DNA from: Diabrotica undecimpunctata | Lineage: Eukaryota > Arthropoda > Insecta > Coleoptera > Chrysomelidae | Direction: 5' to 3' | NCBI RefSeq assembly: GCF_040954645.1 | Contig: NC_092811.1 | Location: forward strand, 87,163,199-87,227,198 | DNA: 64,000 nucleotides | Shown: piece by piece, positions 1 to 64,000 of the stretch | Layout: the number at the start of each line of letters is the position of its first letter | Position numbering within the stretch: position 1 is the first letter of the stretch | Program-made: the position numbers and the translations under genes | Notes under the pieces: model-generated | What the model was told of the DNA's origin: nothing | The model's input: only the letters and a program-made list of their open reading frames with translations | Databases searched by the model: none

Positions 1-404
1 AGTAACGAAGATGATGAATGTGATGACATCAGTGAGAGTGAGAAAAATGACGAAATTTTTAAAGTTTTTCTAAATTTTTTTTTTCTTATCGGAAAAATTG
101 TTTGAAAATTTTTGGAAAAATTCATGGTATAACTGACAGAAAATTCTAAAAGGATTCTATAAATTAGATTTTACCTCAAAAAATTACGAAAATTTTCATT
201 TACGGAATTTTTTTTGGAAAATTTTGAGGAAAACTCTACTTGACGCTTTTCAGAATAGTAACAGAAGTGAGCATACAAATTTTCAAATCAATCGATATAA
301 AAATATAATAAAATCAGTTTGAAAATTGTTACCGAGACCTAAAATGCACAGGCAAGTGGTACATTTGACCCCGTCTTATGGCTCTCTGTACCAACCCAGC
401 TGTC

Positions 405-645
405 CGCTCTTTAGGATTTAGAGTTTTTAGGGGCTAAATAATGAGCCATGAAAATGGCGCACATATTACTTATCGTTAATTTTTCCCCAAAAAATTGCAA
501 TTTCATCCCTGTCCGCCATCCCTTATGTATCCACTCTCGCGTCCGCCCTTTGGGATTTCGTCTAGTTATACCAAGATCTTACTCTGGGCAAATTTTCAGC
601 CATATTATCGATCGTAAAAAAAATTACAACTTCATCCCTGTAGAG
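405..645. repeat. Diverged tandem duplication, unit about 133 bp
   Basis: Both units carry a 'gtccgcYcttTRGGattt' block, a 'Yatta..atcg' block and end in 'ttcatccctgt'. The second is clearly diverged. No coding content is seen. Confidence 0.5.
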
Positions 646-1050
646 TGACCCCCTGTACCACAAGGGGCGTCCGCCTGTAAGGCAAAGTCTTAACCCAGTT
701 ACAATGAATATATTCCAATAGAGAAATGTCATATTACTGATCAGTTCAAAATTTCGGCTCTATATCTCCGACTATTAGGCAAGCTTCTCTTTCCTTTAAA
801 GGAGACAGATAGTTGAACGATATTTTATACAATGTCTATCACCGGGTATGGATCTATTTTTGTCCAAGTTTTATATTGGTCCACTATTTCAAATGCAGTT
901 CAAACAGACATATATTAAATTGTATGTTCCGTTTTAAATTCGTTCAATCTGTATATATCTACCTAGAGCTAAGATTAATACTATTACAAGAACTAATATT
1001 ACACTCAACAGTCTTCCGGGTTGAACCGCCTCGATTATCATTGCGCCGAG

Positions 1051-1081
1051 CTTTCGACATCCTCTTTGATGTCTTCTTCAG
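1051..1081 (-). ncRNA. Hammerhead-ribozyme-like motif, Penelope type
   Basis: On the minus strand CTGAAGA (1081-1075) is followed by one extra A, a perfect 6-bp stem GACATC/GATGTC (1073-1068 with 1061-1056) around loop AAAGAG, and then GAAA (1055-1052). This is the order CUGANGA - stem II - GAAA of a hammerhead core. Penelope-like retroelements are known to carry such motifs in their terminal repeats. The extra A before stem II and the lack of clear stems I and III argue for a relic or a non-standard variant. Confidence 0.4.
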
Positions 1082-1194
1082 GGCTTCTGAGATCTAAGTC
1101 TTCCGAGCTTCCAGACACAACTATACTGATCACTAATCAATTATATTTTTTCCATTGACCATTTCCATAATTTTGACCATCAATTGACAATTAT

Positions 1195-1790
1195 AAAATT
1201 AAAAAGTTTTCTTTTTGTTCTTGACCTATAAAATAAAACTTATACTTTGCGGTTTTGTAAATTATTTCATCAATAAGTTGACATTATAAAAAAAAATGAG
1301 ACCATGTGAGTTAAAATCGGTCCACTGGGCTAAGAGTTATAGCTGTTCAAGCTCAATTCAAGAAATTGTTTAATGCCCTGGCCAAGAAATTCGCCTACCT
1401 ACACCCTAATTTTTGTGCAATTTGGGATTGTCAGGAAAAAGTTCTGTCAGTCTATAAATGATAAAAACTGCGATTTTCGAAAATTGGCTATCTTTAAAAG
1501 GCTGTATCTATGTAAATGGATTGTAATTCGCCAATGCTTGTTTGAAAGGTATTAAAAATCCTTTAATTTACCTTTTTCTACAATTTTTTTCGTTGAATGG
1601 TTAAATTTTAAAAATTAATCGAAAATCATAAAATTTTGTTTTTTTCTTTTCTTTCTTCTTGACCTCTAAAGTAAAACATCTTTTGTGGTATTGTAAATTA
1701 TTTCACCAAAAACTTAAATTTCTAACAAAAAAAATAGAATATTGTGAATTAAAATCGGTCCACTCAACTCAACGATATAGCTCTTCAAAT
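1195..1790. repeat. Pair of direct repeats, about 165 bp, spaced about 425 bp
   Basis: The stretches around 1195-1360 and 1610-1790 share, in order, 'cttgacct.taaa.taaaac', 'ttgtaaattatttca.caa' and 'taaaatcggtccact'. Both are diverged. This looks like an old duplicated non-coding repeat. Confidence 0.45.
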
Positions 1791-2006
1791 ATAGAATAAA
1801 AAGGACTATTTTTGACTCTTTCGAGGGGCATATCTCAGGCCCAGGGGCAATTCCTACAAAAGTAGTCGAAAAGTAAAAATATTGTTCATACTAGTACTCG
1901 GAAATTTCTTTTTCCAACAGTTTTTGTCAGTATATTTATTTTTAGTTGGTTTAAGTATTTCTTAACATGGTCGATTAAATCACTTATCGGTTTCTTATGT
2001 CTTTAT

Positions 2007-2010
<4 letters not shown>

Positions 2011-2055
<45 letters not shown>
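2011..2055. repeat. (TA)n microsatellite
   Basis: An uninterrupted TA dinucleotide run of about 45 bp, 76 bp upstream of the splice acceptor at 2129-2130. Confidence 0.95.
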
Positions 2056-2059
<4 letters not shown>

Positions 2060-2130
2060 TCCCGTATTTATTTAAAAAAAATTAAGTGTTTTAGGCCTTT
2101 CACATTATTATTTTTTTTTTTTATTTTTAG

Positions 2131-3090
2131 GTTGGGAAGCTGCAGAAACAACACCAAATGTTACACACCCAAGAAAAAATCCTGCGATACGAACTTGCAC
2201 AAAAAAGAAAACTTTTGGGCGAATTAAAAGAAGAATTGGAATACAGTAGGGAAAAATGGGCACAAGCCAGGGAAAAAAACTCCAACACCGAACTGCAGTG
2301 GAAGCAGCTGAGAACTGAGTTCGCAAGCAGGAGAAATACTACAGTAGAAGATGTAAACAACAGCGCAGAAAGTGGTTATAGTGATGATAGAGAAGGACTT
2401 AGTGATGAGGAACCAGGATATGAAACTGATGTATCGGAGTGCGCCCAGAAAACTGGAGAAGATACTGAAAATCAAGATTTAGAAATTGAAGACTTGAGTG
2501 AAGATAATTTACCTAATCAAAGTGACGTTTTAGAAAATACTGTCGATAATAATGTATCAGATGTAAAAAGCGTATGTCAGAGTGAAAATAATGGCAATAG
2601 CAGGACACTTACAGGTCAAGACAATTTAGTTCAATGCGAAGAAACTAAAGTTACGGAAAAAGAAAAATCTTCATCAACTAATGAATGTTCTGATATATCC
2701 AAAACAAGAAGTTCAGACTCTTCCCAAATAGAAACAGTAAATAGCTTAGATAGGCCCAGTACATCATCTTCTAGAGTAGATGATTCAAGAAAGGCATTTG
2801 AAGAAATGTTAGCAAAAAAAGAAGCACGACTCAAAAGATTAGAAAGCCAAGCTGAAAGCTTAGTAACCCAAACAACAAATACTGCCAATAGAAGCATTGT
2901 AATCAGTAATAGGTTAGATAATCTTCACGAAACGTATGGCTCAAATAATGAAGTCGAAAATAGGGAAGACATATCTGCTATTACAGAAAGAGTAGAAAAT
3001 GAAGAACCAAATGCTGATTCAATAGAAGTCATGGCAAATGAAGAAGCAAGAAGTGATATTGAAGAATCTAGAACTGAAAGAGATACATAA
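2131..3090 (+). CDS. Terminal exon of an unidentified coiled-coil, acidic protein
   Basis: The frame is open from the acceptor AG at 2129-2130 to TAA at 3088-3090, giving 319 codons. The first in-frame Met (2158) is probably internal, because the nine codons before it continue the same heptad pattern (V-G-K-L-Q-K-Q-H-Q). Residues 1 to about 70 are strongly predicted coiled coil, rich in K/E/L/Q (ELKEELEYSREKWAQAREKN). The next 150 residues are acidic and Ser/Asp/Glu-rich with no obvious fold. A second short helical stretch lies near residues 215-255 (EEMLAKKEARLKRLESQAES), and the tail is Glu-rich. I do not recognise the family. The coiled coil suggests a scaffold or vesicle/centrosome partner, which is inference only. 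Start phase and upstream exons are unknown. The exon is intact and unlike the surrounding transposon debris, so it is probably a host gene. Confidence 0.7.
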   Translation, partial: VGKLQKQHQMLHTQEKILRYELAQKRKLLGELKEELEYSREKWAQAREKNSNTELQWKQLRTEFASRRNTTVEDVNNSAESGYSDDREGLSDEEPGYETDVSECAQKTGEDTENQDLEIEDLSEDNLPNQSDVLENTVDNNVSDVKSVCQSENNGNSRTLTGQDNLVQCEETKVTEKEKSSSTNECSDISKTRSSDSSQIETVNSLDRPSTSSSRVDDSRKAFEEMLAKKEARLKRLESQAESLVTQTTNTANRSIVISNRLDNLHETYGSNNEVENREDISAITERVENEEPNADSIEVMANEEARSDIEESRTERDT

Positions 3091-3303
3091 TATTCTGCAC
3101 GTTTTTCGGTTGAATATATATTTATAAGGACAACTGACAAAACCTGAAGATAAGTATTTATACAGTACCTTATATATCAGTTTATCTGTACCTAACGCTC
3201 GTAGGTAATATTTTTTATTGATCGTTTTAGAATTCCTATTTTATTAATTTTGAGAATATTGTAATTATAATTTAGTCTTGTACCTCAACAGATTTTATAT
3301 GGA

Positions 3304-3309
3304 AATAAA
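3304..3309 (+). terminator. Polyadenylation signal AATAAA of the coiled-coil gene
   Basis: AATAAA lies 214 bp after the stop codon and is followed by T/GT-rich sequence. A second AATAAA at 3397-3402 could serve as an alternative site. Confidence 0.55.
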
Positions 3310-3621
3310 ATGTTTATTAATGTTCTTACTATTTCTTTTGTAAACATGTGTATTTTTACACATTTTTAAAAAATATATATGTTTTTATACAAGGTAAATA
3401 AATATCTAGATATGGTAATCAGTAATAAAAATCTAAGGTGTATTTTTTACAATTATTGGGAGTACAAGCGGATGCTTAAGAAAAGGTCACAAACAGACGA
3501 GGAGATAAATAATCCTATGCCGCATATTCCAATCCGGTGCCGATGTCTGGAGTAGTTATAATAATTGTAGTATTTTTTGTTTGTTTATTTTTTTGAAACT
3601 GTCTATTTGTGTATAAAGAAA

Positions 3622-5013
3622 ATGTTTAGACCATGGGAAAAATCACCTACAGTTGTTTGTGCATGGGAGCAAGAGAACCCAAGTAGTAGTAGAGAAAGTG
3701 TAGTAGTCAACAATCTTTTTAAGTGTGAGTGATACAAAAAATAATGACACTGTAACTGTAACTGTAGAAAAGTGTTTAAGACTTTCAAAGAAAAGGATTG
3801 TTTTGAATGAACAATCTAAAAGAATTTGTATGAACGTTTACAAAAATCTTCAAAATGATCCTGAAAATAGTTGTAAAGGCAGTATTATAAGAAAAACGGC
3901 CTTTCTAACAGGGATTCCGTATTCTACCATGCACGACATCGTGAAAAGTGGTGTTAAAATCGGATGATCGTTACCCGATGATGGTAAGATCCGATGCTGG
4001 AAAACCTAAACAAATTAATATCGTGACTGCTAAATGTTTAAGGAATTTGGTTTACGAGTAATACAAAAAAATGTAATACCAACAATTGATATTATATACA
4101 CCAAGCTTGTTGTGATGGGAAGAAGCTGCCCTAAAACCACTTTACGTAGACGGCTGAAAAAACTTGAGTTCAAATACAAAATCGTGGATAAACGGATGGC
4201 TATTATGGAAAGTAAGAGGATAGTACACTGGCCTTTAGATTATTTAAAAAAAAATTCAAGAATATCGAGACCAACAGCGGGCTATATATTATTTAGACGA
4301 GATATGGTATGACACGCATGATACCGCTAGTAAGGGTTGGACTGATGGTTCACTTAGGTGCCAGTTGAAAGGAGTCCGCATAAAGGTTCTCGGATGGTTA
4401 TTGTGCACTGTGGATCTGCAAATGGTTGGATGCCAAATGGGTTAATGCTTTGCGGAAAAAAAATAGAAAAATGTAGTGTAGGTTATCATCAGAATATGAA
4501 TTCTACTATATTCGAAGAATGGTTTAAAAATACACTACTTCCGGGCATATAACACCGGGCAGTGTGATAGTTATGGACAATGCTAGCTTCCTCTCAAATA
4601 ATGATTTGTATTTTGAAGACAACTATAATAAGAAACTTGTAGTGCTTCGTACTAAAACTTATAAGAAACAATATATACTGGACACTATTGCAATACAACA
4701 TGGCCATACTGTTTTAAGGTTACCACCTTATTTTTGCATATTTAATCCTATAGAACTTATTTGGGGACAAGTAAAAAAACGGATTCGGAAGAAAAATAGT
4801 TTTCCAAAATTTGAAGCGAAAGTGGTCGATTTAATTCGATATGAACTATCAGAAATTACAAGTGCCGACTAGAAAAAAGCAGTAAACCATGTAGTGAAAG
4901 TAGAAAATGAGTACAGAAGAATAGGAAAATTATTTTCAAACAGTGGACAACTTATTATTAATCTGGTGGATAGTGACGATGATGAGAGCTCACCTGCAGG
5001 AGAATTATTTTAG
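3622..5013 (+). pseudogene. Sailor-like (IS630-Tc1-mariner) transposase relic, copy 1
   Basis: This is a decayed DDE transposase of about 460 codons starting ATG (3622) and ending TAG (5013). Readable blocks are an N-terminal helix-turn-helix region (about 3770-3960, 'TAFLTGIPYSTMHDIV'), a linker helix (4130-4260), 'VMDNAS' with the second catalytic Asp (about 4566-4600), and 'LRLPPYFCIFNPIELIW' with the catalytic Glu (about 4710-4765). Several frameshifts and stops break the frame. Only 58 residues separate Asp and Glu, against 81 in the two sister copies. The missing 23 residues correspond to one in-frame 69-bp deletion just after 'DNASFLS'. The C-terminus is acidic. No convincing terminal inverted repeats were found, so the element ends are not called. 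It lies downstream of the coiled-coil gene's polyadenylation signals. Confidence 0.8.
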
Positions 5014-5156
5014 ACAACGTACGCTAATATGATGATTATGTCAGTTAAAACAACTCAGTTTTTCATTATAAATTGCTAACTTTGTTTAAAACAATATTTT
5101 CTTAAATATAAAATACTTTTCCACATTTTCGTCTATGTACGTCATCGTTAAACGCT

Positions 5157-5358
5157 AATAGGGCTTTTCAACGCTTCTCATATGTTTCAGGCACTTGTGA
5201 TATGTCGTATAAGTTTAATATATCTACGTCATACGTTATTGATATATAGTATATACCAATAACTATACATACCAAAGACGTATGACGTAGATATATTAAA
5301 ATTGTATGACATATACCAAGTGCCTGAAACAAATGAGAAGCGTTAAAAAGTCCTATAG
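5157..5358. repeat. 200-bp imperfect palindrome, MITE-like
   Basis: Arms of about 80 bp (5157-5235 and 5277-5358) are inverted copies of each other ('aacgcttctcat...caggcacttg' against 'caagtgcctg...atgagaagcgtt'), separated by about 40 bp. The inner halves repeat 'atatctacgtcatacg'. There is no coding capacity. It is probably a small fold-back MITE. No target-site duplication was identified. Confidence 0.7.
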
Positions 5359-5720
5359 AAGATGCCTTTGTATCACCTACTATTTTTTCCGACAGAGTGG
5401 TAGAGTGATATTTTTTTTACTTTTACCTTTATTTTACTTTTATTTCACTTTTAACCATTTAAAAAACAAAGAAATATAACGTTTTGTTTGTTTTTCCAAA
5501 ATAAGATTTTCTGCTCTTTGACTATAATATACACATTACACATTGTTATTTTATGATTTAATACTTGTATCAAAAAATTTGTGTTCGTGAAACAACCAAT
5601 ATCGCGAGACGTCCCTGGACATCGGTTACTCGAATTTCATAACATACAAATATTATCTATTTGAATTTGCCGACGGACGAAATATCGATGGACCCGACTT
5701 TACCGCTGAATGTAAAGATG

Positions 5721-5773
5721 GACCTCGTAAATACGCATGCCCCAAAAAAATAAATGAACCCTAAAAACATTTA
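5721..5773 (+). repeat. Repeat family R, copy A, left fragment
   Basis: This matches the start of copy B (from about 21747), with 'cgtaaatacgcatgccc' and 'ccctaaaaacattta' in common. The match stops at 5773 where the Sailor-like element begins and resumes at 8272. Confidence 0.75.
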
Positions 5774-8269
5774 TAGGTCGGTTATATTTATTTGAGAAAA
5801 ATGCGATAAGCAGCACTATGATCAGTGAAGAACAGGATAGTACCGACCTAAATGAATTATAATATGGTATATTTTATAAGAACTTGGTTCTATAAATTTG
5901 TATTGTTATAAACAAAGCTTAATTTTATGTATTGATGATTTTGTTTAAGTTTAAATTACTTTAATCATATTTCTACAATGCATTTTCTATAAAATGTTCG
6001 AACAATAATTGGTTTGTATACAAAAACTAATTAATAACTGAGCGAACGGTAGGCACTTAAAGATAAAAATTATATATTTAAATAATTTATAAAACTCTAA
6101 AGTAAAAATTAAAAGTTTATCTAGCCAACACTTACTTACATTATTATCTTCTCCTAAGAACTGATTTTCAAAGATATAGATATTGCAAAAATAAGTGAAG
6201 TTTTCATAATAAGGCCACGTTTTTCTTAAAAAATTGAAGCAGTAGTTTGGTGTTGAATATATGTCGATAATCCCTACATCTGATTATGTAAGAAAATATT
6301 CCGGGTAAGCTCAGTATTGAGAGAAACTTGTCTCGGTATTACACTTCGGCACTTTCTTCCTCTGAATCACTGTTCTCCACATTGATAATAATTTTATTTA
6401 AAACAAGAATGTTTTTCAGATTCTTTTTCGATATTTTTTACGTGCATTATTGCTTTCTTCCAGTTATCCTCAGAGATACTTTTAAATTCAGAACCTATTA
6501 GTTTTAGGACAGTGTTGTAACATTATGGACGTACATTTTTTTGTCTCACATTATATTTCAGTTGAGATCATAACAACTCTATTGGATTTAAAACGCAGTA
6601 ATATGGTGGTAGTCTTAAAGTTGTATGTCCATTTTTACTTGCTCCATCATCAATAATATATTCCTTTACAAATAATTTTGTATTAAGTACCTCTACTAAT
6701 TGGTCTTTAGTGTACCAATCTTCAAAATATAAATCTTGTGGTAATAAAAAATCTTGCAATTCATCCTTTCTAGAGTATTTATTCGGAATTTTTTTAAGTT
6801 GTCTAGAATGATATGATGCATTATCTAAAACAATAACACTGTTGTCTGCTAAATTTGGTAATAAGTTATTTTTAAACCACGATTCGAAAAGTTCACCCGT
6901 AATATCTTGATGACAGTCCAAACAACTGTCTTTAATGTCTTTTGCACTTAATAGTAAGCCATCGGTTACCCAACCGTCTTCCCCTCCACAATGTAAAATG
7001 CATATTCGTTTGCCCCTGGAAGCTGGTACATTAACTTTGCACTTTACATTATTACTCCAACCTTTTCCAATTGTTTCGTTAGTGTCAAACTACGTTTCAT
7101 CTAAGTGATAAATTTTTCTTCCGCTGTTTCTGTACTCGGTTATCTTTTCCAAATATTCATTACGCCATTTTATTAAACGGGCACTTTCCATTATAGTATG
7201 TCGTTTATTGATTGTTTTATATTTAAAACCATTTGATAGTAAAAATTTTCTTAAAGTTGATTTACAACAATTAATAAAATTTTTAGATTTTAATTCAGCT
7301 AAAATTTGGTTGTGTGGATATAATATTACCTGCAAACATATTATAAATGGTTTCTGAAATGGGACCTAACAGATGTTGCTCAATAGATCGATGTCGTCCA
7401 AAGTCGCTCGTTTTTTGTCTATTTGTAATGCACTCCTGTATAATTCGATATACAGTAGCACATGAAACTTTTGTTAAAGCCGCAGTTTTTAAAACACTCG
7501 CGTGCCGTTCCAATTCTTCACATAATCCATTAAACACATTTAACACAATTTCTTTAGCGTCTTTCGATAAATGTTTTTTTTTCTGGCTTTTTAATACTTC
7601 CTCCACTTGGTCCAGCAACATTTTCAGGATTATTTGGTGGTAGAATTTCCTCATTTTCTTCAACAATTTCTACTTCATTATTCTCAACAATTTCTAATGC
7701 ACTATTCTCGCATGGACGCCACATTTTTATTTACTTAATATTTTCTGATAGCGAAATCGTCACTAATAAATGCGTGCTCTCTTTACAGAGTTTAAACTAA
7801 AAATTATATGTATAACAATACCGAAAGCCACATCAGTTTTGTTATCGGTCGTTCAGAATTTCGAGCAAATTTAAAAACCTTGGTCAGCACAGAAGGGCTG
7901 TGGACAAGAACCCGACAATCGAGTAAGAGGAGTCATAAACTCATAAACCTTTATTGATGGGTATAAAAAGTGGCTTACATCGGCAACTTTTAGCAGTAGC
8001 GTAAATAAAAATATTATTTTGATTAATTAGACCTAACAGTTATAATTATTTAAATATAATATATTTATAATTGTAGCTAATGAAATTATATTTTACAGTA
8101 ATTATTTTTGCCTTTTTCTGAATACTATCCTGTAACAAGGCAAAATATTAAAGAGGAACTATTAAAACAGATGTCATTTGATCTAAGCACATGGACATAT
8201 TTTGTTCGGTATCACTTGTACACAAATTGGTCTATCTCTTTAAATTTCTCAATTATCTGTAACCGGCCA
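5774..8269 (-). mobile_element. Sailor-like DNA transposon, copy 2, complete with TIRs
   Basis: A 2.5-kb element with imperfect terminal inverted repeats of about 27 bp: 5' TAGGTCGGTTAT..., and on the other strand TGGCCGGTTACAG.... Both ends share the pattern GGYCGGTTA followed by 'TTGAGAAA'. It is flanked by the dinucleotide TA on both sides (5772-5773 and 8270-8271), the target duplication of the Tc1-mariner superfamily. The host repeat on either side is contiguous in copy B at about 21800 ('cattta' directly followed by 'ccatttt'), which is an unoccupied paralogous site. The transposase relic is inside on the minus strand. Confidence 0.85.
6340..7724 (-). pseudogene. Sailor-like transposase, copy 2
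   Basis: Read from ATG at 7724, this is an acidic N-terminus, a helix-turn-helix block (about 7560-7440, 'LTKVSCATVYRIIQE'), a second DNA-binding block (about 7330-7190), 'YHLDET' with the first catalytic Asp (about 7100), 'IVLDNASYHS' with the second (about 6830), and 'LRLPPYYCVLNPIELL' with the Glu (about 6575). Exactly 81 residues lie between the second Asp and the Glu. That is far from the 34 of mariner and close to what is described for Sailor (DD82E) elements. Damage seen: a frameshift in an A-run near 7575, another near 7325, and two tryptophan codons turned into stops (TAG after 'HLDET', TGA after 'ELL'). It is non-functional as it stands. The length fits copy 1. Confidence 0.85.
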
Positions 8270-8271
8270 TA

Positions 8272-9090
8272 CCATTTTAATTTCATAGGAAATTAGGCGA
8301 CAGGGTAGGATTTGCACGTGCTAATGATGTCGAGTATTTCCAATAAACATGACATATTATGTTTCTCTAATCTTAAACATTTCAGCTAGTCATTGCATTT
8401 TTATTTTATCTCACATTGAAAGATGTAATAAAAATTTACGACTTCCCGTCTTCACTGCCGATAAGAATTGCAGTGTAAAAATGTAAAATATTTACATTGC
8501 ACTAATTTGGCTTATAAATAAACCTTTTAAGAACTGAAAAAAATCTAGAGGACAAATAAATAAATGACAAATCAATGTATGATAGAAAAATAATAGGATT
8601 TTTGTGTTAAATTCAGCAAAAATGTTTAAACAAGAGGTCGCTTATACAAAAAGTGGTCCTAATTTATTTAACAGTTTTGTATAAATCCATTTTTAGGTTG
8701 TGATAAGGGCCTAATACAACTAAAAACAACGTTTTTAAATTAAATAAGCCCAAACTAGAGTATAAGAAACTGATAGAACAAGGTTTGGTGAATTCAAAAA
8801 TAATTGTGTGTTTTTGAGCCTTTAATCATCATTTTTCGTTTTTTTTTTAGTTTTAAATTGTTTATAAGTTGAAAACGATCAACTTTAGAGAAAAATTACA
8901 ATTAACCTTTTTTTATTCAGAACGATCCAGAAAATGATAAAATATTAAAAACGATTGTTCACAAAAAAAAAATAAAAATATTAAAGCTATTTCACTAACG
9001 CCAAAACTAGTTTGCACTGAAAACACTGTAGAGAACTGCATGTTTTTAGCAATGCCTGATATTATTGATTATTGTTTCGCTCGTAGATCT
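8272..9090 (+). repeat. Repeat family R, copy A, right fragment
   Basis: This is a continuous match of about 800 bp to 21806-22622 in the same orientation, from 'gaaattaggcgacagggtag' to 'ctgcatgtttttagcaatgc'. No long open frame or terminal repeat was found, and the family is unidentified. The remaining DNA to about 10100 is AT-rich and I see nothing else in it. Confidence 0.8.
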
Positions 9091-10106
9091 TAAACGTTTT
9101 TGGTAGCATTTAGCTTAAGTTTCTTAAGAATAGTTTCAATAAACGAATAAAGTTTAATTCAGAATTTAAAGTTTATCCAGTTAGTCGGTAACTAATAAAG
9201 TTCTATTTTATTTACGTTTGTTTACTAATAATATTGGCCATGAGCACGTGTGCTTGGTTGTATAGTAATTTCCAGTCACTTCTAGTCTGTCAAAAAGTGA
9301 CTAACTTGGCAAAAAAAAATACTAAATTCACTAGACAGTTCGCACTGGGATTAGAGAAATGAGTATATTATTATACATCTCAGTCCTTGATAAGTTTGCA
9401 GTTAATAACTACTTCTGGTAGAGTACTTTTATTTTAATTTTTATTGCCTGCTTTTATTACAGATAACTATATTTTTACACAGTCTCACCGAAATACGAGG
9501 CGACTATACCTTCTGGCCCAATTTTAGGCCCGATAAGATTATTTATTTTCTATTTAATTGAGTACTAAATTAAAAAATATTAAAAATTTAAATATTATTT
9601 GAACTTATCTACAAACTCTCGAACTATTAGCGGAACCTGATCAACAAGAATTTGTTGTCATATGAACTCTATCGTAAATGGCTTACCATGGTGTCGTTGA
9701 CGATAATGTCGTAATGAAAACACAAATAATTTTTGTAATATATATTAAACATTTGTTTTCATGCCTGCTAGTTACGCTACAATAGAATTTAAAACATACA
9801 TAACTCAACGAAAATTTAAAGATAAAGATCTATTTGGTATATGCACCTATGAAGTAAATAGTTTTTGCTTCTTTCGTGCCATATTTTTACAAATTTCACT
9901 GCATGGTATATCCTGTTTTTCTAAAAATGTGGTAATATTTTACTTAACACGTATTCCTACATCCTCTATACTCACATCGACAAAATTTGCAATAATCTAT
10001 AATAACTCAACCTTACTGACCCTTCCTCTATGACACAAAATAAATTAACTATAAATATATTGATAAAATCTCTAAATGTGGAAATATACGAACACTATTT
10101 ATTTTA

Positions 10107-10219
10107 TTATCTATTTCTTAAATTCTGTAGATTCTCGCACGAAGGCATTTTTATGTTCTGGGCATTATGGTACAGTTCCTGGTCCCCAAAATTTCTTGCT
10201 TTCCAAATCATCGATTCCT
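10107..10219 (-). CDS. DNAJB12/14-like, exon 6 (last coding exon)
   Basis: The acceptor is 'tttttcag' just before 10219. The exon completes the split Lys codon and encodes [20 protein letters not shown] and then [16 protein letters not shown], ending TAA at 10109-10107. 'MPSCE' followed by a short tail is the usual C-terminus of this family. Minus-strand AATAAA (10103-10098) directly follows the stop, so the 3' UTR may be very short. Confidence 0.93.
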
Positions 10220-13200
10220 CTGAAAAATTAAATAAAAATTTATGAAGTAAATGTAATAAAGCAAATATTTAGTTTGTTTTTAATGATCGAACAATTTTTT
10301 TTTATTTGAGAAAAAGTCGCAACAAAATGGTGATTAGCGACAATTAGAACAATACATAAGTTACAATTTGGTGGTACAATATAAGTATCATACTCCAGTC
10401 GTCAGAGACGGAAATGCCACTCAACCTCTAAAAATCATACGAACAAGCTGAATTTTGCCGAGAATATTAATTTTGGGATCCCAAAAAAGATAACCATTTT
10501 TACCCGCGGCCTTCCCTCTAAAACCCCCCTAGTAAGGGGGTAAAAACGCAAAAAAAATCAATTTACCAAGAATCTGTACGCCGTAGAAAAAAATTTTACA
10601 AATAAAAAATGTAGCTGAGATAATTTTAAACAAAAATGTTTATTATCACTTTTTGTGTAGAATAAACCATTCCCTCAGAAACAACGCTTGAAGCGACCGT
10701 CGATTTTGAATGTCAGTTAAGTGCGCTAAATCAATGTTCAATAAAATTTGTATCAGCTTAACGCTAAAAATTCGATATCTTTTGACTCAAGTGTCCTATC
10801 GACAAAAATCAAGATGCGTTTTAAAGATAAATAAATTAGCTTTCGTACGCACTGTTTGTATTTTGCCGCAAGTAAACTTAGATTTTATGAAGGTGTTAAA
10901 TAAATAAACGTGTCGCGATTTTTGCCATTTTTTATGATTTTCATGAGATCAATACAATCTATCCCTTTTATTGACTGGCCACTATAAAGTTTCGATTACT
11001 AGTGCCTAACCTTTAAAACCTATGGCATAAAAATTTAGTTTTGAGTTTTGGCAACAAATGTGACGCATTTGAAATATGCTTAAAAAGCGCTGGATTTAAA
11101 CTTTCACATAGACATAAGAAACAATCTAAAACGTTAAAATTTTTTTAAGTGGTACGTTTTTCAAAAAACTAAATTTCTGCTATAAACTATACCCAAAACC
11201 GTCTTCTTGAGGGCATTTCCCGTGACGTGCAATCATATCGATTTTCATCATTGACATTCAAAATCGACGGTCAACAAGCATTGTTTCTGAGAGAACAGTT
11301 CATTCTACACAAAAAGTGCTAATAAACATTTTTATTTAAAATTATCTCATCTAAACATTTTTTTCTACGAGGTACAGATTCTTGGTAAATCGATTTTTTT
11401 GTGTTTTTACCCCACTACGAGGGTGGTTTTAGGGGGAAGCGCGGGGGGAAAAGTGATAAACTTTTTTGCATTTTTTTGGGGATCTCAAAATTAATATTCT
11501 GGGCAAAATTCAGCTTGTTCGTATGATTTTTAGGGGTCAACTCTCTGACGACTGAACTATAAGGTTATATACATTATCTACAAAAACATACAATTCGTTC
11601 GCTGTATCTTTGCACATGTATGAAATTATTTACGAACTATTTTTAAATTTTGTCTCATTTCTACTCACACAATATAAAATGTTGAAATTAAGCCGCTTGT
11701 CCAACATTTAATAATGCATCAGACAAAGACAGTAATATAACAACAGTCTGTGATAAAGTCTCATCATTGAACCTGCTTATTGTCAACTTCACAGCGTTGT
11801 GGTGTTTACAAAAATTATAATCATATTGTTAATTTTCCATTACATTTTCGTGCCTTGAGTTTATAAATTTTCTTAAAAAGAGTTGTTATAACGAATAACT
11901 GTTCACTTAGTGTTGGATTTCTTGATGTAAGTATAAATTTTGCAGTTAAATTTTCTTACCTTTAATTTGACGTATCATTTTTGAATCTGGCTAAAACTTT
12001 GTCTAACGGATCGATATAAAACATTTGTTGTCATAAATATCAAACAAATATCAAACCTGGAAATATAATTAATATGCCTGGAAATACATTAAATTCTCAA
12101 TCCCAGCAGCTTGTGCTGAATTTGTTTGAACATTTTGAGTTGGAAGAAAGGAACGTAGGACTCTTATTGGCATCTTTGGCTTGTGTTCAAGAGGTATTGT
12201 AATGAATTGTATGTTGTTTAATAATTTACCTATCATGAAATTGTTTTTAATTTAAGAGGGTAGCTGCTGCCTTGAAAATATCACGGCGTACAGTATGTAC
12301 AATTAAAAAACGAAAAGAAAGCAATCCTGTCTTTTCAAGTCCAGGCAAAAGTAGACGTCGTCGTAAAAGCAAGACAACTGATCGCCTGAAGGAACTAAAA
12401 TGGCAATACGAAACACTGTGTACAATATGTACCTACAAAGTAAGTATAAGTTGATATTGTACAAAATAAAAACGATCTGGTTTATACCCCAGCCAATAGA
12501 TGTTTCACATCAAAATTAACACTTCTAAAATAAAGTTTCACTATTATTACTAGCTTTTATTTTTTTTTTTTTTTTAGAAAAGCATGTTAGTCTACAAAGT
12601 TTGAAATGTGAATTAGAGGAAAAAGAAGTTGTTACTATGGGAAAAACATCCTTGAGCATTGTACTGAGAGATATAGGATTTAAATATAAAAATATTGCTA
12701 CTTTAAGAGCAAAATTCTTTCGTAAGTATTTTGAAAACCTGGAAAGTGTGCATCCAAGACAACTTGTTTTTTTTTTGGATGAAACAGGGATTTATTCAAA
12801 AAGAAATAAAACAACTTCCTGGCAAGACACTAGTAGCAAAAGTGTACGTAAACCAGAAGGTTTTAATGGTAAACGTTTCATAATTGTTCGCGCTGGTTCT
12901 TCTAAAGGATTTGTTTCTGAAGCAAGTTTATTGTTTTGTTCAAAGTCTAAACATATTGATTACTATGGAGAAATGAACAACGGCATTTTTACTAAGTAGA
13001 TAAGGACACAAGTAATTCCCAATTTAGAAGAACCATCGTTGATTGTAATGGATAATGCTCCATATCATAGTGTTCTTTTAGAAAAAAAACCTACCACTGC
13101 TTCAAAGAAAGATAAAATTGTTACCTTGCTGACAACAAATAACATGCAACTTGACCCAAAATTTACAAAGCCTGAATTATTAAAAGTTGCAAAAATGAAT

Positions 13201-16200
13201 AAAAAAGAAAATGTGTATGTTATTGATGAGTTGCTAAGAGAGCATGGTTATGAAGTGTTGAGACTACCTCCTTATCATTGCGAATTCAATACTATTGAAT
13301 TAATTTGGGCAAATTGCAAGTCATATTACAATAAGCATATTGGTAGGGACGGCTATTCTGATAGTGCTGTTATAAATATGTGGAAAGAGGCGCTTAATCA
13401 ATGTAATGGAGGCATTTGGGAAAAATGTGTAAGACATACTCATGAAATTATTCAAAAGTGGTGTGTCCGAGAGCAAAATATAGTTGATATTGATATTCAA
13501 CCCATCATAATAAATCCTGAAGATAGCTCGGATTCTGAAAGTGAAGAAAATATATAATTTTGATATTTTGTTTTTTTTTTTCAATTTATTTTAATCTTAG
13601 TCATTTAGTGATATTTGTGGAAATAAGTTGTAACAAAGTAATTGATCCATTCTTTAGGCTAAAATAATGAAACCTTTTACACATAACTTTCCACACTTTA
13701 TTTTGGAAACTACAGAGAAGTTCGATACACAAATAAAAAAAATTGATAAAAACCAGCTAGTATAAAAAATAAATACCAAGTCTCTAGGTATGCGACAAAA
13801 GGAACGTCGTATTATTTTAGCCTAACAGATTGAGTACTAAATGTAAATGTTTAATATTGTATTTTGAATGAAAACTTTTGTTTCATCCAGTAACTGGCTT
13901 CGGCTGTTGGATGCTTTGGTGTATAAATAAATATGAGAATTTAAGCTGTTTGATCTTGGGTCCATCTCTCTCAACTACAGTATTTCAAATAGAGCATTTC
14001 TTCCAATAATCATAATAACGTTGAATATGTAGAAAACAAAAACAAAAACAATCACTATAAATACGTTTAACGGGATATTAAACATTTCCTAATTATTTCA
14101 TGAATCTAGAAAAGACTTACGTTTGAGTTAAACGCTTTGATTTAATTCGTACAACTATGATGTGCAAAGATATAGCGAACGGAGTGTATATGCATTTTTC
14201 TACCAAGTTCTGTAATCTCAACTGCTATTGCTTCCAGATTATTTGTAAGTAGAAAATGTTTATGATCTATGGATTTGTTTACTAAAATTGCAACTCCCCC
14301 ACTTGCGCGAGCTGTGTTTGTTCGGTCTTTACGAAAGCATGTAAACTGTTTTGGCGAATTGGATTAGACGATACAAGATTAGTTTCCTATAGACAAATAA
14401 TTTCGGGACTAATTGAATTTCTGATTAAATGATATTAAGCAGTGGTAAGTTCATCAATATTCCACTGTAAAATAGAATTGAATATTATGTTTCAGTTGAA
14501 GAGAGTTCGTTGACAGTAGGGTCTTGCCCGAGAAAACGTATCAGTTTGGTTTTTAGCCCTTTTTAGTAGAACAATGTTTTATAGCTTTGTCTGGAATATA
14601 TTGTTAAGAGATGGTAAGCAAATAGATTGTTTATTAATAAATGATTCGAGCGACTTGGGGGTAGATAATAAGCGTTTAGATTTTTTTGGTTTTATGAGGC
14701 TGAGCAGGAAGAAGATTTTTATTAAATGATTATCAACAGTATTTTCGACAGGCGGAGATAATGTTTCATCTATGGTTCGTTTGGCGAAGGGACAGGGTGA
14801 TTCTTTCATGATCGCTAGTGAAGTCTGTGAAGGTATCTCCATATTTTCGGCTGTAGCAGAGTGGAGTATTTTCGTTGGTTTTAAAATCTTGGGTTGCTTC
14901 AGAAACAGGCTGTATAATTTGCACTGATGTAGAGTGGAAGGTGTTTGGTGTGGATACTTGTAGAATTATTTCTGTATTTTTGTTATTTTGATCATTATTA
15001 GAAGTTTGGCTAACTTGCAAATAAGCATTGGTAGAAGAGTCAGAAGTTTGAACAGTAGAGGTGGTTAAGAGTCCTGAAGGCTGAGAAGAAGCATTTTTAT
15101 TACTTGAAAAGTTACTAGCAATGTGAACTGTTTGTTTACAGATATAACATGTCATAATATCCTGCGAAATGAATATTGTATAACTAATATTATCATAATT
15201 TACAACAATTGAATCTGGGATCGTCATGTTATGCGGACTAATAAACACTTGTATTATAAAACTTAATTATCTGGCTATATTCTGGAAGGGAGGGAAGCAT
15301 TGATTTTTAAGAACGTGATTGGAGAAGCTAAGTTTAGGCCGAGATGTTTTAATTCTTGAATGATTACGTCATGTGGTATAGTTGGACAAACATTTGATAG
15401 AACTAGTGTTTCTGTCGTCGTTATAAGCTTTCTGGCCCTGACTATTTCTCCATGTACCTCTGTAGACCTAAAGTTCGTCTAAATTCCTTAACAGCTTGGT
15501 TGATATTTAAATATATACATATTCGATTGTTAGATAGACGAGACGTAAATAAGATGTTTTTGGGATTTATTAAATTACCTAAGGGGATAAGGTAATCTTG
15601 AAGTTGTGCATTATTAATAGCGCTGAAAAGTATTGCTTATTCTTTTGTTGGAAAGTTTTGCTGGGAGGCTGCTAAAGAATAAGATTTATTCTCTGAGATA
15701 TTCTGTACAGTAACATCTGATGACATGTTGATAATTTATTTTACGGTACTACAGAAACTAATTACCTTTCGTTTCCCGCAAAAACAGACTGGTTAATTAT
15801 TTATAATCCATAAACCTGTGTCTATCTACAATTGCTGTAGTAGACTAACAGGAATAGAAAACTAACGTAACTTGTTTAAAATTGCAACTATGCTTAAATA
15901 ATGTATGTGGAATAAAACTTACAGTTTAAAGTTTGCTCACTTTAACTATAATTAAAAACTAGAAGTTTCACTGGTAATAAGCAAAATATCAAGAGCCGAG
16001 ACACTCCGTGTTTACAACTCATTAACTTTCTATAAATTGTGTGGAAATAAACTCTAGTTGAAAAAAAAAATGAATGAACTCCGTTGTACGTTTTAGCTCC
16101 GTATTAGCTATTAAACTTGAAATTGTCATTTTCGCACAGCGTTGCCTTATTGTCAAGATAGTAGCAAATGTAGGGAATTATGAAATAATGAAAATGTACA

Positions 16201-19200
16201 AAAATCCAGAATAATGAATTATAAACAAGATTTTGTATTATCAAATTTAAATACAAAACAAATTGCTACTGGTTTAAAGTAATCATATTTGACATAAGTT
16301 ATCTCTATACTTTAATTGTGTTCTCAAGGATATGAAATACACATTAAAATAAATAGTCCCTAAAACGTATTAGAGAACTTCATCATTCTTTTTAAGGAAA
16401 AACATTTCACCATATATAGTTACATGGTTCTCCATCAAGAATGTTTTGAACCTCTCAAGGTTCTAGAAATTTATAAAATTTAATCAGTAAGATTAAATTA
16501 TAATTTAAATTTTCTTTAAGTAGCATGTGATCAGTTTGGATTTCGAAACTGTAGGGAAACTATGTATTGATTGTAGAGTGAACTCAGTAAGTAGCTCTAC
16601 ACTCGATGCAGTCGGTTCCAGGGGCTAGAAAAAGAACAGATATAGAGAAGTAAAGCTAAGCACACATTTTTAACACGAGTCGTGTTAACGCGCATTAACA
16701 CGTGTCATATAAATATCTATTACGTTATTTTAAATACGAATAAATCTATACATATTTTTGTGATGTATCGCCAAAGACCGACAACACGTTTTAACATGCC
16801 TAACCAGTATTTTCAATATCTAACGTGGTCAGCTTTTCGTCAGAGTGTTATAGAATGTTAAAACATCAAGACGAGGTTATATTCACCAGGCCGCGGTGCC
16901 GCGAGTTTATTTACAGATTTATTTTATTTATACATTTAAATATGGAGGAACGATTAATAGAAGAATAGAAGAGTACGAAGGTATGATTTTTTGTACAACG
17001 TACAAAGGATGAACCCAGTACTCTCTGGATTCATATCGTAGCACAAACAGTGCTGCAGTAACAGCTATCATTTCCTCTTCTTCAGCTAACTAATCCATCT
17101 CTTCTTGTAGGTGCTCCATTATATTATAAGCACTATTTCACGTTTAAAAATATCAAAATTTCAGCATACCACACGTTTTACAATACCGTATTTACAATAT
17201 TTTACGTATATGAGGTGCCGTGTTGACGCGTGTTAAAAATGTGTTAACTTTACTACTACTACTACTTGTCGGTTTATAACGTTCTCCGCCGTTTTCCGAC
17301 TTCCAATCGCCACTTAGTCCGGTTGTTCCATAGGTCTTCTTCTATGGTCCTCTCTCTCAGTTCTTTATTTATTCCTTCGCTCCAACTTTTTCTCGGTCTA
17401 CCTCGTTTTCTCTTTCCTTCTGGTTGCCATTTTAATATTTCTTTTGGTATTCGTTGTTCATCCATTCTTTGTATGTGTCCGAACCAGATAAGTTGTTTTG
17501 TTGTTAGGTCACCTGTGATTGTTCGTTTGATTCCCATTATTTCTCTAATGCGTTCGTTGGTAATCCTTTCTCTTCTAGATCTTCCTGCAGCTCTTCTCGA
17601 AAAATCCATTTCCGTCGCTTTCAGCGTTGCCAGTGTTCTTTCTTTCAGTGGCCATACCTCACAGCTGTACAAAGTGATACTTTTTACTGTAGTCTCATAT
17701 ATCCTCTTTTTATTTTCTTTGCTGATGGATTGGTCCCATAAAATGCTGTTTAACATTGTGATGGCTTTTCTCCCTGACGTATTTCTCTCTCTTATGGCTT
17801 TGTCTAATGTTTTGGCCATCTTTTTAAATAGTGATACCTAGATATTTGTAGTCACAGCAGTGCTTTATAGTGGTGTTATCGTCTAATATGAGATCTTTTT
17901 GTTCTACTCCAATGCACAGGTATTCGGTTTTCTTTTTATTTACTTCTAGACCCCATATATCATACTCTTCAATTAATTTTCGTGCCATACAGTTTAAATC
18001 GTCATAATCTTGAGCCATTATTACTTGATCGTCTGCAAAGTTGAGCGTATATACCATAGTGTTGGTGAGAGGTATCCCCATTCTCCTGCATTTTTGTTTC
18101 CATCCTTTTAAAGCACTTTCGAGGTATATTTTAAATAAAGTGGGGGACAGACAACACCCTTGCTTTAATCCTTTTGATGTTATAAATCCTGTTGTTATTT
18201 GTGTCCCTGCTTTTATTTTTGTAATTGGTTGGTTGTATAGCACTTTGATGGCTTTTATTAATTCTATATTAATATTCATGCTTTCCATTGATTGCCACAG
18301 CTTCTTCAGTGGAATGCTGTCGTAGGCTTTCCGTAGGTCGACGAACAACATATGAATCTCTTGATTCCACGCCATCTTTTTATTTTCTATTATCTGGGTT
18401 AAGGAGAAAATGTGGTCAATAGTGGATCGACCCGTACGAAATCCTGCTTGTTCTTCTGCTTCATAATCTAAGTATTCTCTCTCGATTCGGTTCTTTAAAA
18501 CCTTTCCATATATTCGGCTTCCATATATTCCGTCTCATAGATCCGGTTACAGCTATTCCTCGGTAATTTTCACAATTATTTTTATCGCCTTTTTTATGTA
18601 TAGTACTGAGGTACGATATCTTCCATTCCGTAGAGATTTCGCTTGTGTTTATGCATTCTTGAAATAGTTCGTACAATTTTTTCGTTCCGTACTTAAACAA
18701 TTCTTAGGGTATATCCCCTGGTCCAGGTGCTTTGTTCCTCTTCAGCTGTTTACACACATTCTTAATTTCCTCTGTTGTTAATCTTATTGGTGAGCCGACT
18801 ATTGAAATTCTATCTTGGTTTTGATTTCTATGTTCTTGAAATTCGACTCTATTCTCTACCAAAAGTCCTTTAAAATACTCTTCCCAGTCTTCCGGTTTTA
18901 TGCTCTGTATTACTTCTTTATTCTTTTCTTTTCTCAATTTTTTTATCAGTTTCCAACTTTCTGTGCTTCTGGTTCCTCCTAGATAAGTATTTATTCATTG
19001 GCAGTTTGTTTCCCATGACTCGTTCTTCTTCTTAGAGATTTTCCTTCGTACTTCTGCTTGTTTTTCTTTATATTTTATTTTGTCTTAACTTTACTGTTAA
19101 CTTTACACCTCTATAAAAAACAAGGACCCCTTGTCTAGCGTACAGACGAAGATCACAACGACTATGAGGACGGATTAGAAGAAAATTCGAAACGACGAAC

Positions 19201-22200
19201 TCGGTAGAAATGGCAGCCCGGCTTTTGAGCGTGCGAGAGAAACATACAAGTAGCGTCTGATCCAAAAAGGACGACTGCAAACAGCGTCTGTCTTCATGTT
19301 AGATGTGGTTAAACTAAAACAGTGATGACAATGGAAAACCATACTATAAACTATTTCTCAGGATATGGCTATGACGAAAAAAACAAAAATCACGGCAACC
19401 AGTTCCAGGCAGCCCTTTCGTGGACAAGAGTAGCCATAGAAGCCTTTATGCTTCCCGAAAAATTAAAAATCTTTAGGAGACTAAACGCTTGAAATTTTTG
19501 GAAGGATTATTGTGTGGCTCAGGAACACGCAGATACAAAAATAGTTGTGTTACTGCGGGAGCGATAACGGCGGCCCTCTTACAGCTACGACCTTTACATT
19601 TAATATTAACTATACATATTCTTAATATCCCAGACGATGTCTCTCTGATACACAATATCCCACAAAAACACTTTTTAAGATTGGACCTATACGAAGACCT
19701 GGTAATAATCAAAGAAAAGCAAAGAAGTCCCAACTGCTTTAACCGTAATTCCACCGTGATTTTCCCCCTCTCCTTCGGCAACTATTTTCATAACCCATAT
19801 TTTATACAACTGCTCTTACATCACCTCCTTCTAACAATATTTTCTTTGTTTTTGCATATCCTTTTATCTTCCCAATTCTCTATTAAGCCAATTTTCTAAA
19901 TTTTCATAATATCTAACTGTCTATTATGTTAAACTTTTATGTTAGTGTTAAGTGTTTGTTGTTTTTTTATCAACTTAAGTAAGTAAATTTATTGTTATTT
20001 TGACTCTATTATTAGAATTTTAGTTTGTAAATGATACTTTGCAGGTTTCAAACGTAATACCTTTTAACTTAGCAAATATATTAAACAAGAACGAAAAGAA
20101 AAAGCACTTACAAACTTACATGTGGCGACTGCCCAAAAACTTACATCGGTCAAACTGGTAGAACTGTTATCAAACGTATAGCAGAACATAAAAGAGCTTT
20201 CAATAATAGAAAAACAGATTCTACGTACGCAGTTAAAGACTATAAAGTGTAAACACGTGCCAAAAATAGATAATAGAAATAGATCACTTGAGAACGGTAC
20301 TATGCCGAAACGGCTGTAGTGATAATAATTTAAAATAAATTTTGTGGAAGTGTTGAAAACAAGAGTTTTCAGTATTTTATTGTTATATAAAATAAATTTC
20401 CGTCAAGTAACGGTCGAATCCAGCACTATATTATTATTAGTTTATTATCGACCTTTTTGCCGACCACTTATGAATAATACTCCAAGGCGCGTTTTTTAAA
20501 GTGGTATCCCCATTTGGCCTAATCCAGGGGCAATTTCCAGGCGAGATACTGTTGAGCATAATTATATATTTAAAAAGTTGTTTTCCAGCTATTGTTTTTT
20601 CATTTTCTTTGATGGTCCACATTGCGTTTCAGGGTCTAATTCAGTATCACAGGTGAATGTTTGCATAAGAATGGGACTTCGAATTGGCGTCGTTTTGTGT
20701 AATTCATCTTCGAATTCTTCGAATTTTTCTTTACGGTGCTCTTATTAAACTTTATCTCTGTCGATTGGTGCATTTTCGTGCGACGCAAGCGTACAAGGTG
20801 GAGTAAGTTTTATGATGGCGGAAAGGGTCGATAATATATTAATAATAACATAGGACTATTAAAAAAAGATAAATTGATTTAAAATGATATGAATAAATAA
20901 ATGTATAATAGAAAACTAAGTCTAATGGTTCGTTTTTATCGTATTCGTAGGAGTAATGAAGAACGCGGTCAACTTCTGACCGCTATAAAATCCAGAAAAA
21001 TTAATGAAATTATACAAATTTGTAGTGAAAATAATGCTTTGTAAAACCCTCTATAATATTATTTTGATATTATTTTATTGCAAAATGACTAGAAAAAAGG
21101 CCCAAAAGAAAATTTGTTCAAAAATGTTTAGTTATTTCCATTTCACGATAAAAAGTAATAGAAATAAAGTTGTAAACAATTTAATTTGCTACAAATAATA
21201 TCTAATATAATTTTCTATAGGGTTGCTAGTTTACGAGATACAGCGCAAAAACTCTGCATATTTTTCCAAAATTACGACCGGGGGACAATGGTGCCAACCC
21301 CACAAACTTGAACTTAAGCTTATACTTACCCTCCTAAAACATAAAAAAAAAATAAAATTGCGTCCTCTAAGAAATGCACGCTATGGTCTAAAAAATGTAA
21401 CATTTCAATGGACTAATCTGAGTTTTCAAAAACTAATAATATTTATACTTCTTCTGAAGATTAATCTTATCGTTACTATTATTTCAACAGTAATACTAAA
21501 AATTATAAATTAGTGCATGTCAAATTCATATTGTATAGACTTCTAGAACCGTAATACAACCCTGTACGATTAGACTAAACATCGGGTTTCACGCGTTCTG
21601 TACATATAGGTGTTGACAAGCTACATTTCTTTCAAGTGAATACGGTATAGTCAAATATGAAAAATAGAAAAACGAAACTTTTATCTTTTATAGTTTTTTT
21701 TGTGCGAGCAATATCTCTCGTGTTAAAGATCTTTCAAAACCTAGTGGACGTCGTAAATACGCATGCCCGAAGAAATAAATGGACCCTAAAAACATTTACC
21801 ATTTTAATTTCACAGGAAATTAGGCGACAGGGTAGGATTTGTACGTGCTAATGATATCGCGTATTTCCAATAAACATGACATATTATGTTTCTCTAATCT
21901 TAAACATTTCAGTTAGACATCGCATTTTTATTTTATCTCGCATTGAAAGATGTAATAAAAAATTACGACTTTCCATCTTCACTGCCGATAAGGATTGCTG
22001 TGTAAAATGTCAAATATTTTCATTGCACTAATTTGGCTTATAAATAAACCTTTTAAGAATTGAAAAAAAAATCTAGAGGACAAATAAATAAATAACAAAT
22101 CAATGTATGATAGAAAAATAATAGGATTTTGGTTTTAAATGCAGCAAAATATGTTTATACAAGAGGTCGCTCATGCAAAAAGTGGTCCTAATTTATTTAA

Positions 22201-25200
22201 CAGTTATGTATAAATCCATTTTTAGGTTCTGATAAGGGTCTCAAACAACTAAAAACAATGTTTTTAAATTAAATAAGCCCAAACTAAAGTATAAGAAACT
22301 GATAGAACAAGGTTTAGTGAATTCAAAAATAATTGTGTGTTTTTGAGCCTTCAATCAGCATTTTTCTTTTTTCTTCAGATTTAAATTGTTTATAAGTTGA
22401 AAACGATCAACTTTAGAGAAAAATTACAATTAACCTTTTTTATTCAGAATGATCCAAAAAATGATAAAATATTAAAAACGATTGTTCACGAAAAAAATCT
22501 AAAAATATTAAAGTTATTTCACTAACGCAAAAACTAGTTCGTCTCTGTCTCGCTACGATAACGCACTGAAGAGATCTGCATGTTTTTAGCAATGCCTGAT
22601 TTCATTGTTTTGTTCGTAGATTGACGTCATCAAATGATACGTCAGGTCCACGACATTACGAATTATCCTTATATGCGAAAATATGGGCACAAAAGCAAGA
22701 ATTTTGGATTTTTTTTTTCAGATTTTGTTAAATAAAAAAATAAGCACAAGGTTTCCGACAGGTGCATATCGTGATTATTGATACAAGGTACATCCTGAAA
22801 TGAGGCCACCAAAAAAACAGACTCCTATGGAAAATGTCGAATTCAAAACATATCCTGCCTGGGCTATTCATTTTGACTACTTGTAAGATAATACTTAAAA
22901 AGTAGTATTCTATATTTAACAATGTGACTATCTGTGTCTTTCGTTTTTAACATTATAATTTTCAATCTGTCATTCCAAAATAACCTTAAAATCTTCTGTT
23001 TTTCCAAAGTCTCTTGCCATCCGACATACAGCCAATTTTCTAACATCAAAATGTGCTGTTCATGTACCTTTTTATGACAATCAAGCCTTGAGTTTCATAG
23101 CATATGCTGTGTCTAAAAACATTCCAATCTAGTTTGAGTCGTTACAATGGAGTAGATAGTTAAAGAAGACCTATTTTTGACCTCTCTTTATAAATGCAGA
23201 ATAGAAAGGGCTCGTATTTTGAAATACTAAAACCTTAGTTAAATATTACACATGTTTTTGTGTATTATACTGTTAAATTGTTTTTGGATACAGGAGAATA
23301 AGTGACCGTAAAAGATCCGGCCGGTCTCGCGTGGCTCGTACGCCACAGGTTATTAACATGCTGTTAGGTCAAGAATTAACCGAAATGAGTCGCATTATCA
23401 AATAAAATTGTCAAATGACAAACAGGACGACACCTTACCGTTGCATTAAAACAAAATAAAAAAAAAATAAAGACGCCTTTACATCAACAAACTGTTACTG
23501 TGGAGGAAACTTTCAATAAATAAAAAGATAAGAGTTTATGCACGGCCATCAAAAACCCGCAAACTGGTGCTAAAGATCGAACAAGGTCATTACCCTGCCC
23601 CAGTGATGGTTTGGTAGAGAGTATCCTATGACGGCATAACTTCTTTGCAGGTTTGTGAAAACAGCGTTAACACAGCAGCGAGAAATTATTAGCGGGACAT
23701 TTTAACAAATTCAGTGGACCCCCTAAAACACACTACGTTCCAAAATAGGCCATGCATATTCAAGCAGGAATTTGACCTGCGCATAAGGCCAAAACTACTT
23801 AACGGTGGCTTGAAAATCATGTATTCAAATTTAGTAGTAGTGATCATTGGCCGTCAGCCAGCCCAAACCTTAATCCACTCGACTACAAATTGTGATCAGT
23901 ACGTACAAGATGTCACCATAATCTGAAGTCATTAAAGCAGGCGCTGGTAGAAGCAGTGGAAGCATTTTTCTATGGATGTCGTCAATACAGCAATCGAGGC
24001 AAATTTTTTAATATTTTTTTATAGGTTTTAGTTCATTATACCAGTAAAAAAATATGCAAAGATTTTTGAAATCAAACCAGTAATTAAAATTTTTTTAGTT
24101 AAATACTTTGTATCTATTTCTGGTTATAAAGAGCCATCGAAAAACAATAATTTGTCATTTCCACAGAATGTAAATATAACTTAGTTGTTTTGTTTATAAT
24201 TTTATATAAAAAAAATTGAACAACATAACTACAATGACAAATCATAAACGCCATATACTGACATTTATAATTTGTGAAATTAATTATTTTCAACCAGGAT
24301 CATTTAAGTGTAAATTCAAAATATACTTTAACTTTTTCTCGATAAACGGTAGCAATCGACACCTTTTTAATCCTGAATTGTGCTTCCATATTCAAAATAT
24401 GACAACGAATTAATAATGTCATCAGGACAGCAAATCACAATAAACAAAATATAACCAAAAGAAGAAACAAACGTTTCATTCAAAACATTATATTATCAAA
24501 AGAAATCACAGTAAATTTAGTCTCATCGTAAATCATTCTTTTAAGATATATACTAACTAAAAAAGTAAACATCTTCATTTTTCATGTAATCCATAAGTTT
24601 TTGAATGAAACGAAATATTTCTGCTAAAATGGCGTATATGTAATAAAAAATGCAATTACTGTAGCTTTTTTCCCTGTAGCAAGCGTGTTTTAATGTTTGT
24701 ATGTAGTCTTCTTCAACAGACATCTCTAGACGTTTGACAGAACCTTGGTACTCCATATGGAAATTGTCTTTGACGTAGTAAGGTATGTTCAGATTGGCTG
24801 TCTTTCTTAAAATAGGGTATTTCCTAAAAAATATCATTACAATTATTATAGTTATCGTTTCATAATATACCTAATTACTATTTTTTATGTTTGTTGTAAT
24901 GTCCAAATTACCAATGATACAGAGAAATATATTTTCTAAATTAAAATTAATCAATAGGAATTGAAATATAAATACGTACAAATAATAGATATTTATACGC
25001 CGAAAATGCAAGGTTAAGTTATATAAATGCAAAAAGTCAATTATATGTATATACTTCATAATTATAATTGACCTCAAGTACTGATAAACAAAAGGAACAA
25101 CAATATTAGAAAACGTACAATACCGCTATTTAATTTAACCCTTCAATGCCCACTGTGGCCAGATGCTCCAATTTTCCCTAACTATTATCTTTGACTGTTC

Positions 25201-28200
25201 GAAATTTGAAATTCGCAATTCGAAACAAAGTATGCAGTGTTACCGTTCTTGTCCTTAACCTGTAGCGTTTTAAATTTTATAATACGTCCCTGTTCGTTTA
25301 TCTCGTCAGTATGCATAAAGATTGCCATAAAATCTGTTTTTGTCTTTTACGAAAATCCTTATTGCGTAAATAACGCTGGATATATTTTTTGTCTATGTGT
25401 ACTTTCAAATCCCATAATCTTTTGTTACAAAGTCAGGTAGAACTCCGGTTTAAAAACTACGTGCTATTTTGTTAATTTGAATTATATTATATCTATTTCG
25501 ACAAGTTTTTTGTCGCCTAGAGGATTATATTTCATGATGCCCCCTAATATAAAAAAGAGTTTTTATTTGTTTTTGGTCGTTAAAACGCAATAAACTGGAA
25601 TATTTAAAAAGTTGTTTTTGTCGCTTAGAACGAGGGTCCGAGGGATATTTGTTTGTTTAGGTCTTGTAAACACAAGGGGGGAGTTATTTTATGGCGTGGA
25701 ATTTGTAAAATCTAACGGAAATAGGAGTCGACATTTAAGTTCCAAGCAGGGCAGACGTGCTAGAAGGGGAGTCAAGCAAGAGATGTCAGAGTAGAAAGAT
25801 GTTTGGGTAATTAGGAATCGCGAGTCAATTCAATTTTTTTGTGTTATGTCTTAAGACCGGTTAAAGTGATAATACTCTTTGCATAATGGCAGTTTAAAAC
25901 AGAGTAATCACCATAAGATTTGTGCACTGAAGAAATTTTGTAAAATGAGTATATAGGATGTCCCCGTCGTCAGCTTGATTCCTCCACCAAGTTCCTGTTT
26001 CAATCGTCCCTGCGTATGGAAATGGTTTCCTTTTGTTCAAGTTGAGATTTTTGTCCTTTGCAGCTCCAATCCCAGAGATAGTAGCAAGTTTTTTCTTTGA
26101 AGTTAAGTGAAACAAGTGAAATTAAGGTAACATTTTAAATTTTAAAGTAAGACAGACAATTTTTTTTTGATAATTATTAATAATTGCTTTCATTAAAATT
26201 TAAAAGGATTTGTAATATTTAATAAATTGTAAATTTTATGGTTTAACTTAGCTGTCATTTTAATTGTTTTTTTTTTTTTTATTTAATGTTAACATATGAC
26301 AGCTAGCTTTATTTGTTTCGATATTAATTTGTTTTGTTTGTTTTAAAAAAAGGTTAATCTCTGTGCGGTAACATTTGTAAGTTTTTGTAGTATCTCCAAC
26401 CCTTTGTAAACGGAGTTTGTAAACGGACACATGTGTTTTTTTTATTCTGTATTTGGCAACTATTTATATAGTATATTTTTTTGAGTCATTTATATTTTTG
26501 TAACTGTTTGTTAGAGACACAAATAAATGTTTAATTTATTGCTCCAACCATTTTGTTTATTTTAGTGTAGAAAACCTTTTTTTGTGTGTATAGTTTTTAG
26601 GAAGGAAGAGCCCTTTTCTTCTTTCCTCCAGCAAGTTTAGGATCCTTCAAAGCGGCGCCCTTATTCTAAATTGCTAGAAGCCCTTCCTTGTTGTTTTATT
26701 TGCCCAGTTGCCCAGGAGATTTACTTAAGTAACCCCTTTGTTTCATTTTTTTGTGTAGATACCCCAATCCGACCCCCTTGTCTTTTACTTACCCACGACC
26801 CCAGCTCTCCAGCAACCCCCTGAGTGCCGTTCGCATAGTAGCGTTTATTTTGCTTGCCTTATCTTCTCCCCCATAGTTTCTGTCCCTAATTTTCTACCCT
26901 ATATTCTTACCCTGAGGTAGGCAAAATGTATTTTTCGCTACAAACCTAATAGATTATTTTATTATTTTATTGAGTTTGTGTTAAAAACATGTTAGTTTAT
27001 GTTTATACTAATTGTAGTATATATGGTTATGTGCATTAGATAGATATTTTGTAAAACACATTTGTGGGAGACCATATGGTTACGCTGGGAACTATTACTA
27101 CCTCATGTTTAAAAAAATAACGTTATCATTTCAAATTGCAGACGTATTTTCACTTTTCAGGAAGCTTTGCAAGCAAGTGATAGATAACTTATCTCGTCGA
27201 CATCTTTTATCTCAATCAGAAATAGTTTTTTCTTCCAATGAGCGAATTGACAAAATACCTGTCAAATAATCAGCATCTACAGAAAAAGCAAATACCAATT
27301 GTCAAAAATAAACAAAAGGGACCTAAAAATGTTGGAAAAAATTGGATTTCGGGGGATTTACAATATATTAAGAAATACTTTCCTACGCCAAGATACGCAA
27401 AATTTTAAGAGTACTCGCCAGTTCAAATGTTTTTTTCGGGTTTTCGGACGAGAGCGAAATTTCCAGGCCGTGTGCTTACACAGTCTATATCGTAGATATA
27501 GACTAACGGGGCGAGGCTAGAGAGAGAGCGTATATTAAACCGTATATGTTCCCGTTTTTGTAGAAGGCAATTTAAATAAATCTCAATATATTGATCGTAT
27601 TTTAGAACCTGTTTCGTACTTCCGAAAATGGACGCCTGGATTTTCTCTATGGACAATAAGTTGTTTGAAAAGATCATATGAATTATGGATTAGTAAGCGC
27701 GAACTCAAAACTCGTCTATGGACCGTTTGGAGAAATACTCTTGAGAATGGACGTCTGGATTTTCTCTATGGACAATGAGTTATTAAGTATATTCTCCCTA
27801 TACTTTGGTATAGGGAGAATTAAGTTCCGTATGCAAGAGGATGGACAAAGTAAGAAGGTGAGCGAGGTAGAACGATCAGGGTGACAGGCAGGGAAGCCGC
27901 AACCTTGGCGGTTTAGATCAGACAAAGGAAAAAGGTTGGAACATCGAGAGTGCAAAGCTCTAAGGCAGTACTCAAGGTAAGTTGGACTTTAAAAAGGGTC
28001 CTCCCTAAAGGAACTAAGTCCGGGGAGAGTGGCGAAGGTAAGAAGACTGCAGGTCTACCAATCAAGAGCCATACTGATGGAAGTGGAGATAGCCACTGAG
28101 GGGGCAGCCGTCACCATGGAAGAAGGAGAGGTCTCGAGTGAGATAGACTAGTAGTCTTGACGGACGTAAATAAAGGACTAGAAAATTTAATAATGTCAGT

Positions 28201-31200
28201 TTAGATATTTTACTAATTTTCACACCATTTTTAAAATATAATAATTGAATGCTTGGTATCTGGCGCATTAGTCAGTTTAGGTTTTTATCACTTAAACTAT
28301 AGATATACATACACTATTTTTTATTACTGATTTTATGAGACAATACCCAAAATTTCCGTCTGACACAGGATTTTGACAGTTTCGGGTTACACTAACCTTT
28401 TTGGCTGCTTCCACGTCTTGAAATATTAAAATGATCCCTCATAAAAGAATGAAAACAGTACGCCGACAACTATTTAAACAGTAACATTTCACATTGCAAC
28501 TATCTTAACAAGTGTTAAGTTAATATATAGTTAAAAACATACTTACGTGCTGACTTGTAGACTATACGCTGGATCGGAAATAAAAAGACTTGAAGCCATT
28601 GATAGTAAGATAGCCAGTAAAATGGGCAAGAGTTGAATAAACGCCGTGTAACTGCTTTGTTGCTAAAAATCACAAAATATGTTTAGTCAAAATTTGTACT
28701 GCTGCAAAATAGTTTGTGTAGTTTTTTAAACTTGGTAGGTATATACAAATATTTTCTCGGCGGAAAAATTTTCAAAGATATTCATTACAGTAAACAGGTT
28801 ATTTCATCTTAGCTCTCTTTGGCTTTTTACTTGCTCACCTTACTTTTAAATAAACGCATTTGTTTATTTTGGTAATCGTTTTTGAAACATCAACAAACAG
28901 CATGGAACAATACCAAACAAATTATAAGGCTCAAAGTTCAAAATTATCCCCAAGAAATTCGAGAACTGGTGCAAAGAAAAAGAAAAGCCAGGAAAATATG
29001 GCAAAAACAGAACTGCAGTGAATAATAAGGGTATTAAACAACAGTTAAAAAGAGAAATAGATATATCAAAAATGAATCAATAATCCAATACATAAATTAT
29101 CTCACAAATAACCAAACCACTGACTACTCGTTGTGGAAGTGCATAAAAAAATAGATACATCAACGCGACAGATTCCGCCGAGCATCCAAGCCCTCCTGTG
29201 ACCACCCTCTGAAGGCGACCTCCTCCGCAAGACTCCAACAGCAAGTGCCATCGAACACCACCAAAGACCAACGATAAAATCAGTGCTGTCCCTAAAAAAT
29301 AAAGATCACATCCTGAAGATGTGAAAACGTCACCTAAAATATGGCATACACCCACAATCCACCGAAGAACACTGAACTCCATAAACCGACAATTACTATA
29401 AAGCCGACGATTTCACAAATTAGAAAATAAGATGGAACATGGACACGAGACGGAAATTAAAAAGCAAATCTGTTCGCTTTCTACTTGGAGAATATTAGTC
29501 CAAAATTACGAAATGGAAAATAATCATCATAGTCCAGTCGGGTTAGACGAAAAAATTGGAAGACATAAGGCATTCCGCATAATTATTATATTATCTCGTT
29601 TATTATCTTTTCCGTCGACCGTCCATTTATGATCAATTTTAATACCCTCAAAATCATTGATTAATGACCCCTATTAATGAATGATTTTCTATTAATGAAC
29701 GATTTCATTATAGGCAACACAACATACATTGCTTGCATAAATTAATTAAACGCTCTGTGATTGGTAGTGACCTGTGGTGTAGGCAACCAAACATATACCT
29801 ATTTATATTCCCACTAAAAAATTAATTTAAAATGAAGTAGCCGCTGTTAGTACTATCTGTCATTGTATGTCATTATTTACTTTATTGTTTAAAATTCTGT
29901 GTATTTGAAAAATCAAAGGATGGATATTGACGAAGAGTTTAATTTAACTCCACCAGAATTTAACTTCTTCTATCACAGAATTTACAGAGGTCCAAAAAGA
30001 CTTGAATATAAATTTGTCAAAATGCTATACAGCAGATAATCATTTATCAATATCTTCCTTTAATTTCAGTAATTGTATCATTTCGAATATTAATGTTTAC
30101 TATAATAAAACTACCACTAAGGAAACTTTGAATAAAGTCAATGAAAGCTGAAAAAATGGTTGTTTATCGTTAAGTAAATAAATATTTAAACTAAGATATC
30201 TTTATTTCTGAAAAGTACGGTCGACGGAAAAGTTTTGTAACGAACTCGTGAATTAAAATGGCGATTAACAATCTCGAACATTAACGCGCTCGCTTCGCTC
30301 ACGCGTTAAAATATCTCAATTGTTAATCGCCCTTATTAATACACTTGTTGGTTAAATAACTATTACGGCATGACTGCATATAAACAAAAATAGAAAGAAT
30401 TATATTTTATTCAATTTTGATCTCTAATTTTTTTGGTAAAATCAATATTTGACGTTAAAATGTTGTAATTGCGATTTCGTACAATTTCTTCTTTCCATAT
30501 TTTTTTGTGATCGAGATTTTCCGAGTTAAAAGGGAAAATATATACAAAGCACAATTATTGAATTATCTCGTTTATTAATATTGCGACATAAATGTGCACA
30601 AACAAAAATGTAGAGAATTCTATTTTATACAATTGTGATGTCTTTAATTTTTTTTTGCTGAAATCAATATGTGGTAAAAGCGCGAGCGTATGACCTTGCG
30701 GGGATTGGAGTTATAGGAATTGTTTATTCAATATCTCGACAATTTTCAACTTTAACAAAATGGTAAGGATTGAAATTGTTGCAATTGAGATTTCCCACAA
30801 TTTCTTCTTTACAAATTTTTTCGTGTAATCGATATTTTCCAAGTTAAGGGAAAAAATAGTGTATATGTATTAATATAATATTCCCCTATAAAAGGGCAAT
30901 TATACCGTATACAATTTTGATTCGTTTGATTTTTGTGCTACAATCAACATTTAAGGTCCTACACCTATCCTAACGAGATACAAGCGATTAACGAAACTTA
31001 AACGCTGACATCATCAACACGAAGCCATTAAACGAATAAACCTAAGCAACAGCAAATAAATGAAAGAGATCAAACTTGTATAAAATATAACTCTCTCCAT
31101 TTTTGTTTAGGTACATTTATGTCGTAAAGTTAATAATAAGAGGGTGGATTGATAAAAAACTAGCCTTTGATAGAAAAAACAAGTTTTTTGGAATTAAATC

Positions 31201-34200
31201 GATTTATTTCTTAACATAGTCCCCGTTTAGCTTGATGTTCCAATTTTTTTATCCCATCCGAATAGTACTTTTGCTCGAGCTCTTCAAAATAGGCCGAAGT
31301 TTCAGCGACGACTTCATCATTTGTTGCGAAACGGTGTCCTCCGAGCCATTTTTCGGCCGATCGGTGAACCGGTGCATTGTCTTGGTGAAAGAGCACTTTT
31401 TTGCGTTCCAAGCCAGGGCGTTTTCGACGCAATTCGGCATCGAATCGTGCGAATGTGCACTCTTTGCCTTCTTCGCCGCATTTGCGCCACTCTGTTTCGA
31501 CTGTTCTTTGGTTTCTGGTGTGTAATAATGCACCCAGGTTTCATCAACGGTGATAAATCGGCGAAAAAAATCCTTCGGATTGCGTCGTATCATCGCCAAA
31601 AGCGTCTTCGAAGTGGTCACACGTTTTTGCATTTGATTGTTTGTCAGCAAACGCAGCACCCATCGCGCGGATAGCTTTTTCATGTCCAAATTATGGTGAA
31701 TTATGGCTATGTTGTGTACGCATTCGTAGAAAATGTTTAGGACCTCTATTAACTCGCAGTGCTTAATTCGACGATCTGCCATAATCATGTCATGGGCTTT
31801 GTTGATCATTTCCGGCGTGCTAACTTCATTTGGCCTCCCGGGACGCTCATCATCAAAAATACTCGTACGACCACGAACAAATTCAGCTTTCCAAAATTTT
31901 ACTGTTGCTAACGAAGATGCAACCTCACCATAAACTTCGTCCAGGTCGGCTTTGATTTGCACATTCGTTTTACCCTTTTTATGGAGGAACTTAATCACCG
32001 AACGATACTCGACTTTTTCCATTTCTCCGAAAACGCAAAATTTGCTTGCTTTTGACGGCTGTAAAAACCAAACTAATTGTTTTTAAAACTTAAAATTTTG
32101 ACAGACGTCATGTCATGAATGGCAATGTCAACACCGAAACCAATTCGGTATCATGTAGCGCCATCTATCAAAGGCTAGTTTAATATCAATCTATCCTCGT
32201 ACACAAGATAATTCAATAATTATGTTTACCCCCCCCCCCCTCCATCCTTCCGCTATTTTCCCCTTAATCGGAAAATATCGACGGCACGAAAAAATTTGGA
32301 AAGAATGAATTGTAGGAAATGCCATTTGCAACAATTTCAGCTCTTACCATTTTTGTCGAAAAGGCGAAAATGTCGAATATATTGAGCAAAAACGGTTCTC
32401 CTTCGGGCTTCAGTCGCGATTTTAAATTTATAGTAATATTGATCACAACTAAAAGTTCTTCTTCATCTTTTTATATAGACAGGGCTTTGTCCGTTTTTCA
32501 ATGTGCCTCCAGTAAGTTGTCGTTCCATCGTTTGCGTGGTCTTTCTACTGATCGTCTTCCTATTGGGGAACCGTCTTTTGCCGTCTTTACTACTCTATTT
32601 GTTGTCATTCGGCTTATATGATCGTTCCATTCTACTCTTCTATTTCTTATTCAGTTCTTGATATTGTTCTGAAGCTATTTTCTTGTGGTATTTTAAAGTA
32701 ATTACTATTTAAATGGAAATAAGCCACAATTAAAGGTTAAAGTACGTTTATTGACGTTTCAATTACTAATGTTTGTATTTTGAGAACGATTTCCGAAGTG
32801 GAAATTGAAACGTCAATAAACGTACTTTAACGTTTAATTGTGGCTTATTCCCATTTAAATAGTAATTACCAGTTCTTGATGTTCCCCACATTGCATCTAC
32901 GTCGTATATATGTACTTCTAGCTCTGTCCCATAGTGTCTTACCATAAATTTTTCTAGATGTTTTCATCTCTGCTGTTTCTAACATCCTTTTTGTTCTCTC
33001 TGTCAGGTCTTGTTTCTGCCGCGTATGTCATTGTTGGTCTGATGATTGTAAATTTGTTGTAAAATTGTTTTGTAAATTCTGCCTTTCGTTTCTTTCCCGA
33101 TATTTTTATTTCTCCATATTGTTTCATTTAGGCAGCCTGCGGCTCTGTTTGCTCTATTCACTTGATCTTCCACTTCGGTTTCGAGCTTTCCCTAGCTAGA
33201 TAATGTGATGCCTAGATATTTAAACTCCATCACTTGTTCTATTATCTGACCTTCCAGCTCCAATTTACATCTTAGTAAATTTGCTGTTGTAACCATGCAT
33301 TTTGTTTTTTTTTCGGGAAATTAACATGTTAAATTTTCTGGCGGTTATATTGAATTGGTGCAGAGCATACGTTGTAAATCATCTTCACTTTGAGAGAGCA
33401 GTATTGTGCCGTCTGCATAGCAGATTATTTTAAGTTGTTTTTCTCCCATTTGGTATCCTTTTTTAGTTATTACTTTTTTTATTATTTCGTCCATAATTAG
33501 GTTGAACAATAGAGGACTCAGGGAACTCTTCCTGTCTTATCCCATTGCCAGCTTCAATAGGGTCGGTTAGTTCTTCTTCTACTTATTATTCCTAGAGGTA
33601 TTTCTCTTGCACACAGTAAGTGGATAACGTCTTTTAATTTGACCCGGTCACATGCCTTTGTAAGGTCCACGAAACATAGATATGCCGGTTTGTTGTATTC
33701 TCATGATTTCTCTTGCACTTGCCTCATTATAAATATAGCGTCGGTGCATGATCTTCCCGACCTAAAACGTTGTTGTTCTTCTGCTAGTGTTATAATCTTA
33801 TTCAATTTATTTGTTATCACTTTGGTTGTTAATTTTAGTGTTGCGTTTAATAAATTAATTCCTCTGTAATTTTCCGGGTTAACCTAAAAGTTACAACAAT
33901 AAAATTTTGGGCAGCTCGCCATGCAAGGTCAAATGCTATACCGACTGGATTATCGAGCCCAAAAAGGATAACGATGAGAGTACTGAACACGATGTGAACA
34001 ATACTGATCAAGGAATAATAAAGCCTACTACCCCTAAAGAAGTAACCAAAGTAATCAAAAATAATATCAATCCCGAAAAGTTTCCGGAATTTGACTTAGT
34101 AACAGGAGAAATACTAAAACAATTACCTAGGAATGCCATTGTAAAACTCACAAACCTTATAAATACACTATTAAGGTTACACTATGTATCAATAACCAGG

Positions 34201-37200
34201 AAAACAGCTATACTAATCATGATTTCCAACCCAGGAAAAAAAGTAAATAAAGAAGAATCGTACAGGCTACAACTGATCTCCAAATTATTTGAGAAAATAT
34301 CAATTTCTTACGAGATTCCGTAATAAACACTAAACAATTTACCAAATATATCGCATATATTGTAGATATCTCTAGAAAAGAATCCGATATGCTCAGCTAT
34401 TTTCCTAGACATAGCAACAGCGTTTGATAATGTGTGGCATAAAGGCTTGGTACTAAAACTCAAAAAATATCTTCTCATTCACCATACCAAGCTAATACAG
34501 TCATTAGAGTTAAACAGGAAGATGGATATTCAGAACTATTAATTAAACCAGGAATCCGTACATCCCTGCGACGGAAAATATTAAACTGGTAACATTTGCA
34601 GACGACACTACAAACTAACAGTCGGTGAATCATTCGAAGAAACAACTAGACACCTTCAAAATGCAGTGAATGAAATAAACACTTGGAATAATACATCTTC
34701 TCTTCTCTTCTTTTTTTTTAAATAGACATGACTATGTCTGTTGTTCAATGTGCCTCCAGTAAATTGTCGTTCCATCGTTTTCGTGGTCTTCCTACTCATC
34801 GTCTTCCTATTGGGTAACCGTCTCTTGTCGTCTTTACTACTCTATTCGTTATCATTCGGCTTATATGATCGTTCCATTCTACTCATCTAATTCTTACCCA
34901 GTTCTTGATGTTCTCCACCTTGCATCTACGTCGTATATCTGTACTTCTAGCTCTGTTTCATAGTGTCTTACTATCAACTTTTCTAAGTGTTTTCATCTCT
35001 GCTGTTTCTAACATCCTTTTTGTCCTGTCTGTGTCAGGTCTTGTTTCTGCCGCGTATGTCATAATTGGTCTGATGATTGTTTTGTAAATTCTGGCTTTCA
35101 TTACTTTCCCGATATTTTTATTTCTCCATATTGTTTCATTCAGGCAGCCTGTGGCTCTGTTTGCTCTATTCACTTGATCTTCCACTTCAGTTTTAAGTTA
35201 TAGTCTTAAGTCTCAAACTATATTTAACAAGTAGTAATTTAATGCAGATAGGCAAACCAACATAGACCAAAGGCTCACTAGGCCAAGGTCTACAGATTGG
35301 GAAATAGCCACAGCAATCACAAGATCAAACAGAATTAGATGAGGTATAAATAAGTTTCGGCCATATAAGTCTCCAGGGACAGATGGCATATATCCAATAC
35401 TGTTGCATATGGGATTAGAGGTATTGATACCACACCTATGCAAGCTCCTCAAAGCCAGTTTAGCATGGCGGGTTGTACCGGAAATACGGCAAAAGGTTAA
35501 AGTCATATACTTGCCTAAGGTAGGTAAAGTATCAGACCTAACACCAAAGTCATATAGACCGATAAGCCTATCTTCTTTTCTATTAAAAACGGTGGAAAGG
35601 CTTCTTGATAGATAAATCAGAGACGAAGTGCTAAAAGATAATCCTCTAAGCAATCGTCAATATGCATAGCAACCTGGTAAATCTATGTACTCTGCGTTGG
35701 ACGATCTAAATAGGCTTATCTCAAAGTCAATGGAAGACAAAGAGATAGCAATGGCCGCTTTTTTAGATATAGAAGGGGCATTTAATAATGTTACTACCAG
35801 CTCTTTGATAGGAGCTATGAGTAGACGAGGCGCACCTGCGGTAATATGCAGATGGATAAGGCCATCCCTGGAGAATAGGACAGTAATGTCCACTCTGGGT
35901 AAAGCAACCATCAAAGCAAAAGTAGGTGGAAGCTGTCTACAAGGAGGAGTTCTGTCCCCTCTACTTTGGGCAACCTTGGTAGATGATCTCCTCAGAAATC
36001 TGTCCACAGAAGGCTTTTATTGTCTAGTATATGCTGACGATATAGCAATAGTTGTCAGGGGCAGGTTTGCTCAGGTGATGTCTGAGACAATGCAAGCAAC
36101 CCTAAATATTGTTGACGACTGGTGCAAACAAGAGACACTGATAGTCAATGCTCAGAAAACACAAATCATCAACTTTACCGTAAAAACAGCACTACAAGGC
36201 CTAAAACCACCGGTGCTGGGAGGAACAGAGATTTCATTTGCCAAAAAAAACAAAATACCTTGGGGTGTATTTTGATCATAGGCTTACATGGAAAACTCAC
36301 ATTCTGAAAACCACACAGAAAGCTACTATATCCTTGGGCAGATGTAGAAGAATGCGCGGTAAGAATTGGGGACTTACGCCCAAAATGACTCTATGGTTTT
36401 ACACCAAGGTTATTAGACACATGATAACCTATGGCTCGGTGACGTGGTGGACAAAGACTCAGCAAGTGGGAGCAATATCTACCACCACTTCATATCTTTA
36501 TGCAGGGCGAAGCCAAATCAGTGATGCACATATTAATCCATAGTCAGCGACATATAAGCCAGATGCATGGTTCTGACAGCAGAAAGCTAATCGATGAGCT
36601 AAAAGCCGATATTGTGATGGGGCAACCTATTCTAGGTTGTTGAATTGGCAATTCTAAAAAATAAAAACCTAGATGAAAGAGATTTAAGGCTAATAACAAA
36701 CCTTTATTACAATCAGCGAGCAATAGTACGAATTGAAAAAGAGACATCTGAAGAAATGGAAATAAAGAGAGGAGTCAGGCAAGGCTGCATACTATCACTC
36801 TATTATTTAACGCTTATTCTGAAGAGGTAGTTCGAGAAACTCTGGAAGATGAAACAGTCGACATAAGAGTAAATGGAGTCTTAGTTAACAACATCAGATA
36901 TGCAGGTGATACAGTAATACTAGCCGATAGTTTACAAGATCTGGAAAGACTCATAGGTAAAATAGTAATGTGTAGTAGGGAGTACGGACTCTCGCTCAAT
37001 ATCAAAAAGACGAAGCCAGCAGATCGAAAGAGTAAAAAAGTACACTTACCTAGGAACACTTATAACAGAAAATAATGACTACACTGCAGAAATCAAAGTC
37101 AGAATCGAAAAAGCACGTTCTAATTTTATGAAAATGAAAAAGGTCCTATGTGGCAAAGATTTAACATTAGCTCTTAAAGTACACCTAACAAAATGTTACG

Positions 37201-40200
37201 TATACAGTGTACTATACTCTGGAGTGGAATCATGGACGTTAAATCTAGACACAATGAGACGACTTAACGCCTTTGAAATGTGGACCTATAGAAGAATTAT
37301 GAGGGTTTCCTGGGTAGATAGAGTTACGAACAATGAAGAACTGAGAAGAATAGGTAAAGAGAAGGAAGTTGAACTTACAATTAAAGAAAGAAAGCTACAG
37401 TATCTCGGACATGTGATGCGGGGCGAGAAGTATGAGAAGTATATGCGAGCATAATGCAAGGAAAGATAGATGGCAGAAGAAGCATCGGAAGAAGACGAAT
37501 TTTATGGCTTAAGAACCTGAGACAATGGTTTGGATAAAGCTCAAAACAACTATTTAGAGCTACTACCTCAAAAATTAAAATGGCTATGATGATTGCCAAC
37601 CTCCGTAGAGGAGATGGCACCTAAAGAAGAAGAACCTATCGATGCAACAGCTACAAGATATATCTTTAACAATAAGTTCACATTTAAGGGGGTGTGGGAG
37701 CCGGCATAGTAGGGACAAATCAAGGGATACATTTCCCGGTCAGTCTATCTAAGGATGTGACAGTTTTCCAGGCGGAAATAACGGCAATCCATTACTGCGT
37801 GGAAGAAATAGAAAGGCAGGAAAGAACATTCTGTTCAGTTGCCATCTTCACAGATAGTCAGGCAGCGCTTAAGGCACTCAATTCTGTAGAGGTGAATTCT
37901 AAGCTAGTATGGGATTGTGTGTATGCCCTAAATAAACTAGGAGACTGTAGCAACGTTACGGTAGCCTGGGTACCGGGGCACGAGGGTCATGAGCGCAATG
38001 AAAAAGCAGATGAAATGGCCAAACAAGGCTCATCAATGCCATTCATTGGACCGGAACCCTTCTGCGGCGTTGCAAAGTCAGTAACAAGAACGACTACAAG
38101 GAAGTGAGTAGCTCACAAATCTCTGGAATGGTGGAGGAATTCACCAGGACAAAGACAGGTGAAACAGTTCATTACAGAACATTCGCCAAAATGTACGCCA
38201 GACCTAATAAGCAAAGACAGGAAAACAGTCAAAGCCATAGTAGGTATTCTAACAGGGCACTGTAAGCTGAATAGACACTTGAAGCTGATGGGATTATCAG
38301 ATGATGCTTTACATTAGGAGAAGAAAATCCACCAGCAAATAGCTACATGAAAGGTACAGTCTTGAAGATATTAGACTTTATAAAAAGGGTCAGGCTAGAG
38401 AATGTTATCTAGGACTAGAGGACCACAATAGATCTGAAAAAGTTGTAGTGGAATAGGCCAAAAGGGCACCTCTCTAAATCTATCTATCTAGTACTAATTG
38501 AAATCAATTAACAGGATATAACACTTGCTCCCAAATTATAAAGAAAACCAACGTATATGGTATTACACCAGGTGTTTTTTGAGATGAAAAAGATATTTTA
38601 AATCACAATCTACTGCAGTAAAAAGTAGTTAAGTTACTAATATTTACTAACACAAAATTAAAAAAATAGCAAACCTTGTGAATAAATTAAAATATTGTAA
38701 AACTTTCCTTTTTAAACTTGATTAATATATTATTTTTATAAAATATTTAATTTACTATTGTATAAACATGAATGAAATAGTGAACACCCAATGTGGCGCA
38801 AAAATTAATCTACAAAAATTGCACGGCCTGTTCCTATTGTCCTCAGTAACCAGTTACTATGAAAAGCAGTTATTAGAATACTGTTTTACTAATAATATGA
38901 TTTACTCTCTTGTAGGGCGCCATATATAGTAAAGGCATAAATAAAACCTAAGCAAGAACAATATAAAATGCTTATATAAATAAGGCATGTACTGAGTGAT
39001 TATAATGAAATCAGAAATGTTTCATTGCGTTTACTTTTTATTGTCAGTCACTCTATAAAAATATTTAATCTCAAATTCGTATCTCACAGCTGTACATAAA
39101 AAATTAATGAGGTCAAGTGTCCCTACATTTAATGTAAATGTAGGGACTTTAGATATTAAAATAAGTAGATAGGGCCTCACTATACCACACTTTGACCTTT
39201 GACCCCGCACTCTCGACGCAGCCCCTCGCGCCACTCGATAGCCCACATGAGCTTGGTGAGGTGACTTCATTGGACCACAGCCCGATTAATTATGTTTAAT
39301 CATTTTTAAAATTATTAAATTATTAATTATTATTAAATAAAAAATTCTTCCTTGAGTGGGAATAGAACTTGCGACCAGCCGCACCGAAGCTAAGCAAGCA
39401 CATCGCTAAGCCACGGAGGTTAATAATAGCATGTGCCGATAATTGGTATAAAAAATATATTTAAATGTACATGAGATGCGAAAAAGTTGCACAGAGTGGT
39501 ATGAACCGTACGCGCACCCGTTTAGCGCAGTTAGTTTGATATTAGGCATAATATTCTAGATCACACGATTTAGAAACATTTAACATGTGTTATTAATACT
39601 CGTATAAAAAGGTATAGACGTAAAGCCGCTTAACATAATACTGATATAAAAGGTTTACATTGTATAAATCAAGCGTTTAATACTAAAAGCTTTCATAAGA
39701 GGACGATGAACATTTCCACATACGTCATCAGAAGAGGAGAGAGATGCAGAAACAAATTGATAAAAATGTAAAAAGCATGTTGATTATTAATTCGATATTA
39801 CTTGTTAAAGTTGGCTGTGATAGGTCTCCATATCCCGCACCAAAGCACACCTCTAAGCTACATAACCGTTTAACATAATCTGACAATAATATGTGTATAT
39901 AAAAAACACTACAAGGGATTGCCCATATTAAATAATTGTAAAAAAAAGTCAAGTATATCACTAAAGGTAAATATTATATAAGAACATCGATATACAACAA
40001 TATTGAAGTTGAGACGATAAATGGTATCTATTAAGTTACCAATGTTAGTTTTCTAAATACATACGGCGTGTTCTTCACCCATAGTCACGTCTTACTCAAC
40101 TGGCTGCCAAACACTTAATGATTTGAAAAATTGATGCGGATCTATATAAAGTGTTGATTAAATACATCGATAAACTGATCTAAAGATTTTTACTAAAAGG

Positions 40201-43200
40201 TAAACATCTCTGACGCGCTCCAACACATGTCTGACATATACTGCCAACCACGCTATATTCATATACTTAAAACGTAGTTTCAATGCTTAAACATCAGCTA
40301 ATAGATATCTAACGCGATCTAACATATAGCATACGTATACCTGACGCAATCTAACGCGTTCTAACTCATATCAGACGTATAACACATGCATATCAGACGT
40401 ATAGCATACGTATATAAGACGTATAGCAGAGGTATAGCAGACGTATATCAGACGTACATCAGACGTATAGCAGACGTACAGTAGACGCAATCTAACGCAT
40501 AGCAGACGTATAGCAGAAGCAATCTAACTCATATAAGACATATAACAGACGCGATCTAACTCATATCAGATGTATAGCAGACGTATACCAGACGCAAGAT
40601 GGTACAGAACAATCGCTAAAGAAAATCTGTCGGAAAAACGAAATTTGTCAGAGTAAGAAATGAAAGAATCGTAAGAGACAGAATAACGAAGGACATCACA
40701 ACTACGCTGGTATGGACACGTCCAAAGAATGAGCGACAACAGAATAACAAATAGTATTATATTGGACACCACAGGAAAGACGGAAATGTAGGTCATCAAC
40801 TACTATACATAAATATATAAATCTCATCTGAGCAGTCATTACAAGTATCCTCCGAACAGTAACTACTATACACAACTCACAAATATGATTACTGGTATAT
40901 GATAACGTTTTATTGCATACTATATTTTATCTACAATAATTACTATTTTACAACGATATTCAGATATAATCAAATTATAACGAGGACTAACAAACGAATG
41001 TTTACCATTCTTCCAGTATGTTCAAACAACTAACGTATATTACTCGACATACATATGAGTCGGATGATCACAAACCGATAAGGACCTAAACGTTCTCTAC
41101 AAGCCACATCTGAACGACCACTACTATACACAAATCTCCACTGAACGTACAATTCGACAAGAGTCTCCGCTGAACACTCACTAATACACACAGATCTCAT
41201 AAACATCCACTACTATACATAAATCTCCAAGATGACTATTTTTCGATTTGTTGCATATTATATTTTATCTACAACAATTACCATTTTACAATGATATTCA
41301 GATATAATCCAATTATGACGAAGACTAACCAACGAATGATTACCATCCATAAATTATGTTCAAACAAACTAACGTGCCGAAAGACCATTACATTATATCT
41401 TCGTTGTTATTTATATGATTTTGACGCACAAGACGTTAACTGAAAGGCAAAAGGTAAGCATAAATATTTGCATACTATAGTTTATCTACGACGAGCAAGT
41501 AATTTATTGTTTTAAAGTGGATAATAACCATTGGTCTCTGTAAGAATATAATTATGTTAGTCATAGACGGTTCATCAATAGCCATCAGGCAACAATTTCC
41601 CCTGATCATGTTTATAAAACGTACGGAATACACTGTATATACCTAACCCTAGTTGACAGCGCACTTTGCAGGTCCCGTCTCACGATCAACTAATAGGTTT
41701 AAGTACAACTCCCTTCGTGAAAGGTACACAGACGTGAATCCGTGCAGGAAAAATAACTGCGGGAACACTTAACAACAATATGGTATTGTTGTCCATACCA
41801 GCGTAGTTGTGGTCCTTCGGTATTCTGTGTTCTGTGTCTTACGATTCTTTCATTTCTTACTCTGACAAATTTTGTTTTTCCGACAGATTTTCTTTAGCGA
41901 TTGTTTTGTACCATCTTGCGTCTGGTATACGTCTGCTATACATCTGATATGAGTTAGATCGCGTCTGTTATATGTCTTATATGAGTTGGATTGCTTCTGC
42001 TATACGTCTGCTATGCGTTAGATTGCGTCTGCTGTACATCTGCTTTACGTCTGATATACGTCTGCTATACCTCTGCTATACGTCTGATATACGTATGCTA
42101 TACGTCTGGGGTCGTATTTTCGAATTCAATCGAATTTTTTCGTATACGAGTTAACTCGAAAGAAAAATTTCGTATACGAATTTGAATCTGTATTTTTGAT
42201 CTTCGAAATTTTATACGTACACTAAAAGAATTTGCACCGGCAACACTGCAAATTCGAACAACCAAAACTTAAATAATAAAAAAAGAAGAATAATTGGCAG
42301 TTTTACTTAACCTAGTTTATGGTGAATTTGTTATCTAAAACAAGAAGTAAAAAAGGGCATGAAATATGGTGGTTCAGTGTCGGCCGAACAAAAAAAAGCC
42401 ATTCTATCAACTCCATTGTGAGGGGCCTTGTTAATCTGTACAATTTTTGAAATTGTACATCCGAATAGTCCTCTAGATGGTTAAGAATGGGTTGGTAAAC
42501 TTGCCTCTTCGTTCCGCTAATATTATTGCCTCGGCAAGGGCGTTAACTATTTCTTTCTATTAAAAAATTATTTAAACCACCCATTAAAAACAAAGTTCAA
42601 TGTAAAAATATGGTAGGTATTAATGTAAATTTTATTGTATTGTTCAATCTAAAACAACGATTAAAAACTATCAGCTAAAATTTTATCTGACGTACACGGG
42701 CCCAGTGACAACTGAAATGACAAAAATTACTTTGATCGTATACTAGCATCGAAATTCGAATGGTTCATACCCATTCGTGTCGTCGTATACGAAACAATTC
42801 GTATACGCACTATTCGAAAATATAAAAAACTGGATTTCGAGCGAATTTCTTCTAATTTCGTATGCGAAATATGCTCGAACGAATTCGAAAATACGACCCC
42901 TGATATGCATCTGTTATACGTCTGATATGAGTTAGAACGCGTTAGATTGCGTTAAGTATACGTATGCTATATGTTAGATCGCGTTAGATATCTGTTAGCT
43001 GATGTTTAAGCATTGAACCTACGTTTTAAGTATATTAATATAGCGTGGTTGGCAGTATATGTCAGAAATGCGTTGGAGCGCGTCAGAGATGTTTACCTTT
43101 TAGTAAAAATCTTTAGATCAGTTTATCGATGTATTTAATCAACACTTTATATAGATTCAAATCAATTTTTAAAATCATTAAGTGTTTGGCAGCCAGTTGA

Positions 43201-46200
43201 GTAAGACGTGACTATGGATGAAGAATACGCCGTATGTATTTAGAAAACTAACATTGGTAACTTAATAGGTACCATTTATCCTCTCAACTTCAATATTGTT
43301 GTATATCGATGTTCTTATATAATATTTACCTTTAGTGATATACTTGACTTTTTTTTACAATTAATTTTTTTCGATTATTTAATACCGCAATCCCTTGTGG
43401 TGTTTTTTATATACACATATTATTGTCAGATTATGTTAAACGGTTATGTAGCTTAGAAGTGTGCTTTGGTGCGGGATATGGAGACCTATCACAGCCAACT
43501 TTAACAAGTAATATCGAATTAATAATCAACATGCTTTTTACATTTTTATCAATTTGTTTCTGCATCTCTCTCCTCTTCTGATGACGTATGTGAAAATGTT
43601 CATCGTCCTCTTATGAAAGCTTTTAGTATTAAACGCTTGATTTATACAATGTAAACCTGTTATATCAGTATTATGTTAAACGGCTTTACGTCTATACCTT
43701 TTTATATTAATAACACATGTTAAATGTTTCTAAATCGTGTGATCTAGAATATTATGCCTAATATCAAACTAACTGCGCTAAACGGGTGCGCGTACGGTTC
43801 ATACCACTCTGCAACTTTTTCGCATCTCATGTACATTTAAATATTTTTTTATACCAATTATCGGCACATGTTATTATTAAGCTCCGTGGCTTAGCGATGT
43901 GCATGCTTAGCTTCGGTGCAGTTGGTCGCAAGTTCTGGTCCCACTCAAGGAAGAATTTTTTTTTTTTTTAATAATAATTAATAATTTAATAATTTTAAAA
44001 GTGATTAAACATAATTAATCGGGCTGTAGTCCAATGACGTCACCCCGCCGAGGTCATGTGGGCTATTGTGTGGCGCGAGGGGCTGCGTCGAGAGTGCGGG
44101 GTCAAAGGTCAAACTGTGGTATAGTGAGGCCCTATCTACTAAAATACCTCTCTGTGATGTGAATGTTCTTGATGTGATTGACTAGAAGCAGTCTGTCTTT
44201 GCCATCTGCCTCCTCTGCGAACGTAAACATTGGGTCCACTGAAACCTCCACCGAAGAACATATTGAAGAGTTCTTCAGCTGTAGCATCCGATTCAAAACC
44301 TCTTGTGTAAGTGTGATGATGAGAATGAGATGACAACCGGTCTTCGTCTGATCCGTACATGTCATACTGTTTTCTCTTTTCTGGATCAGTAAGCACAGCA
44401 ACAGCATTACCTGAAGAAAAAGCGACAAAGAAAATATGGAAGATTTATTTGTAAAAAATATATAAAATTAAATTTAACTTTATTAACCAAAGTTTATACG
44501 CTTATATTGTTGACAAATAATTTGTGCACCTTATTACAAGAATTAAAGAAAGCCCAAAATTTTTAATTCAGTTGGACAAAACAACTGATATGACTATAAA
44601 CCCGCCATAAACACGGGGATTGGGGAGCACGGAAGGAGCCTCCACGCAAGTGATATTATAAGAACAAAATGTCACTGACGCTCCCTGGAAACGCCCCTCG
44701 GGCGGCCAATCCTTCCACCACTGGATCTGAACAAAGTAACGAGAATCAACGGCTCTTCTCAGAGCCTACACTGACAATGATGACCATAAACATTGAGGGT
44801 ATTACTTGTAACAAACAGGAAATTTTGTCTGAACTGTGTAAAATCCACAAGTGTGATATATTATGTATACAAGAGACTCACCGTGACATATCAGCACATA
44901 GATCTAGCGTTGAGGGAATGCAGCTTATCATTGAACATCCAAGTGCAAAACATGGAAGCGCCATCTTCGTGAGAAGAGATATTGATGTAACATCAGCTGA
45001 AAAACATGCTACAACGACATTGAAATTCTGACCGTCAAAATAGGAGCCTGCACACTGCACAGTGACATCTGTGTATAAATAACTCCAGAGAGACTTTGTT
45101 TTCTCCCCTCCAATAAATTTCGCTTCTCAAAAAACCAGATTCATTCTCGGTGATTTTAATAGTCATAATGTTCATTGGGGCTACGCTTCAACTGATAATA
45201 ATGGAGATCTTGTGGAATCATGGGCTGAACAAAACAACCTGGCACTTCTACATGACCCAAAACTGCCCTATTCGTTCCAGAGCAAAATATGGAAGAAAGG
45301 TTACAACCCTGATCTCACCTTCATCAGCATGTCTTTAGAGGACCGTTGCGTTAGGAAGGTATATAAGCCTATACCGAAGATGCAACATACGCCCGTGGGA
45401 ATAACCGTTTACAGCGTTATAAAAGCTTCCAAAATCCCTTTCAAACAAATGTTTAATTTCAAAAAAGCGAACTGGGCAAAATTTGATGATGAATTGGAAA
45501 CACAAGTGAAAAATATTGTCCTGATCCTCAAAAACTATGAAGCGTGCATCAAACTTGTAAAACGAATCTCATGTAAACACATACCTAGAGGATGTCAACA
45601 ACATTACATATCTGGTCTGAACGATGAAGCAAAAGACATTATGACAAAGTACACGGAAGAATATAGTAAAGGCCCATTTAGCGAAGTTACAGCAGAGATA
45701 GGGGAGAGACTGCAGCAAACACTAAGTGCCTCCAGACAAATAACTGGCAAATAGATTGACTATTTCATCACCATTCTGAGCTATTACATCCCCACCTTTA
45801 TTAGACATTACATTAGGATAAGCACTAGACCCACATATAGCACTAACATACCTCCAAAAACAGTGGGGATTACTTAAAAGATTTGCTTGAATATTCTCTA
45901 CATAGTTCTTATAACATACTGCTTGTAATGATTTACACCTTTCCCTTAACACCGAAAATTCCTCATATGAGTTGCCTGATGCTTTAAAATTCCTGTGAGC
46001 TATTTTTTTCTGTATGACAAGCACAATTAATTCTCACGAAAACCAAACTGAAAAGTTTAATGATTTAAACTTATGCAGATCTAATAAATAGGCACATACT
46101 TATACATAATATTTATAAGAGACTGAAAATTTTAATTATATTGTTAATATAATAAAGGCTAAAATAATTATTATAGACATTATATTATAGAGTTAAAACA

Positions 46201-47014
46201 ACTAAAAAGTGGGCACATTCAGCTACTTAGTAATAACTAAACAACTGTGCAGGTCTCCATAAAGTTAAATTCAAGTATCATTACTTCAAAATTTTTATAC
46301 CCATGAATAATTAAAAACGATACTTACCTACAGCTTTAAACGCTTCAGATGCTCCAGGACATTTGTTCTTATCAGGATGCATTTGCAATGCCAATTTCTT
46401 GTAAGCCTTCTTAATTTCAGAATCTGTAGTATCCTTGCTGACTCCAAGAATTTCATAATAATCTTTACATTTTTTTATTCTCTTAACTGCTTCTTCTTGT
46501 TCTGGAGTATAGTCGGGAGCTTTATTTTCCTTTTCTTCTGTTTTCTGTGTGGTTACTCTTCTTCTTGGTTGGTTGGTTTCAGGGTTACTTGGAGCCATCA
46601 GATTAATTTTAAGCAATAGATCTAGAAAAACACAATATACTTAGAAACTTTAGACAAGTTCAATGAATAAGTTGCAAGTGCTGAAATTATTATTCTTGGA
46701 TTAGAGTAATGTGATACTATTTTCAGTATTGATGTTGAATTAAGAAAAGTTATGACTGTGTTTCTATATGACAGAATATTCATTAATGACAGAATTTTAG
46801 ACATACAAATCTACTGCGTATTATAAAAAAATATGCATATAACTATTAAACATAATATACAAAGATATAATCCTTATTTACCCTTTGCTTTATCAGTAGG
46901 AAATAATTTCTCAGCTTTGTTTAAGTATTTCTCAGCTTTCTGTCGGTTTTTTTCCTGGATGAATTTTTCTGCTAAATCTATACACTTAAGTGCTTCGTCT
47001 TTGTTTCCTTCCAT
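10107..47014 (-). CDS. DnaJ homolog subfamily B member 12/14-like, six exons over 37 kb
   Basis: ER-membrane J-protein co-chaperone. Proteins of this family stimulate cytosolic Hsp70 at the ER surface in membrane-protein quality control. The exons are 47014-46882, 46621-46328, 44410-44148, 28662-28547, 24823-24660 and 10219-10107. They join in phase (1,1,0,2,1) to 1083 nt, 360 residues, and each junction has GT-AG. Layout: N-terminal helical segment, residues 1-50; J domain about 97-160 with HPD at 126-128 (MHPDKNK); Gly/Phe-rich stretch about 190-215; one membrane segment about 237-258; conserved C-terminal domain (DUF1977) about 265-345 ([17 protein letters not shown]). Length agrees with the roughly 370-380 residues of the vertebrate proteins. 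All key residues are present and there are no stops, so the gene looks functional. Introns are about 0.26, 1.9, 15.5, 3.7 and 14.4 kb, and the long ones are full of mobile elements. The split between B12 and B14 cannot be made here. Confidence 0.93.
10386..11557. mobile_element. Fold-back element with 300-bp inverted arms (in DNAJB12 intron 5)
   Basis: Arms 10396-10715 and 11251-11554 are inverted copies with modest divergence, including 'cagtcgtcagaga' at the outer ends and 'cgtcgattttgaatgtca' at the inner ends. The 535-bp centre is not palindromic and has no open frame of note. TATAAG occurs just outside both ends (10380-10385 and 11558-11563) and may be the target duplication, though the terminal bases are then not perfectly inverted. 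No transposase, so non-autonomous. Superfamily unknown. Confidence 0.75.
12074..13557 (+). pseudogene. Sailor-like transposase, copy 3, intron-containing with one nonsense codon
   Basis: Reads ATG 12074-12193, GT-AG intron to 12256, exon 12257-12439 (helix-turn-helix '[15 protein letters not shown]' and a basic RRRRK stretch), a second intron to about 12582, and a last exon to TAA at 13557. The second acceptor is uncertain: the first AG after the T-run shifts the frame, and the next AG, 5 nt on, restores it. Catalytic residues: 'FFLDET' (12772-12783), '[10 protein letters not shown]' (about 13040) and '[17 protein letters not shown]' (about 13260-13310). There are 81 residues from the second Asp to the Glu. 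The only clear defect is TAG at 12997-12999, where the sister copy has Trp. The frame is identical on both sides. The C-terminus is acidic/Ser-rich. Confidence 0.85.
13655..13824. repeat. 170-bp segment bounded by a perfect 14-bp inverted repeat
   Basis: TAGGCTAAAATAAT (13655-13668) and its exact complement (13811-13824). It lies inside the 3' non-coding part of Sailor copy 3, so it is either a nested MITE or a sub-terminal repeat. Confidence 0.4.
14189..15726 (-). pseudogene. 5' part of a non-LTR retrotransposon: Gag-like ORF1 and start of ORF2
   Basis: On the minus strand ORF1 begins at ATG 15726 ([11 protein letters not shown]). It contains the block '[19 protein letters not shown]', then '[18 protein letters not shown]' and a zinc-knuckle relic '[14 protein letters not shown]' (about 15155-15110) whose last Cys is now Phe. 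Stops and a frameshift near 14840 break it. ORF2 starts near 14470 with endonuclease signatures 'LQWNIDEL' and 'PEIICLQET', and runs to '[17 protein letters not shown]' at 14189. There the frame is cut by the TIR of Sailor copy 3. The order is that of jockey/CR1-like insect LINEs. The element therefore pre-dates the Sailor insertion. Downstream ORF2 was not found beyond a few doubtful codons at 11555-11588. From 15727 to 16648 I see nothing identifiable. Confidence 0.75.
16649..17254 (-). mobile_element. Short Harbinger-like element with TIRs
   Basis: The ends are inverted copies: AGTAAAGCTAAGCACACATT... at 16649 and, on the complement, AGTAAAGTTAACACATTT... from 17254, both continuing into 'TTTAACACG'. 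On the minus strand at about 17130-16985 there is a short damaged coding relic '[17 protein letters not shown]' followed by 'YWVHPLY'. The Tyr/Phe-Trp-Val-His-Pro motif is typical of the N-terminus of PIF/Harbinger-type nucleases. The rest of the transposase is absent, so it is a deletion derivative. Confidence 0.6.
17255..19076 (-). pseudogene. 5'-truncated LINE reverse transcriptase (RTE-like)
   Basis: Minus-strand order: linker (19076-18900, '[17 protein letters not shown]'), palm start '[13 protein letters not shown]' (18720), '[20 protein letters not shown]' (about 18560), '[15 protein letters not shown]' (about 18440), '[13 protein letters not shown]' with the first catalytic Asp (about 18330), '[13 protein letters not shown]' (18170), 'NFADDQV' with the Asp pair (18040), thumb 'CDYKYLGI', then the C-terminus '[20 protein letters not shown]' and 'GRPRKSW', ending near 17274. 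It has a TAA at 18701-18703 and frameshifts near 18530 and 17820. The 3' tail is (AGT)n-like and touches the TIR of the Harbinger element. The C-terminal signature suggests an RTE-like clade. Confidence 0.8.
19077..20105. other. No gene identified
   Basis: A stretch of about 1 kb between the LINE and the Penelope fragment. It has short open frames on both strands without recognisable motifs. Codons near 19440-19740 look like degraded coding sequence, but I cannot place the family. Confidence 0.4.
20106..20252 (+). pseudogene. Penelope-like element: GIY-YIG endonuclease fragment
   Basis: Forty-eight codons ending TAA (20250-20252) read '[18 protein letters not shown]' and then '[12 protein letters not shown]'. 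Cys-x2-Cys followed by YIGQTGR and R...EH is the signature of the GIY-YIG nuclease at the C-terminus of Penelope-like retroelements. The RT domain is missing upstream. A GAAAC-containing hairpin typical of Penelope terminal repeats follows within 40 bp. Confidence 0.75.
20289..20316 (+). ncRNA. Degenerate hammerhead-like hairpin of the Penelope fragment
   Basis: TTGAGAA, then CGG...CCG as stem II, then GAAACGGC. The order matches a hammerhead core with two substitutions from CUGANGA. It follows the GIY-YIG fragment, which is where Penelope elements carry these motifs. Probably inactive. Confidence 0.35.
20431..20848. mobile_element. MITE, 418 bp, TIR about 32 bp
   Basis: The left end TTATTATTAGTTTATTATCG and, on the complement, TTATTATTAATATATTATCG both continue 'ACCYTTT'. 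No coding sequence inside. From here to 21746 nothing else is recognised. Confidence 0.6.
21747..22622 (+). repeat. Repeat family R, copy B (uninterrupted)
   Basis: Same orientation and about 90 percent similar by eye to the split copy at 5721-5773 plus 8272-9090. The junction 'aaaacatttaccatttt' near 21797-21812 is the empty site for Sailor copy 2. No protein signature. Confidence 0.8.
23290..24000 (+). pseudogene. Heavily decayed mariner transposase
   Basis: Family-typical blocks appear in shifting frames: '[17 protein letters not shown]' (23300-23350), 'EMSRIIK' (23382-23402), 'PAPVMVW' (23598-23618), '[17 protein letters not shown]' (23714-23770), '[17 protein letters not shown]' (23842-23895) and '[15 protein letters not shown]' (23917-23965). 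The order and wording are those of mariner elements with a D..D..D catalytic triad. At least five frameshifts or stops are visible. No TIRs found. Confidence 0.75.
24660..24823 (-). CDS. DNAJB12/14-like, exon 5 (DUF1977)
   Basis: The acceptor 'atattttttag' ends at 24824 and the donor is GTAATT (24659 downward). It encodes '[20 protein letters not shown]' and continues with '[20 protein letters not shown]' to 'HACYREKSY', the most conserved part of the C-terminal lumenal domain. Phase 2 in, phase 1 out. Reading through the donor gives only 23 further codons without similarity. Confidence 0.93.
25100..28546. other. Intron 4 of the DNAJB12-like gene; no gene identified
   Basis: No supportable coding sequence between exons 5 and 4. 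It holds a pair of about 40-bp direct repeats ('tggacgYctggattttctct' at about 27629 and 27747), two perfect short hairpins (27482-27504, 27791-27820) and a purine-rich stretch at about 27830-28160. That stretch resembles the 5' leader of a LINE but carries no diagnostic motif. Confidence 0.5.
27791..27820. repeat. Perfect 13-bp hairpin, 4-nt loop
   Basis: ATTCTCCCTATAC - TTTG - GTATAGGGAGAAT. A second perfect hairpin, AGTCTATATC - gta - GATATAGACT, lies at 27482-27504. Function unknown. Confidence 0.7.
28547..28662 (-). CDS. DNAJB12/14-like, exon 4 (membrane segment)
   Basis: The acceptor 'ttttag' ends at 28663 and the donor is GTAAGT (28546 downward). It encodes [20 protein letters not shown] and continues '[18 protein letters not shown]'. 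This is the single membrane-spanning helix with the family pattern F.QL.PIL followed by S.DP.YSL. Phase 0 in, phase 2 out. Confidence 0.93.
28893..29300 (+). pseudogene. Jockey-like LINE, EN-RT linker fragment
   Basis: Reads '[20 protein letters not shown]', '[20 protein letters not shown]' and 'LWKCIKK', the usual linker between endonuclease and reverse transcriptase in jockey-type elements. Stops and shifts follow. It may belong to the same family as the RT piece at 33880-34695. Confidence 0.65.
29609..30234. mobile_element. Candidate DNA element bounded by a perfect 16-bp inverted repeat
   Basis: CTTTTCCGTCGACCGT (29609-29624) and its exact complement (30219-30234) enclose 626 bp. Target duplication is not clear. 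It contains one small open frame (29920-30039). Confidence 0.5.
29920..30039 (+). CDS. Small unidentified ORF, 39 residues, inside the TIR element
   Basis: ATG at 29920, TAA at 30037-30039, starting [14 protein letters not shown] and ending '[13 protein letters not shown]'. The acidic start followed by a basic end resembles the first exon of some transposon accessory proteins, but I cannot assign a family. It may be chance. Confidence 0.25.
   Translation: MDIDEEFNLTPPEFNFFYHRIYRGPKRLEYKFVKMLYSR
30260..30331. repeat. 72-bp palindrome (cruciform-prone)
   Basis: Outer arms GGCGATTAACAAT/ATTGTTAATCGCC (13 bp, perfect) and inner arms TTAACGCG/CGCGTTAA (8 bp) around 'ctcgcttcgctca'. It lies 26 bp outside the 29609-30234 element. 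Confidence 0.75.
30350..31146. repeat. Related non-coding modules, also inverted at 32260-32450
   Basis: Blocks such as 'acaatttcttctttNNa.attttttNgtg' followed by 'tcgatattttccRagttaa' occur near 30480-30540 and 30800-30860. They recur in inverse orientation near 32265-32350 on the far side of the mariner element. No coding content. Confidence 0.5.
31147..32191 (-). mobile_element. mariner element with TIRs, internally deleted
   Basis: The ends are inverted copies (GATTGATA..AAACTAGCCTTTGATAGA), with TA at the right edge (32192-32193) and a mutated TG at the left (31145-31146). At about 1045 bp it is shorter than the usual 1.3 kb. Confidence 0.85.
31205..32022 (-). pseudogene. mariner transposase with two internal deletions
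   Basis: From ATG at 32022 the N-terminal DNA-binding half is well preserved ([20 protein letters not shown]; '[14 protein letters not shown]') and the first catalytic Asp is present in '[12 protein letters not shown]'. After 'KEQSKQ' the frame is damaged. '[17 protein letters not shown]', with the second Asp, reads in another frame and joins directly to '[15 protein letters not shown]'. The segment that normally holds the third Asp (SPDLAPSD-type) is missing, and so is the strand region before 'LFHQDN'. It cannot be catalytic. The wording fits the irritans/mauritiana-like mariners common in insects. Confidence 0.85.
32455..33868 (-). pseudogene. LINE reverse-transcriptase 3' part, copy X
   Basis: Minus-strand relic with RT blocks: '[12 protein letters not shown]' near 33640, an Asp-Asp palm region near 33390-33420 seen only as fragments, '[18 protein letters not shown]'-type thumb (about 33060-32960), and the C-terminal 'WNDHISRMT' and '[12 protein letters not shown]' near 32600-32520. 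It is a sister of copy Y (34700-35200) and heavily decayed. Two insertions split or bound it: a 207-bp element at 32663-32869, and the jockey-like piece starting near 33880 where the homology ends. RTE-like by its C-terminus. Confidence 0.65.
32663..32869. mobile_element. 207-bp palindromic insert with 11-bp target duplication
   Basis: CAGTTCTTGAT stands on both sides (32652-32662 and 32870-32880). The uninterrupted sister sequence at about 34900 has it once. The inside is largely an inverted repeat ('gtaattactatttaaatgg' against its complement, with 'aaagtacgtttattgacgtt'). It carries a hammerhead-like core: TTGAGAA (32780-32786), stem GATTTCC/GGAAATT, GAAAC (32807-32811). A Penelope-derived or retrozyme-like short retroelement fits. 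Confidence 0.6.
33880..34695 (+). pseudogene. Jockey-like LINE reverse-transcriptase fragment
   Basis: Reads '[10 protein letters not shown]'-like start ([20 protein letters not shown]), '[20 protein letters not shown]', '[16 protein letters not shown]', '[10 protein letters not shown]', then '[20 protein letters not shown]' with a catalytic Asp (about 34400). After frameshifts come 'LVTFADDTT'-like remains (34585-34605) and '[18 protein letters not shown]'. The RT palm is present but broken by several stops. It appears inserted between the two copies of the minus-strand RTE-like sequence. Confidence 0.75.
34700..35200 (-). pseudogene. LINE 3' fragment, copy Y
   Basis: The minus strand encodes '[20 protein letters not shown]', '[20 protein letters not shown]' and '[19 protein letters not shown]', then toward 34720 a 'WNDHISRM'-type C-terminus. 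It is a sister of copy X (32455-33868) and retains the uninterrupted version of the site used by the 207-bp insert. Confidence 0.75.
35235..38470 (+). pseudogene. LINE with RT and RNase H (R1/LOA-like)
   Basis: The 5' part is truncated within RT. Blocks: '[11 protein letters not shown]' (35365-35400), '[20 protein letters not shown]' (35547-35600), '[13 protein letters not shown]' with the first Asp (35757-35790), '[11 protein letters not shown]', '[11 protein letters not shown]' with the Asp pair (36030-36055), and '[15 protein letters not shown]'. After a nested LINE (36631-37632) the frame returns with an RNase H domain: '[16 protein letters not shown]' (Glu), '[14 protein letters not shown]' (Asp, 37853) and '[20 protein letters not shown]' (His/Asp), up to about 38107. 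The C-terminal part (38110-38330) is readable as '[19 protein letters not shown]'. Stops and one-base shifts are present. RT plus RNase H is found in I/LOA-type clades. Confidence 0.8.
36631..37632 (+). mobile_element. 5'-truncated LINE nested in the RNase H LINE, 7-bp target duplication
   Basis: AACCTAT flanks both ends (36624-36630 and 37633-37639), and removing it joins the host frame 'MGQPIDATA'. The insert encodes '[17 protein letters not shown]', '[10 protein letters not shown]', '[10 protein letters not shown]' (normally YADD; the first Asp codon is altered to Gly), '[20 protein letters not shown]', '[14 protein letters not shown]' and '[19 protein letters not shown]'. It ends with a short (AAG)n tail. 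Typical target-primed insertion. Confidence 0.85.
38471..39163. other. No gene identified (DNAJB12 intron 3)
   Basis: AT-rich sequence between the LINE 3' end and the fold-back element. No motif, repeat or splice pattern was recognised. Confidence 0.5.
39351..39420 (-). other. tRNA-like Pol III box pair in the left arm
   Basis: On the minus strand 'TGGCTTAGCGATG' resembles a tRNA A box and 'GGTCGCAAGTTCTATTCC' resembles a B box (GGTTCGANTCC). They are about 35 bp apart and followed by a T-run. The ends do not pair as an acceptor stem, so this is a tRNA-derived relic, not a tRNA gene. Confidence 0.45.
40330..40595. repeat. Minisatellite of about 10-11 bp units, left arm
   Basis: Units of the type 'gtatagcagac' with variants (atatcagac, acatcagac, atataagac), interspersed with 'gcaatctaac' and 'gcgatctaac'. 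The inverted counterpart in the right arm spans about 41925-42108 and 42900-42985. Confidence 0.8.
41925..42985. repeat. Minisatellite, right arm, split by the nested element
   Basis: The complement of the left-arm array ('gtctgctatac' units), interrupted at 42106-42108/42900-42902 by the 791-bp element. Unit numbers on the two arms look similar. Confidence 0.75.
42109..42899. mobile_element. 791-bp TIR element nested in the fold-back arm
   Basis: Ends GGGTCGTATTTTCGAATTC and its exact complement. CTG stands at both edges (42106-42108, 42900-42902), a 3-bp duplication. Sub-terminal palindromes of the type 'ttcgtatacgaa' occur several times near each end. No convincing coding region. The left arm, without the insert, gives the empty site. 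Confidence 0.8.
43882..43950 (+). other. tRNA-like Pol III box pair in the right arm
   Basis: Counterpart of 39351-39420: 'GTGGCTTAGCGATGTGC', 'GGTCGCAAGTTCTGGTCC', then a long T-run at about 43957-43969 that could act as a Pol III terminator. Confidence 0.45.
44148..44410 (-). CDS. DNAJB12/14-like, exon 3
   Basis: The acceptor 'ttttcttcag' ends at 44411. The donor is GTATTTTAG, with GT at 44147-44146. It encodes '[20 protein letters not shown]' (end of the J domain), a His/Ser-rich turn, '[19 protein letters not shown]' (the Gly/Phe-rich linker) and a Gln/Ser/His-rich end. Phase 1 in, phase 0 out. The fold-back element begins 8 nt into the following intron. Confidence 0.93.
44669..45754 (+). 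pseudogene. LINE endonuclease fragment
   Basis: Reads '[19 protein letters not shown]', '[13 protein letters not shown]' (catalytic Glu), '[12 protein letters not shown]', and after a frameshift near 45025 '[15 protein letters not shown]' (catalytic Asp/Asn, about 45140-45185), '[20 protein letters not shown]'. It then continues into linker sequence to 45754. It is an apurinic-endonuclease-like domain of a non-LTR element. It is in sense opposite to the host gene (DNAJB12 intron 2). Confidence 0.75.
45725..46030 (-). pseudogene. LINE linker fragment, opposite strand
   Basis: The minus strand encodes '[20 protein letters not shown]', '[16 protein letters not shown]' and '[11 protein letters not shown]', the segment between endonuclease and RT in jockey/X-like elements. 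It abuts the plus-strand fragment tail to tail. Its frame is still open for 100 codons. Confidence 0.65.
46328..46621 (-). CDS. DNAJB12/14-like, exon 2 (J domain)
   Basis: The acceptor 'gtttttctag' ends at 46622 and the donor is GTAAGT (46327 downward). It encodes [20 protein letters not shown], an acidic/basic linker, and '[20 protein letters not shown]' followed by '[19 protein letters not shown]'. HPD is intact. Phase 1 in and out. Confidence 0.95.
46882..47014 (-). CDS. DNAJB12/14-like, exon 1
   Basis: ATG at 47014-47012, donor GTAAAT at 46881 downward. It encodes [20 protein letters not shown] and '[19 protein letters not shown]', the helical N-terminus typical of the family (MEGN..EA..C). 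This fixes the start. Phase 1 out. Confidence 0.93.
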
Positions 47015-47342
47015 TTTTTTGCAAACACCCTAAATTGTTCCAATAATACTTTTTAGATTAATTTAATAATTCAACAGCTGATGTCACTCATGCTGTTGAC
47101 AGCAGACTGAATAAACACTGACGTATCCTACGCAGACGCATTTAGAGGGAAACAATCTGATTTCAGAAAACCTATAATATATTAATTATTTTGATATTCA
47201 AACTGTTGAAAAAATAATGATAATATTAATAAAAATATACTTATATAAAGAGAAAAATACTGAACAATAAGTTGTAGATAATGGATTTATTTTTATAATT
47301 TAAGGATTTATACAACAACAGTAGCAAAAAAAGTAGTAGGTA
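47015..47342 (-). promoter_or_regulatory. 5' UTR and proximal promoter region of the DNAJB12-like gene
   Basis: Only 328 bp separate the start codon from the pogo element. No TATA box at a convincing position. 'ctgacgtatcc' near 47119 resembles a CRE half-site but is weak evidence. Confidence 0.3.
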
Positions 47343-49739
47343 GGGGAGACCGGGCCTGGTTGGTACACTTTTCAAATCAAGGCGCCTATATTTTTTTTAC
47401 TGATAAATGGTAAGAAAATATGTTTAATTTCCTGATTAGTATTGTCTTATTTACATAAATTTCAAATTACTTAATGTTCGGACTTATCCTAATTCCATAA
47501 TTTAATTTTTTCCTTAAGGGCGCAAGTGTACCAAGCAACCTCGTATTCGAGGTTAGTTGGTACACACCTTGGGGTTGGTTGGTCAAGACAGAAACTAGGA
47601 GATTGATTAATATTTTTATTATTTTCATATACAATTCAGCCTACAAAAAGTTAATATTATAAAAAAATCCGTGTCTATTCTTAGAAAAAATGAATAATCT
47701 AATCAGATCCATCCGAATCGCAATTGTGACACACGTAGAACAAGCCCACATCTGCGTATTTTTCATGTGTCCACAATTTTCATTCATTGCACTGAATCCA
47801 TTTCTCGTTAGACAAATTATTTGAAAAGGGTTCAACGCAAATCAGGCAGAAGGTGTCCTCATCATACTTGAATCGTCTTTAATTTTTGCTTGTTTTTTCG
47901 TGTTCTTTTTATTTTTGCCAAACCCCTGTTTTTTAATTGATTTCGTTTTATTTTCTTTTTTCTTTTTCTCTTCTTCTAAAGCATCTTTAATAGGAGTATC
48001 TGTCAAAATTTCAGATTTTCTTTTTTTGCGACCATGTTGCCTTTTTCTTTCTGCGGCTTTTGGAAACGATTTCAAATTTTCGAGATCTGTAAAATTACAT
48101 GTTGCTTCTTTATTAGGGGTCTTGGGGCACTGCAGATTTTTAGGTACGAAAATATTTGGACCTTTTTTGGTAGGCGTCTGACTTTCTTTAATTCTGCTTG
48201 GTCCAGCTTGCTGCGTGTCTTCGTTAGAATTAGTTTGTTGGTCCGCCAATGGGTTGTCGACAAGGATTAAAGTCACGTACCGGTTGATTTGTTTCAACCT
48301 ACAATACGGGATTGTTTTTCCTCGATAGCTTGCAGATCTTGTTTACGATCTATCTCTGACATAAGCAGCCATAAATTTACTGTCCGGAAAACTATTAAAT
48401 GGATAAATTCCGGAAACCTGAAATCCAGCTGTAATATTGTTTGGTGTTGTCGCTAATGGTAGTGCAGTACGAACTATACTGGGTATGTCATAAATGGTCA
48501 TCGTTGCGCCAGGATGATTAGTCATCCAAGAGTCACACGCACTATTGACATACTTTTTTAATGGTACATGCACACTGCGATCCAGTGGTTGGAGCTTATG
48601 GCTGCAGTGAGGTGAAAAGGATAACACTGTTATGCCGTGATCTTTGCAGATGTTTAGTGTCTCAGGAGACAAATGCGAATCGTGTATGTCTATCAAAAGT
48701 AGGAGAGGGTTTTCTTTACATGCCTTGCAGTATTTGATAAAATGCTGGATATAATGTATAAAATGAACTTCTTTCATCCAGCCTGACTGATTAGCACTTT
48801 CAGCGCTTCCAGCCGGGGCATCTGTGAGGAAATGGGGCTTAAAAATTACTCGAGGAAATATAAAAAAGGTGGCACAGTATATCCAGTAGCAGAAACAGCA
48901 CACGCTAGAGTTACAAGCGTGCCACGTTCTGCTGAAGTAACTCTTCCCACTTATTTAACAACACGTCTTGCCACAATACGATCAGGTCCCTGAACTGTAG
49001 TAATCCCTATTTCGTCCATGTTCCAGATGTCCACAGGACTAAAGTTAAATCTTCCAAGGACAATTTCTAGATTGCTGAATAATCTTTTCACATTTATTTT
49101 GTTGAAACTCGTCGCTCTAGACAAACTGGTAGCTTCAGGCGTCCTTATAGCCAATTCAGCATTTCTCTGTAAAAACGATATAAATTAATTGGGGCCTGTT
49201 TTCTCATTAGTTTTCCAGCTATTTGGAACCGAAAAATTCAAAGAAGTTGCGTATAAAAAAGCTAATTCTCACTTCTTTGGGCGTAAGACCATAATAAATA
49301 TCTGCAGATTTTTTGATGTAATCTGCGAGGTTAGACTCTTGAATATCGGTAAAAATCAAAAACCAAATATTTTATTAGTAAGTAGACCATCAAGGATACT
49401 ATTTTTTACAAAACCTTCCTGTCTATTTTTAGAGTATCCAACAATTGTTGAAGGCATTTGCGTTTGTGCTTGCAGTTCCTCTATCGTAAATTTGCAGCAA
49501 TATCTTCTTAACGTGTTAAAAGGAATTTTAAAGTCACCAGCAGCAGACCTTAGAGATTGCCCTGTGCACCAAGTAAAACTCACAAAACGACGCCCACACA
49601 CCAATGATAACTGTCATCAACTGGCGCGTATTCCAACACCTCCCGAAAAATAAGAGCAACGCCGGTTTTACCCGAACGGATGCCGAAATATTAGAAATTT
49701 ACCAACCAACTCCTGTGCCCAACTAACCCCGGTCTCCCC
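47343..49739 (-). mobile_element. pogo/Tigger-type element with TIRs
   Basis: The ends are GGGGAGACCGGG..TGGTTGG on the left and, on the complement, GGGGAGACCGGGGTTAGTTGG. TA flanks both (47341-47342, 49740-49741). The element is 2.4 kb, a plausible full length. The sequence between TIR and coding repeats the 'ggttggt' words. Confidence 0.88.
47640..49650 (-). pseudogene. Tigger-like transposase with C-terminal zinc-finger relic
   Basis: Order on the minus strand: N-terminal Psq-like helix-turn-helix (about 49600-49440, 'QSLRSAAGDFKIPFNTLRRY'), 'EATSLSRATSFNKINVKRLF' and 'FSPVDIWNMDEIGITTVQ' with the first catalytic Asp (about 49010), then 'NPLLLLIDIHDSHLS' with the second (about 48690), 'SPHCSHKLQPLDRSV' and 'VNSACDSWMTNHPG' with the third Asp (about 48530). 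A Lys-rich, low-complexity region follows (48270-47880), and a cysteine-rich C-terminus (about 47850-47700) resembles a PHD-type finger in broken frames. Several stops and frameshifts: it is inactive. This class is common in aphids and beetles. Confidence 0.82.
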
Positions 49740-49849
49740 TACACTAGGCGGTACTACTGTAGACTAGCGCGAACCTTCATCCTATGTTTTCTGTATTTTT
49801 AAAATTTAAATGCACTTAAGGACTTGCTAGAAAAAAAAACACCTAACAC

Positions 49850-50150
49850 CGTGATCCAACGTATGAATAAAGATCTGGAAATTATGCGTATCGTGAAAAT
49901 CAGAAAGATGGCATACGTAGGGCATGTGATGCGCAATGATAAGTATCAACTAATTCAACTAATTTTACAAGGCAAGTAAGAAGGTAAAAAATCTCAAGGG
50001 CGCAGAAAAACATCGTGGTTGAAGAACATCAGACAGTGGGCAGGAATGACTACCATGCATCTATTTAGAGCAGCTGTCAACAAAGTTGTATGGATCAACG
50101 TGATTGCCAACATCCACAGAGGATAGCCACCTAAAGAAGAAAAAGAAGAA
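49850..50150 (+). pseudogene. LINE 3' end with (GAA)n tail
   Basis: Reads 'KIRKMAYVGHVMRNDKYQLI', 'GRRKTSWLKNIRQWAGMT', 'HLFRAAVNKVVWINVIANIH', then 'cacctaaagaagaaaaagaa'. Same C-terminal formula as the nested LINE at 36631-37632 and the piece at 52795. 5'-truncated. Confidence 0.75.
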
Positions 50151-50224
50151 GAAGAAAAAATTCTAATCGGCGACAACCTCTTAAGCAATTTTAGTCCCAA
50201 AACTATATGATATCCCATTCATTT

Positions 50225-51158
50225 TTGCCGTCAAATTCTACACATCTAACCCAGCCCCTTGATGTGGCTTTTTTTCGCCCTTAAAAGAAGCATGGCGAAA
50301 AATTCCTGAAAAGTGGAAAATGGGTGAAGGAAGAAGGGCAGCTACCATACCTAAAGATCGCTTTCCTCATTTTGTTAGAGAGCTGATGGACAGCATCAGA
50401 CACAACCAAGAAAAAAATATTAAGTCTGGTTTTAGAAAATGTGGGATCTACCCGTTAGACCGTGATCAAGTCCTAAACCGACTCCCTAGTGCCAACACTG
50501 CAAATGTTCAAGAAGTAGAAGAACATGTTAGCAATGTAGTGGTTAATATGCTGAAATCCATGAGATATTCTGATACTTCTACACAACGACGAAAGAGAAG
50601 GAAGGTCGCCGTAGTAGCTGGTAAAAGTGTAACTGGAGTAGACTTTAGAGAAGAAGAAAGTGAAGACGATTGAAGATGAAGAGGTCGTTAACAGAAGTGA
50701 AGGGGAGGTCGAATCAGATGATGAGGAGATGAATATTCCTTTAAGACAGATTGCTGAAAATCAAAAACGTGGACAGAAAAGTGTTCCCGTTCCTAGCGTT
50801 TCCTACAAAGGTAGAATTTTTAAACAGGCTTATTCCGTTTCGAAAGAATCTATTCAACGATTGGCTGCTGGTTTCGTTTTCAACCAGTTTTAGGAAAAAC
50901 GAAAGATTAAAGTATTATATTGGAAAAGTGTTGAAAACTATTAATGAAAACGGTGACATTTACGGAACTTTTTTGAGGCATCGCCAAACCAAGCAATCCT
51001 CAGGGTTTATTTATGGATTTCCCACGAAACCAGACGATTGCTATTTCTCTTTTGACCAAGTTGTTGGTCAAATTCATCCATCTGATAACTCCGAGCTGCC
51101 AAGCAGTTCAAATGGGAAGATTCTTAAATTTCCCATCAACCAAAATGATCTTAATTAA
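50225..51158 (+). pseudogene. Tigger-like transposase, C-terminal fragment (second family)
   Basis: Begins within the DDE domain at 'LTQPLDVAFFRP' (50240-50278), is shifted by one base at about 50278, and continues 'LKEAWRKIPEKWKMGEGRRA', 'FPHFVRELMDSI', 'GFRKCGIYPLDRDQVLNRLP' to 50673. After another shift the tail holds 'YYIGKVLKTINENGDIYGTF' and 'YFSFDQVVGQI', up to TAA at 51158. A different family from 47343-49739. No upstream half was found; a LINE 3' end precedes it. Confidence 0.75.
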
Positions 51159-52100
51159 TGCAATCTGTTAGTTTTACGAAGATTATGTTGCGAGAATTAA
51201 CGCAGCAGATTTAGATTTAAGTTAAAACTTTTTTTTATTTGTTCCTACACACGTAATTTTTTGTTTCTATAGTTATAACAGTACAAAAGTTATGCTGTGA
51301 GAATTAATGCAACGCAACAGGGTCGTTTGTGTTCCCTAAAGTAAGAAAGTTGTATATTTTTCTATATTTTCATACTTAATAAACGATGTAAATTCCAAAT
51401 TTGTATGTTTATTATATTTTTTTAATAAAAAAATTAATTGCACATATTACTAATATATTTTTAAATATCTCTATTGTAAATGTCTCTATTGACCTCCTGA
51501 ATGGTATATAAGCCAAACTAATGCAAAACAAAGCATTGTTTCGTTTCACCCCGTTTGGAGGGTGAATAGAAAACACTATTTTTTTTTAATTGAGAAACTT
51601 TTTCAAACGTGCTCACTAGGCCCTTAAACCTATTAGCCGTGACAAACATTTTGCATATTTTTCGTGGCCGATTAGATAAATAGCAACCTAACTATAAAGC
51701 CTGAAAACCTCAAAACTGTTTCTATTGACCCCATTTTACGGTACTTATTGTGGAAATATCCAAATATAAATCAATTAACTAGGTAGGTACCTATAGAAAC
51801 CAAAAAAAAATTAACGAAAACTGGAAGTTTTAAAAGAAGGGAATGATTGATAAGAGGACACAGAATAGAGAGAAAAGCCCCTCATGAAAAATATTAAGAA
51901 AGAAGTATTAAAAATCAAAATATTAAAAATTTAATTATAATTAAAACAAAAATATGCTCAAGAAAATTTATAATAAATATACCGTACAAAAAGTGTCTAC
52001 GACCGCAATTTTTAATATTTTCGTTTTATATATATACCTACAATGTTCGCGTTTTAATTTCTGATAATTACTATTTTCCAAAACATTATTTACTTCAAAC
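51159..52100. other. No gene identified
   Basis: AT-rich sequence without recognisable coding blocks or repeats, probably the 3' flank of the Tigger relic and unassigned DNA. Confidence 0.45.
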
Positions 52101-52104
52101 TTCC

Positions 52105-52615
52105 AGGCCTTAGAAGACTGTTTAGGCTCATAAATAGGCTTATTTAATTTTAAACATTTGTTACAAACTAAATCAAAATTCTTTGGTTATTGTACGTATA
52201 TTTTCTCTTTCAAATAACTATTTAGAAATGCTGTTTTAACATCTAACTGAGTAATATCCAAACCTAATTTTATAGAAAGTGAAAAAAGCAACCTTAAAGA
52301 AGAGTGTCATTACTGGCGCAAAAGTTTATGTATAGTCTATATATTCTCTTTAATTAAAACCCCTAGCGACTACTCTTGTACTTTATATAACTTTATTTTC
52401 TTTATTACTCTTTAACTTAGACAACCACTTATTATCAATAACACTACCATTTTCTGGCACATCTACCGCATCGCATGCATTGTTGTCACGAAAAGATTGG
52501 ATTTCATCCATCAGGGTTTCTCTCCACTTTGCTCCATCAGGACGTTGTAATGCCTCCGAGACTGTTAATGGAACATCATCTATGTCACTTGTATTCGCAC
52601 ACATATATGTTACAT
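52105..52615 (-). pseudogene. Ty1/copia reverse-transcriptase fragment
   Basis: The minus strand begins 'PLTVSEALQRPDGAKWRETL', 'VIDNKWLSKLKSN', then in broken frames 'RVVARGFN', 'EYID.T.TFAPV' and 'LDITQLDVKTAFLN'-like remains (about 52260-52200; the Asp is in the first RT motif), ending at a 'SSKAWK'-like stretch. It stops before the YVDD motif. Heavily decayed. Confidence 0.75.
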
Positions 52616-52794
52616 ATTCACCAAAGTCTTTTCTTTTTCTTACTCTTTCTTTTTCAACTACAATTTACTGATTTATTGAAACACTATATCGAGCTACTAA
52701 AAAATATGTAATGATAAAATCATATTCCAAAAATTATCATTATGTCAGTTTTCAATCATAAATTTTGAAAAAAATTTATTTATTGATCTTCTTC

Positions 52795-53010
52795 CTTAAG
52801 TGCCGTCTCAATATGAGATATTAAGGCTCATAATGCAAGGTAAAATCAAGGGTAAAAGATCCATAGGAAGACGAAGAATTTCCTGGCTGAGAAACCTAAG
52901 AGAGTGGTATAGTTGCAGCTCAGTAGATCTTTTTGGAGCAGCCGCCAATAAGGTACGGATAGCTGTGATGATAGCCAACCTCCGATAGGAGAAGGAACTA
53001 GAAGAAGAAG
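52795..53010 (+). pseudogene. LINE 3' terminal fragment
   Basis: 'QYEILRLIMQGKIKGKRSIG', 'RRRISWLRNLREWYSCSSVD' and 'AAANKVRIAVMIANLR', stop, then 'gagaaggaactagaagaaga'. It is the C-terminal tail of the same LINE family that lies in opposite orientation immediately to the right. Confidence 0.75.
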
Positions 53011-53019
53011 GTATAACCA

Positions 53020-53790
53020 GAGTTCAAAAGCCCCGATTCTTTTTAAATTGCATTTTTTTAATGTCCAAGTCTCAGCTCCATATAACAATATTGAAAATAT
53101 ATAACAGCGAATGATACGTAGTCTGATCTCCAAATTTAGATTTTTGCACGTTAGGGGTGCCTAAATGCTGATCTGGCAATCTTTATTCGCCTGTTTATTT
53201 CTGCAGCATGATCATTGGTTTCATTGATCAAAGTTCCCAAGTAATGATATTTTTTTACTTGTTCTATCACGTTACCATTGATTGTCAATAGGTGATATAT
53301 ATTTTGTGGTCTTTTTGTAATTAGCATGTACTTCGTTTTTTAGCGTTTATAGTAATTCCCATCTCAGCACTATTCATACTTAAGCTTTCGATAAGATGTT
53401 GTAGTCTTCTATACTCGTTGCTATGATCACAGTGTCGTTAATTTTTCGTTAACGGTAACTCCCGCTTTAATATTATTGAGCGTGTTTTGGAAAATTTCTT
53501 CAGAATATAAGCTAAACAAAAGTGGCGATAAAACACATCCCTGTCTAACTCCTCTACAGATCTTCATTTCTTCTGAGTGTTGTCCATCAATTTGAACTAT
53601 GGCACTTTGGTTCCAATATAATGTTTGCACTATATTTATGATTTTACTGTCAATGAGCTTGTTCATAAGTATTGATATTAGTTTTTCATGTCTTACTTTA
53701 TCGAAAGCTTTTTCGTAGTCAACAAAGCACAAGTGTAGATCAACGTTTACTTCCCGACATCGCTGAATCAATATGTTGATATACTAAAAC
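53020..53790 (-). pseudogene. LINE reverse-transcriptase fragment
   Basis: Minus strand: 'HLCFVDYEKAFDKVRHEKLI' (first catalytic Asp, about 53740), 'LYWNQSAIVQIDGQHSEE', 'CRGVRQGCVLSPLLFSLYSE' (about 53550-53490); then the YADD region is lost to shifts; 'NEIRLRIIRCYIF'-like 'RLRIIRCYIFSILLYGAETW' and 'RIGAFELW' (about 53110-53035). It stops exactly where the plus-strand tail at 52795-53010 would be expected to continue. Confidence 0.75.
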
Positions 53791-53910
53791 AATTTTTAAT
53801 TGAAGGTGATTACTTGGCAACATAGCACTTAACGAAACCCTTAACGATAACTTTTCAACGACATCATATTCCACTTATCAATTTTGCAGAGGCGTACCAA
53901 AAAAATTTTT

Positions 53911-54573
53911 AATTATTTATTTAAACACATAAGTAATTACGTAAAAATTAAATCTAAGACCGATATAATTATTAAATTATCGTGTGTCTTGTAAGAAGTA
54001 TCTTATAGTTGTTTAACAAAATAAAGTAAAATTTTATTGTTATTATAGAGTACCTAATGCAGTACTTCAAAAAACAAAAATCTTTGCAAAATACTTATTT
54101 TTTCATTAGACGAAACAATTTGAAATTTTAACATACAATCTCGTCTTTGCACTTCATTCTCTATTTATAGAATTGCTGTCTGCTATAAACGTTATATTTG
54201 TTTTGTTTAACTTGATTTGAATTGATTGAATTATTTATTTAAACACATAAGTAATTACGTAAAAATTAAATCTAAAACCGATATAATTATTAAATTATCG
54301 TGTGTCTTGTAAGAAGTATCTTATAGTTGCCTAACAAAATAAAGTAAAATTTTATTGTTATTATAGAGTACCTAATGCAGTACTTCAAAAAACAAAAATC
54401 TTTGCAAAATACTTATTTTTTCATTAGACGAAACAATTTGAAATTTTAACATACGATCTCGTTTTTGAACTTCATTCTCTATTTATAGAATTGCTGTCTG
54501 CTATAAACGTTATATTTGTTTCGTTTTAACTTGATTTGAACTGATTTAATTATTTATTTAAACACATAAGTAA
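53911..54573 (+). repeat. Tandem repeat, about 318-bp unit, copies 1, 2 and start of 3
   Basis: Units start at 53911, 54229 and 54548 with 'aattatttatttaaacaca'. The first two are nearly identical. The third is interrupted after 26 bp by the gypsy element and resumes at 59922. Confidence 0.85.
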
Positions 54574-54857
54574 TGTTACGAACATGCTTTCGAGATGGCC
54601 CAGGTAACGGTTGCATTGCATCTCTAATACCCTTCCAGAAGCTTCTCCGTGTATCGAGTGCGAGAGAGAACAACAGGTCACGTAGGCAAAATTAGAGGTG
54701 GGACAACTCCCGAATGTTCTGGAACTCAATACTTTTGGTATATATATGACGCGATTTTAGAAGTAGAGTTAGTTGTTAAGATACTACCGAACTGTAAAGT
54801 TATAAATAAATGTATGTATATAAATTCGAACCGCTCGTTTTATTTAATCACGCTACA
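54574..54857 (+). repeat. 5' LTR of the gypsy element
   Basis: 284 bp. It contains a TATA box (TATATATA, from 54739) and AATAAA (54805-54810), so promoter and polyadenylation signal are both present. It is followed by 'gttggtgtccggtgtgag', in which TGGTGTCCGGTGTGAG is the likely primer-binding site; the cognate tRNA is not determined. Confidence 0.93.
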
Positions 54858-55025
54858 GTTGGTGTCCGGTGTGAGATTTGCAAATAAATTCAGCAGTGAC
54901 TTTTGAAAAAGACTTTTGAACTTTTGAAAAGTATTGTTCGTCGGGAACATCCGCGTAGTTAGTACATCCGGTAGTGTCCTTTGTACGAAAGAACATTTAA
55001 AAAGTACGTGTGTGCCTGACCAAAG

Positions 55026-57497
55026 ATGCTGCTAGTACAACTTTCAGTAAAACAGTTGCGTGAGCAACTGGAAGAACGCGATGAAGATTGCAGCGGGTCC
55101 AAAAAGATACTTCAAGAACGTCTGAAGACTGTTCTCAACAAGAATGGAGATGACCCAGAGACATTCCAGTTTCAGTCAGCGGAAGAAGCAGTTTTAATGA
55201 AGATAGAAGAAACTTCTAAAAAAATTGAAGAAACGTCTAAAAAAACTGATGATAAATTCGAGACTGTTTCCAAAAGATTCGATGAAACGTCTCAAATGAT
55301 CGAAGAAACTTCTCAAATTATTAAAGAAACAGCCAGACAAAACGACGAGAAATTCGAAAATATGTCTAGAAGATTCGACGAAGTATGTAATCAAAACAAT
55401 GAGAAATTTGAAGAAGTCTCAAGAACATTTGATAAGATACAGAAAAATGTTAACGATAAGATAGAAGACGTAGAAGAGAAGATCAAACAATTAGAGACCA
55501 TGATAACTAACACAAAAGTGCTACCACCAGTTAATACAATAGCCTTAGATCCGGTAGTGAAAGAAGAATCACCCAGAGACGAAACGACACATAATATGAG
55601 ATTCAAATTGCCACCATTTGATGGAAAGTCTTCTTGGTCCATATACCTTAGACAATTTGAAGCTATTGCGACAGCCAATCATTGGACAGAACAAGAAAAA
55701 GCTGTTTCCTTGACTGCTGCTTTACGAGGTGATGCTGCAGATATCCTAAGATCGATTCCTAAGGGTCAAGAAAAATGTTACCAGACCTTGTTTACCCGAC
55801 TAGACAAACGTTATGGAGATGCCCATCTACAGCAAGTCTACAAAGCGCAACTAAGAAGTAGAATTCAACGAGCAAGTGAAAGTTTGCAAGAGTTTGAAGC
55901 AGATGTTGCTCGTATAGTGCGGTTGGCTTATCCGGAGGTACCAGACAACATTTTGGAAGAAATTGCTGTAGATGCCTTCGTCAATGGGTTAAGAGACATT
56001 GAACTACAGAAAGCTTTACGACTAGCAAGACCGAAAGTTTTAGATGAAGCGCTCGCTATTGCCTTAGAACATGAAACAGCTAGTCAAGCTTCACGGAGCT
56101 ATCGAGTACGAACCTCTGAAGAGAGCGACGAACAAAACGAGAAACGTCTGGAGGAAATCGTACGGAAAGTAGTTCGTGACATGATGCCGAAGAGACGTGA
56201 ACCCAGATGTTGGAATGGTAACGACGTAGGTCACATTCGTCGTAAATTGCAAGAAAATAATACAACAGTCAGAAAACTAGAACGGGTCGACAACAAGGGG
56301 CAACTGCCGACCTCGAGAAACACAGCCCCCATAGTAACTGTGAACATTACGTCCTCAGGTGGAATTCATAGCTTGTACATAGAGGGTCGTATCAATAATA
56401 AAAGTAGATCGTTTTTGGTAGATACAGGTGCAACGAGAACTATTGCACGGCCAGAAGTAGTACGAGGCCATCTTAAATTATTGCCTGCAACAGTAAAGCT
56501 TAGAACAGCAACTGGTGAGATAATTAATACATATGGCGAGGCTAATATGTCAGTATCCATTGGCCAGACCACAGTGAAACATACAGTATTAATTGCAGAG
56601 ATCTCCGATGAGTTCATATTGGGGATGGATTTACTAAGGAAAGTTGGGGCTGTATTGAATGTCAAAGATGGAGTTCTCGAGATCAGTGGTGAAGAGTTGC
56701 CGTTTCATGAAGACAAAGAAGATGTTATCAGCTTAATAACTACTTGTGACGTAACAATACCCGGTAATAGTGAGAAAATTTTGATGACCAGACCTGATGG
56801 TTACTGCCGAGAGGGAAGTTTAAGGATGGTCGAAGATGTGAATAATGCCGAGTTCCTAACGGCAAAAGCTTTGGTGAGAATTCGAGATGTCGTTCCTGTA
56901 AGAGTTATGAATTTAAAGGGAACTGCTATTAAGTTAAGTAAAAGAACTTTGATCGGACAGTGTGTTCCCGTGGCTTCGATTTGTTCCATGAATACTAATG
57001 AGAAACCGTCGAAATCTAAGTATCCAAAGGAGCTTGTTGAGACGATGATTAAAACGTGCCAAGATCTTGATGATGAACGAACTAAAAAAGTGAAGGCTAT
57101 GCTGATAGAATTTCAAGATGTTTTTGCCATGGATAAGAAGGATAATGGCAAAACAAGCATAGTAAAGCATAAAATTAATACCGGAGACGCTCAGCCAATC
57201 AGACAACAACCTAGACGACTTCCATTTGCGAAAAGAGATGAAGCCGAAGACATCATCAAAGATATGAACAAACAAGGGGTAATTGAACCATCAAACAGTC
57301 CATGGACATCACCAGTAGTCCTAGTAAAGAAGAAAGATGGTTCAACACGTTTTTGTATTGACTACCGACAGCTCAATGCAGTAACTAAAAAAGATAGTTA
57401 TCCTTTGCCCAGAATAGACGATACTTTGGATACACTTTCTGGTTCTCGTTGGTTCTCCACACTCGATCTGAAAAGTGGATATTGGCAAGATGGTTAG
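55026..57497 (+). CDS. Gypsy Gag-Protease-RT(N-terminal) polyprotein, truncated by deletion
   Basis: ATG at 55026, 823 codons. Residues 5-38 form a SAP-like DNA-binding motif ([20 protein letters not shown]). About 59-165 is a coiled coil with 'EETSKK'/'KFE.VSR.FDE' repeats. About 190-358 is the capsid-like Gag region ('[12 protein letters not shown]', '[12 protein letters not shown]'). Near 393-407 is a degenerate zinc knuckle ('[13 protein letters not shown]', one Cys replaced). The aspartic protease has '[11 protein letters not shown]' with Asp466 and a 'FILGMDLL' flap partner. RT starts about 718 ('[20 protein letters not shown]', '[13 protein letters not shown]', '[12 protein letters not shown]', which carries the first catalytic Asp). 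The frame then stops after a deletion junction, so YVDD and RNase H are absent. Gag and Pol are in one frame, without the usual shift. Confidence 0.9.
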
Positions 57498-59626
57498 AAC
57501 GATTACAAGAATATGATTACGAGATCGAACACAGGGCTGGCAGAGTTCATTCCAATGCTGATGCCCTTTCGAGACGACCGTGCAGTGCAAATTGTAATCA
57601 CTGTCTTAAATTAGAAGAACGACTTTGCCCCGTGAGACGAACCACCGTCATTAATGAGCAATGGCAGCCTCAACAGCTACAAGACGCTCAAGCAGATGAT
57701 CCATGTATAAAAAGAGTATTGGATTGGATGCGTCGAAGTGAGAGACCTTCTTGGCAAGACATTAGTGCATGTAGTCCAGAAGTCAAGTGTTACTGGAGCC
57801 AATGGAATTGCCTAGTGCTGAAAGATGATCTTCTGTATAGAACCTTTGAGAACGATGATGGTACAGAAACTAAGCTTCAGTTAATTGTACCTAAAAGTAA
57901 AGTGTCAGAAGTATTGCGTCAGTTGCATGACGGTGCATCAGGTGGACACTTTGGTATCACGAAGACTCTGCAAAAGGTTCGAGAACGGTTCTATTGGGTG
58001 AACTGTAAAGATGATGTAAGAAGATGGTGCCGGAAATGTGAACTGTGTGCAACCAGTAATGGTCCAGCTGGTAAAAAGAGGGCACCCATGAGACAGTACA
58101 ATGTTGGTAGTCCTATGGAAAGAGTAGCAATCGACATTTCAGGTCCACTTCCAGAGACAAATGATGGAAATAAATATATCCTGGTAGCCATGGATTATTT
58201 TACGAAATGGACCGAGGCCTATGCGATACCAAATCAAGAAGCTGCTACCGTTGCAGAGGTACTTGTTAAAGAATTCTTTAGCCGATTTGGTGTTCCTTTG
58301 GAGATCCACTCCGACCAAGGGCGAAACTTCGAGTCAACCCTTTTCCAAAACGTCTGTAAATTGATTGGTGTCAATAAGACCAGAACGACACCCCTGCATC
58401 CTCAATCAGATGGAATGGTCGAGAGAATGAACCGAACAATGGGTAAACACCTGTCCAAAGTTGTATCGGAACATCAAAGAGATTGGGACCAGCACATTCA
58501 TTTATTCCTAATGGCCTACCGCTCGGCCGTGAATGAAACTACAGGCCAGACTCCAACCTGCCTGATGTTAGGTCGTGAAGTTCGTTTACCCTGCGACCTA
58601 GAGTTTGGCTGCAGACCTTCCGAAGAACATGTTGCAAGCGAAGATTATGTCGACCGCCTGAAGTTAAGAATGAACAACATTCATGAACTTGCCCGACAAC
58701 ACATCCAGATAGCCAGTGACAGAATGAAAGATCAATATGATTCTCGATGCAAGAGTGAAAGCTATGAAGTAGGTGATCTTGTTTGGCTTTATAATCCGCA
58801 ACGTCGTCGAGGCTTGTCTCCCAAACTGCAAAGACAATGGGAAGGTCCATATGAAATTAAAAAGAAAATAAATGACGTAATATACCGAATTAAGAAGTTG
58901 CCGAAAGGTAAACCAAAAGTAGTTCACATAAATCGTCTTGCACCATATGCTGGCTCAAATGAAACAGAAGAAGCACGAACCCTTCAACATGAGATCAAAG
59001 ATGACCGGCGACCAAGCTTTAATGAATTTATGTCAAATTACGCAGAGAGAAAGAGTGCTAGATTCGGCGTGACCAGAGAAGTTCAGCAGGATCTTTTTAG
59101 GGTTCCGCATAACGTCTCTCTAGCCCACTGTGTTGCCCAAGATCTTGAGATGACTAAAGGAATCTCATCTGTATTTTATAAGAAATTCGGTCGTTTGGAC
59201 GAGTTAAAAAACCAGCAGCCTAAAGTTGGAAGAGTACTGAGATTAGAAGATGGTTCTCGATCTTTGCTGTATATGGTGACCAGGAAGTCGTATACAGACA
59301 GGGCAAGCTACGAGGATATATGGCGTGCTCTAACTAATTTGAAGAAAATTGTGTGCAATTACGACATCAAGAATTTGGCCTTACCCAAGATAGGTCATGC
59401 ACTAGATAATCTGGACTGGAAGATTGTCAGAAGCATGCTTGAAGTGATCTTCCGAGAAACCGGCGTAGGAATTACTGTGTGTTGCATTAACCCGATGAAA
59501 TCGTATCCTTCAAAGTCAGTAGACTGTTATTTCTTTCTAAAGGGTTCATGCAGAGCTGGAGAGTCCTGTAGATTCCGCCATCCTGTGCCTACATATAGAG
59601 TTGCTGATCGGGACGGTCAGATTTAA
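57490..59626 (+). CDS. Gypsy Pol remainder: RNase H tail, integrase, macro domain, CCCH finger
   Basis: Out of frame with the upstream part; no start codon of its own is needed if translated as polyprotein in the parent element. Numbering here counts from 57449. Starts with the RNase H tail '[18 protein letters not shown]' and 'NADALSRR'. Integrase: H-H-C-C zinc region about 155-210 ('GGHFGITKT', 'CRKCELC') and a DD35E core, Asp229 (VAIDISG), Asp289 (HSDQG), Glu325 (MVERMN), followed by a GPY/F module ('[11 protein letters not shown]'). About 545-682 is a macro domain of the TARG1/OARD1 kind ('[11 protein letters not shown]', '[16 protein letters not shown]', '[15 protein letters not shown]'). 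About 691-712 is a Cx7Cx5Cx3H zinc finger. Stop TAA 59624-59626 next to the purine tract. Confidence 0.88.
59080..59495 (+). other. Macro (ADP-ribose) domain within the gypsy polyprotein
   Basis: This region of about 138 residues follows TARG1/OARD1 order: '[17 protein letters not shown]', '[20 protein letters not shown]', 'NQQPKVG', '[20 protein letters not shown]', '[15 protein letters not shown]', 'ITVCCINP'. The Asp of 'GHALDNL' aligns with the catalytic Asp of TARG1 (Asp125). At the nucleophilic Lys position (Lys84) this copy has Arg followed by Lys, so hydrolase activity is uncertain, while ADP-ribose binding remains plausible. The frame is open with the integrase. Confidence 0.85.
59518..59585 (+). 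other. C-terminal CCCH zinc finger of the gypsy polyprotein
   Basis: '[20 protein letters not shown]' is Cys-x7-Cys-x5-Cys-x3-His, the spacing of RNA-binding CCCH fingers. It is unlike the CCHC knuckle of Gag, which is degenerate in this copy. Confidence 0.85.
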
Positions 59627-59637
59627 GAGGGGAGCAG

Positions 59638-59921
59638 TGTTACGAACATGCTTTCGAGATGGCCCAGGTAACGGTTGCATTGCATCTCTAATACCCTTCC
59701 AGAAGCTTCTCCGTGTATCGAGTGCGAGAGAGAACAACAGGTCACGTAGGCAAAATTAGAGGTGGGACAACTCCCGAATGTTCTGGAACTCAATACTTTT
59801 GGTATATATATGACGCGATTTTAGAAGTAGAGTTAGTTGTTAAGATACTACCGAACTGTAAAGTTATAAATAAATGTATGTATATAAATTCGAACCGCTC
59901 GTTTTATTTAATCACGCTACA
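59638..59921 (+). repeat. 3' LTR of the gypsy element
   Basis: 284 bp, no difference from the 5' LTR seen by eye, preceded by 'aagaggggagcag' (polypurine tract). Confidence 0.93.
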
Positions 59922-60195
59922 GTAATTACGTAAAAATTAAATCTAAGACCAATATATTTATTAAATTATCATGTCTTTTGACAGGTGTCTAATAGTTGTC
60001 TAACAAACTAAAGTAAAATTTTATTCTTATTAGAGAGTACCTAATATAGAACTTCAAAAAACAGAAAACTTTGGAAAATACCTATTTTTTCATTAGACTA
60101 AACAATCTGAAATTTTAACATACGATCTCGTCATTACACATCATTCTCTATTTATAAAATTGCTGTGTGCTGTAAACGTTGTATTTGTCTTTCTT
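59922..60195 (+). repeat. 318-bp tandem repeat, remainder of copy 3
   Basis: Resumes with 'gtaattacgtaaaaattaaa' directly after the 3' LTR. It is more diverged from copies 1 and 2 than they are from each other. Confidence 0.85.
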
Positions 60196-60351
60196 AATTT
60201 AAAGTTTTCTTGTGTTTATTTGTTTATATAAATATAAAAATATAGTATGAAGTTCATATAAATTAAAATGAAGTAAGCTAAACTATTATTATGTGAATAC
60301 GTGTATATAGTAGTGCATTTGCTTATTTCAGTAAATTCTCGAAATATGAAA

Positions 60352-61195
60352 TGAAGATGGCACTAACTACTAAAGAGTTAATAGCTTTGTTAGAAGAAGA
60401 CTCAGATTGAATGATTGATTAGAAAGTTTCTGATGTAGAAGACATTGATGATAATTGATAATATTATTTGTGAAGAATCAATAAAATCGGATATTGCAGG
60501 TACATATGAAATACAAGTGATTGGGAATTCTGACGATTCTGATTATGATATTCCTCTGAACCACAGATAAAACGTGCAAAGAAAAAACCAGGCAAAAATA
60601 GTAAATCCAAATTTGTCTCAAGTTGTAACAACAGCTATTCCTTCGTGCACAGTAGTCATTCAACATCAGTCTGATTGCTATTTAGACAACATAAAAGCCA
60701 ACCATGGAGGAAAGTCATATATTGAAGTTTTTTCACTCTTTTTTGATAAAAAAGTAATTGAGAGCATTCTATATTTTACAAATATTTATACATCGCAGAA
60801 TAACCGTCACGATTTTGAAATGAATAACATAGATTTAAAAAAAAATATTAGCATATGTATATTATCTCGTTCACTCTGCTTCAAGTTGATATGCATTGGT
60901 CAAAGAATGAGGATAAAGAAGTGCACATTATAAAAGAAGCATGAGACGACATAGATTTATATTTATAATTTATAATGGCGAAGAAACCGCTACATCAGTG
61001 TCAAACTTAGTACATGGATGTCAATCTAAATTTGCTTTACCAGATGAAACCAGATTCGACAATACCTATTGGCCACATTACAAAAAGACAAGATAGTGCA
61101 AGAATGTAGGATATGCAAAAGTAATACTATTTATATACTGTATGTAAAAGGTGTAGAATGCAACTACACCCCGAATGTTTCGAAAATTTTCACCT
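60352..61195 (+). pseudogene. piggyBac-type transposase relic with internal deletion
   Basis: N-terminal blocks: MKMALTTKELIALLEEDSD (60352), 'PQIKRAKKKPGKN' in a shifted frame, 'YIEVFSLFFDKKVIESILYF' (60719-60780), 'NNRHDFEMNNIDLKKNI', 'QVDMHWSKNEDKEVHIIKEA' (60880-60940). The catalytic core is missing. A C-terminal cysteine-rich stretch follows directly ('CRICKSNTIYI..VKGVEC', 61100-61160), as in the Cys-ribbon of piggyBac-type transposases. It is a deletion derivative with many stops. Confidence 0.7.
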
Positions 61196-61199
61196 TAAA

Positions 61200-61854
61200 A
61201 TTTAATTTACATTTAAGATACAAATATGTTCCTTTACTAAAAATTGTACTGTTTTCCTTGAAAATGCGAAAAAAAAATCTTTTTGGTTGTAAATTAGTCT
61301 TAACTTATGCGTTTTTATTCCAATCTAATAAATTAATTGTTAAATTTATCTTTGTATATTGAGCGGCAGTTAATGGGTTTATACTATATAAAGAATAAAC
61401 TTGCCTCAAATTTACTTTACTTACCTCAAAACTATTTTAAAATTAATAATAATGTCTATTTAAGAAATATATTCATAAGAAATAGAGCACACTACGCCTA
61501 TGCACATATTTAATGTATAACGAATAAACTAAAATATCAAATTTCTCTCATTCCCATTCTTTCTAAGAACGTAAGTATATATTAGACCAGCAAAATATTG
61601 ATAAGTTTACCGATGTTTTAAACTATTCACTGAACTTGTCTCACTATACACTCGTGAATCGCAATAATTTATATTGTTACGGGGGCAAATTTTTATGAGA
61701 CTATCTTACTTTTTTACATATTTACATGGGCGAAGGATACACAATAAAAATGACCCCGGTAAGAATTTACTGCTGACATTTTACATGGTTGCCGCTACCG
61801 TTTAATTCAATTTGTAGATTAGTCACCTTTAACTGAAAATTGTCAGACTATAGC
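61200..61854. other. No gene identified
   Basis: AT-rich sequence between the piggyBac relic and the LINE fragment. Nothing recognisable. Confidence 0.45.
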
Positions 61855-62315
61855 AAATAGTCCTTCTCGAGTACCCATTCCGTTTCGGAATCCGAACTGA
61901 GTCTCGCTAATATCCTCCTCTAGCCTTTCGTATATTCCCTTATGTATTACTTTCAGCAGTACTTTTAAAGTATGACTCATGAAGCTCAGTGTTCGATAAT
62001 CAGAGTACTATTTTGTTTCTTGTTTTTTAGGAATGGTTATATATGCTGACTTCAACCACTCTTGTGGTATTATTCCCGTATCGTACACCGTGTTGAATAA
62101 ATCTGCCAATACTTCCCAGTTATCCTCCTCCACTAGTTTTAACAGTTCTACTGGTATTTCATTTAATCCAGCTGCCTTATTGTCTTTAGTTTTTGATAGC
62201 ATATTTGATTTCATCTATCGTGATCTTATGTCCCTCTAAAGGATTTAATTCTTGTATTTTCTGCATTTCACCTCTTTCATCTTGGAAAAGTTCTCTAACA
62301 TACTCCTCCCATCAT
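61855..62315 (-). pseudogene. LINE reverse-transcriptase N-terminal fragment
   Basis: Minus strand: 'EEYVRELFQDERGEMQKIQE' (62310-62250), 'KDNKAAGLNEIPVELLK', 'LADLFNTVYDTGIIPQEWLK', 'SAYITIPKKQETK' (to 62008), then in another frame 'TLKVLLKVIHKGIYERLEED' and 'ETQFGFRNGMGTREGLF' at about 61860. It covers RT fingers only and stops before the catalytic Asp. Confidence 0.75.
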
Positions 62316-62329
62316 CTTAAAAAAATATA

Positions 62330-62908
62330 AATGTATTGCTTGTATCCTCACTACATCATGATGATGCAATTGATTATAGTAGGGGTAATCAAAATAAACC
62401 AGAAATTATCGCCCTATACAATTCAACAAAAGTAAAAGTCGACATGGTAGACCAGCTCAGTGCTAACTACAACTGTTCAAGAAGCACAAAGCGTTGGCCA
62501 ATGGTTATATTCTATACCATATTGAATATATCTGGCATTAATTCAATGGTTATCTTCAATGCAAACGATAAGAATGAGAAAAACGTGAAACGACGTGATT
62601 TTCTAAGAAACCTTGCAAATGAGCTTATATATCCCTATTTAAAAAATCGAGTTACTACTAACTACTACAAATCTGCCAGTTAGCCTCAAATGCCGAATTC
62701 GTGAAATTTACGGCATCACAGATGTAACTCGTGCAATTCCGAAAGAAATCACACAAAGGGTCGTTGTGCATTTTCTACTTTCAACAAGAACAGGTGTACT
62801 TGCTTTTCATGCATAAAATGCAAAAAATTCATGTGCTTTGAACATATTCATGGAATCTGTCAGCTTTGCCTGAGTGACACTACAAACATAAAATGGCTCA
62901 TTTACTAA
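62330..62908 (+). pseudogene. piggyBac-type transposase, C-terminal fragment
   Basis: 'NKPEIIALYNSTKVKVDMVD', 'QLSANYNCSRSTKRWPMVIF' and 'NISGINSMVIFNAN' are the conserved end of the DDE domain, including the Asp of 'KVDMVDQ'. 'RRDFLRNLANELIYPYLKNR' follows. In a shifted frame 'CAFSTFNKNRCTCFSCIKCK' and 'CFEHIHGICQLC' form the C-terminal cysteine-rich finger, ending at TAA 62906-62908. The upstream half is not adjacent; a LINE piece (61855-62315) precedes. Confidence 0.8.
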
Positions 62909-63082
62909 ACCAAGTGAAATGCTTACTTTATATTTTTGTTAAAAACCTGAATTATTTTTTTTAGTTAATCTATATTCCTCCTAACTAAAAATTACGAACT
63001 GTTTTTCCAGTTCAAAGTTTTGAAGAAGTGAAGATCATTTTCCTAAAACCGTCTTAGTAAGTAACAAAATATTTGGAGCCAC

Positions 63083-63830
63083 CTAATGATCTGTTCTCTT
63101 TAGGTCCACATACATAAGTGTGTACAATCTCCAATAAACTATTGGCTCCGTGACCTTGTTCCCAGTCACATTCAGTTCATCTACTATTCCATCTTTCATT
63201 TTATTTAAATAAACACTGTTTATATGGCTAAACCTTCTATGCCATGTTTCGCCATTGACAAATAAACGATTTTCAAAATCTTTATTCACCTTAATATTCA
63301 ATTTGTACACACCATTTATCAAGTCAGCCTTAGTTCAGAATTTTTGTTAAATATTTTGCAACAATGATTTTTAAATTTAACTGAATTCCCATTCTTTATT
63401 AGTTTTTCTGACAGATAAAAGGTTATTTGGGAACAAGGAACAAGTTTTGGAACAAAAAGAGCATTTTGAACTACAATATTTAAATGATTCTCATTAACAA
63501 CAGTTGTTAAATCCAAATCAACTGAACTCTATGTTCTTGTTAGCAACTATAATGTCACCTGTATCACTTAATCTTTTATTATTAATCCAGTTTTCATTTG
63601 GCGTTAAATGAACACTAGCTCCCGAGTCCACATACCACTCAGTTTCGGTTCGGACATGAGTTGTTTGTTTACAATGATCATCTGATTTTCGGTCTGACTG
63701 TCTCTCTTGTCATTTATGCCGTCATCACTTCTTCTGTGATTGGAGTTATTTTCACACCCGTCTGGTGTGATTGGTTCTGGTTCTATTAATAGCAATGTAT
63801 GGTTTGTGATTAATAGGTACTATCAGTGGC
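63083..63830 (-). pseudogene. Ty1/copia protease and GAG-pre-integrase fragment
   Basis: Minus strand from 63830: 'RSDDGINDKRDSQTENQMII', then in another frame 'TELSGMWTREL'-like protease start ('YVDSGAS'-type motif damaged to 'GMWTRELVF'), 'DLTTVVNENHLNIVVQNALF', 'LIKNGNSVKFKNHCCKIFNK', 'LINGVYKLNIKV', 'NGETWHRRFSHINSVYLNKM' (the His-x-His of GAG-pre-integrase). It is cut after 'GNKVTEP'. Possibly the same family as the RT piece at 52105-52615. Confidence 0.75.
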
Positions 63831-64000
63831 AAACGCACTACCAGTATTACCAATATCACTTTTCATGTCCAACGATTTTGTTTTGATTGAATAGGTAGAA
63901 ATCACAATTCCCGAATGTTCGATCGCCATTATCATTCGTGAAAATCAATCAGGTAATTCCGCCAAAAGTAGCGAACCTAATTACTCATCGCAATTTTAAA

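Follow-up and report, generated by a model that had tools for sequence, protein, structure and literature searches.

Chromoviruses are Ty3/gypsy-type elements in which an extra domain, a chromodomain, sits behind integrase (PMC3605345). Macro domains have also entered LTR retroelements. Fish epsilon-like endogenous retroviruses with macro-domain open reading frames were described by Basta et al. 2009, as cited in PMC4977317. Among macro-domain proteins, TARG1 (also OARD1 or C6orf130) is a hydrolase of the ALC1-like class that cleaves ADP-ribose off Asp and Glu residues and off nucleic-acid ends (PMC7050489). The same review speculates that ADP-ribosylation may aid the recognition of hazardous RNAs of transposon or viral origin. 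The second catalytic residue of TARG1 is printed as Glu125 in PMC7050489 and as Asp in PMC9411070; the PDB chain of human TARG1 has Asp at position 125. According to PMC9411070, SCO6735 hydrolyses with Gln in place of the catalytic Lys, and DarG lacks the catalytic Asp. Gypsy elements make up 0.31 Gb in D. v. virgifera (PMC8982398), and the part of that paper used here does not name the family described below.

We analysed a 64,000-nucleotide stretch of Diabrotica undecimpunctata DNA (the window) that contains a Ty3/gypsy-type element. Like chromoviruses, this element has an extra domain right behind the integrase C-terminal module. Chromoviruses have a chromodomain there, whereas the window element has a macro domain and a CCCH zinc finger; no chromodomain was seen in it among Pfam matches up to E 1. 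The fish retroviruses are likewise LTR retroelements that acquired a macro-domain gene. As far as the descriptions allow the two to be set apart, the macro domain is an additional open reading frame in the fish retroviruses, whereas in the beetle gypsy-type element it lies within Pol, is of TARG1 type and is accompanied by the finger. According to the initial annotation, no Ty3/gypsy lineage with this pairing is known to have been described. Searches of the open-licence literature by title and abstract start agreed: among the matches listed, none describes a TARG1-type domain, or a macro domain joined to a CCCH finger, in a Ty3/gypsy element.

Structure of the element and its insertion

The element occupies positions 54574–59921 of the window, and its features are collected in Table 1. 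The order of the Pfam domains agrees with the gag-PR-RT-RH-INT order of Ty3/gypsy elements, although parts of RT and RNase H are missing from this copy. Together with the LTR pair and the GTAA target site duplications (TSDs), this order supports the earlier classification of the locus as Ty3/gypsy. Since the two LTRs are identical and GTAA flanks both sides, the insertion is recent.

Table 1. Features of the element, in window positions
Feature	Position	Strand	Evidence
TSD GTAA, left	54570..54573	.	sequence; same as 59922-59925
5' LTR, TG...CA, 284 bp	54574..54857	+	0/284 mismatches to 3' LTR
PBS-like stretch, TGG start, 2 nt 3' of LTR	54860..54877	+	position and TGG start only
gag-PR-RT single frame, ATG at 55026, shortened in RT	55026..57497	+	ORF; Pfam gag, protease, partial RVT_1
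SAP-like domain, start of Gag	55038..55130	+	PF02037, 23.6 bits, slightly below cut-off 23.9
Gag direct repeats, coiled-coil-like by eye	55202..55436	+	three 85-nt copies
Degenerate Gag zinc knuckle, 2 of 4 CCHC ligands remain	56208..56249	+	sequence
Aspartic protease, retroviral-type	56379..56639	+	PF13975, E 3.3e-11
RT, first part	57324..57500	+	PF00078, partial; comparison with P0007
Integrase H2C2 zinc-binding domain	57887..58060	+	PF17921, E 3.4e-21
Integrase core (rve)	58112..58402	+	PF00665, E 8.1e-15
Integrase C-terminal module p58_C	58844..58945	+	PF22938, E 4.7e-12
Macro domain, TARG1-type	59066..59488	+	
CCCH zinc finger, Cx7Cx5Cx3H	59525..59581	+	PF00642, above cut-off
Polypurine tract, immediately 3' of stop codon	59627..59637	+	sequence
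3' LTR, 284 bp, TG...CA	59638..59921	+	identical to 5' LTR
TSD GTAA, right	59922..59925	.	sequence; same as left TSD

The Gag frame also matches PF03732. The SAP-like family PF02037 is precomputed for many of the Aromia relatives among those listed. We compared the RT region with P0007, a Callosobruchus protein that has RT and RNase H families. By this comparison, the window copy has an internal RT/RNase H deletion with a frame change near 57490, and most of RT and RNase H is gone. The copy therefore cannot be autonomous, and its transposition probably depended on an intact relative. It is a recent, RT-deleted copy of a Ty3/gypsy-type LTR retrotransposon.

Downstream of the deletion, a second frame is open from 57398 to 59626. 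It covers, in this order, the end of RNase H, H2C2, rve, p58_C (PF22938, which we take to be the GPY/F-type module), the macro domain and the CCCH finger. The frame thus continues past the integrase module into both extra domains and up to the polypurine tract, as had been proposed from the sequence. The polypurine tract is apparently coding in relatives, as 12 of 12 rows chosen end in LRRGQC-like letters. In the relatives the frame seems to cross the tract and enter the 3' LTR; in the window copy it stops just before the tract.

The insertion splits the third unit of a tandem repeat array with units of about 318 bp (53908–54574 and 59903–60200). On the 5' side are two units and the first 30 bases of the third, and on the 3' side is a unit that is about 87% alike. 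Other mobile-element pieces lie elsewhere in the window. RT and endonuclease-RT pieces are at 17827–18534, 35670–36272 and 45083–45751 (PF00078 twice, PF14529). DNA-transposon pieces are at 6571–7089, 13000–13554, 31252–32082 and 48346–48954, with matches to DDE_3 twice (one just below cut-off), to a Mos1-type HTH (below cut-off) and to DDE_1. A 319-aa open frame at 2131–3087 has no Pfam match at E 0.001 and is perhaps a host exon.

The macro domain and the CCCH finger

The TARG1-like nature of the macro domain, proposed in the initial annotation, was checked by profile, by sequence and by structure. The profile check gave a mixed result. The Pfam Macro model PF01661 scored only 16.7 bits on the window tail (cut-off 22, E 0.0071), whereas human TARG1 PDB chains matched the domain at 2.2e-27 over 134 residues. 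Used alone, the Pfam Macro model would have missed the domain. An AlphaFold model of the domain has a mean pLDDT of 88.1, and TARG1 entries were its best matches in both structure comparisons. By sequence and predicted fold, the macro domain is TARG1-type (ALC1-like). It differs from TARG1 in its setting behind a retrotransposon integrase, with a CCCH finger after it, and in one loop, which reads GCGLDR in human TARG1 (GCGLDG in most TARG1s) and GHALDN in the window copy. Identity to the macro domain of DarG, the antitoxin partner of a bacterial toxin-antitoxin pair, is about 22%.

The finger also held up. PF00642 scores 26.3 bits against a cut-off of 20.5, the ligand codons are at 59525, 59549, 59567 and 59579, and the spacing fits C-x7/8-C-x5-C-x3-H. 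The complete pattern is present in the window copy, in P0001 of Diabrotica virgifera and in 112 of the 121 Aromia-set proteins. It is also complete in 10 of 30 element-type rows from outside Aromia and Diabrotica (Harmonia, Callosobruchus and other sources) and in 1 of 6 fetched Diabrotica rows; most finger-incomplete rows are cut-short gene models. The first Cys of the finger is missing in P0126 (Brassicogethes) and P0180, and no finger was seen in the Pyrocoelia and Macrosteles models.

At the other end of the polyprotein, the Gag knuckle is degenerate. A remnant like RWNGAKVRHIRGRR occurs in 42 Aromia proteins. An intact CX2CX4HX4C knuckle or a laxer version of the pattern was found in 0 of the 244 fetched proteins, among which the 99 with the Gag motif are all from Aromia. 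The CCHC loss is thus seen in two hosts only. Gag motifs are likewise unusual in the Saci-2 and CsRn1 elements, according to PMC2582038.

Recurrence and constraint of the tail

A search with the tail returned seven proteins. Those of Diabrotica virgifera (P0001), Harmonia (P0002) and an ENA entry (P0005) have an integrase core, p58_C, macro domain and finger. Two Aromia proteins join SAP and p58_C to macro domain and finger, and another Aromia protein joins gag to the macro domain. In P0007, a DTGA protease-type motif (by eye) and RT/RNase H families are joined to the same macro domain, and no finger was seen in this gene model. A search from the Aromia protein P0003 gave 184 hits, and the best 120 of the 184, query included, are all Aromia. 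The macro domain alone gave 181 hits. The best 120 of these 181 include D. undecimpunctata, D. balteata, Brassicogethes, Pyrocoelia, Gonioctena, Leptinotarsa, Acanthoscelides and Callosobruchus, as well as the leafhopper Macrosteles, which is a hemipteran, and fly OARD1s. Five families are represented among the beetles checked: Chrysomelidae, Cerambycidae, Coccinellidae, Nitidulidae and Lampyridae.

Among the matches listed, the closest tails are those of D. virgifera, with P0001 at 85% along the full tail, and of D. balteata, where a fragment covering 81% of the macro query reaches 90%. The pairing of macro domain and finger is found in Diabrotica, Harmonia, Aromia, Callosobruchus and other sources. 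It recurs in several beetle genera and is a family trait: in this Ty3/gypsy-type family of beetles, a TARG1-type macro domain, acquired by capture, and a CCCH finger form the end of Pol. A private tail, read through into host sequence in this copy, is rejected, since the same tail is present in other beetles.

Six element-type macro domains (P0125, P0128, P0132, P0140, P0144 and P0180) are named 'ADP-ribose glycohydrolase OARD1-like' by NCBI or UniRef, as if they were host genes. One of them, P0144 of Leptinotarsa, retains the integrase C-terminal domain PF22938. The Macrosteles proteins P0132 and P0140 group with the elements in the tree and their N-termini resemble the integrase linker; they are treated here as macro-only, uncertain members.

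The tree is unrooted and has 61 rows: the window copy, human TARG1 and a choice of the 244 fetched proteins. A branch with support 100/98, present in 100% of 200 bootstrap trees, has all 21 element rows on one side. Twenty phage-like rows form a separate group (100/98), and support for the animal-type rows is 86/89. One of the phage-like rows, P0187, matches 89 phage records, all below 60% identity. Viral proteins were compared by structure match only. The best viral match to the model of P0127 is Kadipiro virus VP8 (BFVD A0A8E0KJF2; 43% identity, 157 columns, rmsd 5.9), and the next include flavi-, virga- and negev-like viruses of thrips. By sequence or fold, the TARG1-like domains of phages and insect viruses belong to the same subfamily as the element domains. 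A scan of IMG/VR with a macro profile gave 20 pattern-matching stretches, of which 0 were confirmed.

Between hosts, the macro domain appears constrained. Site entropy in the element domains tracks that in cellular TARG1 (Spearman 0.63, 134 sites). Among the window copy, P0001, P0002 and P0005, with the close pair window–P0001 omitted, identity is 49–55% in the macro domain, 71–78% in the integrase core, 53–61% in the integrase C-terminal part and 35–47% in the linker, that is, the 34 residues immediately before the macro domain. Within Aromia (68 distinct aligned domains in 120 proteins), variable sites did not significantly avoid TARG1-conserved positions (Spearman 0.15, p 0.08, 136 sites). 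Constraint is thus seen between hosts only. The missing signal within Aromia could be what is expected for young copies.

Catalytic residues and possible roles of the tail

The initial annotation had placed Arg at the nucleophilic Lys position and had the catalytic Asp kept. Alignment with TARG1 agrees: the window copy has Arg in place of Lys84 and Asp in place of Asp125, so its catalytic pair is incomplete. Outside Diabrotica the pair is nearly always intact. In the 17 non-Diabrotica element rows of the tree, position 84 is K in 17 and position 125 is D in 16, with one H. The Aromia set (121 proteins, P0130 included) has K in 119 and D in 118, with two rows gapped and one G. A further 30 rows were judged element-type from the alignment: all 30 have K, and at position 125 they show D 25 times, H once and a gap four times. 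P0145 has lost the Asp125 equivalent. Neither position varies among the 20 animal-type and the 20 phage-like rows. In contrast, R occupies position 84 in the four Diabrotica rows of the tree. It does so in all seven Diabrotica-type rows, window included, and position 125 in these is E in five, V in one and D in one. Arg is therefore a derived state of the Diabrotica lineage and not typical of the family. Nor is it proof of lost activity in the window copy, as SCO6735 is active with Gln.

We propose that the macro domain of the family, where it has the Lys/Asp pair, most likely strips ADP-ribose added by host PARPs. As a part of Gag-Pol it would travel in the particle, and its targets may be the element's own proteins or its RNA or cDNA ends, during particle life and integration. 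The CCCH finger would tether the macro domain to element RNA and might replace the Gag zinc knuckle. In the Diabrotica lineage, with Lys changed to Arg and Asp mostly to Glu, the domain probably only binds ADP-ribose or has altered chemistry. TARG1 removes ADP-ribose, and phages and insect viruses carry TARG1-like domains; both favour a particle-borne eraser, as do the catalytic pair kept outside Diabrotica and the constraint between hosts. The Arg nucleophile of the window copy, the non-significant constraint within Aromia, the many rows with an incomplete finger, the lost Asp of P0145, the CCHC loss seen in two hosts only and the odd Gag motifs of CsRn1 and Saci-2 speak against it. We give this explanation as a whole, argued from sequence, a probability of about 45%. 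In a fuller version, the elements bring an eraser with them in the particle because insect PARPs restrict retrotransposons by ADP-ribosylation, a finger that took over from the Gag knuckle guides it to element RNA or cDNA, and in Diabrotica the eraser became a reader that steers integration; this version we regard as quite unlikely.

The main alternative, above all for the Diabrotica lineage, follows from the place of the tail. It occupies the position that the chromodomain holds behind integrase in chromoviruses (PMC3605345), and it could likewise be a chromatin tether. The macro domain would then read ADP-ribose on chromatin, at sites of damage or open chromatin, and steer integrase, with hydrolysis secondary or lost. 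The Diabrotica lineage has kept the fold in spite of its changed catalytic pair, which fits a tether. A mere reader would not need the Lys and Asp that are almost invariant outside Diabrotica, and the single insertion site seen lies within a repeat array. We consider a tether possible but somewhat unlikely. It is doubtful that the tail acts mainly on the element's RNA, with the finger standing in for nucleocapsid in packaging and the macro domain serving as a structural spacer or as a partner that binds RNA or ADP-ribose. The frequency of complete fingers in the Aromia set and the loss of Gag CCHC ligands in the window copy and in Aromia would suit such a role. A single frame encodes Gag, protease and RT in the window copy, and a Pol-terminal finger could therefore reach the level of Gag; we offer this as a lead and not as a result. 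Packaging would, however, leave the conservation of the macro catalytic pair unexplained; moreover, the knuckle loss is known from two hosts and the finger is incomplete in many other rows.

Two further explanations deny the tail any role in the element. It may be a passenger, captured once and tolerated. The non-significant constraint within Aromia and the loss or truncation of the finger in many predicted proteins are compatible with this, but in five beetle families the tail has been retained, on one side of a branch, and at an identity of about 50% its pocket residues are conserved. A passenger is thus very improbable in our estimate. That the macro–CCCH frame is a host gene beside a solo integrase, or a read-through, is almost certainly wrong. 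The 'OARD1-like' names that NCBI gives to several relatives would suggest a host gene; the tail, however, lies inside the LTRs and before the polypurine tract, and it recurs behind the integrase domains of other beetles.

For annotation, these results mean that 'OARD1-like' genes in insect genomes can be pieces of retrotransposons. For the biology of the family, they tie LTR retrotransposition in insects to ADP-ribosylation in a natural and recurrent way, with catalytically intact and changed versions available for comparison. If the domain is active, it could be tested directly whether PARPs restrict retrotransposons. A reader, on the other hand, would be a novel type of targeting module for integrase, in addition to the chromodomain. 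The tail hints that host ADP-ribosylation may be something with which such elements must cope.
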